From Diphasiastrum complanatum (Eukaryota > Streptophyta > Lycopodiopsida > Lycopodiales > Lycopodiaceae): 64,000 nt of DNA. The position numbers and the translations under genes were made by a program. This document shows positions 1 to 64,000 of this stretch, piece by piece. Position 1 is the first letter of the stretch. Each line of letters starts with the position of its first letter. The stretch lies in the NCBI GenBank assembly GCA_029204225.1, contig CM055100.1, positions 22,128,248 through 22,192,247 on the forward strand, in the 5' to 3' direction. The notes beneath the pieces are model-generated. The model saw only the letters and a list, made by a program, of their open reading frames with translations. It searched no databases and was not told the origin of the DNA.

Positions 1-60
1 TTGAAAAAGCAGAAAAAACTAAGTCTTGCTGCCAAATATTTCTCCCCTATATTTTTGGAG
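1..60 (+). CDS. GDT1-like exon (cytosolic loop into the membrane helix)
   Basis: The segment is open in frame 1, with a lysine-rich stretch (KKQKK) followed by [11 protein letters not shown]. This corresponds to the conserved loop end before the second signature motif of GDT1-like proteins. A GT donor (gtcagt) starts at 61 and the exon ends in phase 0. Its acceptor is outside the window. Confidence 0.8.
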
Positions 61-3000
61 GTCAGTATTGGCTACAGCTTTCCATAGAATCTACCTTTGA
101 AAAATTGCATTTATCAAAGAATGCTTTGTTTCTTGCCTGCTGAGTCATAGAGTGGTCTAGAAAGTTCCATCTTCAAAATAATTATTTTGTCCCAGTTTTC
201 CTAGGTTTCACCCTTTTCCATGGAATGTAGCCCCTTGCTTGTGATTAGTCATGCTTCTTTGCCTGTTAACACAGTGATTCTATACAAATATCGATGGCAG
301 CAGCTACTTGTTTTGCAGAAGGCTGCTGTAACTCCAAAATTATTTCCCTCTGATGAGATACAATCACATAATTGTTTTATAAGATGCCAGTTTACTTTGA
401 GAACTGCTTTAGGAAGTGATTTAGTATATTAACAGAGTTAGGGTCAAAATTACCAGATCATAAGAATTTTGTGTCCGTCCTTTTCATCTCAGAAAAAGAG
501 CTGAATTGGATTAACACTTGGAAATTGGGTAAACTACTCAGAATGATATTAAATTTGAAGAAGTGAATTTTCCACGCAATAATGCGCATATTGTGAGTTT
601 GATCCTTCGTAAAAGAAAATCCATGCCTTTTTGGAAACCTACAAACCATTTCTTGTAATAGAACTCTCTAGTTTCGATATAAATCGATCGGATTCGTAAT
701 TAGTAACTTTTCTTCTACAAGAATGTTTTCTAACTTTTTTCTTCCCTTACATCTAACTACATTCGATCAACAATCTTTAAAAAATTCCAATAGTATAAAA
801 AATATCCTATCGCCCAACACTTTCACCTGAATGACTTATCCAAAGTTTTTATTGATTAACCAGGGAAGAATAACCATATATTAGAAAATAATTTGATTAG
901 AGATTATTTTCCTGTAAGGATACGAGTTCCTCGAACTTGTAAGGCACTTATAGAGGATGAAGATACAAGGTCCTAGAAGTCGTAAGAGCCCATAAGGTAA
1001 CTTGTAGATGGCTCAGAGACTTAAGATATGAGCTCCTTGGTACTCATGGGAACCTGTAAGGTAACTCGTAGATAGCTGGTAGACTTAGGATACAAAAGCG
1101 CGTATAGGACAGCTCGTAGACTTGATATGAGTTCCTAGAACTTGTAGGAGCTTGTAACGCAACTCGTAGAACTAGGATACAATTTTCTAGAACTCATAAG
1201 AGGTTGTAAGGCAACTCGTAGACAAACTTTAAGGTACTAGTTCTTAGAACTCCTAGAAGCTTGTAAGGTAGCTTGTAGATGACTCGTGCATACTTAAGTC
1301 ACGAGTTGTTGGAACTTGCAGAGGACATGTTTCTGTAATATGAGCGCCTAAAATTTGTAGGAGCTTGTAAGCCAATGTAAGGTCATAGGCTCTTGGAACT
1401 CTTATGTTGGACTCGGAAAAAGAAGCAACGAGTGGACATATCTGGAGAGCGTGTTTGGACTTAGATTAATTTCCAACACTCTCCCTTAATGTGGGTCCGA
1501 AGATGCTTCAATCTTCAAACATAACATCTATTTGAAATTTGTATCCTTGTCCTTAGGACTTTGGTGAGGATATCAGCAGACATATGTTTTGTCCTCCAAT
1601 TTCAAGACAAACAATGCCATCTCCAATTTTTTCTCTAACATAATGTTGGTGGATTTCAATGTGCTTGAAGCATAATGGAGATTTGTGTTAGCGTAATGCA
1701 GCTAAGATTGTGACAAAAGAAAATGTTGACTTTGGAAGATGTTCAAATTTGACAATAAATTCCCTAGCCACATCACCTCCATGGTTGCAAGTGATGCTGC
1801 CACATACTCTGCTTTTAGTTGATGATAGATTAATCGCTTTCTGTTTAACCAAGATATGAGTGAGCTCAAGAGAATGAAGGCACAACTGGACGTGAATTTT
1901 TTGGTGTCAACATCACTTGCCCGATCAGAATCCATGTAGCCATTTAGTTGCAATGTACCAATTGAGGTCTTGCCATCATAGCAAACCCCTAAAGTAAGGT
2001 GCCTAGTAGTGAAATGTATGGAGTATTTTTCCATGTCCACCTCTTCTACAAAACCTTGAACTTGTCTTTTTGAAAAGTATAATTATCGGATCCATTGGTG
2101 CCCCTATTGGCTTGCATTCTCCCTGTTGAATTTTTTAGGAATGCCTTCAATGGAAGCCATCTTGACCACATGGCTAAAGGTTTTTTGATTATTAATTCAT
2201 GGGATTTGACTATACCCTTTTGTCACCAGTCTAGATTTTCAGCTTTCAATAGTTTCATCAACTATATATATAATATTGAAGATCAACTTGCAGCTTATTG
2301 ATTTCCTTTCCTTTGGAGGAATTGTCAAGGTCCAAGTATGATTTTTAATTAGAGACTTCTACTCCCTCTCCATGGCTTCTTGCCATTTTTCTTACATTAT
2401 TGCTTGACAATGCCTCCTGCATTGAATTTGGCTCATCAATTGATGTCCAGAAAAGTTGAACCGATAAACCTTTGAGGTGGATGTCTAATTCTTGATGACT
2501 GATCCTTCTTTTGAGTCAAACTCTTTAGAGGTTTTTGGTTCAATGTTCCCTCATGGGCTGGTAGGTCTCTTGCTTTCTGTGCTTCAAAATATCGATGCTG
2601 GTCAGATGCTGAATGTTGTAACACTGCCTTAGACTTCGGCATGTCCCTATCCTAAATTTGCGCCTTTCCTTGTAAATTCTAGAATCGTCTTCTATGAAAA
2701 TGGTATCTCTACTGATGAGAACTTCACCATTTTTTGAATTAAGGAGTTTGTAGCCTGTGTTCAGGACTATATCATATGAAGATTGTTTTGATGCTTGATT
2801 TATCTCTACTCCTTTGTGTTGTTGACAAGAGTCTTGTTCTTCCATTATGCTATCCCATTTTTTTGTGAGGTGTAGCTGGTTGTAAGTTGCCTTGCTATTC
2901 CATAGTCTTTGAAGTTTTGCACCGCTAAGGATTTTAAACTTTTTTCCAATCTATGTCTTCTTAGCCCACTTTTGGAAATTCAGCCTCCGATTTTGTTTTG

Positions 3001-3795
3001 AGAGACATGAGAGCAGTAAACACGATTCCATTATGAGCCATAGCTTTGTCGAATCTTGTTCTTGGATGTCTGCCAAAAATGAAAATTTCACATATCTTGT
3101 GCTGAGTTGACTTGCAAAAATTTAGTCTTGAAACCAGATGTCTTGGGTTTCAAAGAGACTCACTGAAATGTTGCATTTCCCCTTGGCAAAGTGAGGTCCA
3201 CTCACATGGGCTATTGGGGATCTTTCACAGTGAGATAGATGAGAGCTAGGGCCTTATTTTTTTTTGTTCCACCTTGAAATGGCTGCAACATCAGCTCCAA
3301 GTTTAACCTCCGAGCCATCAATGACGTCCAAGAGATCTTTCCAAGGATTACCATCCTTATTTTGAACTTCCACGTGAAAATTCTCAATGAGTTTGATGTC
3401 AGTTGAGGTTGATTCCATTTGTGAAATAGGATATGAATCATTATAGGTGTCAAATCCTGTTCGACGTATCTTCCACTGGTAGAATCTGTTCTGAATGCTG
3501 CTGTTCTAGGCTATAACCCTAGATTCTAATACCATGAAGGAAATTGGTATTTAGTCCTTTGAATTTGGATGCAGTGGAAGTGATGAATACAACTTCCAGA
3601 TTTATGAAAACAGTTTCACAATAAAAAGATAGTATGGAGGTAACACCAGCAACCAATCTCGTTAAATGCTTAAAAAATCAGCCAACAACATCAAGAAAGA
3701 TGAGGTGGAAAAACGTGCTTGGAACAAGCTAATATAATTCAAAACAACTGAATATAGGAGATAGAAAAATCACAGAGATAATCTGCTGCCGTTGC

Positions 3796-3863
<68 letters not shown>

Positions 3864-6263
3864 AATGAAATCTACACTCTGTTTGCTTTGTTTTATTTTG
3901 TGCTTTTTGAGCTACATATCTTGAATCTTAGCTTTTTGGTTGATTCTAATTGTTAACTAATCCATAACTAAATCCCTAATATTACGGATAATGTGGTAAT
4001 CACTAATTTTCTTCTAAACTTCTTGTAATTGTTCTAACAGACTATTTGGCTATGCAAATATGAGTTCCTAGAACTTGTAAGAGCTTGTAAGGCAACTCAT
4101 AGAGGACGTGCAGACTTAAGATACAATTTCTTAGAACTCATAGGACCTTGTAAGGTAACCATAGACTTGAGATATGGTTCCCTGGAACTTGTAGGAGCCC
4201 CTAGATGGCTTGTAGACTTAAAACACGAGCTTCTTGTACTCATAATAGCTTGTAGGGAAAACCCGTAGACTTAAGATACAAGTTCCTAGAACTCATAGGA
4301 TCTCAAAAGGTAACTCCTAAAGAGCTCATTAACTTGAGATAAAAGTTCCTAGAACCTGTAAGATTTTGTCAGGCATCTCGTAGACAGACTTAAGATACAA
4401 GCTTGTAAGGTAACTCTTACATGGCTCGTGCAAGCGTAAGTCACCGAGTTCCTGGAATTCATAACTGCTCATAATGAAACTTGTAGAGGTGTAAGATTCA
4501 AGTGCTAGGAACTTGTGAGAGCTCGTAAGGTTATTCACAGGGAACTTGTGAACAAGTCATGAGTTCTTGGAACTCTTACATTGGACTTGGAAAGAGAAGC
4601 AAGCAGTGAACAAATGTAGGGCGTGTTTGGACTTAAATTGATTTCCAACTATGGTATGGAACACATTGTTCCGTATGTATGGAAAGTAACAAAATTTGTT
4701 TTTATTTATCTTTTCCAATTTTTCAAAAGTAATAAAAGTGATCCGAAACAGTTCTTGAACATAGTTTTTGGTATGTATGGAATGCCATTCTTATGGTTAT
4801 TCAGTTTATGTTCACTTCTGCTAACTGCAAAGTTATTGTATGAAAGATTCAAATAGCTAATTTTACATTTCTGATAGTGATGCTTTTTGGATCATCAGGC
4901 CTTTTCCCTTACATTTCTTGGAGAGTGGGGAGATCGAAGCCAGGTATGCTTTAGATATTCCTCATGAAGCAGAATCACAACCTGATATTGGTTGTAGATG
5001 CCAAACTAAGAATCATTTATATGCTCATGGAAGTAAATTTGCCTCTTGATGTGAACAGAGGCATCGAGTAGTACTCAAAAGTAGTAAAAATTGTAGACTT
5101 TTCAATTTCAGCTTCTTTCATCAATGTAACTCTTATAATAACTCTTTAATGAGCTTTTCAAAATGTAGTGAAGTGAACTGCAAAACAGGTGTAAGTGGCT
5201 TGATATGATCTGTATTTGGGCTAGGTCTTAGCTCAGAAACCTGTTCCGAGGTTTTGGTGTTGGAACTTACTGAATGTTTCGGAATGCACTGCCCAAAAAC
5301 GTCCTGAAATATTAATAAAAAACAAACCAAACAAAATCTTTCTTTTTCTTGTTTTCTGCCTCCTATAACTTGTAAGCTCAATTTCAAAACATGAATTCCC
5401 TGAATGGGCAGCAAATCCATCAGTTTCAATCTCACAGTGTTTGCGATTACTGCATACTCTGAGCGATTCGTGCAGCCATTTGTTGACTGTTTTGTTCGTT
5501 CATAAAAAACAAACAGTAAGTACCTTAGAAACACGTTCCGACCCTTTTGGGCAGGAACGTACTGTACGTTCCAGAACGTACTGGGTCGGATTATTAAAAA
5601 AACAGGTATTAAAGCACCTGCTGCTCGATCTTCCTTCTTTTTGATAATAGGCCAAATAAACAAAAATGAAAACGATAGACTTTGCCGTAGGCAATGCCCA
5701 AAAACGTAAACTAATGAGGCAATCTGGATCATCCGCAATCTGGTTTTGAGCTTCTGTCAAACTTTGAATTCGTAACGTGGCTTCATGTGACTGAAGCAGC
5801 TGCTAAACTATTTTCCAGATTCCTAATCATGAGATATTTCACTCGGTCCTCCCGGATCTATAATTTGAATCCAACGATGCATCACGAAGCAGGGCTCAAG
5901 CCTCAGCAGCATCTTCTTCTGCAAGAAATGCTGCCTGTATTGCTGTCCTGGCTGCTGCTGCAGCCCTGTCAGAAGCTAGCTTTAGCGCATCAGCTCTAGC
6001 CCTGACTGCTTTGGCAAATCTAGCCCTGACCCTGGAACAGTGCATGAACTTTGACCTGCTGCATCTTGTGAAGGGGTCATAAACAGACTGAGATTGGGGA
6101 GCGGACGAAAATCGTGAATGCTTGAAAGCTTCCTTTCTGCCGAAACCTGGGTTGGAACGGGGCCTTTTGTTGATATTTACAAATTTTTATTTATTTAATT
6201 TTGGTCACGTTGTTCCATTCCTGAATGGGCAAGTATGGTACGTACTAAAATCTCTCTCTCTCT

Positions 6264-6308
<45 letters not shown>

Positions 6309-8205
6309 AAAAAAATTTAAATTTTTTTTAGTGTTATTTAGCAAAAAAAATATGGACGCGTCCGAGCCCGTGTCTGGGGGTCGGACACGTCCGGGTCCAG
6401 ACGCGGACGCAGAATGCCCGCGTCCGGCCCGGACCCTCATGTCTATCTTTCTAAGGAAGCGGGGGCTGGACGCAGACGCGCGCCCGCGTCCGCATCCGGC
6501 CGCGGATGCCTCGGGGGTTCGTCCGCGTCCCCCCATTTTCAACTTTTTTTTTTTCAAAAAAAAAGAAAAGAATACAGGCCTTCGCCCTCGCTGTCACACA
6601 TCCCCAAAGCAAAATAAAAACAATTTATGACCCCCGGCCCCCCGCCCCCCCCGGAGGGTGTCTGGCACCCACCTGCCCCCTCCTATTAAAAAATAGGAAA
6701 ACGGTACCCAAAAAAATTCGCAACAAACCTAACCACTGCCCCCATGCCTCCCATGTCTGATATCTCTGTACAATTTATATTTTTTGAGTCACCAAAACTC
6801 TGTAGACTCGTGCCCTCGCTATCTTTCTCTCCCTGACGAATCTATATTATACTATTATATAAATACAGGTAAACGATGCGCTCCCCGGATGAACCTCAAC
6901 AACTTACTAATTACTTATGCTCCACAGTGTCATTCAACACAGGGAAGTTCAAGACCTACACAATACCATCTCATCACCCTAAACCCTAAACCTATCTCAT
7001 CACATAGGCCCTATGTGATGAGATAGGTTTAGGGTTTTGGGAGGTACAACGTCACATGGGCAACAAATCGGGGCAGGTACAATGTCACATGGGCACTGTG
7101 GGGGAGCAGACCGCGGGCCCAATCGGAGTGCAGCACGTGGGGGAGCTACACATGGGGGCAGGGACAGTAGCACATGGGCATTGTGGGGGAGCAGACGATG
7201 GGGCCAATGGGAGTGCAGCACGTGGGGGAGCAAGAAATGGGGGCAGGTACAACGGCACATGGAGGGATCATCAACAACTGCACATGGGAGAACAGGCTGT
7301 GGTGTTAAATAGGCACTCACGAGGCTGTGAGAGAGCTAGTGAGAGGCTGTGAGAGGCATTGTGAGAGGCTGTGAGAGAGCCAGTGAGAGCCAGTGAGAGG
7401 CTGTGAGAGCAATAGGACGTCGTGAGATGGCGGAGCGCATACCACCGAAGCCTGAGGGCGAAGCCAGGAGGAAGCTCGAGGAAGATGTCCGAAGGCACAA
7501 CGAAAGGCATCGGAAGCAAGAGGCAGACTCGGCAGAGAAATCCGGAACCGGAGCCACCCGCCCCCACTGTCGCCCCTGCCCCCGTTGTTGAGCTGGATTT
7601 GGATGAGTAGATTGGAATGAACTTCACACGACGATAGCTCATCATGGTCAGGGAAAGGGCGGCCCGCCGTCGGGCTAACTAGGAGGCAGCTAGGGCTAAC
7701 CGGGAGGCAGAGCGAGAGCGACAAAACAATGCACCTGACGAGGGCGAGGAGTCAGTGGAGGGAGATAGGAATGTTTAGAATAGATGGGGTCTAGCCGTAT
7801 GTGGCTGACTGTGGTTATGTAGTTTTCGGCAGTAGATGAGGCAGCATTTAGTGTCAAACATAGTGTAAAGAACAGCCCCAACCGTATATGGCGAAAATAC
7901 GTATTGTTATTTTGATACATCTGATGAATTAATGTACGGTGTGTTTTTTGTGCAACGCGTGCCTAGTGTATTGCAATGTAATGTATGTGTTTATGAAATG
8001 CTATCAGGGGGGGTGTATTTCTCTGAAGTGCATCTGCTCTCAATTTTTGTGTAACTATGTATGATGATTATGGCTGTGGGGTTTACTGTTTAGGGTTCAA
8101 TGATTGGACATGATGCATATGATCTGAGAGACATGAAGATGCGCTTGTGTACCACAATAGCTCAAGCATTTATAGTTTCCATACCACGTCCGCTCTCGCT
8201 CTCTC

Positions 8206-8242
<37 letters not shown>

Positions 8243-10831
8243 TTGCATAGAGCAAACCATTTCTAACTAACCATTCAAATTTCATTGAGCTAACCATTTG
8301 TTAGCAATCATGATAAACTAGCCATGACACGAATAAACTGTAAAATAATATATACATCTCATCTGATGCCAATATACATGATAGTCTGTGTGTATCAATA
8401 TCTACAAGTCTGTGCTAAAAAAATCATCCCTCTGCATGCCAGATGCATCCTCAGGGGTGTCAAATACAAAGTCTGGCTGGGAGTCTGGAGGCATCTAGGA
8501 CTCCTCCAAGTCTGGGCCAATGCCTGCCAAGAGATGACTAGAAAAATCATCGGTGCGTCCCCTCTTGGCCTGCCTCTGGGTCTGCCGGAAGGAACCCTTT
8601 GTGGTACACTCCTGCCTGGGGGTCTCCCTCTGCCACGAGGGGGTCTCTGAGAAGAACCGACTGCCTGTGATGCTCTGAATCGTCTCTGTGCAATCTGTCT
8701 CTGGGTGGCGACCATCTCGTCTGAATCATATGTGGGCTCATCATCAGAGGGCAATGGAACGTCAGCAGGAAGGGGGGTGGTCTCATCAGTATCAGCATCA
8801 TCCTCGGGATCACCCCGCAGAGCACGCCGAACGGCATCGTCTGGATCAACCTCTGGCTCTGCCTCATGATCGGCCGCTGCAACCAGGCACTCATCAGGAT
8901 TGACCTGCAGAAGTCAATCATTCGTGAAAATAGCCCAAGCAACCGTGAGGGCATTAAACTGAATGTCTTAAACTAATACGAAAGCAAACGATAGAGCATA
9001 GACATATACCTGCAAGAGCAGGGCACCTACGCCTCATGCCCTTATGCTGTCCGTGATGCGTCGAACCACCCTGGTGTTGGTGTTGCAGTACACCAAGTCA
9101 TTGCATCGCTCAGTCGTCAGACGGTTCCGCCTGTTCGTGTGAACAAGGCTGAACGCTGACCAGTTCCGCTCACACACGCAAGCAGAACAGTCCTGCATTA
9201 ATTGGAAACCACTCGAGTGAGTACTGACCTTGTAGAGAAAATGCGAAAACTGGTTGGATGAATGAGATTAGACAACATACCTGTGAAAGGACTCAGAACG
9301 CGAGCGTCCTCAGGTCTGGTTGTCCAGCATCGTAACTCTCCCACCATGATCCAGGCAAGAGCCTGTTCTCTCGGACATGTGCAAGGTCCTCGCCGAACAG
9401 CCCTAGACAGTGCCTGCAGTTGAGCAGCGATGTGCGTGAGTACACTTGAGCCCGCACAGGGAAATTGAGCGAACGACCGTGTACGATAGAGCAAGAGTTT
9501 ACCTGTAACTGAGCCTCTGCTCCTCGAGCCTGCTGCGGATACCAGTGTCGCTGTTGAGGAGGCGGATGTATGAGAACCAGTTCGCATGCAGCTCTGCATC
9601 GTCATACTGCCTCTCGCTCTGAAATAGCGGATGCAGTATGTGGGCCACATTGTGAATGGGCCGGTGAAACTTATCCCATCGTCGCCGCCACAACCGCCTG
9701 ATAGGCTCCAACCTGTGGAGCATACCATGTGGAGGCAACAATTACATACCATCGTGTTGCGGCAGCAAGACGAAATAGAGTGCGACATGGAAGAAAGGAT
9801 GGTGAGACGGAAAAAAGTTATACCTGGCAGGGTCCAGCTCAGAACGCTGGAGAGACTCGCCTATGCGGTCCATCAACTCGTAAATGAGGCCCATCGTGCA
9901 CTTCTCGCGATCAACGAGCCTCAGAACAGAGTAGATGGGGCGCATGACGTCCATGAGCTGCTGCATATCCACCCAGAAAGGCTCCATGAAGAGGATGTTG
10001 TGGAAGGCCAAGCCCTCTGGGGTCGTGGACAGGTCCATGGCGGTGAACTCTACAAAAGTAGCCATGCGCCGCAAATCACCCTTGAGCTTGTGTAGCCGCT
10101 CAAGCACGATGAATTGGAAGGCGAAGCGGGTGCGAGCGGGCTTCTTCAAGTCGAGCCTGCATTGACAAACGGAATGAGAGGCACACATGAAACGAGCCAT
10201 AAAAAAGAAGCATCTTGAACGAGCCAAAAAATAAGTAGCATCTTACTTGCTGAATGTGCGGAAACGAAGTCCACAACCGCAAGTGCCCTCGTGAGAATGT
10301 CACTGACCCAAGGCAGGCGCCCGATGGAATGCAAGAGGAGGTCCAGCGAGTGTGCGGCACATGGAGTCCACACAATGGAGGGGTACTCTGCCATAAGAAG
10401 CTCCCCCATACCGCAGCAGTTGGACGCATTGTCCGTCACAACCTTTCGCGATTAGTTCATACGATTAGTTCACAGCTTGGAAACACATTGCAATCAATCG
10501 AAAACTATGCAAAACTTTTGTATCAACATTAAGCAGTAAATGACCAAGCAACTAATGAAAGGAAATTTACCTGGACAACACGCTGTGGCCCGACCTCCTC
10601 TATCGCTGCGTGGATGATGCCTTAAATGTACTTGGCCGTATGCACTCTCCTTGCCTCGGAGGCGTCGATGTTGCGCAGGAACATGGAACCGTAACAACCA
10701 GAAACAATCACGTTGATGAGCGGACACAATCACTCTCTGTCTCTTCCTCTCTCTCTCACACACAGATCACCACACACACACATCTGTGCATACACAAATC
10801 AATTAACCCACACACACACACACCATAACTC

Positions 10832-10916
<85 letters not shown>

Positions 10917-11379
10917 CTCTCTCCTTCTCGGGCTTCTGCGGATTGTTCCGCTCCCCACGCACCCTTTTTTCTTTTTTTTAAAAAAAATAAAAAAATGCGT
11001 CTGAACGCTGGACGCGTCCAAAAAAAAATTTTAATTTTTTTTTTGGGGCGCGGGGTCGCGGGGTCGGACGCGTACGGGCGTCGGACGCGGACGTGAAAAG
11101 GCCGCGTTCGACCCAGACCCTCATGTCTGCCGGACCCATCTGACCCCCATACGCGCGTCCAAACGCGCGTTCGAAAGCAGGGTCTGCTTCCTTACTATAT
11201 ATAGTAAGGAAGTGGACCCTGCTTCCGAACGCGCGTCTGGGGTCCAGACGCGTTCGGTTTTTTTTAAAAGATTTTTTTAGTCCCAATTAGTCTTAAAAAA
11301 TAAAAAAATAAGGGACGTGGCCGACCCCGTGCGGACGCTGGCGCGGATTGCTTGCGTCCGGCCCGGACCCTAATGTCTG

Positions 11380-11430
<51 letters not shown>

Positions 11431-12212
11431 TAGTTGCAGCGCGATTCCCGAATCGCGATTCCGATTCGCGATTTCGGGATTTTCCCAGAATCGTGTAGAA
11501 TCGATTTTTGTTTTTTTTTTTTGAAATTTTTTTAGGCAATATGGGTATCAGATGAAAGCTCTGATCGAGGGGATTATGATTGTGTAGTTTGCCAACTGTT
11601 TTGGGTGCGAAACACCAAAAAGTGTGTTTTCACTCGGGGAGTTGGAAGGCCAAATCATGAAGAGGCCTTACCGTCGGGGCCGGGGTCTACCGGCAGCCCC
11701 CGGATCCCGCCGTTGGGGGGCGTTGCCCCCCAAACCCCCCACCAGGGGGCTACCGCCCCCCGAACCCCCCGTTTCCCGGAGGGCTACTGTCCCCCGAACC
11801 CCCTAGAGCTTCTTGCTATATAGACACTGTAGATAAAAATGCCACCGCCCCCCTTAGATAAAAATGGGGTCCAAATGCGCGCCGAGAAGGGCCCAATATT
11901 TATGCCCCCAACTGTATGTACATTGCACTCACATCTCCAGTGAACCAATTGCAAAAGTGATCATCATCCATACAGTTGATAGTCCAAACTGTAGCATTAA
12001 CATTTACTGAAAACTAGAGCAAATGACAACCGGATAGCTACTGAAAATAAGATCTGTTTGTGCCTCATCTACTGCACTTATGAGAGGCAAAACGCTGGTT
12101 TGACCATTGATCCCCTAAAAAAATTTCAGCAATAAGCTATTTTTCCAATCGCGATTCGCAGAATCGCGACCCGCGAATCGCAGTCCCAGCGAATCGCGAT
12201 TCGCTGCAACTA

Positions 12213-12262
<50 letters not shown>

Positions 12263-12927
12263 TAGTACCCCGTGGTACCGGCGGTACCATATCAATGGTA
12301 CCGCCGGTACGGTACCGCCCTGGGATCCAAGGTACCAGGGCAGTAGCATAATATAAAAAAAAAAATAAAAGTTCCCCGTGTTATTTTCGCAATTTTTTTT
12401 TTTTTTTTTTTGGTACCGCCAACCGATATGGTACCGTGGTACCGGGATCCGCGGGACCTATGATATATATATATATATGTATCTATATATATATTTAAAC
12501 TTATGTACACTTTTGCGCATGTGTATGGGTGCACCCATGCATCCTCCTCTCCTCACCCATGCATGAGCTTTTTCTAACTAAAAAACTTGGGGAGGAGGAT
12601 GCATGTATGGGGGAAAAGGATGCATGGCCCTCCTCCCCATGCATGCATCTAAGGGGCTTACTCCAAATTCAAATTATCCTTTACCAACACACATAGTGTT
12701 TTGAAGTGCATGTACATACTTTCAAGGTGAAAGGTGTTAAACAAATGAGACTTTCATTATAAAGGGTGCTCTAAGGATTTTTTAAATTATCAGACTTTCC
12801 ATGGGAAAGGTTGAAATAAGAATGCATTTTTATGAAGATCGGCCTCCATTGCCCGTCAACGACGGGCACTCTTTACTAGTATATATATATATATATATCT
12901 ATATCTATATATATATATATATCTATA

Positions 12928-12962
<35 letters not shown>

Positions 12963-15900
12963 TAGTGGCACGTGGTACCGCCATTATGGTACAATGGTGG
13001 TACCGCGGTTATGGTGCCGCCCTCAGACCAGCGGTACCAGGGCGGCACCACAAAAATAATATTTTTTATTATTATTTAAAAAAAAAAAAACCCTTTTAAC
13101 AGGCTAAAACTAGGTAAAAACTAAGATGTTACTGTATAGGGGGACTGTACTGGGGGCACTGCGGGAGAGCGGACCCAATCGGAGTGCGGCATGTGGGGGA
13201 GCAATACAGGGGGCAGGTACAGTAGCACATGGGCATTGTGGAGGAGCAGACCATGGACCCAATCGGAGTGCAGCATGTGGGGGAGCAATACATCCGGACA
13301 GGTACACCGTCACATGGGCACTGTGGAGGAGCAGACCATGGACCCAATCGCAGTACAGCATGTGGGGGATCAGCACATGGGGCAGGTACAGTAGCACATG
13401 GGATCATCAACAAAAGCAAATTGGGAAACAGGCTGTGGGGTTAAATAGGCACTCACGAGACAGTGAGAGAGCCAGTGAGAGGGGGTGAGAGGCACTGTGA
13501 GAAGCTGTGAGGGAGAGCCAGTGGGAGGCTATGAGAGAGAGGCATTGTGAGAGGCTGTGTGAGAGACCGAGTGAGAGGCTGTGAGAGGGGGGCTGTGAGA
13601 GAGCCAGTGAAAGCCATTGAGAGGCTGTGAGGGTCATTTCGAGCAACAGGGTGTCGTGAGATGGCGGAGGGCGAAGCCAGGAGGAAGCTCGAGGAAGATG
13701 TCCGAAGGCACAATGAAAGGCATCGGAAGCAAGAAGCAGACATTGCAGAGATGCTGTGAGAGACTCGGCAGAGACACCCAGAGCTGCAGATCCCCGCCCC
13801 CGCTGTGGCCCCCGCCCCCGCTGTCGAGCTGGATTTGGATGAGCAGATCGGAATGAACTTCACACGACGGCAGCTCATCATGGTCAGGGAAAGGGCTGCC
13901 CGCCGTCGGGCTGACCAGGAGGCAGCTCGGGCTAACCGGGAGGCAGAGCGAGAGCGACAGAACAATGCACCTGACGAGGGCGAGGAGTCTGTGGAGGATC
14001 CGTAGAAATGTTTAGCATAGATGGGGTCTAGCCGTATGTGGCTGACTGTTGTTATTTAATGTTCATCAATAGATGAGGCAGTATTTAGTGTCTGGCATGG
14101 TGTAAAGAGCAGCCCCAGCCGTATGCGGCGGGAATACGTATTGTAGTTTTGATATATCTGTTGAATTAATGTACGGTATGTTTTTTGTGCAATGCTTGCC
14201 TTGTGTATTGCAATCTGATGTATGTGATTATGAAATGCTATCAGGGGGGTTGTATTTCTGTGTTTTGCATATGCTCTGAAACTCTGTACTGAAAACTAAC
14301 TGAAAACATGCACACACCATTTGAAGTAAAACTGCAAGTAGAACATCACTATTACAAATTGATAAATACACATTGTGTAGTGAATAGAATACGTCCAACA
14401 CTAAATATAATATGAAAAATGGTCTGAATACAGTGTTCGACCATCTGGCCGCCAAACATGGAACATGATATCAAACTGCTAAAAATAAAATGACGGAGCT
14501 ACAATCAATGCTCTGCCTCAAACTCAGATGAATGCTCCGGAGACAACTCAGGGCCCCGAGCTGACTCTCGCAACTGATATCTATGTCTGTCTGGTACTGG
14601 CATGGGCTATGTATCCGAGGGGGAAGAGTCGTCATCCTCATCCTCCCAATCTGCCTCCGCATCAGCCCCCAAGCAGGCTAAACCAACAACACCTGCTGCA
14701 GTTGGCTGTAATACAGCACCTCTACCAGCAACTGGAGCCCTGCGAGGTCGTCCTCTCTTCCCTGGGAGTTTCTGTGCCCTGCCTTTCTTGTTCGGTGCAC
14801 CCTTGGGCCTTCCTGGCCTCTTGCGGACGAGGGGAGCCGTCAATGCCTCATCACCCCCATGCAGATCACCTGGCTGACTAGGCTGAGCCCAAGCTGCGGC
14901 CGGCTGGGATAGAGTAGCCAAAGATGGGTGTCCCTATGCAGCTGATAGTGGAGGATAGGTCCGAGGAGTGTGTGCCCGTGGGCCTACTGCTGGTGGAGGA
15001 ACTAGATGTGGAGGGGCCGTCCCTGTAGGAGGCAAGTACAGCGGCGATAAGTACTGAAAGGGGCGCTGTGGTGGACGGTACTGGTACATCCTGGGTGCTG
15101 CCAAAGGAGGAGGATGTGCTGTGGGTGCTGCCAAAGGAGTAGCCGGTGCCGTGGGTGCTGCCAATGGAGGAGGATGTGCCGTGGGTGCTGCCACTGGAGG
15201 AGCGTCTGTAGATGTGGGTGCTGCAAGAGAAGATCTGGGCACAGATGGTGGCCTGCCATGGAGACCTGCTGCTGCAAAAGTGGATGGCGATGAAGGGGCT
15301 GCAGGCCTCAACGGTATCGGTGGCACTGGAGGTGCTGTGCGGCGCACATACACCCTCTGAGGAACTGGAGGAACTGCAGGCACCTCGTGTAGCTACTCTG
15401 GCTGAGACTCTGTGTAGGGCATGCTGGCTAGAGAGGATGGGGGTGCTCTGACGCTCGGCATCTGCTGGGCCTCTAAATCCAAGTCTGCAATCAAGTCGTC
15501 CAACTGGGCATCCGAATACAAATGGTCTGGGCTCTGGGACTCATCATGAGCACCATCCTCGGGAACATCCCGTGCCTCATCCTGTGCACCATGCGGACCC
15601 GGCATGGCCTCCCAATCGGTACAATCAAAGTCATCTGGTGACTCCTCTGGTGTGCTGTCATAGAAATGCCTATGGCTCTGTGATGCACGCATCCAAGCAG
15701 CTGCGGAAGGTAAACCCAAATCAGTCTGCCCCCTATCAAGAGCCTCCTCCATCATATCAACATAAGAAGGTATGCCACTGGCCCCCCCTGTGTGCCCTGC
15801 CCGTCTCCCGGTATAATCTGTGGCATGTGTCCCACCTCTACCACGTGATGCACCTATGACCCCTGCTCTAGGCGTGTGCCCAACACTTGTATCATATGCC

Positions 15901-18900
15901 TCATCCCGCTCTGATCTGGCGAACACAACCCGAATAGGCTCATCCTCATCCTGATCATCCTCTGACACTGGCTCATCTGCCTCGTACAACGGGGGCTCTA
16001 TGTGCTCAAGCCCAAGCTCTCTCTCTCTCATCTCGGCAAGCTCCCTCTCTCTCTCTGCCATCAACTGTGTGCCCAAGTCATCTGCAGGCATGGGATGGGT
16101 GCTGTCCGTAGGCAAGTCAACCTGGCGCTCCAAATCGGATATCTTCGTCTGCAAGGTTTAAAATTTGCATGTCAGAGAAACAACTCTATCAAGAAATGAA
16201 ACCAACATACCAGGAGTCAACCAACATGCTATGAAAGGTTAGCTTATCACCTGCAATGCGCTCGTAATGGTCGGAAGTCTCCTGGCGAGACGTGCGTTGG
16301 TGCTACAGAACACCAACCGCTCCAACTGACTCACTGACAACCGGTTTCTTCTCCTCGTGTGAATGAGTGCCCATGTGCTCCAATTACGCTCACACACGGA
16401 GGCAGCACAATCCTGTGGTGCGTGCATTGAAATACTTCAGCACATTGTCTTCAACGAAACACAAAAATGGAGGATAAAATGAGATGCATACCTGAGAAAG
16501 GACACGCAGTGCAAGACGCTGTATAGATGGGTATGTGCTACCGAACATGGTCCACCAGGTAATGGGTAGCTACCTCCTCTCTGGATTTTGGGCAGCCGGG
16601 TGGCCGAATGTGCCCATGCCGAAACGAAATGCAGCGAGCTCCTCCATGAGCCTGATATGATCCAAACCTATGTGTGGACCCACCCTGTGAATGTACTGAA
16701 GCCAATCGGCCTCGAGCTCCCTGTTTGCGATCTGTGTCGGAGAGAGGAAGAGGGGATGCAGCATGTGTGCAATGCTGTGGATACTCCTGTGGAAGTAGTT
16801 CCACCGCGTCTCCCAGATGAACTTCAGCTCTGTCATCCTGCAGGTGAGAGGCATGTGGTTTAGGGCATTACGAAAAAATGTAACATCGACAAAAAAACAA
16901 ACTAGCAAACACTGAAAAGATAAAGGTCAATTACAACACTTTATTGCTTACCTCTTTGGCTGCAAGATGGGCAGCTGCAGGAACTGTCCAATCCGGTCCA
17001 TGAGCTCGTACACCAGTCCAAGTGTCAACCCCTCGCTGTCAGCCATGCGGAGCACAATGTAGAGTGGTCGAAGCAGTCCTGACAATGTCTGTGCATCCCT
17101 CCAGAACTGGTCTCCCCTCACCGTGGAAGAAAAGTGCTCCCCATCCTCAGTGCGCGGAAACGTACTGGCACACCAAAGATCACTGGCAACCATCTGTAGA
17201 AGCTACGCCCTGCACCTGATCAGACGGTCGATGACCACCAAGTCGAATGCAAAGCGTGTGGGGGCTGGCTTACGGAGGTCTAGATGGCGGAACACCCGGA
17301 ACATGGCAAGAACACGCCTCTTCCTCGTGACAAAAGTCACCAGGAAGAGGGCCTCACGGACGATGGCTCTAACCCAGGGAAGTGCACCTATGTCCCCCAT
17401 CAGAAGGTCTATGCCGTGCGCGGCACAGGGGGTATGAACAATGTGAAGGAACTCGGCGTCTAGCAGTACACCCATCTGAATGCAGTTCGTGGCATTGTCC
17501 GTCACCACTGTGACGACATGCTGTGGGCCTATGGACAGGATGGAAGACCTGATGACATCAAACATGAACTCTGCAGATATGACTCTCCCCCCCCTGCTGC
17601 AATCCACTGCCCTCAAAAACTGTGTGCCCATGCAGCTGGAGACCAGTATGTTGAGGATCGGCCTCCTCCTGACATCAATCCAGCCATCGGACATGATGCT
17701 GCAACCGTAAGTGGCCCAGTGGCGACGTAGAGGCTCCATCTCTCTAGACAGTGACTCGACCCTATCCCTCAGCATGTGTGTGCGGACAACCTCTGAACTA
17801 GGGGCTCTCCAGCTAGGGCTGACAGACTGTGCAAGGCGGAAGGCCCTTCTGAAGGGCTCGGAGTCGGTGATGGCAAATGGAAGGTTCAGCTCATAAAGCA
17901 GGCTGGCCACGGCCTGTGTGGCCTCTCTATCCATGTGCGGCTGATGCGCGCCGCGAATGCTCTGCTGCCTAAGAACTCTCCCAGCTGGGCGACGGGTAGC
18001 GGACCTCCAGCACGGTGCACCAAACGTGACGGGAATGGATGATGACGCGACAGCCTGGGCACTAGTGGATGCATCAGCTGTAGACGTGGAATGGGGAGAG
18101 TGGAATGCACTGGCCGGGATGGGTGCAGCAGCGTAAGTGGGGTACACTGGTGGAGGGTGGACATCTGGCATGGGATACGAAAACTGTTGGGTAGGGTGGT
18201 CATCCGGATGTGAAGGGAGGGAGGAAGGGATCTTCTCAACATCCTGGAAGGCCTCGTCACTGGCATCCGGGGCCTGCTCCTGCTCGGGAGGCGGAGAGTC
18301 CATGAGAAAGTCGTAAACTGGGGGAGTGCGAGCAACAGTAGGTGGTGGTGGAACCACAGTGGCAACTGGCGGACGCAGTGGGACAGGATCCACCGGAATG
18401 GGTGCAGATGGGGGTGCGTGAGGCGGAACTGTCTGAGAGGGACGAGGGGCAAAGGGACTGGACGAGGATGCACTCCCTCTCCTCGTGCGTGCCAGCCAAG
18501 TAGGCAGCAACTCGGGGTCAACCACGTAAGGAGCGGTGCAAAACCGAAGAACACCCTCCGAAATGGTGTTCTCCCCCGCCACAAGACGTGGCCCGTAGGT
18601 ATCCAAAAGTCGCTGCCTGACGGGAACGGACATGCTGGCACAGGGGGCAGCATTGAGTGTGCCACCATCTCTTGCGAGTGCGCCGAGTAGGTGACCTTTA
18701 AGGCGAGTGAGGGTGGCAATGAACTCTGTCAGGCAATATCGACAGCGCACTATCCTTGCATCGGACTTGTTAGACTTGTCGGGAACCCGCCTGACAATGT
18801 CCACCTCGTCCCACAGATCGGCAAGGTTGGAATGCACCATCTCTGTAGAAAGGACTGGGGAAAGAAGGCAGAGATCTCTGTGGGTGCAATAGGAGTCAGA

Positions 18901-19227
18901 AGGCTTGAAAAAACCACAATAAAGGCTGAAATAGCAATAGCAGGGGAGGACGCGATCAGTGCAATGCGAAGACAACCGGGAGGGCGCGGACAATAGGGCG
19001 ATGGGCGGACAACAGGGAGGGCGCGGACAGTAGGGCGACGGGCAGGGAGAGAGATGAAGCGGGGGGGGGGATTAGGTTAAAAAAAAATACAGTAATACAT
19101 TAAATATTAAAAGATATTATATACTAAAAAATAATATATATTGTGGTACCGCGGATCAGTATGGATCCGCGGTACCACACTGGATCCGCGGTACCGGGAT
19201 CCGCAAATCCTGGTACCGCTGGATCTA

Positions 19228-19283
<56 letters not shown>

Positions 19284-22200
19284 TAGTACCCCCCTGGTAC
19301 CGCTGGTATGGTACCGCCGGTACCATATCAGTGGTACCGCCGGTACGGTACCGCCCTGGGATCCGCGGTACCAGGGCGGTACCATTTTTAATATTTTTTT
19401 TATTTTTAATATATTTTTAATAATTTTTTTTTGCATATTAACTACCAAAAAAGGACAAAAAAAGGTAAAAAAAGGGGGTTCTGGGTGTAAAAAAAAGAGG
19501 GTACAATACATGATGCAGGGGACTGTTGCAGTGGCACATGGGCACTGCGAGTGAGCAGACCGAGGGGCCAATGGGAGACCAACACAGGGGGGTAGCATCA
19601 CATGGGGGCAAGTACAGAGGCACATGGGCATTGTGGGTGAGCAGACCATGGGCCCAATGGGAGACCAACACAGGGGGGAGCATCACATGGGGGCAGGTAC
19701 AAAGGCACATGGATGGATGATGGGGATCCACATGGCCGATCAGGCTGTGGGGATAAATAGGCACTCACAATGCCATTGTGGTCGGCATTTTCAAAGGCTG
19801 TGAGAGAGCTAGTGATAGACAGTGAGAGACCAAGCAAGAGCCGGTGACAGGCTGTGAGAGGCTGTTTGAGAGCCAGGGTGCTGTAAGAGGGTGGTCAAGG
19901 ACCAGGGTGCTGTGAGGAGAAGGTCGATCGAGATGGCAGAGTGCATACCACTGAAGCCCGAGGGCGAAGCCAGGAGGAAGCTTGAGGAAGATATCCGAAG
20001 GCACAATGAGAGACATCAGAAGCAAGAGGCAGATATCCGAGAGATGCTGCGACAGACTCGACAGAGAAATCCGGAACCGGAGCCACCCGCCCCCGCTGTG
20101 GATCTTGTCCCCGCTGTCGAGCTGAATCTGGATGAGCAGATCAGAATGAATTTCACACGGCGGCAGCTCATCATGGTCAGGGAAAGGGCGGCCAGTCTTC
20201 GGGCTAACCAGGAGGCAGCTCGGGCTAACCGGGAGGCAGAGCAAGAGCGACAAAACAATGCACCAAACGAGGGCGAGGAGTCGGTGGAGGATCAGTGAGG
20301 GATGTTTAGAATAGATAAGGTCCAGCCGTATGTGGCGGACTGTTGCTATGTAGTTTTCGGCAGTTTATGGTGCAGCAAATGACTAGATGGCTGCTTAAAA
20401 AAATGACAGTATATGTGATGTTATCTTGATACAACGGTTGAATATATACATAGTTGTTTTTTGTGCAACGCGAGCCTGGTCATGTAAGATGCAATGTCTG
20501 TAATTTTTTTAAATGCAGATGTATTACATGTGTTTATGAAATGTTGTTTGGGGTGTAGGGGTGATTGCTGTGCTCATGATGTAGGTGCATATATGTGAAG
20601 CTAGCATTCACTTCAAATGAAATTAAATGAAAATAGGATTCACACGCACACATAGAATTCGACATAAAATAAAGCATCACATGTACAGAGTGACATACGC
20701 ACAATGTGCAGCAAATAATGTAGGCCAAACACTGTATATAATGTGAAAAATCATCTGAGTACAATGGTAGACCGCCTGCTAGAGACAAACTACTGAAACT
20801 AAAACAACAGAGCCACAATCAATGCTCTGGCTCTGACTCAGACGAATGCTCTGGAGACAGCTCAGGGCCCCGAGCTGACTCTCGCAGCCGATATCTCTGC
20901 CTGTCTGGAACTGGCATGGGCTGTGTATCCGAGGGGGAAGACTCGTCATCCTCATCCTCCCAATCAGCCTCCGCATCAGCCCCCAAGCAGGCCAAACCAA
21001 CAACACCTGCTCCAACTGGCTGTGATACTGCACCTCTACCTGTACCTGGAGCCCTGTGTGGTTGTCCTCTCCTCCCTGGCAGTTTCTGTGCCTTGCCTTT
21101 CTTGTTCGGTGCACCCTTGGGCCTTCCTGGTCTCTTGCGGACAAGAGGAGCTGTCAATGCCTCGTCACCCCCATGCAAATCACCTAACTGGCTAGGCTGG
21201 GCCCAAGCTGAGGCCGGCTGGGATAGGGAAGCAAAAGAGGGAACTCCCTGTGCACCTGAGCGAGGAGGATGAGCTCGTGGAGTGTGTGCCCGTGGGGCTG
21301 CTGCAGGTGGAGGAACTGGCTGTGCAAGAGGCAAGTACAGTGGCGATATGTACTGAAAGTGGCGCTGTGGTGGCCGGTACTGGTACATCCTGGGTGCTGC
21401 CAAAGGAGGAGGATGTGGAGTGGGTGCTGCCACTGGAGGAGCCACTGTGGATGTGGGTGCTGCAAGAGAAAACCTGGGCACAGATGGTGGCCTGCCATGG
21501 AGACCTGGTGTTGCAGAAGTGGACAGCGATGGAGGGGCTACAGGCCTAAACGGCATCGGTGGCACTGGAGGAGCTGTGCGACGCACATACACCCTCTGAG
21601 GATCTGGAGGAACTGTAGGCACCTCATGCGGCTGCTCTGGCTAGGACTCTGTGTATGGCATGCTGGCAAGAGATGATGGGGGCGCCCTGACACTCGGCAT
21701 CTGCTGGGCCTCTGAATCCAATGTGGCAACCAAGTCGGCCAGCTGGGCATCCGAATACAAATGCTCTGGGCTCTGGGACTCATCCTGTGCACCAGCCTCT
21801 GAATCATCCTGTGCACCAACCTCTGAATCATCCTGTGCACCAACCCCTGAATCAACCCAAGCCTCATCCCGTGCCTCATCATGTGCACCCTGTAGACCCT
21901 GCATGGCCTCCCAATCTGTGCAATGAAAGTTATCAGGTGCCTCCAATGGTGTGCTGTCGTAGTAACGGCCATGACTCTGTGCTGCACGCATCCAAACATC
22001 TGCGGGACCGGCATCTAAACCACTCTGCCCTCTATCAAGAGCCTCCTCCATCATGTCGACATAGGTAGGTGTTACGAGCTCGTAACCAGTGCCGAACCCT
22101 AGGGAACACAGATAGGTCAGATACCACAGTCAGGGTCGTGTCCAGTGTACATGACCAACAGGGCAAGACAGTGTGAGTAGTGTGCCCCAGCACGGTCCAT

Positions 22201-25200
22201 AGCCATGGCGGGCCTAACACAGCCTAGGGACCCTGTCAGCAGGATAGGGCCCCCAGTTGGGTCCCGACGTGCAGTCGGCCACGTCAGTGCCACGTGGCCG
22301 ACACTTGGCAGTAGCATGCTACCAGTCCTCACACTGGGCTAGGAGGGGCTTACTCTATATCAGGGAGTAGGCAAGGTTGGGTGGATCAGTTAGTGTTTGC
22401 CCTACTGTGGTGTTACGATCTATTACACTGGTATCAGAGCCATCTCCATCCTAGGGAGTTCAGGACAGCAGTAGAGAAAGCTATCAGAAGATAGGAAAGA
22501 TTTCTCAGATTCTCAGGAAAGAATTGAGGAGGAAAATCGCTGTAGGAACAGCTTTCAAATCCTTGAAATTTGCTGGGAATTTACAGTTGTTTGAGGCACA
22601 ATCCCTTGTAGGAGCTCAACGCTGAAAAATCAGGGATTTACCCTTGATTTTTATGTATCAGTTGTGGATTTTTGAGCACATTTTAAATAGAAAACGTGGA
22701 GCAGGTCCAGCGCTGCCAAATTGGGTGGAAACTTCGAATTTGGAGTGAAATTTTCTGGAATTCGGAGCGGATCTGAGACAGAATCGTGGGTGCAGGTCCA
22801 GCGCTGAAGGTGTTGCTAGAAAATCAGATTTTGAGAAGGATTTTGGGTCTCAAAGTAAGCAAAACCAAGTAGCAACACTCCTGGTCAGGCAGCGAGGAAG
22901 GTCTTTGGCAGAAACCACAAGTTTGCAACTGTTTTTGGGTCCTAAAACGGGAATTTTGGAGCAAAAAGTATACACCTCAGACAGCGAGGGGAGGGGCCAA
23001 GACGATCAGAAGTTTGTTTCTTTTTCTTGGTACCTTGATCTCTGACTTTTCCAAACAGCAGATCTGAAAGCAGTGGAGGAAGATCTGAAAGGGCTTTTCT
23101 TGATTCTCTCTGTGGAAGTACAGTTCTCAGAAAGAGCTAAGTTTTCTTTCCCTCCTTGTACAGTTGTAAATTAGTCTTTTAGACTTTTTTTCCTTCAGAA
23201 GTTAAGGTAGCTCTCTTTCAGTTCCGAAGATGACCACTCCTCAGGGACCTGATCAACCCCCGGAGAGAGGCTTCGACGAACTTGAAACAGAAGCCTTGGC
23301 TTACAGAAAAGGGAAGGAACCCATGGAAGTAGAAGAACAGGAACAGTTCGCCGAAGAACTCGACGAACTGGTTACCAAGGAGCAGTTCCTCCAATTGGTA
23401 ACAGAAGTGGATGAACTGAAGTTGGCATTAGCCAATTTCAAGTCTAGTGTGGACGACTCGTTCGCTGAACTCAAAAACTTGATTTTGAGTTCCGCGAAAG
23501 GAAGCCTTCCCTCCACTTCTCAGTTACCCCCTTCTCCACTTCCATCAGTTTCGGGTGAGACTTTACGGTCTCACCCCAGTGTTTTTAAAGATTTAAAGCC
23601 TCCTACTTTTAATGGGGAAGAGAAGGATAGAAATGCAGATATTCTACAAACCTTCCTCAGCAAATGGAAGAACATTCATGCTCTTAAACAGACCCCTGAC
23701 CATTTGCAAGCAATTGAGGCCAGTCTTTCTTTAGGGCCTATGGCCTATAAGTGGTGGTTAAATCTCCAGGAGACTGGGCAGACTCCCCGGTCATGGAAAG
23801 CTTTTGAAGAAGCTTTCCTAAGAGAATTTCTACCAGAAAATGAACTGGATAGAGCCTGGGAAGCCTGGGAAAGAACAGTAATGGATAAATCCCTCATCCA
23901 ATATATCTCGCAGTATCGAGAAGCAATTTTAAAGATTAAAAATATGGATGACTATCAGAAAATCAGGGGATTTGTCCGTGGCCTCAAAGATGAATATAAA
24001 GTAGAGGTCCAGAGAAACTCGCCTACTACCCTTGAGCAAGCTCTCAGATATGCTCAAATCTATGATGATTCAGTGGGTAGGAAGAGAGCGAGACAACAAC
24101 CACTTTCTGAGCAGCTTCCTCAGAAAGACTTTCAATTTAAAAAGAAATTTTTAAAAAGAAAGAAAGAAGATAAATTTAAAGGTGAAGCTCCTCAGAAACG
24201 CCCTTCACTCATACAGCCCTTAAAACCAGATGATTTTGAGAAAGCCAAACAAGAACGTTTGTGCTTTGTGTGTATGGGCAAGGGACACACAGTCAGACAG
24301 TGTCCCAAGGGGCCTTTCACTAAAAAAGATAAAAAACAAGTTCATCTTGTTCAGACTGTATGTTTCCCCAGTAACTCGGCAGCTTCCGAGATTAAAGTGT
24401 ATCATGAAGATCATGAACACTGTTGCCAGCTGACCTCTGCAATGCTAGCGAGACCCTTCAGCTTTGGGCCGCATGACCTAGTACGTATGCATGGGAAAGT
24501 TGGTAACCAGTCAGTAAGAGTCATGGTTGATGATGGGGCAACCCATAATTTCATCAACCACACCCTGGTTAAAAAGCTTAAACTACCAGAAGTACCTAGT
24601 CAGCATAGGTACATAGTTTCATTAGCTAAGGGTGAAGATAAAAAAATATGGGAAACTATGGTAAGTAAGTTAAATCTTGGTATTCAGGCGTACCAAGATG
24701 AAATAAACTTTCAGATAATGCACCTGGATCGAACAGACATTGTTCTCGGGAGAGATTGGCTCTACAGTTTAGGACCTTCCCTCCACAGAAACTATCAGGA
24801 GAACACCCTCAGCTTTCAGCATAAAGGTCGAGAGATCCAGTTGCATGGGGAGCATCATGTCCCCAACAGCCCTATGGTCTGCAGTTCAGAACTCTGTCAG
24901 CTAATCGGAGACGAAGACCATCAGGTATTCTTATGTGACTTTCAGTTTATTCCTGAAGTTTCTATTTCCAGTTCTATTCAACAGAAAATCAGTAAATTAG
25001 AAACTTTATTGTCTAAATTTAAAGATGTTTTTCCTGAAGATTTGCCACATGGTTTACCACCTAGCAGAGAGGTAGATCATGTAATAAACCTAGTACCAGG
25101 TACAGCACCTGTTTCTAAACCTCCGTATCGGGTCAGCCGAACAGAGGATGAAGAAATAACTAGGCAGTTAACAGACTATCTTGGGAAAGGCCAAATTCAG

Positions 25201-28200
25201 ACCAGTAGTTCACCATGGGCCTCACCAGTCCTATTGGTGAAAAAGAAGGAGGGGTCTATGCGTCTTTGCGTAGATTACAGAGCCCTCAATAAAGTCACAA
25301 TTAAGAATAAATACCCTATGCCTCGGGCAGACGAGTTGTTTGATCAACTCGACGGGGCTAAGTTTTTCAGTAAAATAGACCTTAGATCGGGATATCATCA
25401 AGTCCGTATAAAATCGGAAGATGTCTCAAAAACAGCCTTTAGGACTCGTCACGGTCATTATGAGTTTAAGGTGATGCCATTTGGGCTCACAAATGCTCCA
25501 GCTACCTTTATGACCTTGATGAACAGTGTCCTCAGACCATACTTGGGTAAATTTGTAGTCGTATTTTTAGATGACATCCTCGTTTACAGCAAAACCAGGA
25601 AGGAGCATCTAAAACACCTCAGAAAGGTGTTTCGACTGCTCAGAAAGCATAAGCTTTATGCTAAACAATCCAAGTGTGAATTCTTCGTTGAAGAAGTAGC
25701 ATATTTGGGTCACATTATCTCTTCAGATGGGATTAAGATGGACCCAAATAAGGTTAAAGCCATACTCAGTTGGCTGAGACCTCAGAATATTTTGGAACTT
25801 CAGATCTTTCTTGGTCTGGCGGGATATTACAGACGATTTGTCAAGGAATATGCTCAGATAGCAGTCCCTATGACAAATCTTCTTAAGGGGAAGGGAAAGG
25901 AGTTCATTTGGGAGTCTGCACAACAGGAGAGCTTTGATGCTCTCAAAACAGCCTTAGCTACAGCACCAGTCTTAAAAGTCGTCGACCCCAATCAGCCATT
26001 TGTGGTCGAAACAGATGCTAGCGACTTTGCAGTAGGCGCTGTGCTAACTCAGGGTGGACGACCAGTTGCGTTCGAGAGTAAAAAACTCGAGCCAGCTCAG
26101 ACTAGGTACAGTGCCTATGAAAAGGAACTCTTTTCTATAGTCCATGCCCTTAAGACTTGGAGGCATTATTTGTATGGTGCCAACTTTGAGGTCCTGACAG
26201 ACCATGAGAGTCTCAGATACCTTTGCAATCAACCTGAGCTTAGAGGTCGGAAAGCTCGTTGGGCAGAGTTGATGCAAGAGTTTGACATGTCTATCAGATA
26301 TAGGCGTGGAAAATTCAATACAGTAGCAGATGCCCTTAGCAGAATGCCTATGATAAACGAGCTGAGTTTTACTCAGATTCGTAATGAGTTACTCGAGTCC
26401 TTGAGAGGGAAATGCCAGCATGATGCATTCTTCTCTATTATCTGGAACTCAGTCCAGAACAGACAGTTACAGACTCCAGAACCAGTTCCCGGGGCTGGTG
26501 CCAGTTCATCCAAGAATACGGCAACTTCCGTTGAGGATGATGATGAGTCCGAGTATACGTCGTCAGATGACGTTGAGGATTCTGAGCCTGTATTACCCAA
26601 GCAAACCCCAGTGGTTGAGGGTCAGTTGACTCAAGGATTCAAATGGAAACAGTATTCCATTCAGGATGAGTACTTGCTCTATAGAGATAGAGTATGTGTC
26701 CCCAATTCAGAGGATTATAGGCAGCAGGTCCTATATGAATGTCATGACAATCCTAGCGCGGGACACCCAGGCATACAGAAGACCTATGAGCTTCTTCATA
26801 GGCAATTTTTCTGGCCCAGTATGAAAAAGGACGTCCACCAGTATGTAACCAGTTGCCAGAAATGTCAAGTAAATAAAGCAGAGCCTTTAAAGGCAGGAGG
26901 GTTGTTGCATCCCTTAGAAATACCAGCTGGTAAATGGGAGAGTATCTCCATGGATTTTATAGTAGTCCTGCCTAGAACCCAAAAGGGTAATGACGCTATA
27001 TGGGTCACAGTTGACCGTCTGACCAAAATGGCTCATTTTATTCCGACCAAAACAACCGTTAGAGCTCCAGAGTTAGCAAGGTTGTTTGTAGACGGGCTAT
27101 TTAAATTGTACGGTCTACCTTCCGGCATAGTCAGCGACCGGGACAGTAAGTTTACTGGAAATTTTTGGAGGGCAGTATTCCATCATCTCCATACTAAACT
27201 TAATATGAGTACCACCGACCATCCACAGACGGACGGTCAAACAGAAAGGGTAAATCAAGTGCTGGAGGATATGCTTCGTGCATACGTCAGCAAGAGGCAG
27301 ACTAATTGGGAGGAGTATCTCTCGATATTAGAGTTTGCTTACAACAGTACCAAACATTCAGCTACGGGATACAGCCCATTTATGCTGATGTACGGTTTTC
27401 AGCCACGCTCACCCACAGCTGTAGGGTTTAAACAAGAAAAAGTTGAAGCAGCCAGAAACTTTTTAGAAGACCTAAACCAGATGATAGAACATGCTAAGCG
27501 TAGCATTAGACAATCCCAGGATCGAGCCAGGCATTATGCAGATCCACACAGACGGGATGTGCAGTTCTCCACTGGTGAGAAAGTCTACTTGAGAGTCCCA
27601 GTTGACTCTAAAACCCTCAAATCAGGAGTGTGTGCTAAGTTGTCTCCAAGGTATTGTGGTCCCTTTACCATCAGTAGGAGACTAGGCGAGGTCACCTATG
27701 AACTAGAACTCCCACACAGCAGTAAGGTTTTTCCAGTTTTTCATGTAAGTCAGTTACGAAAAGCCTTAACCAGATCAGATAATCTGGTAGGGGACAGTGT
27801 TCTAGTTCTCCCATTGGATCCTCAACAACCTCCACATGAACCAGAGGAAATTCTTGATAGTAGAGAGACGCAGACTCGTCATACTCTATACCGAGAATAT
27901 TTGGTTAAGTGGAATGATCAGCCTGTTGAGAATGCCACTTGGGAAAGAGGCAGCGTCCTTCGCAAGATTTTTCCAGACTTTGTCTTAGAGGACCAAGACG
28001 GTTCTTAAGGGGGAGGGAGTGTTACGAGCTCGTAACCAGTGCCGAACCCTAGGGAACACAGATAGGTCAGATACCACAGTCAGGGTCGTGTCCAGTGTAC
28101 ATGACCAACAGGGCAAGACAGTGTGAGTAGTGTGCCCCAGCACGGTCCATAGCCATGGCGGGCCTAACACAGCCTAGGGACCCTGTCAGCAGGATAGGGC

Positions 28201-29110
28201 CCCCAGTTGGGTCCCGACGTGCAGTCGGCCACGTCAGTGCCACGTGGTTTTGGGATGAACTCCAACAGCAACACAGAAAGGAAACAAGAATTCTGTCACA
28301 GCTGCAGCAGAACAAAATGGGATGATCGGATCGCAGGATGAGAATTTTTGAGAGACACTCTTTGTGAGTTAAAGCCTTCTCAATCTTTTTCTCTGCATTT
28401 ATTTTTGCCACAAGGCGATAAACAAAGACCTTGTGCTTTTGACCAATTCTGAATGCTCGGGAAATTGCATGTCGTGCTATAGCAGGAATCCTCCAAATTT
28501 ACTTTCCTCAGACGCCAAACCAATCTAAGGACAGACAGGGATCAATACATATCCCTGTCAATGAGGCCTCTAGCTTCATTCTAATATTTGTACATGTCTT
28601 CTCAGGTAATCCAAGTGCCTTATGTTGTCCGGGCATAAGTTTCAAAAAAATTGTGAAGTCACAAATGCCAGGCAAGTTTTCTAGAACTTCTCCTTTATAC
28701 CAGTTAACAAAGCCTCCTTTATCCAAGGTTCAGGTTTAGGGGATTATCATTTTGTACAGTTCGTTATTCAAGGTTCAGGTCAACCAGATTCTAAACAAAT
28801 TTTGCCTTCAGTTTAGTTGGACTTGTTGCTGCTTTGGATGTTAAAAACATAGGATTTGAACTGTGCTTTGGATAATCGAGGACTTTTTATTTTAATATTC
28901 TCTGGGTAAGGGTGGTCTTGAGTGTATAATATATATTTCTAACAATCTGAGGTGCGGTAGCTCGAGTCTAAACACCATCACAAGAAATGGGGTTACATTA
29001 GAATAAATATGCTGAACTTCAATCATATTCAGAAAAGTATGAGCATGGTGGAAGAGTCTTGAAATTGAGTATTCAAAAATGTAAACATACACTGCAAAGG
29101 AGCTTATATC

Positions 29111-29168
<58 letters not shown>

Positions 29169-31841
29169 ACCAGAAGATTTTTGGGAGAAGTATCCTCGTG
29201 TTCTTTGTGCATGGGAAATGCCCTTCATCTAAAAAACTTTTAACCACGTTCTTCTCTACAATTTTATGGGCTTCATACAGGTTGTGTAAAGGAATTGGCT
29301 TCACTGCCCATTTCCTTATCTCGGACACCCAAGGAAGTTGCATGCCTTCTGGGGGCAGTGATCAATACCCTTTCACCTGGATATTTGGCCAAGAAGATTT
29401 GTAAGAAAGCAATGGTCAAAAACGTCTTTCCAGTGCCTAGGGATGACAGGAGAGGCAGGATAGTAAACATCACTGGAGAAATTTATCCTAGCAAATTATG
29501 TGGTCAAGCATAGCTTGATCAATATGTATTCTTGTAGTTTTACTTCTCCTGGATGAACTTCAACAGCTTACTAATTACTTATGCTACAACTTCATATCTA
29601 AACCCTAAACCCTAGACTTACACGCTACTATGTCTTATATGATGAGATCAGTTTTTGCCTGGAGGAACTTCAACAGCTTACTAATTACTCATGCTACAAC
29701 TTCATCCCTAACCCTAAACCCTAAACCTACACACTACTATGTCTTATGTGATGAGATCGGTTTCTCCTCGGATGAACTTCAACAGCTTACTAATTACTTA
29801 GACCGGGGCTCTGAAACATCTTCTCAATTGGGAAGATCAACATCTCAAGAAGGACCAGTTGTGACTCCACTTCCAAGATTGCATAAGAACACACAAACAA
29901 AAATGTTCTTCTGCTGAAGCTTTCTTTAGAATTGCAGTTTTACTTCTCAATGAAAAAGGGTACACTCATTTGTATTCCTTTCACATATTTGCTTGAATCA
30001 AGAAGTTCGTTTTTCCTCAAAAATATATTACCTCCAGCACTAATTGGATTGAGAAAAAGTGGGACGAGGATCCTCATTAAATGTACTGTCAAAAGGGTCG
30101 ACTAATACTGTCGAAAGGGATGCTGTTGGATTGAGAAGAGAGCTTATTATGCTTCAAAGGTCCACATCTCTCTCTCTCTCCATATTGAGGACTTGGCTTG
30201 GAACTCAAAATTCGGTCGACCTCACAAGAAAAAGGTGGACAATTTTTCAAATGCAGATTATGAGGGTGCAAACTCAAGGTGCTTGTTGCCATTTCTGGTG
30301 AAAACGCTCCTTTATTTTTGTCACACTTCAGACTTATGGAAGAGCTCGAACTTTCTTCCTGACTAACTGAAGGCTTGTACTTTTCATCATCATCAGAATC
30401 TTGCTCAACAATATATTTGATATCCTTCTTTTGGCTGTTTGTTAGCTCGCGTGGTTGCCTAAACCAAACAAAAGGTCAACATTTTTGCGTGTTTTGAGGT
30501 GCTTGTGTGGTGTGCATCCTCGATAACATAGCTTGAGGAAAACAATTGCAACAAAACTGTTGCTCACAATTTTAAACTCCAAGGTGGTCCTTTGGAACTT
30601 TGATATTCTCTTTAGCAGGTAAAGGTATGCTTTCGTGGATTAGAGGTTGCAGGTCTGGTGAGCACTAATCTCTTTGAGGTAGCGCTGCCTCTACTGGGCT
30701 TTATAGCTGCGTCCCGGAAGATGATGAACACCTCCTGCTAAAATCGCACTTGAGACAGTGAAGAACCACCGTTTTCTGAGGAAGATAACTACTTCCAATC
30801 GCATCTGAGAGAGCTATAGAATCAACACATTCCAGAGGCAGAAGCTCCTTTGCTGTCAGAGCGCTGCTAGAGGAGGCAGAATTTACCTACATTCCATTGC
30901 TGCCAGAGGAAGCCAAAAGTTACTCATTTCCATCGTTGACAGAGCGTTGACAGAGGACACAAAAAGCTACTCATTTCCATCGCTGACAGAGAAGAATGGG
31001 CATTCTGTTTCTGCCATCCATCGCATTTTGGACTAAAGGGTTTGTCAATAATCAGAGGCAGAACACCTGTCTGTCTGCCATTGCATTTTAGGAGGCTCGC
31101 TCCTTCTATTGCACTTCAAAGGAGGCTTGCTCCTTCTGCTTCATCGCACTCCAAAGAAGGTTGCTTTTCTTGGAAGAGCCATCGCAATCTGGGCTATAAG
31201 CCAATTCTACCTGGGGAAGCTCCATGGCTCCCAAGAAAAAAGGGGGTGCCCCTACGCCCCCCCCCCTCTATTCACCTCTTCTCCTCCTCCATCATCTGAG
31301 ATGGAGGGGGATGCTATTTCACCTACAACAATCCCACCGTTGGTGCACTAGAAGGCATCACTGGTGCACCCTCTATTTTCACTGACAATCCACTTGATAA
31401 GCAATAGCCATATGCTCGATATATATGGCTACATACTATTGGTTCATTATTGGGATTACCTCAGGAAATTTATATGGCTGTATGTTACTTTGCTCCACAG
31501 ACTTCAGTGTTTGCTGAATTTGGTGGGGACCCATTTCAGGCACTCTTAGATGATATTGCTGTTTTTTCTCAGCAGGGCTACATTCTATTAGCAGGAGATT
31601 TCAACGCCCGTACTAGCTCCAGACAGACAAAACCCGGATGCGTCTGGTTTTTTTTTTTTTTTTTAATTTTTTAAAAAATTAAAAAAAGAAATGGCGTTTG
31701 ACCCCCAAACGCATTTGTTTTTTTTTTTTAAATTAGAAAAAAAAAATTGGACGCATCCGACCCCACTTCCAGGGGTCGGACACGTTCGGGTCCAGATGCC
31801 GGACGCAGACGTGGGCATTCTGGCCCGGACCCTCATCCAAT

Positions 31842-31901
<60 letters not shown>

Positions 31902-34900
31902 TAGTGTCCCTTGGTACCGCTGACATGGTATCGCCGGTACCATATCAGTGGTACCGCTGGTACGGTACCGCCCTGGGATCCGCGGTACCAAGGCGGTACC
32001 ATTTTTAATATATATATATATTTTTTAATATTTTTAATATTTAATTTTTGCCTACTACTTACCAAACCAGGTCAAAAAAATGGAAAAAACAGGGGTTCTG
32101 GGTGTAAAAAAGAGGGTACAGTACATGGTGCAGGGGACTGGTGCAACAACACATGGGCACTGTGGGTGAGCAGACCATGGGGCCAATGGGAGAGCAACAC
32201 AAGGGGGGAGCATCACATGGGTTTAGGGTACAGAGGCACATGGAGGGATGATGGGGATCCACATGGCCAGTCAGGCTGTGGGGATAAATAAGCACTCAGA
32301 ATGCCATTGTGATCGGCATTTTCAGAGGCTGTGAGAGAGCTAGTGATAGACAGTGAGAGAGCAATCAAGAGCCGGTGATAGGCTGTGAGAGGCTGTTTGA
32401 GAGCCAGGGTGCTGTGAGAGGGTGTTCGAGGAGCAGGGTGCTGTGAGGAGAAGGTCGATCGAGATGGCAGAGCGCATACCACCAAAGCCCGAGAGAGAAG
32501 CCAGGAGGAAGCTCGAGGAAGATATCCGAAGGCACAACGAAAGACATCGGAAGCAAGGGGCAGACATTGCAGAGATGTTGCGACAGACTCGGGAGAGACA
32601 CCCAGAGCTGCAGATCCCCACCCCCGCTGTGGCCTCTGCCCCTGCTGTCGAGCTGGATTTGGATGAGTAGATCGGAATGAACTTCACACGGCGGCAGCTC
32701 ATCATGGTCAGGGAAAGGGCGGCCAGACGTCGGGCTAACTAGGAGGCAGAGCGAGAGCGACAGAACAATGCACCTGACGAGGGCGAGGAGTCGGTGGAGG
32801 ATCAGTAGGCATGTTTAGAATAGATAAGGTCCAGCCGTATATGGCGGACTGTTGCTATGTAATTTTCGGCAATTTAGGGTGCGGCAAATAACTAGATAGC
32901 TGCTTAAAAAAAGGACAGGATATGTAAAGTTATCTTGATACAATGGTAGAATGAATACATAGTTGTTTTTTGTACAACGCGAGCCTGGTCAAGTGAAATG
33001 CAATCTCTGTATTTTTTTAAATGCGAATATGATACATGTGTTTGTGAAATGCAGTTTGGGGTGTAGGTGTAATTGTTGTGCTCATTATGTAGGTGCATTT
33101 ATGTGAAGCTATCATTCAATTCAATCGAAATTAGTTGAAAATAAGATTCACACACGCACATAGAATTTGACATAAAATTGAAAATACAGCATCACATGTA
33201 CAGAGCGACATACGCACAATGTGCAGCAAATAAAGTACGCCAAACACTGTATATAATATGAAAAATGATTTGAGTACAATGGTAGACCGTCTGCTAGAGA
33301 CAAACTACTGAAACTAAAATAACAGAGCCACAATCAATGCTCTCGCTCTGACTGAGACGAATGCTCCGGAGACAACTCAGGGCCCCGAGCTGACTCTCGC
33401 AGCCGATATCTCTGCATGTCTGGAATTGGCATGGGCTGTGTGTCCGAGGAGGAGGACTCCTCACTAGCATCATCCCAGTCTGCCTCCGCATCAGCCCCCA
33501 AGCAAGCCAAACCAACAACACCTCCTCCAGCTGGCTGTAATCCTCCACCTCTAGCTGTACCTGGAACCTTGCGTGGTCGTCCTCTCTTCCCTGGCAGTTT
33601 CTGTGCCTTGCCTTTCTTGTTCGGTGCACCCTTGGGCCTTCCTAGTCTCTTGCGGACAAGAGGAGCTGTCAATGCCTCGTCAACCCCATGCAAATCACCT
33701 GGCTGGCTAGGCTGGGCCCAAGCTGAGGCCGGCTAGGATAGGGAAGCAAAAGAGGGAACTCCCTGTGCACCTGAGCGAGGATGAGCTCGTGGAGTGTGTG
33801 CCTGTGGGGCTGCTGCAGGTGGAGGAACTGGCTATGCAGGAGGCAAGTATAGCGGCGATATGTACTGAAAGGGGCGCTGCGGTGGCCGGTACTGGTACAT
33901 CATGGGTGCTGCCAAAGGGGGAGCCAATGGAGTAGGTGCTGCCAAAGGAGGAGGATGTGGAGTGGGTGCTGCTACTGGAGGAGCAGCTGGAGGAGCCACT
34001 ATGGATGTGGGAGCTGCAAGAGAAAACCTGGGCACAGATATCCTGCCATGACGACCTGCTGCTGCAGAAGTGGATGACGATGGAGAGGCTGCAGGCCTGA
34101 ATGGCATCGGCGGCAATGGAGGAGTTGTTCGACGCACGTATACCCTCTGAGGAGCTGGAGGAACTGTAGACACCTCGTGCGGCTGCTCTGGCTGGGACTC
34201 TGTGTATGGCATGCTGGCAAGAGATGAAGGGGGTGCTGTCTTTGACACTCGACATCTGCTGAGCCTCTGAATCCAATGTGGGGCATCCGAATACAAATGC
34301 TCTGGGCTCTGGGCCTCATCCTGTGCACCATCCCCTGAATCAACCCGTGCCTCATCCCGTGCCTCATCATGTGCACCCTGTAGACCCTGCATGGCCTCCC
34401 AATCTGTGCAATCAAAGTCATTAGAGGCCTCCTCTGGTGTGCTATCGTAGTAACGGCCATGACTCTGTACTGCACGCATCCAAACATCTGCGGGACCGGC
34501 ATCTAAATCACTTTGCCCTCTATCAAGAGCCTTCTCCATCATGTCAACATAGGTAGGTATGCCACTGGGCCCCCCTGTGTGCCTTGCCTGTCTCCCGGTA
34601 TAACCTGTGCCATGTGCCCCACCTCTGCCACGTGATGCACCTGTGACCCCTGCCCGTGGCGTGTGCCCTGCACCTGTATGGTCTGCCTCATCCCTCTTTG
34701 AACTGGCAAACACAACCCTAATGGGCTCATCCTCATCATGCTCATCCTCTGACACTGGCTCATTTGCCTCATACAAAGGAGGCTCTTTGTGCTCAAGCCC
34801 AAGCTCTCTCTTTCTCATCTCAGCAAGCTCCCTCTCTCTCTCTCTGCCATCAACTGTGTGCCCAAGTCATCTGCAGGCATGGGATGGACGCTGTCCGTAG

Positions 34901-37900
34901 GCAAGTCAACCTGGCGCTCCAAATCAGATATCTTCGTCTGCAAGGTCAAAATATTGCGTGTCAGGACAACAACTTGGATAAAAAATGGCAACCTACATTT
35001 TAGTGAGACGTAAACCAACATGCTATGGGGGAATAGCCCATCACCTGCAATGCGCTCGTAATGGTCGGTAGTCTCCTGGCGAGACGTGCGTTAGTGCTAC
35101 AGAACAACCGCTCTAGCTGACTCACTGACAGCCTGTTTTTTCTCCTTGTGTGAACTAGGGCCCACGCTCACACACGGAGGCAGCGCAATCCTGTGGTACG
35201 TGCAATGAAATGCTTCAGCACGTGCACGGGTGGAACGTCAACGAAATACAGCAAGGGAGGATGAAATGAGATGCATACTTGAGAAAGGACACGCAGTGCA
35301 AAACGCTGTATGGAGGGATAGGTGCTACCGAACATAGTCCACCAGGTAATGGGGAGCTGCCTCTCTGGATCCTGAGCAGCTGGGTGACCGAACGTGCCCA
35401 TGCCGAAACAAAATGCAGCTAGCAAACTAGCAAACACTGAAAAGATAAAGCACAATTTCGCTTACCTCTTTGGCTGCAAGATGGGTAGCTGCAGGAACTG
35501 TCCGATCCGGTCCATGAGCTCATACACCAGTCCAAGTGTGGACCCCTTGCTGTCAGCCATGCGGAGCACAATGTAGAGTGGTCGAAGCAGTCTTGACAAT
35601 GTCTGTGCATCCCTCCAGAACTGGTCTCCCCTCAACGTGGAAGAGTAGTGCTCCCCATCCTTCGTGTGCTGAAACATACTGGCATGCCAAAGATCACTAG
35701 CAACCATCTGTAGAAGCTGTGCCCTGCACCTGATCAGACGGTCGATGACCACCAGGTCGAATGCAAAGCGTGTGGGGGCTGGCTTACGGAGGTCCAAATG
35801 GCTGAACACCCGGAACCTGACAAGAACACGCCTCTTCCGGGTGACAAAAGTCACTAGGAAGAGGGCCTCGCCGACGATGGCTCTAACCCAGGGAAGTGGA
35901 CCTATGTCCCCCATCAAAAGGTCTATGTCGTGCGCTGCACAGGGGGTATGGACGATGTGAGGGAACTCTCTCTCTAGCAGGACACCCATCTGAACGCAGT
36001 TGGTGGCATATGTGCGGCTGGTGCGCGCTGCGAATGGTCTTTTGCACAAGGGCTCTACCTGGTGGGCGACGGGTGGTGGACCTCCAGCACGGTGCACCAA
36101 CCGTGACATGAATGGATGATGACGCGACAGGCTGGGCACTAGTGGATGCATCGGCTGTAGACGTGGAATGGGGAGAGTGGGATGCACTGGCAGGGATGGG
36201 TGCAGCAGCATAAGTGGGGTGCAGTGGTGGAGGGGCAAGATCTGGCATGGGATACGAAAACTGCTGGCTAGGGAGATCATCTGGATGGGAAGGGAAAGAA
36301 GAAGGGATCTCATCCACATCCTCGAAGGCCTCGTCAGTAGCATCCTGGGCCTGCTCGGGTGGCAGAGAATCCATGAGAAAATCGTAAACATCGGCAACGC
36401 ACGATCTTCTAACCGGTCTTGTTGCTCTTGTCGGCAACCCGCCTGACAATGTCTACGTCGTGCACCATTGCGATGGAGAAAACTAGGGAAGGTATAGCTG
36501 GAAGGATGGATTGCTTGAAAAAAAACAGCAGGGTTCACTGTTGGAGAGAGAGGCTAAAAATGGGCGAAGGCAGGGCGAAGCAAGTCAGATGCAGGGCAGG
36601 GCGTTGCGAGGGCGAAGGGCGACGCAAGGGATCGAAGAGTGCTTGGGCCGTGGAGATGGAAAAGCAAGGGATGCAAGAAATGCAGCGGTATGCAAGGTCC
36701 GGACAAGAAAAAGAGACTGGTCCGTCAAAGTATCAGCATCGGAGAAATGAGTCAGGAGGTCAGATAAGGCTTCCTTGTACATAGGAGTGTTTTGAGGATT
36801 ATAGCGGTATACGGTCTTTTCGCCAGGATTTAATGTACTAGTACATGGGGTGTGAAGAAGGCCAATAGAGAGAGAGAGAGGTATGAGTGGTCAGACAGGG
36901 TGGTACGGTGAACCAAGAAAGATGAAGTGTAGGGGAGGAGAGACGACAATCCCATGAAATAGTCAACAACACTACTCCCTCCACTGTGTGGAAAACAAGT
37001 AAAGTCACCTGAATCAGGCCACTATAGTAAGCCATTATAAATGGCCAATCCACGAGCCTCTCCCAACTGAAGCATCTGCTCTCCATATGCAGTAACTGGA
37101 CCCGCCGCATTTGCTGATCGTTGCCGAAGGCCAAGATCATCCCGGTCTAAAGCATGTATTTGCTGTGGATCGTCCTATGCTCTATGGAACTCTGTCTGCC
37201 TGGATCCAGTCTTGGCATTAAAGTCGCCAGCTAAAAGAATATAATCCCGCCCCTCATATCTGATGATGTCTGAAGAGATATCCATGTAAGGTGACTCCTC
37301 ATCTGATGTGAAAATTGATGTGTCCGATGGAAAATAACAAATGGCCAGAAAGAGGTCACAGTTCAGTCCCATCAAAGTACGGTCCACCTGAATCCAAATG
37401 TAGCGAGCTCGCTCATCTGTATGCACCAACTCGACCCAAGGCCGGATGAAGTCGCGGACTAAGCAGGCCACCCCACCAGAACCCCGATCCGTCAATGCTC
37501 TCGTCGACCTCCGAAGTGCAGAGTACCAGCAAAACTCGCAACAAACGGTAGACCTCTTTCCAGACTCTCATGTGTCTGGGTGAAAAGTAAGAGATCACCC
37601 TCCGCACAAAAATCTCTAAAATCGCCGGCAGTAGCTGAAGAGTGAATGTCATTGCAGTTCCATAACCTCAACCGCAATGCTCGAGAAAGAACCCCCGAAC
37701 CGCTACCTAGTCCGAAGGGCCTTAATCCCTATTTGTCAGGATTCAGAGTATCAATGTATCGAGCCTTGCCATCCCGATAAATTACCCTCTTCCCCAAAGC
37801 TTTTGCCTCACTGAATGCTTTTTCCCAATCCGCAACCTGCATGGGAGTGAGATCATCATCCATAAATATAAGTGTACCTCTAAGCTTGGCTTGCAGTTTG

Positions 37901-38980
37901 AGGGTTGCCCTTCTCTCTTCTAAATTTGTGAAGCGAACTATGAGTGTAGAAGGGTCTCTCTTGGTTCTCCAAGCTCTATCCATCCCATCGGAGTGGTGGG
38001 AGGGTGTGCTTGAAAGAAAGCTGGCTGCTTCGGTCATTGGATCGTTGGTGTCTTCAACTCCGCGGACTAATATTCAGGGATTTGTATTCTCGCATTCGCT
38101 CTTCGGATATGGTGGCTGAAATGACTCGGTTGAAGGATGGTGTACCCTCCTTAACATCCTCCTTGAACAGAGAAGCCCATGATTTCTTCTCAGCCCTATG
38201 TTGCTCTATCTTCTCTTCCAACTCTTGAATCTTTGTAGGTTCTCCTTGTTTACTTATTGCTGCCTCCAAAGAAGTAATCCGGGTTAACATGATCTCTCGT
38301 TTAGCGGCCATAGATTGAATGATCGTTTGAAGCTGTCCCATTTCCTTTCGTAGAGAGGTGGATTTGTTTTTATTTGCTCGATGTAAGAGAAAATGTATTG
38401 CTCAAATGACTTGGCAGGTGTATAGATCTCAGGTATCGAGAAAGACGAGTGAGCAGGTGGAGGGCCAAAAGTGTGGACTGTAGGCAACATTGTCTCATCC
38501 TTCATCTTGCGGAAGGCTCCATCTATAACAGCAGTAGTACCATCATTAGGGCTCTGAGCAGCATCGGAAGCAGTTGCAAAAGGATTGGAAACAACAGTGA
38601 TGGCCTCTGTAGCGCTGGTGGACAGCGAGAAAGGTACTTTTGCAATGATGGGATCTGCAGCGCTGGTGGACAGCAGAGAGTACAAAAAGTGAGGAGCATT
38701 GTACGCATACGGATTTATTTACTAGTAAAAAGAAAAGAAACTAGCATATCTATCTCTCTATCTCAAGAATAAGTATTATGTGACCAAGTGGCATTCTGTG
38801 TCCGCGTCCAGCGCCCGGACTCGGACACGGGGTCAGACGTCCATATTTTTTTTTTGCTAAATAACACTAAAAAAAATTTTTTAAAAAAAAAAGGACGCGT
38901 CCGGACCCCCAGACGCACCCCTGACACGTTCGGGTCTGGACACGGACGCGGATGCGTGTTCGGACGCACCATCCGCTTCC

Positions 38981-39021
<41 letters not shown>

Positions 39022-41050
39022 TAGTAAAGAGTGCCCGTCGTTGATGGGCATTGGACGGTCGACGATCTAGGTTGATGATCTAGTGGGCATGCCCCTCATT
39101 GATGGGCGGCCGACGATCTTGGGTGACGGGTGGTCCTTATGCGGTCTAAAATGGTGGGTAAGCTCGTCGATGAGGCAATTGACAATTTGGGTTACGGCCG
39201 ATGGATTGGGTTGAAGGTCAATGGTTTGGGTCGAAAGTGGGTATGCCCATCGTTGATGAGATTGGGATGACGACCGATGATTTGGATGGCGGCTGATGGT
39301 TTGCCGATGGTCGTTTACGGGTGACTCACTATTCAAAGTAATATGTTAAGCCCGTCGTTGACGGGCAGCCTACTATTCAAAGTAATATGTTGTTCATGCA
39401 TGTGTGTATGTGTATGTGTGTGTGTGTGTGTGTGCATACATGCACGTGTGCGAATATTTGCTTTTAGGTGTGTATGGGGGTGTGTGTGTGTGTGTGTGTG
39501 TGCATATTTTGTATGCATGTGTTTGCAAATGTCTATTAACGGGCGACCCACAGTTCAAAGTGAATATGTTGTTTATGCATGTGGTATGTATGTGTGTTTG
39601 TGTGCATGTGTGAGGATGTTTTCTTTTAGGTTTGTATGTGACGTGTGTGTGTGTGTGTGTGGGGCGGGGGGTTCATATTTGATTTGTGTACGTGTGTGTG
39701 TGCATATTTGATTTGTGTATATATGTGTGCATATGTATGTGTATGCATATTCAGTGTGTTTACAATTGTATGCTTATGTTTGTGTGCATGCAAGTGTGTT
39801 TGTGTTTGTGTGTGTACATTTGTGGATTTTGTTTGTCAAAATCTTGGACAAAGAATAGGTTTTACAAGATTTTGAAAGACATCATACACAAAAAATATCC
39901 AAATTCACTCGTGTACACTATGAAATTCAAATTGAACTTTTATCGAACAGCCATAACCATCGAAAGAATCCCATAACATTTTTTGGTTAAAAGACATTTT
40001 AAATAGTCCAAATATATATTTTCAACCAATTTCAAAACATCGTAGAAATGTCATTGCTTAGTTCTAATACCATTGTCTGGCTATACACCAGGCTATCTAA
40101 CATTGCCTCAAAGGTAGACCCACTAATAGTGCTGCCATTCCTATAAACATATCATAACTTACTAGCAAATCTATATTTAAGAGCACACGAAATCTCTGTG
40201 GATATGCGCCAATGATACTCTCTTCACTGATCAAATAACGAATATACAGCTCTAACAACCAAATGACTGTGCTGCAAAAGATATGCTCTCCATCACCAAG
40301 CAGCTCCCTAAACTCCACGAAAAATCGACGATGATTCACCATCAAGTTCACCATATGCACAAACACACAAGTGGCCAACTGTTATTAGATGACATACAAA
40401 ATCCAATCTACAAATAACAAATAAAAGAATATGCGACACGACGTGACTAAAATGTAATTTTTGTCATGTCTATTTAAAAAATATGTAATATTTTTCAATA
40501 TAATGTGTTGTAACAATGGAAATTGTGAGTATTGTTTATAAACATAAAGATGCATGCTAATAGAACATGACAAACCATTAAGTTGATATACAAAGTGAAG
40601 CAAATACCTTGTTCAAAAATACTTGTTTGCTTCGCCATGAACTGCATTTGTTTGTTGTGTTACACGGGCTATGCTACAACTTTCACGGGCTATGTTTTTT
40701 TAGGTGGACTGACAGGAGAAGGGGGGGAACAGGGGGGAACATATGGGGTGGGCGGAGTGTGGGTGTGCTCCCTAATGGTTAAGAGCAAGTTGTTTGGACC
40801 GATGGTTTAAGTGCTCGGGGGAGATGGGTGGGTGGGTTTTGCCATGTGACAAAAAAAAGGGCGAGGGAGTGTTAAAAAAAGATATGCTCCCGCCTTTAAA
40901 AAATCTCTTTTTTATTTGGGGGGGGGGGGTTTCTTTCTTGATGGGGACTTTTTTTTCTCCTTTAAAAAAAAAAACTTAGTTTATGGGGAAGGGTTCGCAT
41001 TTTTAAGGGGGTTTACGTTTTAAAAGGGAGGTGTTTTACATTTAAGAAAA

Positions 41051-41087
<37 letters not shown>

Positions 41088-41260
41088 CAAGGGGGTGCCT
41101 CCATTCAATTAAAAATAAATATATGAATACATACCCCCCCCCCCACACACCCCTTATTTTATATATCTACACACACACACACATTTTAACCTTAATTTTT
41201 TTTTAGGGGCATGAAGGGACCTCCCTCCCTCTATGGGTGGTTGGTCAGCCTGTGTATGGG

Positions 41261-41312
<52 letters not shown>

Positions 41313-41497
41313 TGGGGCACGTGGGAGGGAGGGAAGAAAAAAAAAGGACTCTAGACTCTATACTTCATACAATATACCTCATCCACAAAAAGTTTTTTAT
41401 ATGGAGATGTGTGTGTGCGCGTGCGAGCACACACACACGCGCACATTCGATGTGTCGGGGAAGCCCACACACACACATAAGCGCATGCACACACACA

Positions 41498-41549
<52 letters not shown>

Positions 41550-42705
41550 CGCGTGTGTGCACACACGTGTTCCAAATTCCCCTCCCCCCTATTTTTCTCT
41601 TTTTATTGTCTCTTTTGCTCCCGATTAAGGAGTTAAAGCTAGTGAGTTTGGGCTTGTGGTTAAACATTCCTTAATTGGTGGGCCAAGGTAGGGATTCGAA
41701 GGATTGAAAAAAAAAAACGGTTTAAGGTAGTCTGGAAAATTTTTATGCTCATGATTTCAAAATAAATAAAAAAGCCATAGGGGCAGGCCCCTTAGTACCT
41801 TGTATGTTTGGTGTTTGTTCCCTCTTTTCTTTGATTCATGTCAATTCCTGATTTTTATTTTTAACAAAATGCAGATTGCAACTGTAGGATTGGCAGCAGC
41901 AGAGAATGTCATCGGTGTGGCGCTGGGTGGCATATTGTAGCTTCCTTATTCCCTTTTACTTCATGAGCTTTTATATATGGAAAATGCAAAATGTTTTAGC
42001 AATGAGTTTTAATGTTCCAATATTTATGTCATGTTTCTTGTATTCCACTTGCTGCTCGTGATGCCTTGTTAAAGATCATCGGAACTTATGAAATTCCTTG
42101 CATTCTTCAAATTCATTCTGGTTGTATGAAATATTTTGTTTTCTCAAAAGCATCGGAAAGAAGTTTAATTTTGTGCTTGTAAGGAACAGCTCTGTTATTG
42201 TAATTGACTTATCGGAAGCCTTTGAAAAACAGTGGGTAAAGCGATTGGGTTGACTGAAGCATCTATATCAGTTATGAATATGTCCATGTAGTTGACGTGA
42301 AGAAATGCTCAGACATTGTTTTGCCAATCAGATTCCTCAACTTTAGGATGACTAAATACTGTTTGCTATAGCTGAAGTGACTCAGTCGAATTTCGCCAAT
42401 TACATGCCTAGTATTTAGGATGACTAAATAGTCATAGCTGAAGTGACTGAGTCATATTTTTTACCTTTTGTGTGTTGTTTGCATAGACCTTGACCAGAAC
42501 TTAATGGACGTTTGCTGGTCTTTTGTATTTCTCCGCTCAACTGGGAGCAATGTTGCCATCGTATTTCTTTACGTCCTTTACAGCCATACTCCCTATACAA
42601 CAAGATTTGTATGCCAAAGTTTTTCATATCCATACACTGCAAAATATATGATTCAATAATTATATGTACCACAGTATTTATAATATGTTAATATTAACAT
42701 GTGTG

Positions 42706-42781
<76 letters not shown>

Positions 42782-45604
42782 TAGTTGCACCCCCCATCCA
42801 GAAACGCGTTTCTGAATTGCGTTTCTGGTTTGGGGAGCATTTCTGAGAAACATTTTTAAGCGGCAAAGAAAGATCTGAGAGTGGTTTGGAGTGAAGATGA
42901 TGGTTTGTATGGCAAACATATTACTGGTTTAGAGTTTAGGGTGCATCAGTGACTGTCTCAAAGAAGTGAATGCTCACCAGAGGATTGGGGAGAGGTGAAC
43001 GCTCACACGAAGAGTGACAAGCTCTCAGGACCAGAAGTCTCTGGGGGAAATTAGGGCTCACCAGAAGAGGGACAAGCTCTCAAGACAGGAAACCACAAGA
43101 CCGACACACCACTATGTCTTATATGATGAGATCGGTTTCCCCCCGGATGAACTTCAACAACTTACTAATTACTTATGCAAAATTGTGTCATTCACTACAG
43201 AAAACCACAAGACCTACACACTACTGTGTCTCGGTTGATGAGATTGGTTTCTCCCCGGATGAACTTCAACAACTTACTAGTTACTTATGGCACTACTTCA
43301 ACATGCTACGATACGCTGTCGAAATTTTGCGTACCAACACGAGGGCTCTAAAACATCTCCCAGTTTTCAGGTCCCGACCGGACAAAGTGTCCATGAAGCC
43401 CTGTTTAACGTCGAACTTCAGACGGACGTTGCGGGCTGACCGTCGGTTGTTTCCTCGTCCTATTTGTTCCCACAGGTTCATATCGAGGTTGTCCATTGGC
43501 CAAAACAGATGGCACCTAAAACGGATCCCATTTGGAGAAACGGGGCCGTCGGACGAAGAGTTGCAAAACTAGTCCATTTCGCTTGACCTAATTGCGTTTC
43601 TCTCCAGTCGAAGGGCCATTTTGACCGAACGTCGAGCCAAGATCGATCCCTTGGGTTCGTATCGGGATCACGAACCTGTGGACTGTGTTCCCGGACCATT
43701 GATGCATTCTACACAGTACCATGGCCTATGTGATGAGATAGATTTAGGGTTTGGGGTGGTACAATGTCACGTGGGCAACTGATCGGAGCATGTCCTGGTA
43801 GATGTCCGCTGACACAACGAACGGAAGCAAGAAGCAAAATTTCACGAGAGCCAGCGAGAGATAATGGGGCGACTACCGGAGCTGCAGCTACGTGCCCTCA
43901 CGGTCCTCGGACCTGCTCCCCCCTGCCCGAGCTGGCGAGGGTGAGGAAACGCAGCGGATTGGAATTAACTTCACCGCAGAACAATTGGCCATGGTCCGGG
44001 AAAGGGTCCCTCGTGCGTCCTCAATTCTGTGGCTTGATGAAAACAACTATGGAAAAACTGTTGTTCACAATTTTGAACTCCAGAAGTTAATGGACACCAG
44101 AAGAGTGAATGGTCAGCAGAACTATGCCATTCACTACAGGGGACCACATGACCGACCATCCTACAAGAGGTATAGCTACCTCTGTCAGCACAGGCCTACA
44201 CAGTACTGTGTCTTGTATGATGTGATCGGTTTCCCCCCGGATGAACTTCGACAACTTACTAATTACTCATGCAAAACGGTTTCATTCACTACAGGCCGTC
44301 CATCCGTTCCTCGTCCTGTCTGCTCCCACAGGTTCCTGGCAAGGTTGTCGGTTGGCCGAAACGGACAGCACCCGAAACGAAGCCTGTTTGGAGAAACTGG
44401 GTCGTCGGACAGAGAGCTGCAAAACTAGTCCATTTCATGTGACCTGATTGCGTTTTTGTCCCGTCGAACGACCATTTTGACCGAACGACACCCGAATCGA
44501 GCCACACTCGGCCCCTTGAGATCGTATCGGGATCACGAATCGTTGGATTGTATTCCCGGACCATTTTGTCAAGTCCGAATGTTTTTAGGTCCCATCCCAG
44601 CAAAGTGTCCCCGAAGCCCTGTTTGACGTCGAACTTCGGAAGGACGTACTGGGCCTGCGGTCCATCCGGTCCTCGTCCCGTCTGCTCCCACAGGTTCCTA
44701 TTGAGGTGGTCCGCTAACCGAAACGGACGACACCTGAAACGGATCCCGTTTGGAGAAACGGGACCGTCGGACGGAAAGCTGCAAAACTAGTCCATTTCAC
44801 TTGACCTAATTGTGTTTCTGTCCCGTCGAAGGGCCATTTTGACCGAACGACACCCGAATCGGGCCAGGCTCGGTCTTTTGAGTTCGTATTGGGATCACAA
44901 ATCCGTGGACTGTATTCCTGGGCCATTTTGTCGATTCCAAATGTTTTCAGGTCCCGTCCCTCGCGAAGTGTCCTTGAAGCCCTGTTCAACGTCGGAGTTC
45001 GGACGGACGTTCTGGGTTCTTCGTCGGTCCTTTCCTCGTCTTGTCTGTTCCGATAGGTTCCTATCGAGGTTGTCTGCTGGTCGAAACGAATGACACCTGA
45101 AATGGATCTCGTTTGGAAAAACGGGACCGTCAGACGGGGAGCTGCAAAACTAGTCCATTTCGATTGACCTAATTGCGTTTCTATCCCGTCGAACGGCCAT
45201 TTTGACTGGACGATACCCGAATCGAGCCAGGCTCGGTCCCTTGGGTTCATACCCGCTTCACGAACCAATGGACTGTATTCCTGGACCATTAATGCATTCT
45301 ACGCAGGTTTAAGTGTATGCTACACAAGTGCAGCTTTGATGTTGAATCTGCACATACCTGTGTTGCAATGCCTACGACACAATGAGGACGTGTGGTGGGG
45401 TTGATGATGTTTATGGATGTGGTTATGATGATGATGGTTGTGGCTTGTTTTGATGGTTATGGCTGTGGGGTTGTGGGTTTAGGATGATTTGTTAGGGTTT
45501 AGGGTGTTATGTTAACTGTGCCATTCGTTAGGGTGTCGGGTTTAGCATGTTATGTTAAATGGTTGAACATGATGCATATGTTATGAATGAGATGCAGATG
45601 TGCT

Positions 45605-45653
<49 letters not shown>

Positions 45654-48600
45654 TTGCACGGAGCAAACCATTTCTGACTAACCATTCAAATTTCACAGAG
45701 CTAACCATTTGTAAGCAACCACGATAAATTAGCCATGGCACTAATAGACTGTAAAAAAATATATAAATCTCATCTGATGCCACTGTACATGATGCTAAAA
45801 TGTGTATCCGTATCTACAAGTCTGTGCTAAAAAAATCATCCCTCTGCGTGCCAGATGCATCTGCAGGGGTGTCAGATACAAAGTCTGGCTGGGAGTCTGG
45901 AGGCATCTGGGACTCCTCTAAGTCTGGGCCAACGCCTGCCAAGAGATGACTAGAAGAATCATCAGTGCGTCCCCTCTTGGCTGGCCTGCCTCTGGGTCTG
46001 CCGGAAGGAAATGGTAAACTCCTGCTGGGGGTCTCCCTCTGCCACGGGGGGGTCTCTGGGAAGAACTGCCTGCCTGTGATGCTCTGAGTCGTCTCTGTGC
46101 TATCTATCTCTGGGCAGCAGCCTCTGTCTCCCGCAAACTCTGACCAGCCATCATCGGAAAGGGGGCGTGATGCGGGAGTACTGGGTGGGGCACGTGGACC
46201 ATCCCCTGCAAGGTCGACCGTCTCGTCTGAATCATATGTGGGCTCATCATCAGAGGAGGGCAATAGAACGTCAGCAGGGAGGGGGGTGGTCTCATCGGCA
46301 TCAGCATCGGCATCATCCTCGGGATCACCCCGCAGAGCACGCCGAGCGGCATCGTCTGGATCAACCTCTGGCTCTGGCTCATGATCTACCGCTGCAACCA
46401 GGCACTCATCGGGATTGACCTGCACAAGTCAATCATTCGTGAGAATAGCCGAAGCAACCGTGAGGGCAGTAAACTGAATGTCTTAAACCAATACAAAAGC
46501 AAAACGACAGAGCAACGAATATACCTGCAGCAGTAGGGAGCGTGCGCCTCCTGCCCTCATGCTGTCCATGATGCGTCGAACCACCCTGGTGTTGGTGTTG
46601 CAGTACACCAAGTCATTGCATCGCTCCGTCGTCAGACGGTTCCGCCTATTCGTGTGAACAAGGCTGAACGCTGACCAGTTCCGCTCGCACATGCAAGCAG
46701 AACAGTCCTGCATTAATTGGCAACAACTCGAGTGAGTATCGACCTTGTAGAGAAAATGCGAAAATTGGTTGGATGAATGAGATTAGACAACATACATGTG
46801 AAAGGACTCAGAGCGCGAGCGTCCTCAGGTCTGGCTGCCCAGCGTCGTAGCTCTCCCACCATGATACAGGCAAGAGCCTGTTCTCTCGAACACGTGCAAG
46901 GTCCTCGCCGAACAGCCCTAGAGAGTGCTTGCAGTTGAGCAGCGATATGCTTGAGTACACTTGAGCCCGCGCAGGGAAATTGAACGAACGACAGCGTACG
47001 ATAGATCAAGAGTTCACCTGTAACTGAGCCTCTGCACCTCGAGCCTGCTGCGGATACCAGTGTCGCTGTTGAGGAGGCGGATGTATGCGAACCAATCCGC
47101 ACACAGCTCTGCATCGTCGTACTGCCTCTCGCTTTGAAACAGCGGATGCAGTATGTGGGCCACACTGTGAATGGGCCGGTGAAACTTATCCCATCGCCGC
47201 TGCCACAAGCGCCTGATAGGCTCCAACCTGTGGACCAAACCACGTGGAGGCAACAGTTACATACCATCGTGTTGCGGCAGCAAGACGAAATAGAGTGCGA
47301 AATGGAAGTAAGGATGGTGTGACGGAAAAAAGTTATACCTGGCAGGGTCCAGCTCAGAACGATATGCCGCAATTCACCCTTGAGCTTGTGTAGCCGCTCA
47401 AGCATGATGAACTGGTAGGCGAAGCGGGTGCGAGCGGGCTTCTTCAAGTCGAGCCTGCATTGACAAACGGAATGAGAGGCACACATGAAACGAGCAAAAA
47501 AAAAAGAGCATCTTGAACGAGCCAAAAAGTAACTGGCAGGTTACCTGCTGAATGTGCGGAAAAGTGCCGTCATGCGGCGCTTGCGTGTGACGAAGTGCAC
47601 GACCGCAAGTGCCCTCGTGAGAATGTCATTGACCCAAGGCAGGCGCCCGATGGAATGCAGGAGGAGGTCCAGTGAGTGTGTGGCGCATGGAGTCCAGACA
47701 ATGGAGAGGTAGTCTGCCATAAGAAGCTCCCCCATACCGCGGCAGTTGGACGCATTGTCCGTCACAACCTTTCGCGATACGTTCACACAATCAGTTCACA
47801 GCTCATACTTTTTTCATACAACTGCGTCCTTTATGAGATGGTAGCAGATAAAAAATCTGGCTGGCACAAAACAAGAACGGGAAATTAAAATGGAGACCAA
47901 AGCGGCAATCAGGTCCGCGACCAATTCTTCCACGGATCTGTTTCCAATAGGTAAGGGGAGATCAGTTTTTCATATGCACAGAATTGGAGATATGGTGTTA
48001 GTTGGTATGGTTCTCATGAACGCAGGAGCCTTTTGCGACAGTTGTTGCATATTGCCATTTCATGTTTTCAATGCAATCTCACTCCGGCTCTTATATGTTT
48101 ACAATGCAACCTCACTCCGACATCTTACCAATTTGTAAAAAAATACTTTTTTTTTTTTAAGGGCCGTTCCGGAACGGGCAACTAAGATATATATCATAGT
48201 TGCCCAGAAACGCGTTTCTGGGTAAAATGTTCCCAGAAATGCGATTCTGATTCTAGAATCGTGCCAAAAACAGAACAAAAAAACAGATCTGCCCTAAAAT
48301 TGCCCTAAATTGAACCTAAACCATGTTGTTACCAGCCCAACTGTAACCAAAACACCTGGCAACCTCTACAGATGCAGTGCCCTTGATCAGAGCTTTAATC
48401 TGGTACCCATATTGCCCACAAATTTTTTTTTAAAAAAAACCCAATTTCCCCCCAAAACCCCTCCCAAGTCATTTTTGGTCCTCATTTCATAAATTTCACA
48501 GATTTCACACAGATTTCACAAATGGTCCTCTGATTTCACAAATGATTTCACAGATTGAACCAGATTTCACAGATTTTTGGATCTGATTTCACAAATGATT

Positions 48601-50120
48601 TCACAGATTGAACCAGATTTCACAGATTTCACAAATGGTCCTCTGATTTCACAAATGATTTCACAGATTGAACCAGATTTCACAGATGTCACAGATTTTT
48701 TTTGGCATTTTTTTTGGCCTATTTTATGGGGTGGGAAACAAAAAAAAAAAATTAATTATTTAATTAATTAACTGTACGGTTCGCCACGGTTCCAGGCAAA
48801 AAATTTGTGAACCGTATGGTTCACTATACGGTTCTCAGAACCGTGGTGAACCGTGGACGGTTCATTAATTCTATGCTATGATATATATAACTATGATGTT
48901 AACGGTTCACCAATATACATCGGTCTTGCCATTGTCTGGATATAAACTTCAGTGTCTGTTCAAGCAGGGATGAGGTCCAGGCCGGATTGCCCGCGTCCGC
49001 GTCCGGACCCGGACGCGTCCGACCCCCGGACGCGGGGTCGAATGGGTCCAATTTTTTTTTTTAATTTAAAAAGAAAAAAAAAAAAACAGATGCGTCCGGG
49101 GTCCGGACATGTCCGGACGCACGCACGCACGTGTCCGGGTCCGGACGCCATTTTCTTTTTTTAATTTTTTTTTTAAATTTTTTAAAAAAAATTAAAAAAA
49201 GAAAAAAAAACCGGACGCGTCTGGATGCGGACGCGTCAGGGACGCACACACGCACGCGTCCGGGTCCGGAAGCCATTTTTTTTTTTAATTTAAAAAAAAA
49301 ATTAAAAAAAGAAAAAAGAAACCGGACGCGGACGCGGACGCACCCCTGACGCGTCCGCGTCCGGACGCGGGCACGGGCGCGCGTCACGATGCGCGTCCGC
49401 GTCCGCCATCCGCTTCCTTAGACGTCTGTTGTTAATGTGTATGTAATTGACTATATGGCCATCCTACAAAATTGAGACTCCATAAGATAGAATTAGGATA
49501 CATGTCGTGATAGTATCAAAACCTATTTTAGTTTAATCAATTAGTTTTGTAAGATCTATAAATTCCATGTACTAAAAAACCTAACATAAAAATATCTGTA
49601 AGTATTATATGAACCATAGGACTTCATCCAAAAGTGAGTGCTGGTCTTTTGGGGATCAACATCCTCCAACCTTTTTATCAAACTAGTTTTTGGCAAAAAA
49701 AACCCTGCTATATTCTCAAAGAATGCCAGTTTTTCCGACCCCCTCAAAGCATGTACATTTAGTGAGAATTTTGTTGCATCATAGTTTTATGAAATTTGTG
49801 GGGCTTGAAAGAAATTGTGCATGCAGGGGACAGTCATTATGTACCTGTGCAGCAATATGGGGTGGCAAGCATCTAGCTTCGAGAATATCAGAAAAGGCTG
49901 TGAGTTTTGAATCTTGCTTGATAAGTTTCATGTATGAACCGATTTACCTGCTGTCAATGTAACAATAAACAGTTTTTGAAGAATCAATGTATTGTTTTTG
50001 CTAATTTTCCCCTTATTTTGAGTATATTGACTTGTATTGCAGGTAGCAATTTGTGGTGGTGTACTATTTATAATCTTTGGGATCCATTCTATTCTTTCTG
50101 GATACACTGAAATAGTGTAA
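1..50120 (+). CDS. GDT1-like (UPF0016/TMEM165) cation transporter, 3' part; 5 exons over 50 kb
   Basis: Five short plus-strand segments, each bounded by AG/GT, join without a phase break into the C-terminal 105 residues of a GDT1 family protein: 1-60, 4899-4943, 41875-41936, 49827-49899 and 50043-50120 (TAA stop). The joined protein carries KYFSPIFLE, then [10 protein letters not shown] (the second E-x-G-D-[KR]-[ST] signature of UPF0016), [32 protein letters not shown] and a last hydrophobic helix [12 protein letters not shown]. This order matches plant Golgi-type GDT1-like proteins. Family members (yeast Gdt1, human TMEM165, plant PAM71 and relatives) exchange Ca2+/Mn2+ for protons in Golgi or chloroplast membranes. 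The 5' exons with the first signature lie left of the window. Introns are 4838, 36931, 7890 and 143 bp; the first three are filled with transposons. No frameshift or stop is seen in the exons, so the gene is probably functional if such long introns are spliced. Splice sites are predicted by eye. Confidence 0.85.
61..900. other. GDT1 intron 1, left part
   Basis: AT-rich intronic sequence. The short reading frames here match nothing I recognise and have no gene-like context. Any truncated 3' part of the copia LTR could begin near 885-905. Confidence 0.5.
905..1478 (-). repeat. Copia 3' LTR, truncated, with tandem array
   Basis: Minus-strand LTR starting TGTTGGAAAT at 1478, directly after the polypurine tract. 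It holds about eight degenerate copies of a 50-65 bp motif built on TTCCTAGAACTTGTAGGAGC and AAGGCAACTCGTAGA. The part matching 3535-4040 of the other LTR is not recognisable, so this copy looks truncated. Confidence 0.65.
1702..2040 (-). pseudogene. Copia RNase H fragment
   Basis: The 112-codon frame reads like the end of copia pol: [31 protein letters not shown] and [11 protein letters not shown], then an AEYVAASLA block. The segments match the copia RNase H pattern of a Y-x-DSD-x-A-x-D-x-x-T-R-K-S-T core, an SW-x-S-x-K-Q step and a TEAEYVA motif. It lacks the RT domain upstream. It would have served reverse transcription of the element and is now dead. Confidence 0.75.
2300..2845 (-). pseudogene. 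Copia integrase C-terminus and RT start, broken
   Basis: The frame at 2540-2845 carries [19 protein letters not shown], the typical copia linker after integrase (YKL-x-D-P-x-x-G-K-x-x-x-S-R-D-V-x-F). The frame at 2436-2642 carries [12 protein letters not shown], the typical R-x-x-R-x-x-x-PP-x-x-F step before RT. Further left, shifted frames still show an RT start (acidic/aromatic helix, then FLQRKGNQ-like). At least two frameshifts separate these blocks. Confidence 0.65.
3211..3453 (-). pseudogene. Possible copia gag N-terminal fragment
   Basis: An 80-codon frame just inside the primer-binding site, where gag should begin. It contains a [14 protein letters not shown] segment like the start of the copia gag (UBN2) domain. 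The assignment rests on position and weak similarity. Confidence 0.35.
3522..3534 (-). other. Copia primer-binding site
   Basis: The minus strand reads TGGTATTAGAATC directly after LTR-terminal CA. It is a slightly changed version of the initiator-Met tRNA site TGGTATCAGAGC. Confidence 0.7.
3535..4651 (-). repeat. Copia 5' LTR with (CT)n and tandem array
   Basis: About 1.1 kb between the primer-binding site (3534) and a start like that of the other LTR (GTTGGAAAT near 4650). It contains a (CT)n run at about 3799-3860 and, at 4050-4560, the same degenerate TTCCTAGAACTTGTA tandem array as 905-1400. The terminal TG is mutated. Confidence 0.65.
4899..4943 (+). CDS. GDT1-like exon with the EWGDRS signature
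   Basis: This 45-nt exon lies between atcatcag and gtatgc and encodes [15 protein letters not shown], the second UPF0016 signature (E-x-G-D-R-S), whose acidic residues are thought to bind the transported cation. It is in phase 0 on both sides. It sits 250 bp right of the copia remnant of intron 1 and left of the 36.9 kb intron. Confidence 0.85.
4944..6245. other. GDT1 intron 2, left end; no gene recognised
   Basis: Non-repetitive intron sequence with one near-palindrome GGAACGTACTGTACGTTCC at 5554-5572. A minus-strand alanine-rich frame at about 5870-6045 ([20 protein letters not shown]) looks protein-like. It has stops and a frameshift within 60 codons, so it is at most a decayed exon. Confidence 0.4.
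6250..6305. repeat. (TC)n-(TA)n microsatellite
   Basis: TC dinucleotides (6252-6264) run into about 20 TA units, abutting the GGACGCGTCC-rich element on the right. Confidence 0.95.
6306..6560. mobile_element. GGACGCGTCC-rich TA-linked element (copy 1)
   Basis: A/T homopolymer blocks and repeated GGACGCGTCC, GGACACGTCCGGG and CCGCGTCC motifs directly abut a (TA)n run. It holds the family landmarks GGACCCTCATGTCT (6432-6445) and TAAGGAAGCGG (6451-6461), which here meet each other, so two units are probably fused. Similar sequences are at 10965-11383, 31645-31846, 38795-38983 and 48968-49421. There is no coding capacity; I treat it as a MITE-like element of unknown class. Confidence 0.55.
6840..7037. 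repeat. GATGAACTTCAACAAC-type repeat ending in a 27-bp hairpin
   Basis: One copy of the motif GATGAAC(C/T)TCAACAACTTA with its flank, followed by telomere-like CCCTAAACCCTAAAC. Positions 6981-7007 and 7011-7037 are perfect inverted copies, 27 bp each with a 3-base loop. The right arm is the normal left edge of the subfamily A/E hAT sequence (compare 43723-43750). Confidence 0.75.
7302..7320 (+). promoter_or_regulatory. TATA-like box before ORF1 (copy A)
   Basis: GTTAAATAGGCACTCAC, conserved at the same place in copies B (13439), C (19751) and D (32281), just before GTGAGAG-type repeats and the ORF1 ATG. Promoter role is inferred from conservation and position. Confidence 0.45.
7427..7778 (+). 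pseudogene. hAT ORF1 accessory gene, copy A, broken
   Basis: Starts [20 protein letters not shown] like the intact copy C gene. A deletion after QEADS shifts the frame. Further on, three CAG codons of the consensus are TAG: in DE-Q-I, RR-Q-L and N-Q-E. The 3' end still reads toward GEESVE. See the copy C entry for the protein. Confidence 0.75.
8184..8239. repeat. (CT)n microsatellite inside hAT copy A
   Basis: CT run between the 3' ends of ORF1 and the transposase. An equivalent run with the same flanks (CATCTTGCA...AGAGCAAACCA) is in copy E at 45606-45650, so it was part of the ancestral element. Confidence 0.9.
8403..10725 (-). pseudogene. hAT (DUF659) transposase, copy A, 5'-truncated
   Basis: Minus-strand blocks in order: the end of the first RNase H-like strand region (about 10725-10570, with a stop), [16 protein letters not shown] (second catalytic Asp region, 10440-10390), [40 protein letters not shown], the helical insertion (9830-10160), [15 protein letters not shown] (about 9690) and the hAT dimerisation motif [19 protein letters not shown] (9180-9120). 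These blocks are separated by likely introns. After this the protein continues into an acidic tail ending in RGRGRPPG and [11 protein letters not shown], two AT-hook cores (8560-8650). BED finger and first catalytic Asp are missing. Frameshifts and stops make it non-functional. Confidence 0.85.
10735..10915. repeat. (CA)n and long (CT)n microsatellite
   Basis: CA-rich stretch followed by about 37 CT units. It replaces the missing right part of hAT copy A. Confidence 0.95.
10965..11382. mobile_element. GGACGCGTCC-rich TA-linked elements (copy 2, head to head)
   Basis: Two GGACGCGTCC-type units face each other around TATATA at 11196-11202; their outer ends are A/T blocks and a GGACCCTAATGTCTGATATTA edge abutting (TA)n at 11383. 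No open frame of interest. Confidence 0.6.
11163..11236. repeat. Long palindrome at the element-element junction
   Basis: Near-perfect inverted repeat with arms of about 33 bp centred on TATATA (GCTTCCTTAC-TATATA-GTAAGGAAG). It looks like two element ends with only a TA-type target between them. Confidence 0.8.
11383..11428. repeat. (TA)n microsatellite, insertion site
   Basis: About 23 TA units between a GGACGCGTCC-type element and the CATAGTTGC element. Confidence 0.95.
11429..12214. mobile_element. CATAGTTGCAGCG-ended MITE in (TA)n
   Basis: A 786-bp element with terminal inverted repeats CATAGTTGCAGCG at both ends. Each end continues into arrays of the palindrome AATCGCGATT. It is flanked on both sides by (TA)n, with no other target duplication visible. 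The interior has a C-rich block (11680-11810) and no credible gene. The shared CATAGT start suggests mobilisation by the same kind of transposase as hAT copies B-E. Confidence 0.8.
12215..12260. repeat. (TA)n microsatellite between two elements
   Basis: About 23 TA units form the only sequence between the two CATAGT-ended elements. Confidence 0.95.
12261..12462. mobile_element. 202-bp GGTACC-type MITE in (TA)n
   Basis: It starts CATAGTACCCCGTGGTACCG and ends GGACCTATG, with GGTACC and GGATCC palindromes near both ends, and has TA repeats on both sides. Ends and palindromes are those of hAT copies B, C and D, so it looks like a deletion derivative of that subfamily. Confidence 0.8.
12482..12879 (+). 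mobile_element. Non-autonomous Helitron
   Basis: The 3' end is Helitron-like: hairpin GCCCGTC-AAC-GACGGGC (12851-12867), 8 bases, then CTAG followed by a host T. The proposed 5' end is TCTATATATATA after a host A (12481), giving 398 bp. The interior has no gene. The 3' end is clear; the 5' end lies in TA-rich DNA and is less sure. Confidence 0.65.
12880..12960. repeat. (TA)n/(TATC) microsatellite left of hAT copy B
   Basis: TA repeats with a few TATC interruptions, directly abutting CATAGTGG of copy B. Confidence 0.95.
13150..13405 (+). repeat. 86-bp subterminal repeats (copy B)
   Basis: Three units starting GGGCA(C/T)TG at 13155, 13231 and 13317, each holding GACC(C)AATCGGAGTGC and CATGTGGGGGAGCA. 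The same units occur in copies A (7086, 7167), C (19539, 19625) and D (32156). Such arrays are typical transposase-binding regions in hAT elements; this role is inferred here. Confidence 0.7.
13439..13456 (+). promoter_or_regulatory. TATA-like box before ORF1 (copy B)
   Basis: GGTTAAATAGGCACTCAC, the conserved box found about 200 bp before the ORF1 ATG. Confidence 0.45.
13661..14005 (+). pseudogene. hAT ORF1 accessory gene, copy B, one stop
   Basis: ATG at 13661 reads [20 protein letters not shown], lacking the IPPKP step of other copies. One consensus CGA (in EML-R-Q/E-TRQ) is TGA. Otherwise the frame is open to TAG at 14003 and ends GEESVEDP. It lies about 500 bp from the 3' end of the convergent transposase. 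Confidence 0.75.
14505..18840 (-). pseudogene. hAT (DUF659) transposase with AT-hook tail, copy B
   Basis: ATG at 18840 ([19 protein letters not shown]). Domains in order: BED-like zinc finger (CRYC...H...C, about 18750-18650); Pro/Ser-rich linker; first catalytic region [20 protein letters not shown] (about 17690); [12 protein letters not shown] (second Asp, about 17500); [42 protein letters not shown]-like block (16800); [11 protein letters not shown] (16560); dimerisation motif [19 protein letters not shown] (16390-16330). Then comes a tail of over 500 residues: charged [14 protein letters not shown] helix, proline-rich segment, AT-hooks RPGRPKGAP and [10 protein letters not shown] (14735-14832). 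Likely introns lie at about 16430-16495, 16160-16245 and 16870-16955. Damage: TAG for CAG at 17203, 15403, 14935 and 14609 and a 2-base insertion near 16575. Catalytic motifs are intact. Confidence 0.87.
19230..19281. repeat. (TA)n microsatellite between hAT copies B and C
   Basis: 26 TA units are the only sequence separating the right end of copy B from the left end of copy C. Confidence 0.97.
19751..19768 (+). promoter_or_regulatory. TATA-like box before ORF1 (copy C)
   Basis: GGATAAATAGGCACTCAC, the best TATA match among the copies, 165 bp before the ORF1 ATG at 19933. Confidence 0.5.
19933..20298 (+). CDS. hAT accessory protein ORF1, intact (121 aa)
   Basis: I do not recognise a known family. 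The only undamaged copy of a gene present in all five hAT copies. Chosen [13 protein letters not shown], which aligns with [10 protein letters not shown] of copies A and D. Residues 10-45 are a strongly charged helix ([20 protein letters not shown]) likely to form a coiled coil. Residues 50-75 are Pro/Ala rich. Residues 76-115 read [20 protein letters not shown] then an Arg/Ala/Glu helix ([12 protein letters not shown]). The C-terminus is acidic (EGEESVED). No signal peptide, membrane helix or zinc motif is present. It converges on the transposase gene. The conserved position in every copy suggests a role in transposition (partner, DNA contact or silencing defence), which is inference. An origin as a captured host exon is also possible. 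Confidence 0.7.
   Translation: MAECIPLKPEGEARRKLEEDIRRHNERHQKQEADIREMLRQTRQRNPEPEPPAPAVDLVPAVELNLDEQIRMNFTRRQLIMVRERAASLRANQEAARANREAEQERQNNAPNEGEESVEDQ
20819..22069 (-). pseudogene. hAT transposase tail, copy C, cut by gypsy insertion
   Basis: Only the C-terminal extension remains. The frame 20819-21622 is open through the proline-rich segment, the AT-hook [10 protein letters not shown] (about 21130) and the acidic end [12 protein letters not shown]. The second hook is changed to RRGQPHRAP. One TAG at 21642-21644 stands where copy D has CAG. Upstream it reads [13 protein letters not shown] and is interrupted by the LTR at 22070. It includes an internal duplication of an [14 protein letters not shown] unit. 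Confidence 0.82.
22070..22427 (+). repeat. Gypsy 5' LTR (358 bp)
   Basis: Starts TGTTACGAGCTCG and ends CTATTACA (TG...CA). It contains CCACGTGGC and a TCTATATCAGGGAG segment that may be the promoter. The 5 bp before it are GTAGG. Confidence 0.9.
22429..22441 (+). other. Gypsy primer-binding site
   Basis: TGGTATCAGAGCC, one base after the LTR, complementary to the 3' end of initiator Met tRNA. Confidence 0.93.
22442..23229 (+). other. Gypsy untranslated leader
   Basis: About 0.8 kb without a long frame between the primer site and the gag ATG. It holds two copies of GCAGGTCCAGCGCTG (about 22701 and 22793) and probably the packaging signal. Confidence 0.6.
23230..28008 (+). CDS. Gypsy gag-pol polyprotein, chromovirus (1592 aa)
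   Basis: One uninterrupted frame encodes all replication functions of the element. Order: gag capsid region (about 120-290); zinc knuckle [14 protein letters not shown] (about 345-358, C-x2-C-x4-H-x4-C); aspartic protease with VDDGATHNF (active site around D434-D435, DDGA instead of the usual D[ST]GA); reverse transcriptase with VFLDDILVY (D781, D782); RNase [12 protein letters not shown] (D929) and TDHESLRY; integrase with an HHCC finger ([10 protein letters not shown]...CQKCQ), then the triad D1242, D1303, E1339; C-terminal chromodomain (about 1538-1588, [17 protein letters not shown]). The chromodomain marks a chromovirus and usually steers integration to marked chromatin. ATG chosen as the first after the leader. 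No stop or frameshift, so the protein could be functional even though the element lacks a full 3' LTR. Confidence 0.93.
28008..28019 (+). other. Gypsy polypurine tract
   Basis: AGGGGGAGGGAG just before TGTTACGAG of the 3' LTR; primes plus-strand DNA synthesis. It overlaps the stop codon region of gag-pol. Confidence 0.88.
28020..28247 (+). repeat. Gypsy 3' LTR, first 228 of 358 bp
   Basis: Matches 22070-22297 base for base by eye and stops at CCACGTGG, after which unrelated sequence starts. It lacks the LTR end needed for integration. Confidence 0.88.
28250..29480 (-). pseudogene. SNF2 helicase fragment, CLSY/DRD1-like
   Basis: Minus-strand blocks in helicase order. At 29450-29380, [21 protein letters not shown] (motif I, Walker A), then, after a one-base frameshift near 29355, [19 protein letters not shown]. 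At 28690-28610, [18 protein letters not shown]. At 28470-28380, [20 protein letters not shown] (motif VI). The GTGKTFL start and the KW...IPLHNL step resemble the plant CLSY/DRD1 remodeller family, which recruits RNA polymerases IV and V for RNA-directed DNA methylation. Motifs II-V are missing, and a (CT)n run and a frameshift break it, so it is a pseudogene or captured fragment. It abuts the broken gypsy LTR. Confidence 0.7.
29115..29165. repeat. (CT)n microsatellite
   Basis: About 25 CT units inside the SNF2-like fragment. Confidence 0.95.
29541..29806 (+). repeat. Tandem GATGAACTTCAACAGC repeats with telomere-like motifs
   Basis: Two and a half units of about 110 bp: GATGAACTTCAACAGCTTAC, a gap, then CTAAACCCTAAACCCTA, then TACTATGTCTTATATGATGA. 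Related units are at 6880, 43105-43290 and 44195-44290, the latter two inside hAT copy E. Confidence 0.75.
30090..30470 (-). pseudogene. Possible N-terminal exon of the SNF2-like gene
   Basis: Open minus-strand frame with an acidic, serine-rich sequence ([20 protein letters not shown], then QEESSSSS), like the disordered N-terminal parts of chromatin remodellers. It is placed upstream of the helicase fragment in the same direction. No domain supports it. Confidence 0.3.
30471..31449. other. Intron sequence with degenerate short repeats
   Basis: Between 30750 and 31010 there are several loose copies of CCATCGCTGACAGAGGA. A short frame starting [14 protein letters not shown] at 31225 might be the start of a LINE ORF1, since LINE endonuclease coding follows at 31450. 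No gene is supported. Confidence 0.35.
31450..31640 (+). pseudogene. LINE ORF2 endonuclease fragment
   Basis: The frame reads [13 protein letters not shown] then [29 protein letters not shown] is the catalytic GDFN motif of L1-type apurinic endonucleases. It is close to the minus-strand fragment at 37200-37330 ([17 protein letters not shown]). Cut on the right by the GGACGCGTCC-type element. Confidence 0.75.
31645..31846. mobile_element. GGACGCGTCC-type TA-linked element (copy 3)
   Basis: A/T homopolymer blocks, GGACGCATCCGACCCC and GGTCGGACACGTTCGGG motifs, and a right edge GGCCCGGACCCTCATCC that abuts (TA)n at 31847. Same family as copy 1. Confidence 0.55.
31847..31899. repeat. (TA)n microsatellite left of hAT copy D
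   Basis: About 26 TA units shared as border by the GGACGCGTCC-type element and the CATAGTG end of copy D. Confidence 0.97.
32281..32298 (+). promoter_or_regulatory. TATA-like box before ORF1 (copy D)
   Basis: GGGATAAATAAGCACTCAG, one change from the version in copy C (AATAAGC for AATAGGC). Confidence 0.4.
32464..32808 (+). pseudogene. hAT ORF1 accessory gene, copy D, two stops
   Basis: Reads [20 protein letters not shown] and stays in frame with copy C. TAG replaces CAG in DE-Q-I (32668) and in N-Q-E (about 32739), and a short AARAN-coding segment is deleted. Ends GEESVEDQ. Confidence 0.78.
33334..36465 (-). pseudogene. hAT transposase, copy D, lacking zinc finger and first catalytic block
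   Basis: Start [17 protein letters not shown] (36465), then a deletion to [14 protein letters not shown] removes the BED finger. A second deletion joins SAHQPHI to the block after VTDNA, removing the DGW-D region. Kept: [54 protein letters not shown] (intact here, 35330), a degraded dimerisation motif, and the long tail. The tail is open over 33832-34818 with only small damage and includes AT-hooks [10 protein letters not shown] and [10 protein letters not shown] (33560-33660). It cannot be catalytic but is useful for deriving the consensus tail. Confidence 0.84.
36690..37677 (-). pseudogene. LINE ORF2 endonuclease domain, broken
   Basis: Starts [15 protein letters not shown] (the usual L-x-I-x-x-WN-x-R start), then [44 protein letters not shown] (catalytic Asp/Asn) and [12 protein letters not shown] (the SDH step) in two or three frames. 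A stretch [19 protein letters not shown] continues into the linker before reverse transcriptase and then ends at the hAT junction. Confidence 0.75.
37729..38700 (-). pseudogene. LINE ORF1 RNA-binding protein, broken
   Basis: N-terminal Ser/Thr/Ala-rich segment (38284-38685), coiled coil ([20 protein letters not shown] and following helix, 38054-38341), then an RRM/C-terminal module [20 protein letters not shown] with [16 protein letters not shown] and [10 protein letters not shown]. This is the L1 ORF1p (Transposase_22-like) layout, unlike the zinc-knuckle ORF1 usual in flowering-plant L1s. Two frameshifts separate the parts; TAG stop at 37729. Confidence 0.72.
38795..38983. mobile_element. 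GGACGCGTCC-type TA-linked element (copy 4)
   Basis: Contains CCGCGTCC, GGACGCGTCCGGACCCCC and an A/T block almost the same as in copy 1 (TTTTTGCTAAATAACACTAA, inverted). The right edge CCATCCGCTTCCTTAA abuts (TA)n. The left edge at about 38795 is not exact. Confidence 0.55.
38984..39020. repeat. (TA)n microsatellite
   Basis: About 18 TA units between element copy 4 and the Helitron end at 39021. Confidence 0.95.
39021..41078 (-). mobile_element. Probable Helitron, minus strand, 5' end uncertain
   Basis: The 3' end on the minus strand is hairpin GCCCATC-AAC-GACGGGC, then ACTCTTTACTAG and a T, nearly the same as the Helitron end at 12851-12879. A second perfect copy of the hairpin lies inside at 39350-39366 with duplicated flanks. 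The interior is (GT)n-rich (39395-39840). The suggested 5' end is TC at 41078-41077, followed by ACACAC; this end is a guess. Confidence 0.5.
40097..40378 (-). other. Unidentified 93-codon frame
   Basis: Frame starting [20 protein letters not shown] and ending [14 protein letters not shown]; it reads like protein (mixed helix composition, no low complexity) but I recognise no family. It may be an exon captured by the surrounding Helitron-like DNA. Confidence 0.25.
41047..41190. repeat. Imperfect inverted repeat with GT/AC arms
   Basis: TAAGAAAATG(TG)nTAGATATATAAAACAAGGGG is mirrored by CCCCTTATTTTATATATCTA(CA)nATTTTAAC about 60 bp later. The arms are about 45 bp, and a foldback is likely. 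Confidence 0.7.
41264..41545. repeat. (GA)n, (AC)n and (GT)n microsatellites
   Basis: (GA)n at 41264-41308, mixed AC/GC repeats at 41410-41495, and (GT)n at 41500-41540. The remainder up to 41860 is unremarkable intron leading to the exon at 41875. Confidence 0.9.
41875..41936 (+). CDS. GDT1-like exon
   Basis: This 62-nt exon follows a T-rich tract ending in aaaatgcag and is followed by gtagct. It encodes [20 protein letters not shown] plus two bases of the next codon. Those two bases complete Leu with the first base of the exon at 49827, giving the family motif GGILGQ across the junction. It is an island of host sequence between Helitron/GT-repeat DNA and hAT copy E. Confidence 0.85.
42709..42779. 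repeat. (CT)n-(TA)n microsatellite left of hAT copy E
   Basis: About 14 CT then about 21 TA units, abutting CATAGTTGC of copy E. Confidence 0.95.
43370..45290. repeat. 361-bp tandem repeat array inside copy E
   Basis: The landmark GAAGCCCTGTTTAACGTCG recurs at 43397, 44613 and 44976, and CTAGTCCATTTC at about 43570, 44428, 44790 and 45149 (spacings 359-363 bp). Between about 43700 and 44290 the array is interrupted by ORF1-like sequence, so one unit was split or the array expanded on both sides. Confidence 0.8.
43780..44030 (+). pseudogene. hAT ORF1 remnant, copy E
   Basis: Shifted frames still show an HNERKQEA-like helix, then [17 protein letters not shown] at about 43960-44010, aligned with [17 protein letters not shown] of other copies. 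It is strongly decayed, and the arginine-rich end is gone. Confidence 0.6.
45606..45650. repeat. (CT)n microsatellite inside copy E
   Basis: Same position and flanks as the CT run in copy A (8184-8239). Confidence 0.95.
45814..47806 (-). pseudogene. hAT (DUF659) transposase, copy E, truncated
   Basis: Starts inside the protein at [20 protein letters not shown] (47786); zinc finger and first catalytic block absent. Continues with [20 protein letters not shown], an approximately 215-bp deletion relative to copy A near 47360, [15 protein letters not shown] (about 47200), the dimerisation motif [19 protein letters not shown] (46700-46640) and an acidic tail of about 200 residues (45814-46425, open). 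The tail has [11 protein letters not shown] and the AT-hook core [16 protein letters not shown] (45965-46012), and ends DDFFSTDL. Introns are likely around 46430-46525 and 46720-46800. Confidence 0.85.
47813..48186. other. Non-homologous right segment of copy E
   Basis: Sequence between the truncated transposase and the right terminal repeat with no match to copy A. It includes a short frame [20 protein letters not shown] followed by GTAAGG. It could be a captured exon, but nothing identifies it. Confidence 0.35.
48195..48880. mobile_element. CATAGTTGCC-ended element in TA-rich DNA (686 bp)
   Basis: Starts CATAGTTGCCCAGAAACGCG and ends in CTATG before ATATATATA. The left end carries AGAAACGCGTTTCT; the right end instead carries AACCGT/ACGGTT palindromes. 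Separated from copy E only by ATATATAT. No gene inside. Confidence 0.6.
48480..48710. repeat. GATTTCACA tandem repeats
   Basis: About 20 GATTTCACA-like motifs, partly in higher-order units containing TTGAACCAGATTTCACAG, inside the small element. Confidence 0.85.
48968..49421. mobile_element. GGACGCGTCC-type TA-linked elements (copy 5, tandem)
   Basis: Repeated GGACGCGTCC/CCGGACGC motifs separated by poly-T/poly-A blocks, three or so units. The left edge GGGATGAGGTCCAGGCCGG and right edge CCATCCGCTTCCTTAG correspond to the two ends of this family. No TA run is present here. Confidence 0.55.
49827..49899 (+). CDS. GDT1-like exon
   Basis: The 73-nt exon has acceptor gcatgcag and donor gtgagt. 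It encodes [15 protein letters not shown] followed by LASRISEKA, matching the GQ-x-LCT-x-AA-x-x-GGK-x-LAS-x-ISE block of plant GDT1-like proteins. Joined to the previous exon it keeps frame and ends in phase 0. Confidence 0.85.
50043..50120 (+). CDS. GDT1-like terminal exon with stop
   Basis: The acceptor is tattgcag and the exon is 26 codons ending in TAA at 50118-50120. It encodes [20 protein letters not shown] and five further residues, the last transmembrane helix of the family. The preceding intron is only 143 bp, unlike the giant introns upstream. No clear AATAAA signal follows within about 200 bp. Confidence 0.85.
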   Translation, partial: VAICGGVLFIIFGIHSILSGYTEIV

Positions 50121-51043
50121 TGCTTGTGTCTTTTTGTCCTTTTTCATTCAGTGGCTTCGATATGCCACACTGCATTTGTTATTTTTTCTCCATATCATTA
50201 TTATAGTTGGAGGAGCACAGGTACTAGCGAAATAGGGGTTGCAAATGGTTGCAGCTCAATTCTAGCAAAGAAAAAACTTAGAATTCGTAATGCTTTATTC
50301 ACACGAATAAGAAGGTTTAAGGAAGAGATGAAGATGTATGCCCTTCTGAAAAATATATGCTTTGACCATGCAATTTGGTCACATGATCAATTTTAAAATA
50401 CTCGTAATGATAATCTATCTTTAGACAAATTTAAGATATCAAAGCAATAAGCAATTGCTTATTTATGTGTTACTGACAGTCACAAGGCCAGGGGAGAGTG
50501 TGACTTTGTTCTAATACCGCAAATACGGTACATGTGCATGACTAAAGCTTCCTTTCACAGCACTGGGTACGGTTGTCATCCCTCAAGTTGAATAATCTAT
50601 GTAACAGTTGATTTAAGTGTTGCTTGGTGCTTGTCAAGTACATTTGGTTTAACTAGTACAGGAAATGGTGACATCTCAATTGTCCCATTTGTAAATAGGA
50701 ACTCGGAATAGGAAACTCACGGCCAACAATGTCCTTTCATTGTGCTTAATTACTTGGGACAGCTCCCGAGGACACATCCTATAAAACATTATTAAGCGCA
50801 ACATGGTCGAATGCTTAAGGTTCATCATCTATTCATAACCAAGAAAGCAAAGCAATGTGGATGGCCAATTCAAAGCCCCATAATTCTGAGAAGCTCTTGT
50901 TTAAAAATTATTATTCAGATTGTCAATCAAGCTCATCCCTGAGAAAGAAGTTGAGTTGCCTGAGGTTGATGTTTCATATCACGTTGATTTACCAGCCTTG
51001 CACTTGTCCTATGTTGTGTGTAAAGGGGAGGTGTATAAGCAAC
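50121..51043. other. 3' flank of the GDT1-like gene
   Basis: Presumed 3' UTR and intergenic DNA. A 90-codon frame at 50124-50396 has no recognisable domain. No other gene seen. Confidence 0.4.
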
Positions 51044-51053
51044 ATTGACGGCC

Positions 51054-51241
51054 GGTCCATCCATCGCAGTGCAGTGTATGGGTAAAGTTGTTGATTGCCA
51101 CTGGAAAGGTGCAGGCTCGAATCCCGGTCATTGTGTAGTGACATCTAAGGAGCTTAGCTCCGTAAATGGCATTGCGAAGTTGTATGTATGTTGTATATAA
51201 CAACCACTAGTTACTCAATCATGCATGCAAAAAAAAAAAAA
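51054..51241 (+). mobile_element. tRNA-derived SINE with poly(A) tail
   Basis: A box-B-like GGCTCGAATCCCGG at 51114-51127 and an upstream A-box-like ATGGGTAAAGTTGTTG, then a body ending in a 14-A tail (51228-51241). Flanked by near-identical ATTGACGGCC (51044-51053) and ATTGATGGCC (51242-51251), probably the target duplication. Confidence 0.75.
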
Positions 51242-51816
51242 ATTGATGGCCATGGCAATGAGGGGGGCCCATACTTACTCAAAGGTGGGTGAGTGTGCTT
51301 TGAGAGTTGCAACCGCCAACTCTTAAGCATCCATTTCTCTTAAGATGAAGTTGGTCCCGCCACTGCCAAGCAGTAGCAGTTGGCTACACACTCATCCGTG
51401 TATTTGATAAAACCATATGTGCCACTTGAATTTTGGTATCATTATAATGTATAAATTGGTAACCATTGTGTCAATGTATGAGATGCACATCCAATATTGA
51501 TGACATCATGAGCTTGCATCGATGAGGACTATGTCTTTAGAAGTTAGTCATGCTTAAGTATTAATTACATTGTTGTTGTTATCTTAGTCATTCAATGTAT
51601 ATGTTGCATATTGATTGTATTTATAGTGTACTCATCAAGAATAAATAACTAAAAGGGCCCATGAATGGTAGTTCGATCTTTCCAAGTGTAAAACAACTTA
51701 AAATGGTGGTCCAATCTTTCTAAGTGTAAAAAGACTTTGGTACTAGTGGATCATAAATGTAGAGACATGAGTTGTTGCTTCATCTCTCTCATGGTAGCAT
51801 TTTGCTATTATGTAAT

Positions 51817-51906
51817 GCAACCCAATGGAGTTGGCTCAGCTAGTTACCTTGGTATCCAAAGTTTCTTTGGTCCCAAGTTTGAGCCTCCCCTTGGAAAACC
51901 AAGAAG
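51817..51906 (+). mobile_element. 90-bp tRNA-like SINE with 11-bp target duplication
   Basis: GTTGGCTCAGCTAGTTA (A-box-like) and AAGTTTGAGCCTCC (B-box-like) in a 90-bp body, flanked by TATTATGTAAT at 51806-51816 and 51907-51917. The other copy of the surrounding duplication lacks it. It is the same family as the three copies at 60824-61110. It ends AAGAAG, not poly(A). Confidence 0.8.
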
Positions 51907-52497
51907 TATTATGTAATACAAGCATTGTGTTCTCTTTCTCTCCTCCCTCATGAAGTGAATATTAGTTGCATGCTCTAATTTTCAACAATATTAGAACATG
52001 CTATCGCTAATGTCGATAGATCTAGCATGCATAGGATTTCTACTTTCTAGAGAGGCAAAATTTGGTAGGAATTCCAAAATAACCTTGCTAAATATGTGGT
52101 CCCAAGCAAATTTGATAAACCAGATGTGCCTTTTGAATGTAGAAGTTAATATTATTATCATGTAGAAATAATTAGCAGTATGTGTTAGTTATGCTTTTTA
52201 AATCCAATATTGATGACGTTATGACTTTGCAAGAGTTTGACGATATGCTACTTTTTTTATAGTTAGGCATGCCCAGGTATTTTACATTGTTATTATCTTA
52301 GTCATTAGTGTACTTGTTGTAAATTGAATATATTTGCAAAATACACATAAATAATAGATGACTTAAAAGGCCCAAGAGCCATATGATGTAATTGAATGGT
52401 GGGTTGATCTTTCTAGTTGTAAAAGGACTTAAATGGTGGTCCAAGCCTCATGAAGTAAAAGGAATTTGAACTAGTGAATAAAAAATGTAGAGATACT

Positions 52498-52618
52498 AGT
52501 GTTTATTTCATCTCTCTCATTGTAACATTGTGCTATTCTCTGATACAAACATATATCTCTAGTGTTTACTTCATCTCTCTCATTGTAACATTGTGCTATT
52601 CTTTGATACAAACATAAT
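52498..52618. repeat. 63-bp tandem duplication
   Basis: AGTGTTTA(T/C)TTCATCTCTC starts at 52498 and again at 52561 with near-identical sequence following. Confidence 0.9.
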
Positions 52619-52660
52619 GTTCTCCCTCCCTCCTCCCTCATAAAGTAAATAATATTGCAT

Positions 52661-53797
52661 GCTCTAATCACCACCATCGGAGCATTTGGCCCTCTAAAGT
52701 GACAAATACCTTCTTCATTCTACATTTATAGTGTGTTGAAGGCTATCATGACCTGGCATGACCCTTTCATCAACATGGAGATTATCATTGTCTATTTGTG
52801 GGGTAAAGGATGGCAATGATTCATTAGTGTTATTTGATTTTGATGCATGGAGAAAATTATAATGATAAGAGCAGAGAGCCAAGGATTGGAAAAGTTTGTT
52901 CACACAAGAGACAACTACTTATTAAAGGATTTTGGCCTTTATGGAGGGGCACAATCCTTTTGTAGGTTGTTTGTTTGATTCGAAATTTTGGTGTTCTATT
53001 GAAGTTCTTCAAGGGAGTTGAAGAGCAACAAAGTTTGAGAATATGTCAAAGTTAATAGAGTTTAATCTCCAAATGTTTCTATGACGATTTAGCTTTGGAG
53101 TGTAAATTTGGTCTAATCCTTATGTCGAGTCTTATGCTCAAATTTTAATGCTCTTATGCATTTTTTTGAAGATTAGAGGCATGCAATCAGAATTGGAGGT
53201 AGTTTGCATTGATTGATACATGATGAGCAACTTTGCGGTTTCTAGCGAGTCATTTTTCCAATTTTAATGTTGTTTCTTGATCATAATTAAAATTTTGTTT
53301 CATAGTTTGTACTAGAGGTGTTGTTGTGCATCAATTATGATGTGATGAGAGTAATGAACCTAGTATATTAAAAAAAAAATTGTGTACATTTGCTATAAAG
53401 AAGGAAGAAAATTTACACATACCAAAAATTGGTCAAATTTTTGTGAATTGGATATTACAATAAAAAAGAGTATTCCACAAGGCATTGATAACGTGCAACA
53501 GACTAAAAAAGTTCAATGTGAAGGATGATAGGTAAGATATTACAGCTATTGCCCTCTTTATGGAGGAAAAAACTCTGTTTTCAGTTTTATTATGAGCATT
53601 TTTTATTATATGATTTGATAGAGTATTGGGGACTTGGAAAATTATTGTTTTTATTAATGGCCTAGAAGATGACTTCCTCAAAAATGCATGGGAGATATAT
53701 CTCACCTTGTTACATACCATGTTGTTCTATGCATTCAGTGATGCAAGAGTACGAGAGTTGTTAATTGAAGACTTTTATTCAATCGTGGATGTTTGAT
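52661..53797. other. AT-rich intergenic DNA
   Basis: No coding region or repeat recognised. It may be decayed retrotransposon DNA, since a polypurine tract ends it. Confidence 0.4.
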
Positions 53798-53809
53798 CAA
53801 GGGGGAGAA
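53798..53809 (+). other. Polypurine tract of a lost LTR element
   Basis: CAAGGGGGAGAA followed by TTAGTGATATGGTTTTGACA and then TTGACAACATCA, the usual look of a copia polypurine tract and LTR start. No complete element is attached. Confidence 0.45.
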
Positions 53810-54659
53810 TTAGTGATATGGTTTTGACATCTAGTGTTGACAACATCAGGATATTGCATGTGAAAATTTGGCAAAATCTAGCTTGAGGATTTTTGCATAT
53901 CCTTGTACATATGGAAATCTCACACGTGTGGAGCATGTTACCACGTGTGGAAAGAAGGCAATTGGAGTATCTCAACCTATGTTTCATGATGGTAAGGCTC
54001 ATGAAGATGGCACTTTGGTAAAAGCACATGGAGAGCTATTGCCAAGGTGTTCTACTTCTCATCAATTTTCTTGTCTTGTTCATGTGGATGATCTTGTTTC
54101 ATGAAGTAGAAGCAAAGATGGTGCTTTTTCATGTGACTTCTTCAATTTGAGGTATCTCTTATCACTGGTGCTTGATAGTAAGATTGCCATAGTTGATACT
54201 TTGGGGATCTTTAGATCCATATGCTCTGTCAATATTCCTTTGAATGTAAGGAGTAAGGGGGATCTAATATCAATCAAGAGGATGATGGTAGAATTCTCAA
54301 ATCTACCAAAAATCCAAGTGCATGTTGGAGATTTGCCAAGGCTTGAGGAGTATTCTCAACACATGGTTTCAAAAAGAAACTCAAGAAGCAAGGCCGAGTC
54401 TATGTGGCTCACAATTCATGGCAAAGAGGGGAAATTTTTAGGTGGTATCTACTTCAACATATTCACTTTTGCTTCTCTTCAATTATTTGATGTACCATCT
54501 TACTTTGTTAAGATTTCTACATCTTGTCATTAATGTCTTAGATATGTTTCCAAATCTTCTTGAAAGCAGGTGGTTGTGTCATCAAATGAATGCTCTCGAA
54601 TCTTGTAAGATCAAGAATGAGATAGTCTCTCATAGTGTTGTGAGGCAATTTGTAAACTT

Positions 54660-55135
54660 CTTATGAAATTAAGTGAAGCATCCAAAAAGGACACTTACAT
54701 CCTTGAGCAAGTATGTACCCTCAAAAATATATTGGTAATCAACACTTTTGCCTATTTTGTAGTCTTGATTTTTATGAGGCATGGAGGCCTCGGGTTTCCC
54801 TCTTTATGGTGCAACTATTTTCAAGGAAGTGGAGCCTTCAAGCCCAAGATCATCTTCAAATCATGGAGGGAACAAAAGGAAATGGTGACAAATTGGTGGG
54901 ATGCTCATCAAAGGAGTTGGCAATATATTTCCACCAAAGAAATCCTATCTCTATGACATCAGGGACCTCACCTCCAAACTCCATTTAAGAAAGATATTTT
55001 TCTCCCTAAGAAAGACTGAGGGAACAAGTGTTTTGAGTCATCTCAACACTTTTCAAAATCTCATGGAGCAAATGAATTCAATTGGCTCAGAAATTCAAAA
55101 CTTAGATGTTGTTATGAATCTATTATCGAGTTTGA
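54660..55135 (+). pseudogene. Copia gag fragment (UBN2-like)
   Basis: Plus-strand frames lead to LRKIFFSLRKTEGTSVLSHL then NTFQNLMEQMNSIGSEIQNL and MNLLSSL, matching the copia gag core (L-Y-x-L-x-M-x-E-x-x-S-V-x-E-H-L-N-x-F). It ends where a minus-strand copia RT fragment begins, about 55130. Confidence 0.65.
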
Positions 55136-56069
55136 ACTGTGACAATGTGTTGACTATAAATGCTAGATCAGGTTTGGTGCAGACCATGGCATACATGATC
55201 GATCCAACTACCGATTGATAGGGGTATTTGCACATTTCTTTCTTCTCTGCATCAGTCTTTGGGCACATATCCTTTGATAGTTTCAATCCTGGGCCCATAG
55301 GTGAGTCTACGGATTTGCAATTTTCCATGCCATACTTGTGGAGTACACTGGTTTTAGATACCTTTCTTGACTTAACGAAATACTTTTCTTTGCTCTATTT
55401 CTTGTTATCTCGATTCCAAGAAGGTAATGCACATGGTCTAAATCAATCATTTCGAATTCCTTCGACAGAAGATTCTTCATTTCGTGAAGTAGCTGATTCG
55501 AATTGCTGAAGATCAGTGAGTCATCAACATATAGAGCTATTATTATATAGCTTGAGCCTTTGTGTTTGAGATAGACATTAGAGTCAATAGAGTTCGGGAT
55601 GAAGTCATGTTGCAACAAGAATCGATTGATTCTATCAAACCAGGCTCTTGGAGTTTGCTTTAGATCTATGTTCTTGGCCTTGAAGGACCTAACCTTCAGG
55701 TTAATAGATGTAATTATCTTCTTCTATGTATCTGTTTAGAAAGGCATTCTGAACATCCATCTGGTGTATTTCAAGATCTTCGACAACTACGAAGACGAAT
55801 AAAGATCGAATTGACTGAAGTCATACGACTGGATTGTATGTCTCAGTGTAGTCAATTCCATAGGTTTGTTTGTAGCCTTTTACGACTAGATGAGCTTTCC
55901 ATCTGGCTGTGGAACCATCTGGATTGAGCTTTATGTTGAAGATCCACTTGGTGTCGATGATCTTTGCATCTGCCGAAGCTTCAACAAGACTCCAGGTCTT
56001 GTTCTTCATCAGTGAATTATACTCAGCATGCATGGCAGTATGCCAGTTGTCTACATTTGAACTTGACAA
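55130..56069 (-). pseudogene. Copia reverse transcriptase, broken
   Basis: Blocks: MKNKTWSLVEASADAKIIDT and KWIFNIKLNPDGSTARWKAH (56069-55821); shifted blocks at 55800-55620; LYVDDSLIF (catalytic YVDD) and HYLLGIEITRNRAKKSISLS (55600-55340); VGSIMYAMVCTKPDLAF (55328-55095). At least two frameshifts. Confidence 0.78.
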
Positions 56070-56828
56070 GGCTTTTGTTATTGAAGTGGGTTCATCATTG
56101 CTGATGAATGCCTAAGGGACAAAATGATCAGGTTCTTGTCGATGTCATGTAGATATCTAAACAATAGTTGGTTGCTAAGATGATGATTCTCCTTGCTGTG
56201 CGTGACAAGGATATCTTTGATGTCCGTCGGATCAATCGTAGGTCGAGGCCTATCGATGGTGATGGGAGTCATTGGGACGAACTCTTGCATTGGCTGCTTC
56301 TACTTGAAGTCGAAGAATTTATCTTCGAAAAAGACAACATCTCGACTCGACTTGTCTTAGCATCAAATATTCTATATGCCTTGTGTGATGTTGAGTATCC
56401 AACAAAAATACTCTTGCAACTGACAGGGTCAAGTTTATATCTCAGATCAGAGGGAATGTGTACATAGCAAAGACAACCAGATACTTGGAGGTGTTATAGA
56501 CTCAGTTTGTAGCCATAGAAAGCTTCGAAGGATGTCTTTGAGTCAACTACTTTGTACCCAAATAGTTCTACGGATAGCAAGTTGTTGAAATAGCTTCAGC
56601 CCAAAACTCTTTGGTGAGCCGAGCATTTGGCATCATAGATCATGCTACATTTAGTAATGTTTAGTTTTTCATTTCGGCTATTCCATTTTGCTGTGGCGTG
56701 TAGCTGGTGGTGAACTGATGATGAATGTCGAATGATGCCAGATTGTCAAACATTTTGTTTGACAGAAACTCTCCACCACTGTCTGTTCGAATGGTCTTGA
56801 GTTGTTGACCAGTCTGTGTCTCAATGAA

Positions 56829-57541
56829 CTATGTGAAGTCTTTGAAACAGTTAAAAGCCTCAGACTTGTTCTTAATGAACATGATGCTGGTAAATCTAGA
56901 ATAATCATCAATAAAGGTGATAAAATATAATGCAGAACCCAAAGAGAGAATATTTATAGGGCCGCACAGATCACTATGTATTAATTCTAGAATGGACTTA
57001 GCTCTAGTGGCTTGTCCCTTTGGAAATTCTGATCTAGGTTGTTCGCCTAGTAAGCACATCTCACAGACATGTCGTATGTCAGTGGAATCCGCATTAAGGT
57101 TTAAGTCCTTGACCATAGAATTATGATGCATATACAAGATTGAGCTCATGTTTAGATAACCTAGTCTTTGATGCCATAATTGGGCATTTGAAGTACTCAC
57201 ATTTGTGGAAAGTGCATATTTGTGACCTAGAACATATAGATTACCTTCTCTATTTGCTGAGGAGATTTCTTTGTCGTGCTTGTCCAGAATGGTACACTGC
57301 TTTGAATCATACGAGGCTTTGCAGCCTTGATCAATAAACTTGCTGATTGACAATAAATTTTTGTCAGTATGGATACGTATAGTACATTCTTGAGCAAGGT
57401 CAGCTTACCATTAGGAAGATAGAGACGTATATATCCCTTGCCTCCAATCTCTAGTCCACTTGAGTCACCAAAGTAGACATACTTCGAATCTGCTTGTGTG
57501 AGGTCTTCGAACATGATGAATGACCTACGTATAGTAAACAA
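56829..57541 (-). pseudogene. Copia pre-integrase and integrase core, broken
   Basis: GYIRLYLPNGKLTLLKNVLY (after protease), WHQRLGYLNMSSILYMH and C-x2-C (HHCC finger), then LIHSDLCGPINILSLGSALY and FITFIDDYSRF: the first two integrase Asp positions. The frame is lost at 57340 and again after 56829, where an ELTTTMLKIR-like strand continues to about 56680. Confidence 0.8.
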
Positions 57542-57571
57542 TTTCGTATACTAATTAGTAGTTGGAACTAA

Positions 57572-57586
57572 GGCTCTAATACCACT
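57572..57586 (-). other. Copia primer-binding site
   Basis: The minus strand reads AGTGGTATTAGAGCC, close to the initiator Met tRNA site. LTR sequence should start right of 57587; its far end was not found. Confidence 0.7.
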
Positions 57587-57587
57587 C

Positions 57588-60318
57588 CGTTGGGGTGCTC
57601 TCGAATAAATTAGGTGCGGAAGAAAAGACACAACTCCAACAAAGAGAACTTTTCAGAATCTTTACCAAAACTACAACATAAACATTAACTTAGAACGAAT
57701 GGAGGAATGACTTGTAGGTGTCAAAGACAACCATGAAGGAGAGAACAATTAGGCGTCTAAGACAACCATGCTACCTTCGAATATTAGACATTTTGGATTG
57801 AGTAAGCGTCAACATAGAAAGAAAACTATCAAAGAGCATTCGTAGTGCCATACACATAAGAAGAATAGAGAATCTGAATTAAGCATTTGTAAGTACAACG
57901 ATCAGATCACAATCCTATGTCCAAGAATGGTTCACAGTAATGCTGCACTGTGTGTGCAGTGATCTTACTTAGCTAGTTATAGATTAAATAACTATCTCTA
58001 TCCTCTGAATGGCTTTCACTCTCTCTAGAATCTCTGATCCTATGGAATCAGATAATGAAGACACAATTTCGTTCGTGCAGAAACTCAATTTTACTCTTCT
58101 CTACTTACATGCATTCATCACAGATTGACTCATCATCGTTTTCGCTAGTTGTCGTTATGTATATATGTACATGTGGCAGTTATAATGACTGCGTAGGCAA
58201 CGAGCGTGAAGAAGTACAATTACTAAAGTGAACTATGACGTGGTCTACATTTGATGGGGAAGGTGGATGACATGGATCTCGAACAGATGACTTTGAGTTT
58301 GTGGGAAAACGAAGAGAATGTAGTCGAGTTCCTTGAACGAAGAGAATGTGGTCGATCCCGCTTCTGCTTCAGTTGATTATTTAACGTGATTCTAGGAATA
58401 TTCCTTATAGTTCTCATTCCCATGAAATATTACCCATTTGATATGCAATAATGTGTTTTGTGTATTCTCTCTCTACATGAGGAATCTTGGTTTTTCTCTC
58501 TCTACTAGAGTAGGATGTTTGTCTCTTTCTAAAATCTTGAGTAACACTTAGAGGAATGATTGTTGTCTGTCATATCGTTTCTGATCGTATACAAATAACA
58601 TGACGATAATCTTTGTGGAAAGCTGAGTATATACTTGATTGAAAGCGATTGTTATGAGGCTTGTTATGTCATTAACGAGGTTTGTTCAGTAATGAAGGTA
58701 AATGACTAGATTGCGTGTGTATGGGGAATGATATTTCAAGTTATAAAAGTTTGATGGGTTGATTGCATATTTGAGCAACAAATCTTTATAAGCAAGAATG
58801 TTGTTTTGTATTGAAAAAATGAAGAAATAGCTGACCCTCTTGAAACACAAAGGCGGCTTTAATGCCCGACGAGGGTGAAACACAACTCCCGGGCTAGGAA
58901 AGAACAAACTCTGATAGTGAAGTTTCCGCATTTAGAAACACCCCGCCCAAGTTACCCATTGAAACACATGGGCCTTGGGAGGCAAAACACTCGACCGCCT
59001 CACTCCCAAGGTGGGTCAGACCCATGAGCACAGAAAGTCCGAGTGAAGACCGCAAAAGTGTAAAGTCAACGTTAATGGCTTAAATGGTACTTAACTCAAA
59101 TATCAGGCTCACCATTAACAACACGAAGATTCACTTTAGATGGAACAAAATGAAAATCATATTGAACTTCTGATATGCTGGGCTTAGTAGACTTCACGCA
59201 TGAAGTCAAAACCAGTGAGGAAAATGTATTCGACGTCCTTTGTGTATGAAAACGTTGGGATCTATCTTGAGAATCAGTACTAAAATCTTTATGTTGACTC
59301 CCCCATACAGTAATGTGACTTAAGTGAGAATTCAGGCCATACCTGAAACGTCAACTGACAGTATTGTGAGATCATACAGTGAGTTTCAAAAAGACAACCC
59401 CCCCTAAAAACTACGAAAAGCATTCTGACCAAAATCATAAAATTCAATGAACGAGGTTGGTTTGGGACATTATAACGGGAATGGGGAGTATCATAGAAAA
59501 TAGTAATGGGTTGATGGGTACCGTAAAAAGTTATGACTAAGTGGAGGAAATAGAAAACAAAAACTACACAAGTTTGATTACGTATGCACTTCACAAATCA
59601 TTCTGGTAAAAGTGGACATATCAGTACTAGGTCGTAAGGCAGTGACCCTAGGACTTGGAAAATTTTTGTCGTGACAAGTAACCACCGATTGAACATCAGA
59701 CCAATTGTAGCCAAGAAATGTACACCACTATGGAGGCATGCATAGTTGCAGTTGAGTCATCATAAAAGCCAACCACCTAGACTCGAAAAGAGAATACTCT
59801 AGTGAAATTTCTCAATAATACACAAGGACATAGAAAACGACAACTATCACCAGAATATCTTTGAGAGTGATAAATCATCCCATATAGTGACCGATCGACA
59901 GAGAAAGGATAGGGTATTGAATATTTAAGAAAAGCCTATTGAATATCAATAATCAGACCAAAAACTCAAAGTACATTGTCAAACCATTACTGAAACTCAC
60001 CCGATACCTTGGAAATACTTCCAAAACCGATTTCACCTATTCATAATAATTTTCGTGTCTGATAAAGTGCCATGGCACAGTTCGGTAACCCCAAAAGATT
60101 CTGTCCAATAATACAAATCCTAAGTTGGGGAACTGCAACCATTATAGCTTTAGATACTACTTTGGGACATGTGACCATCGGCGACCTCGCTTTAGAACTA
60201 AACACCATTGGAACCCAAATACAGGCCACTTTGTACCTACGTATAGGCCAACACTGGTTTCCCCTCTCAGTTCGAGTTGCCTTTTTGACGAGATCCCTCG
60301 AGCAGCCTTAGGGTTCAT
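57588..60318. other. LTR remainder and unassigned intergenic DNA
   Basis: The first part is probably copia 5' LTR of unknown length. From about 58700 the base composition is higher in G+C with CCCGCCCAAGTTACCC-like stretches. Short frames (for example 60125-60322) match nothing I know. Confidence 0.4.
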
Positions 60319-60657
60319 ATGACGTACCTAGGATATCAGTTCCTACCCCTACTGGGTGATGTATGCCAACTGTTCAGACGAGGAATTGCGAGATATCATT
60401 TTTATGCACCTAAATTTCACCACAACCTGCAACCCTGGGACATCTTATTCAGAATACAACACCACGAGGATTACAGTTACCTAGACGTATATGAGTTCAG
60501 GCCAGACGAGTCGTGGAAGCTAATCGATGCTATGTCTACGCATTTTGCAGGAGTATCACAAACATCCCCGAATACCCCTTACGTCGATCTGTCTGACCAA
60601 TATCCAGAGTCGCTTGAAACTGCTAATAGCGCCAAGAAAAATGATGCATTGATTTAA
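60319..60657 (+). CDS. Hypothetical 112-aa protein
   Basis: ATG-started frame with ordinary protein composition (MTYLGYQFLPLLGDVCQLFR; later YLDVYEFRPDESWKLIDAMS) and a stop at 60655. No known domain, signal peptide or membrane helix. No clear splice partners. It might be an exon or remnant of a mobile or viral-like gene; I cannot tell. Confidence 0.25.
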   Translation: MTYLGYQFLPLLGDVCQLFRRGIARYHFYAPKFHHNLQPWDILFRIQHHEDYSYLDVYEFRPDESWKLIDAMSTHFAGVSQTSPNTPYVDLSDQYPESLETANSAKKNDALI

Positions 60658-60808
60658 AGTGATGTGACACTTGGTCTACACATAGGTAGGACTCATTGTT
60701 GATAGTAGTCTATCTACAAATGTGAGTAATAGCTAGAGGTGTAGGTGAAAGCTTTTCCAACAACAAGGTGGTTGGTATTTTTTATATCCACAAAAAACCC
60801 TACTATTA

Positions 60809-61125
60809 GATTATTGTAAAATGCTTCTTGGTTTCCAAGGGGAGGCTCGAACCTGAGACCAAAGAAACTTTGGATGTCAAGCTAACCAACTAAGACAACC
60901 CCGTTGGTTGATTATTGTAAAATGATTCTTGGTTTCCAAGGGGAGGCTCGAACCTAAGACCAAAGAAACTTTGGATGTCAAGCTAACCAACTAAGCCAAC
61001 CCGGTTGGTGATTATTCTAAAATGCTTCTTGGTTTCCAAGGGGAGGCTCGAACCTGAGACCAAAGAAACTTTGGATGTCAAGCTAACCAACTGAGCCAAC
61101 CCCGTTGGGCGATTATTCTAAAATG
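60809..61125 (-). repeat. Trimer of tRNA-like SINEs sharing 15-bp flanks
   Basis: Three minus-strand copies of the SINE seen at 51817, each with B-box GGTTCGAGCCTCC and A-box GGTTAGC regions. Four copies of GATTATT(G/C)TAAAATG separate and flank them (60809, 60910, 61010, 61111); the period is 100-101 bp. Confidence 0.88.
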
Positions 61126-62110
61126 AACTTAGAGACTCTCTAAAGTGTTTAGTATAATTTGCCAAACGAACTTTGTAGCTCCCGGAGACTCCAGGAATGG
61201 AAAGCTCCAAATGAACTTTCTGGCTCCAAAGATGGAAAGCATTAGACTTTCTTTTATGTTGCATGTAGTCTGATTTTCTATTATATAGTGTAAATGGAAA
61301 TTTAAAGGTTAAAAAAGTCAAATAAACTATTAAAGGACAAATTGAAAGTTTATGGTGAAGGTCAATATGCAATAGTGCTCACTGCTCATAGTCTGCCCTT
61401 GTTGTTGCTTGTAGCTTTGACAGTCAACGATGTATTCAAGAAGCTACAAGTTCAGCTCTGACAGTCAATCGTGTACTTAATGTATAATTTTTCCAATAAT
61501 TCACATGCCACTAATACTATACTGCTTTTCTATCTGAACCCAATTTTAATTACTCCATTTTCTATGAAAGTCCCGCCCTTCAATATCGACTGAGCCTCAT
61601 GCAAAGCTGGAGCCTGCTGCCAGAGCGATGGTTGATGATCGTCACAGTGCAACAACAATGCCGCTGTGGATGGTCGAAGATTGTGGTGGTCGTTGTTGCT
61701 GTCAGCATTGCTATGTCAATTGCAACCGCATGAAACAACCTACCTAGAGTTTCTGATTTAAGAACAGTCCTACTCACTTGCCAGCCAGAATGTAATGAAG
61801 CATCAACAATTATCATGCGCCAGCAGCATTGTCCATCTTAATCAGAACCATTCCATCTGACTGGAAAAGGAAGTTATTTCAAGTTATATATGAAGATTGG
61901 TCTTATAAGTAATGCCGTTGAAGTTTACAACATAAACTTTGTGATACACCCCAAATAAAGAGTGTAAATCTACTGATGCAGTTTGTATCCTGCCGAGTTT
62001 TTATGGTACAAGCTTGAAGGTGCTAGCCTCAACTTACAATCTTTCAATCCTTATGATCTTCAAGAATTCATATCATAGGCGTGAAGAGGGGTAAATCACA
62101 TTTGAGCTCA
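61126..62110. other. 3' flank of the GLOX gene
   Basis: No gene recognised. It should hold the GLOX 3' UTR on the minus strand; no unambiguous poly(A) signal was picked out. Confidence 0.4.
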
Positions 62111-63721
62111 TCAAAACGATACTAGAACCCAGACGGCCGTGCTGGGAATGCCGTTGTGGAGAGCAAAGAGCATATAGTAAGTGGATGGAGCAAGCACAGC
62201 ACTGGGCACTACGCTCGTTACTGTATAAATCCGGCTTGAACCTTTGCTCAATGTTGTGGAACCTGCTAGCTTTAGCTGCCTCTGCCCTTGTGAATAGGAA
62301 TGGGTTGTGTAGGGAGCACTTATAAGGTTGAGCTTGATGCCTCCACTGCTGAGCTGGCCGGAGATAGCAACATCTACACTAAAACTAACACCAAATCGAA
62401 CAACTGTGGGATAATTCACAAATCTGGGGCGCTGTGCATTGTTGCTAGGATCTAAATAAGCTGGAGAGAAAGCTTCAACCCTCAGCTCGGTAGGGAACGG
62501 GCCTGTGAGAGTGTAGAATTGATGCGTGTTGCTCCCTGCAACGAGAATGCGTCCATCTGGGAGAAGGTTTGCAGTTGAGTGATACACACGAGCTATGGTT
62601 GTAGCTACCTGAACCTCAAACATAGACGTAAGAGGATCATATATGATGGGATTATAGCAAGGATTGGATGCATCCATCCACCCTTGCGATCCATTCTGCG
62701 CCCCGTTGATGATTAAAACCTTGCTGTTGGGCAGAAGCACCATATCTCCCATATTTCTTCTCATTGGCATGGTTTGCATTAGCCAAGAGGGGTTGGAAGA
62801 GGTCACCACCATGCGCCCACAGGTCTGAGAAGCTCCAGGCTGCCCTGGAGGGTAGGGAAATGCAAACTTGTTAGCACCTCCACAAACAAGCACCTCAGCA
62901 ACAGAATACCCATTAGCACTGTCCAGAGGAAGCAGAACAGAGCTGCCTGCACAGGGGTAGTTTCTGGGTTCTCCCGGAATTGTAGGATACCTCATTATCA
63001 CCGTGTTGGTGTAGTAATTTAGAAGTATAGAATCCTTGTTTGCAAAGATAAAGAGGTTGTTATCAGGCAGCAGATGGACAAAAGGGTAGAGGTTATCATT
63101 GTATTCATCGTTGGTATCACTCAAGAATTGAAGAAAAAACTGGCCTAAGCCTTGATCTGGCACAAATTCGTAAGAGAAGGTAGCACGGCCTCCCACCGTG
63201 ATGACGCGCAGATCGGGAAGAAGCAGGTTGGTAGCATACCATCTACCTGCAAGCAATTCCTTTCCCGATTCTATCCAGTCGCAGCTGCTTGTACTGGGAC
63301 ATGGAGAAAAGTATCTCACTTTCTTAAAGCCATCGAAATCGCCTCCGCTCTGCAGCAGTGTACCGTTGGGCAAAAATGCACCAGAGCTACACCAGGTATC
63401 TGTGAAGATGAACAGTGGGCGCACAGTGTTAGATGCTATGTCGAACACCACAGAGTGGGCCGAGCAGTCGTGCGTGGAAACCCTGTCTGCTGGATTGTTC
63501 CTGCACACGCCATTTGTGAGATTGATCTGTGATGAACCAATGTTGGTCCGATCCAGGAAAATCACCGTGTTGTAATGGGTCACGGCTGTGTGCATGGATG
63601 CAACGCCTGCATTTTGTAGCAGGATGTCGAATCTCCCTGGCTGACCTCTCACTCGACAATACAGTAACTCATATACAAAAGTGAAGATTATACATTTCGC
63701 AAGTAATCTAGAATATCCCAT
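62111..63721 (-). CDS. GLOX-type galactose oxidase-like (aldehyde oxidase) precursor, 536 aa
   Basis: Intact single-exon gene. ATG at 63721, TGA at 62111. Residues 1-27 are a likely signal peptide (ending near CRVRG-Q). Residues 30-275 match glyoxal oxidase N-terminal beta-propeller; 430-535 match the C-terminal DUF1929 sandwich. Radical-copper site residues are visible: Cys111 (DTWCSSGAF) to cross-link Tyr162 (GRWYATN), Tyr380-His381 (RVYHSTANLLPDGR) as ligands, His474 (YTTHSYSQGQRQ) as ligand. Such enzymes oxidise aldehydes or alcohols in the cell wall and release H2O2; Arabidopsis relatives act in anther, cuticle or pectin modification. Length fits the family (about 540-600). Substrate cannot be read from sequence. 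A (CT)n tract on the sense strand lies about 117 bp upstream of ATG. Confidence 0.93.
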   Translation of the reverse strand: MGYSRLLAKCIIFTFVYELLYCRVRGQPGRFDILLQNAGVASMHTAVTHYNTVIFLDRTNIGSSQINLTNGVCRNNPADRVSTHDCSAHSVVFDIASNTVRPLFIFTDTWCSSGAFLPNGTLLQSGGDFDGFKKVRYFSPCPSTSSCDWIESGKELLAGRWYATNLLLPDLRVITVGGRATFSYEFVPDQGLGQFFLQFLSDTNDEYNDNLYPFVHLLPDNNLFIFANKDSILLNYYTNTVIMRYPTIPGEPRNYPCAGSSVLLPLDSANGYSVAEVLVCGGANKFAFPYPPGQPGASQTCGRMVVTSSNPSWLMQTMPMRRNMGDMVLLPNSKVLIINGAQNGSQGWMDASNPCYNPIIYDPLTSMFEVQVATTIARVYHSTANLLPDGRILVAGSNTHQFYTLTGPFPTELRVEAFSPAYLDPSNNAQRPRFVNYPTVVRFGVSFSVDVAISGQLSSGGIKLNLISAPYTTHSYSQGQRQLKLAGSTTLSKGSSRIYTVTSVVPSAVLAPSTYYMLFALHNGIPSTAVWVLVSF

Positions 63722-63836
63722 GCTCGGCGTTGATCGGTACTAGATCAAAGTGCAAAATCTCTACAGAAGAGTGTGAGTAGCCCAATATACACCGGCTGTT
63801 GCTGTTCTGCAAGAAAGAAACACAGGTTCATAACCG

Positions 63837-63837
<1 letters not shown>

Positions 63838-63923
<86 letters not shown>
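63838..63923. repeat. (GA)n microsatellite in the GLOX 5' region
   Basis: 43 GA units (CT on the sense strand of GLOX), starting 117 bp before its ATG, so in the leader or core promoter. CT-rich leaders with GAGA-like elements are common in plants; role here not shown. Confidence 0.9.
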
Positions 63924-63928
<5 letters not shown>

Positions 63929-64000
63929 CTCTATGGGTGAGTGAGAATGCAATAAGAATTATATGAGAGATCAATGAAGCTCTTAGATGCTCTACTGGGT

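Follow-up and report, generated by a model that had tools for sequence, protein, structure and literature searches.

A large, recently multiplied clubmoss hAT transposon family that usually lies inside TA repeats, nearly always in one register

Copy B and its relatives in the window

The window (the whole stretch of Diphasiastrum complanatum DNA analyzed here, 64,000 nucleotides) holds copy B, a complete transposon with a transposase gene and a small second gene on opposite strands, as well as several related elements. The splice sites of the B transposase were inferred from the DNA sequence rather than from RNA. The features are as follows:

7060..10727: copy A, with a B-like small gene and, after it, a divergent transposase of A/E type that has AT-hooks
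11429..12214: related non-autonomous element in the same TA array, with ends CATAGTTGCAGCG and subterminal motif AATCGCGATT
12261..12462: 202-bp miniature element of the GGTACC family, with TA on both sides
12880..12960: left TA tract of B, broken by TATC units
12961..19229, plus strand: copy B, complete, 6269 bp, ends CATAG...CTATG, (TA)n on both sides, transposase on the minus strand
13661..14005, plus strand: B's second gene, encoding a small protein and interrupted by one in-frame stop (open relative P0063)
14607..16148, minus strand: B transposase exon 4, long tail with AT-hooks RPGRPKG and KRGRPRR, shortened by stops in this copy
16251..16412, minus strand: B transposase exon 3, hAT dimerisation motif CERNWSTW
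16492..16837, minus strand: B transposase exon 2
16952..18840, minus strand: B transposase exon 1, Cys/His finger-like start, proline-rich stretch and DUF659 catalytic part
19230..19281: perfect (AT)26 tract between B and C, adjoining the right end of the one and the left end of the other
19282..22070, plus strand: copy C, left part, interrupted by an LTR retrotransposon (22069-28247)
19933..20298, plus strand: second gene of C, open, 121 aa
20819..22069, minus strand: tail exon of the C transposase
31900..36461, plus strand: copy D, internal deletion, left end after (AT)27
42780..47803: copy E, left end CATAGTTGC after (TA)n, right end lost
45817-47790: A/E-type transposase of copy E, with AT-hooks
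48195..48880: short-flanked element whose two ends differ in type (flanks ATATATAT at 48187-48194 and ATATATATA at 48881-48889)

As the first-pass annotation had described, copies B, C and D start with CATAGT directly after (TA)n, B ends directly before (TA)n, (TA)26 adjoining its right end, and the elements have a two-gene layout (second genes at 13661-14005 in B and 19933-20298 in C). CATAGT directly follows six of the 12 pure (TA) runs of at least 12 bp in the window (elements 11429, 12261, 12961, 19282, 31900 and 42780), and xCTATG directly precedes three of the 12 (ends 12214, 12462 and 19229). The terminal features are short inverted repeats, CATAG/CTATG, and clustered subterminal GGTACC, with 28 of its 32 occurrences in the window no more than 150 bp from element ends; A/E-type ends are CATAGTTGC with a AAACGCGTTT palindrome. 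The left end and the A/E-type transposase of copy E presumably belong to one element, whose small gene is a weak remnant at 43801-44008 (tblastn E about 0.01). For the element at 48195..48880, the longest duplication common to both flanks is 8 bp.

The hAT identity first proposed for the transposase was borne out by Pfam matches to DUF659 (E 2.8e-38) and Dimer_Tnp_hAT (E 3.9e-8), both above cut-off, and by a profile of 15 relatives that reaches the Hermes transposase at 7.5e-13, the dimerisation part giving most of the score. D242, D305 and E611 (P0001 numbering), which we take to be the catalytic acidic residues of hAT, are invariant in the 15 relatives and align with the D, D and E of Hermes. 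The Cys and His positions of the putative N-terminal finger are kept in the same relatives and present in the copy, with no match to Pfam zf-BED. By its domains, 8-bp duplications, D/D/E residues and terminal and subterminal repeats, the family belongs to the hAT superfamily. Membership in Mutator was rejected, since the only matches were to hAT domains plus one that is insignificant, and the duplication is 8 bp, not 9-10 bp.

Copy B itself is decayed: four in-frame stops precede the AT-hooks and a fifth follows them. An intact copy elsewhere in the genome (L132, 6230 bp) codes for a transposase of 1336 aa, whose 542-aa tail carries two AT-hooks, and retains SDGW, TDN and CERNWS, with the acidic residues D, D and E. 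About 98 of the 150 scored transposase matches (counted by eye) share one stop-free open frame of 672 aa, which points to a recent burst. The second gene (about 120 aa) is under purifying selection (dN/dS 0.24-0.34 for C versus A, B and D); it has no Pfam match, and its database relatives number only one. A two-sequence alignment gave a predicted structure of two long helices (mean pLDDT 77, pTM 0.31), and the small protein probably acts together with the transposase.

Target sites and register across the genome

Left ends of the B family were counted over the 1.74-Gb clubmoss genome, including the window, and their flanks scored, as had been suggested at first pass. There are 2398 of them (control 4), of which 1437 (60%; control 0) lie directly after ATATATAT and two directly after TATATATA (control 0); with 1437 against 2, insertion is locked to the ATATATAT register. 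Likewise, (TA)6T-CATAGT occurs 957+917 times, as opposed to 1+3 times for the reversed control, so that the junction is not due to chance.

The sequences fetched for L001-L008 were left unused. The first 100 listed left ends were examined (all on C1; repeated flanks, i.e. L030=L065 and L068=L072=L073, were kept). At least 8 bp of alternating TA adjoins 57 of them, all 57 in the form of ATATATAT, the background for such alternation being 0.6% of window positions. The flank shows little TA alternation in 25 of the 100, at least four of which (L033, L034, L075 and L076) nevertheless have 4-6 bp of TA immediately adjoining the end, and about a fifth of the first 100 left ends therefore lie in ordinary sequence. 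Among right ends of B type, a mostly alternating flank was found in 9 of the 20 fetched. TA targeting is thus a strong preference and no rule: the initial description of a family that lives in TA microsatellites captures the preference, with 60% of left ends after ATATATAT, but goes too far: between a fifth and a quarter of the copies sampled are elsewhere, which also means that TA is not required for insertion.

We also sampled the burst, working down the list of copies with the stop-free 672-aa frame on placed contigs C2 to C13, irrespective of their flanks. Left ends were found for 34 of the 38 copies sought (none lies where expected for L143 and L189, the sequence of L172 is N there, and the end of L185, 131 bp off, was left out), and right ends for 17 of 18 in a first batch (L149 missing) and 16 of 16 in a second one. 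TA surrounds 31 of the 34 (91%), and in the 29 ATATATAT copies the adjacent TA run is between 8 and 108 bp long. Since positional slips enter into the pairwise identity of the left ends (median 0.97, minimum 0.61), it gives no clean age.

Burst copies with both ends read have an exact 8-bp duplication in 32 of 33 cases and one mismatch in the other. Outside pure TA, exact 8-bp duplications flank 11 copies (L009, L046, L077, L015, L042, L043, L065, L086, L140, L173 and L186), 7 of 8 bp are duplicated at L021, and L075, L076 and L088 show 1, 2 and 1 mismatches, respectively. At ten non-TA sites, k=8 alone among the tested lengths gave a match; for L140, it was the sole length tested. Within a TA tract, ATATATAC is repeated on both sides of L141, and exactly ATATATAT separates L146 from the neighbouring element. 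When up to two mismatches were allowed, 30 of the 37 weak- or no-TA left ends showed no duplication within the stretch then examined; six of these 30 (L015, L021, L042, L043, L065 and L086) were later resolved via the right end, as were, loosely, L075 and L076. The pair L056/L115 showed no duplication, and the right end of L030 was looked for and not found. Since copies outside pure TA have 8-bp duplications, the TA runs are target and not element; together with the register lock, this upholds the original view of (TA)n as the insertion site.

The published target preference of Hermes is nTnnnnAn, as described in PMC10368747. The first nine non-TA duplications have T at position 2 in 7/9 and A at position 7 in 7/9, and a hand count of all 11 gives a weaker fit (8/11, 8/11 and both in 5/11); distinct left flanks lean the same way (T at position 2 in 13/22, A at position 7 in 16/22). 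In the window, nTnnnnAn fits 5004 positions, 177 of which are ATATATAT. The rule alone would thus place about 4% of insertions at ATATATAT, as compared with 60% (left ends) to 91% (burst) in TA: the register agrees with the hAT rule, which by itself leaves the preference for the tracts unexplained.

Taken as a whole, these results are very probably explained by a cut-and-paste hAT family with an 8-bp stagger and a strong (TA)n preference in the ATATATAT register. The ends, the 8-bp duplications, the register lock, the preference, the intact coding copy and the recent expansion are read directly from the DNA. In the mechanism that we propose, the transposase would bind the short ends CATAG/CTATG and the subterminal GGTACC palindromes, the latter putatively through its BED-like finger, and would join these ends to a target cut with an 8-bp stagger and leaning towards nTnnnnAn, with (TA)n microsatellites strongly preferred and used almost only in the ATATATAT register. 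Repeated insertion into the TA tracts flanking earlier copies would then produce non-nested arrays, while the 542-aa tail, through its two AT-hooks, may tether the complex to AT-rich tracts.

The AT-hook tail and the origin of the TA bias

The AT-hooks of the transposase tail lie in B where the first-pass annotation had placed them and are also present in copy E (45.8-46.4 kb). Each has a GRP core flanked by basic residues; the intact copy carries KRPGRPKG and RRGRPRR, and such hooks are also seen in P0064 and P0065. The B-type copy L170 has a frameshift in the tail and an altered second hook. In frame, dN/dS of the tail is about 0.4 for B-C and B-D; it is 0.60 for C versus D, as against 0.69-0.80 out of frame, and the value for the A/E pair (E versus A, 0.95 in frame 0) stems from few changes and is uninformative. 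In-frame splicing at the inferred sites, the intact copy and a dN/dS of about 0.4 support the assignment of the tail to the predicted transposase. Two transposase types, which share about 46% identity, both have the tail. None of 62 database relatives (whose target sites are unreadable) matches the hook pattern used in this analysis, and the nearest proteins among the best 7990 candidates scored, 42-43% identical over the searched region, are without it.

That tethering of the transposase complex to AT-rich tracts by this tail is the main cause of the TA bias is a plausible reading, though less likely than not. A rival to the tether, though not to TA targeting, comes close to an even balance while staying on the doubtful side: the catalytic core alone would be biased to nTnnnnAn and to bendable TpA steps, TA tracts would be dense in ideal sites, and the tail would have another purpose, such as chromatin binding or end synapsis. 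Indeed, non-TA targets also lean to nTnnnnAn, which is met by ATATATAT and not by TATATATA, and the degree of TA preference may vary between subfamilies whose hooks are alike. Although the hooks are closely similar, TA-like left ends make up 13/24 in the B-type group (GGCACG ends) and 21/25 in the burst-type group (ACCCTC and ACCTCG ends), both groups including miniature copies without transposase (Fisher p 0.03); a stricter TA cut-off gives 12/24 versus 17/25 (p 0.25), so this counts, weakly, against a simple hook rule. Against a core acting alone stand the shortfall between the roughly 4% predicted by the rule and the proportion seen in TA, and the looser fit brought by the two later duplications. 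Moreover, Hermes shares the rule, and we know of no TA-microsatellite habit for it.

It is highly improbable that the TA runs are part of the element ends or grew after insertion, the family spreading via recombination between TA tracts as proposed for Mutator-kind SaTar elements. The TA flanks are long and variable and the elements in arrays are linked by TA, but non-TA copies have their 8-bp duplications right at CATAG/CTATG without TA, and the bias of the register, the ATATATAC duplication at L141 and the spacing at L146 likewise speak against it. TA as part of the ends is ruled out by the non-TA duplications and the register count; later growth of TA runs on top of targeting is possible. 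Near-random insertion, with TA copies persisting because TA tracts are harmless, could account for the 25 left ends with little TA but is hardly credible, given that burst copies, with little time for selection, are already mostly in TA and that random insertion at nTnnnnAn sites would put about 4% in ATATATAT.

Comparison with known TA-associated transposons

The clubmoss family resembles the hAT superfamily (Hermes, Ac and plant DUF659-type elements) in its catalytic and dimerisation domains, 8-bp duplications, nTnnnnAn lean and subterminal repeats, and differs from it in the TA-microsatellite preference, the 542-aa AT-hook tail and the second gene on the opposite strand. Tc1/mariner transposases, of another superfamily, share an AT-hook-like motif (GRPR), located in the end-binding domain and not in a long C-terminal tail.

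Transposons of TA microsatellites are already known, and those of readable class are Mutator-like, with 9-10 bp duplications. According to PMC4486113, MuTAnT and AutoMuTAnT of Medicago comprise autonomous and small elements in (TA)n, as does the clubmoss family, but have a Mutator-like transposase, 9-bp duplications, GGGG ends and a single open reading frame. The SaTar elements of guayule and rice, rice Micron among them, are TA-flanked and form modular, non-nested arrays, and in guayule a minority lies outside microsatellites with ordinary duplications, as in the clubmoss; they are Mutator-like, with 10-bp duplications in guayule and flanks often unlike cut-and-paste, in contrast to the 8 bp and fixed register found here (PMC5907723). 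The TA flanks and modular arrays common to SaTar, MuTAnT and the clubmoss family are a likeness of habit, not of membership. Pineapple Ac-mMITEs (PMC8449440) and carrot MiMs (PMC8227079) are likewise small elements in TA microsatellites, very numerous in pineapple, but are placed in, or looked for within, Mutator, with no coding partner found in pineapple. Maize TAFT, named in the MuTAnT abstract (PMC4486113) as also flanked by TA repeats, could be the nearest system if it is a hAT. A search of the open-licence PMC literature found no hAT in TA microsatellites; subscription journals and Repbase may hold one.

We consider it rather unlikely, though worth stating, that a hAT lineage acquired the long AT-hook tail as a tether aiming the transpososome at TA microsatellites, with the small second protein as partner, in a role that would be like that of the chromodomain of some retrotransposon integrases. 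The carrot study calls the direction of transposons to plant TA microsatellites unclear (PMC8227079). Because the clubmoss family is young and abundant and has an intact transposase, base-exact ends and a fixed register, its target choice is directly testable by swapping or deleting the tail. A large, recently multiplied hAT family that usually lies inside TA repeats, nearly always in one register, and thus has a strong natural preference for a simple repeat, would be a useful contrast to Hermes, to Ac and to the Mutator elements of the same niche.

TA tracts at the element ends

In the window (C9:22128248-22192247), CATAGT directly follows 6 of the 12 (TA) runs of at least 12 bp, as the first-pass annotation had described for individual copies, and xCTATG directly precedes 3 of the 12. 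Elements and tracts form an array in the order TA, 11429-12214, TA, 12261-12462, TA, other sequence, TA, the complete but decayed copy B (12961-19229), TA and copy C (from 19282), in which, judged by sight, no element interrupts another. GGTACC is subterminal, 28 of its 32 occurrences in the window lying within 150 bp of element ends. The CATAGT start and the TA flanks recur in two further end types, whose palindromes are AATCGCGATT and AAACGCGTTT. The window also holds the following features:

6344-6440, 31740-31836, 38790-38983 and 48975-49420: a separate GC-rich repeat family with GGACGCG motifs and ends such as CTTCCTTA or CCGGACCCTCAT, halting in places at or near TA tracts; possibly another TA-associated element family
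12845-12916 and 38984-39055: a common 72-bp inverted pair with ACTAGTAAAGAGTGCCCGTC beside TA runs, ending at a TA tract
22069-28247: a Ty3-type LTR retrotransposon with a chromodomain within copy C (long open frame 23230-28008; two ends identical over 229 bp); beyond it no remainder of C was found in the window
43382-45290: units of about 363 bp repeated in tandem, surrounding and following what is left of the small gene in copy E
62111-63721: an open glyoxal oxidase gene

Genome-wide (1,744,706,496 bases), left ends of the form CATAGTN6-7TGGTACCG number 2398, against 4 for the reversed control. ATATATAT directly precedes 1437 of them and TATATATA only 2 (control 0 for each), the two 8-mers being about equally abundant in the window (177 and 168). 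When flanks were scored, as the first-pass annotation had proposed, alternating TA of at least 8 bp adjoined 57 of the first 100 listed left ends, against a window background of 0.6-0.7%; over 20 bp, 63 of these flanks were mostly alternating, 12 intermediate and 25 little TA, a few of the last still showing TA in the 4-6 bp next to the element. The flank was mostly alternating at 9 of 20 fetched right ends of B-type copies. The claim that the family lives in TA microsatellites overstates a strong preference, a fifth to a quarter of the sampled copies lying in other sequence.

Outside pure TA, exact 8-bp duplications were found in three copies (AACTATAT, GTTCAATC, ATGGCAAT), in five more (GTTATGAC, CTATGAAC, CTGCTGTT, GTTGTTAT, GTTTTGAG) and in three further ones (ACCTAGAC, ATTCGAGT, TGGCCAAG); at ten of these eleven sites other lengths were tried as well and gave no match. 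The duplication matches at 7 of 8 bp in L021, is imperfect in L075, L076 and L088 and is absent from the L056/L115 pair; the right end of L030 was sought and not found. Inside TA, copy L141 has ATATATAC on both sides. Taken together, these results place the element ends at CATAG/CTATG and identify the TA run as the target. That TA runs are part of the ends, which the first-pass annotation had named as one reading fatal to its claim, is rejected on the duplications outside TA, the register count and L141.

A recent burst and two genes

A search with a 248-aa transposase piece gave 150 scored matches from 14001 first-look candidates; by visual count about 98 of the 150, mostly with equal score, share a stop-free open frame of 672 aa and make up the burst. 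Left ends were located for 34 burst copies: 29 adjoin ATATATAT, one adjoins ATATATAC, one ATATAGAT, and the other three lie in ordinary sequence; where both ends were read, 32 of 33 were exact over 8 bp and one had a single mismatch. At C3:12722251-12735067 (L138, L139, L157, L158), two burst copies lie tail to tail, their right ends, by coordinates, in a common TA stretch, a layout expected if new copies insert into TA that borders earlier ones.

L132 (6230 bp, contig C1) has both genes open, encoding a 1336-aa transposase, whose 542-aa tail has GRP cores at 1235 and 1255, and a small protein of 121 aa. Copy B, whose transposase has five stops, each where L132 has glutamine, is a decayed relative. 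The two-gene layout proposed earlier is borne out: the second gene lies on the plus strand, opposite the transposase, and its dN/dS of 0.24 to 0.34 (C against copies A, B and D) indicates that it is kept as a protein. The one database relative it has, P0063 (81% to copy C), comes from Diphasiastrum complanatum.

The B transposase (minus strand, four inferred exons joining in frame) contains the hAT dimerisation domain (3.9e-8) as well as DUF659 (2.8e-38). When 15 relatives were combined into a profile, with the window protein left out, Hermes transposase was matched at 7.5e-13; the dimerisation part contributed most of this, and the relatives' invariant D242, D305 and E611 align with D, D and E of Hermes. 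The family is therefore hAT, as first annotated. Best among the 7990 database candidates scored is a Ceratopteris protein, with 42% over residues 330-850. Two predicted Adiantum nelumboides proteins (P0061, P0062) fuse the hAT C-terminal part to other domains, whose Pfam accessions we take to denote ligase-like and ATPase-like domains; they are probably gene-model fusions spanning hAT insertions.

The AT-hook tail announced beyond the dimerisation domain recurs, hooks included, in intact L132 and in P0064 and P0065 (86% and 83% to the tail of C), its database relatives being from D. complanatum only. Tail-exon dN/dS in frame is 0.41 (B-D), 0.39 (B-C) and 0.60 (C-D), against 0.69-1.13 in other frames. 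None of 62 database relatives matches the hook pattern; in the five Ceratopteris ones inspected, the stretch between the dimerisation domain's ER motif and the C terminus is 138-207 residues long, and four of the five show an arginine-rich patch there and end in acidic residues.

How the TA tract is chosen

The hAT rule nTnnnnAn, a published preference of Hermes (PMC10368747), predicts the fixed register, because ATATATAT fits the rule and TATATATA does not. Non-TA target sites also lean toward the rule: both positions fit in 5 of 11 duplications (two added by hand) against 7.8% of window positions. Of the 5004 window positions that satisfy nTnnnnAn, however, only 177 are ATATATAT, so something beyond the rule draws the element to TA tracts.

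The AT-hook tail may supply this pull. In its favour count the hooks of L132, P0064 and P0065, and those of a transposase type only 46% identical. Another candidate is a preference of the catalytic core for bendable TA steps. B-type and burst-type copies have similar hooks, yet their TA preference may differ, which speaks against a simple tail rule. A midpoint-rooted tree built on 339 columns places the burst type together with seven proteins that lack hooks (five from Ceratopteris and two others; support 0.92), and the fragmentary A-type falls outside this group; hooks therefore either arose twice or disappeared from the other proteins.

Relation to known TA-associated elements

Plant TA-microsatellite elements whose class is given in the cited passages are Mutator-like (PMC4486113, PMC5907723, PMC8449440, PMC8227079), a statement that does not extend to the maize TAFT elements also named there. 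The Mutator-type SaTar elements of guayule and rice are described as having the same TA-joined, non-interrupting array architecture (PMC5907723). A search of open-licence PMC literature found no hAT with a TA-microsatellite habit. The clubmoss family resembles the Mutator-like elements in habit, but is itself hAT; what sets it apart is that a hAT shows a target habit known to date from another superfamily, and that it has a second gene and a tail with AT-hooks.
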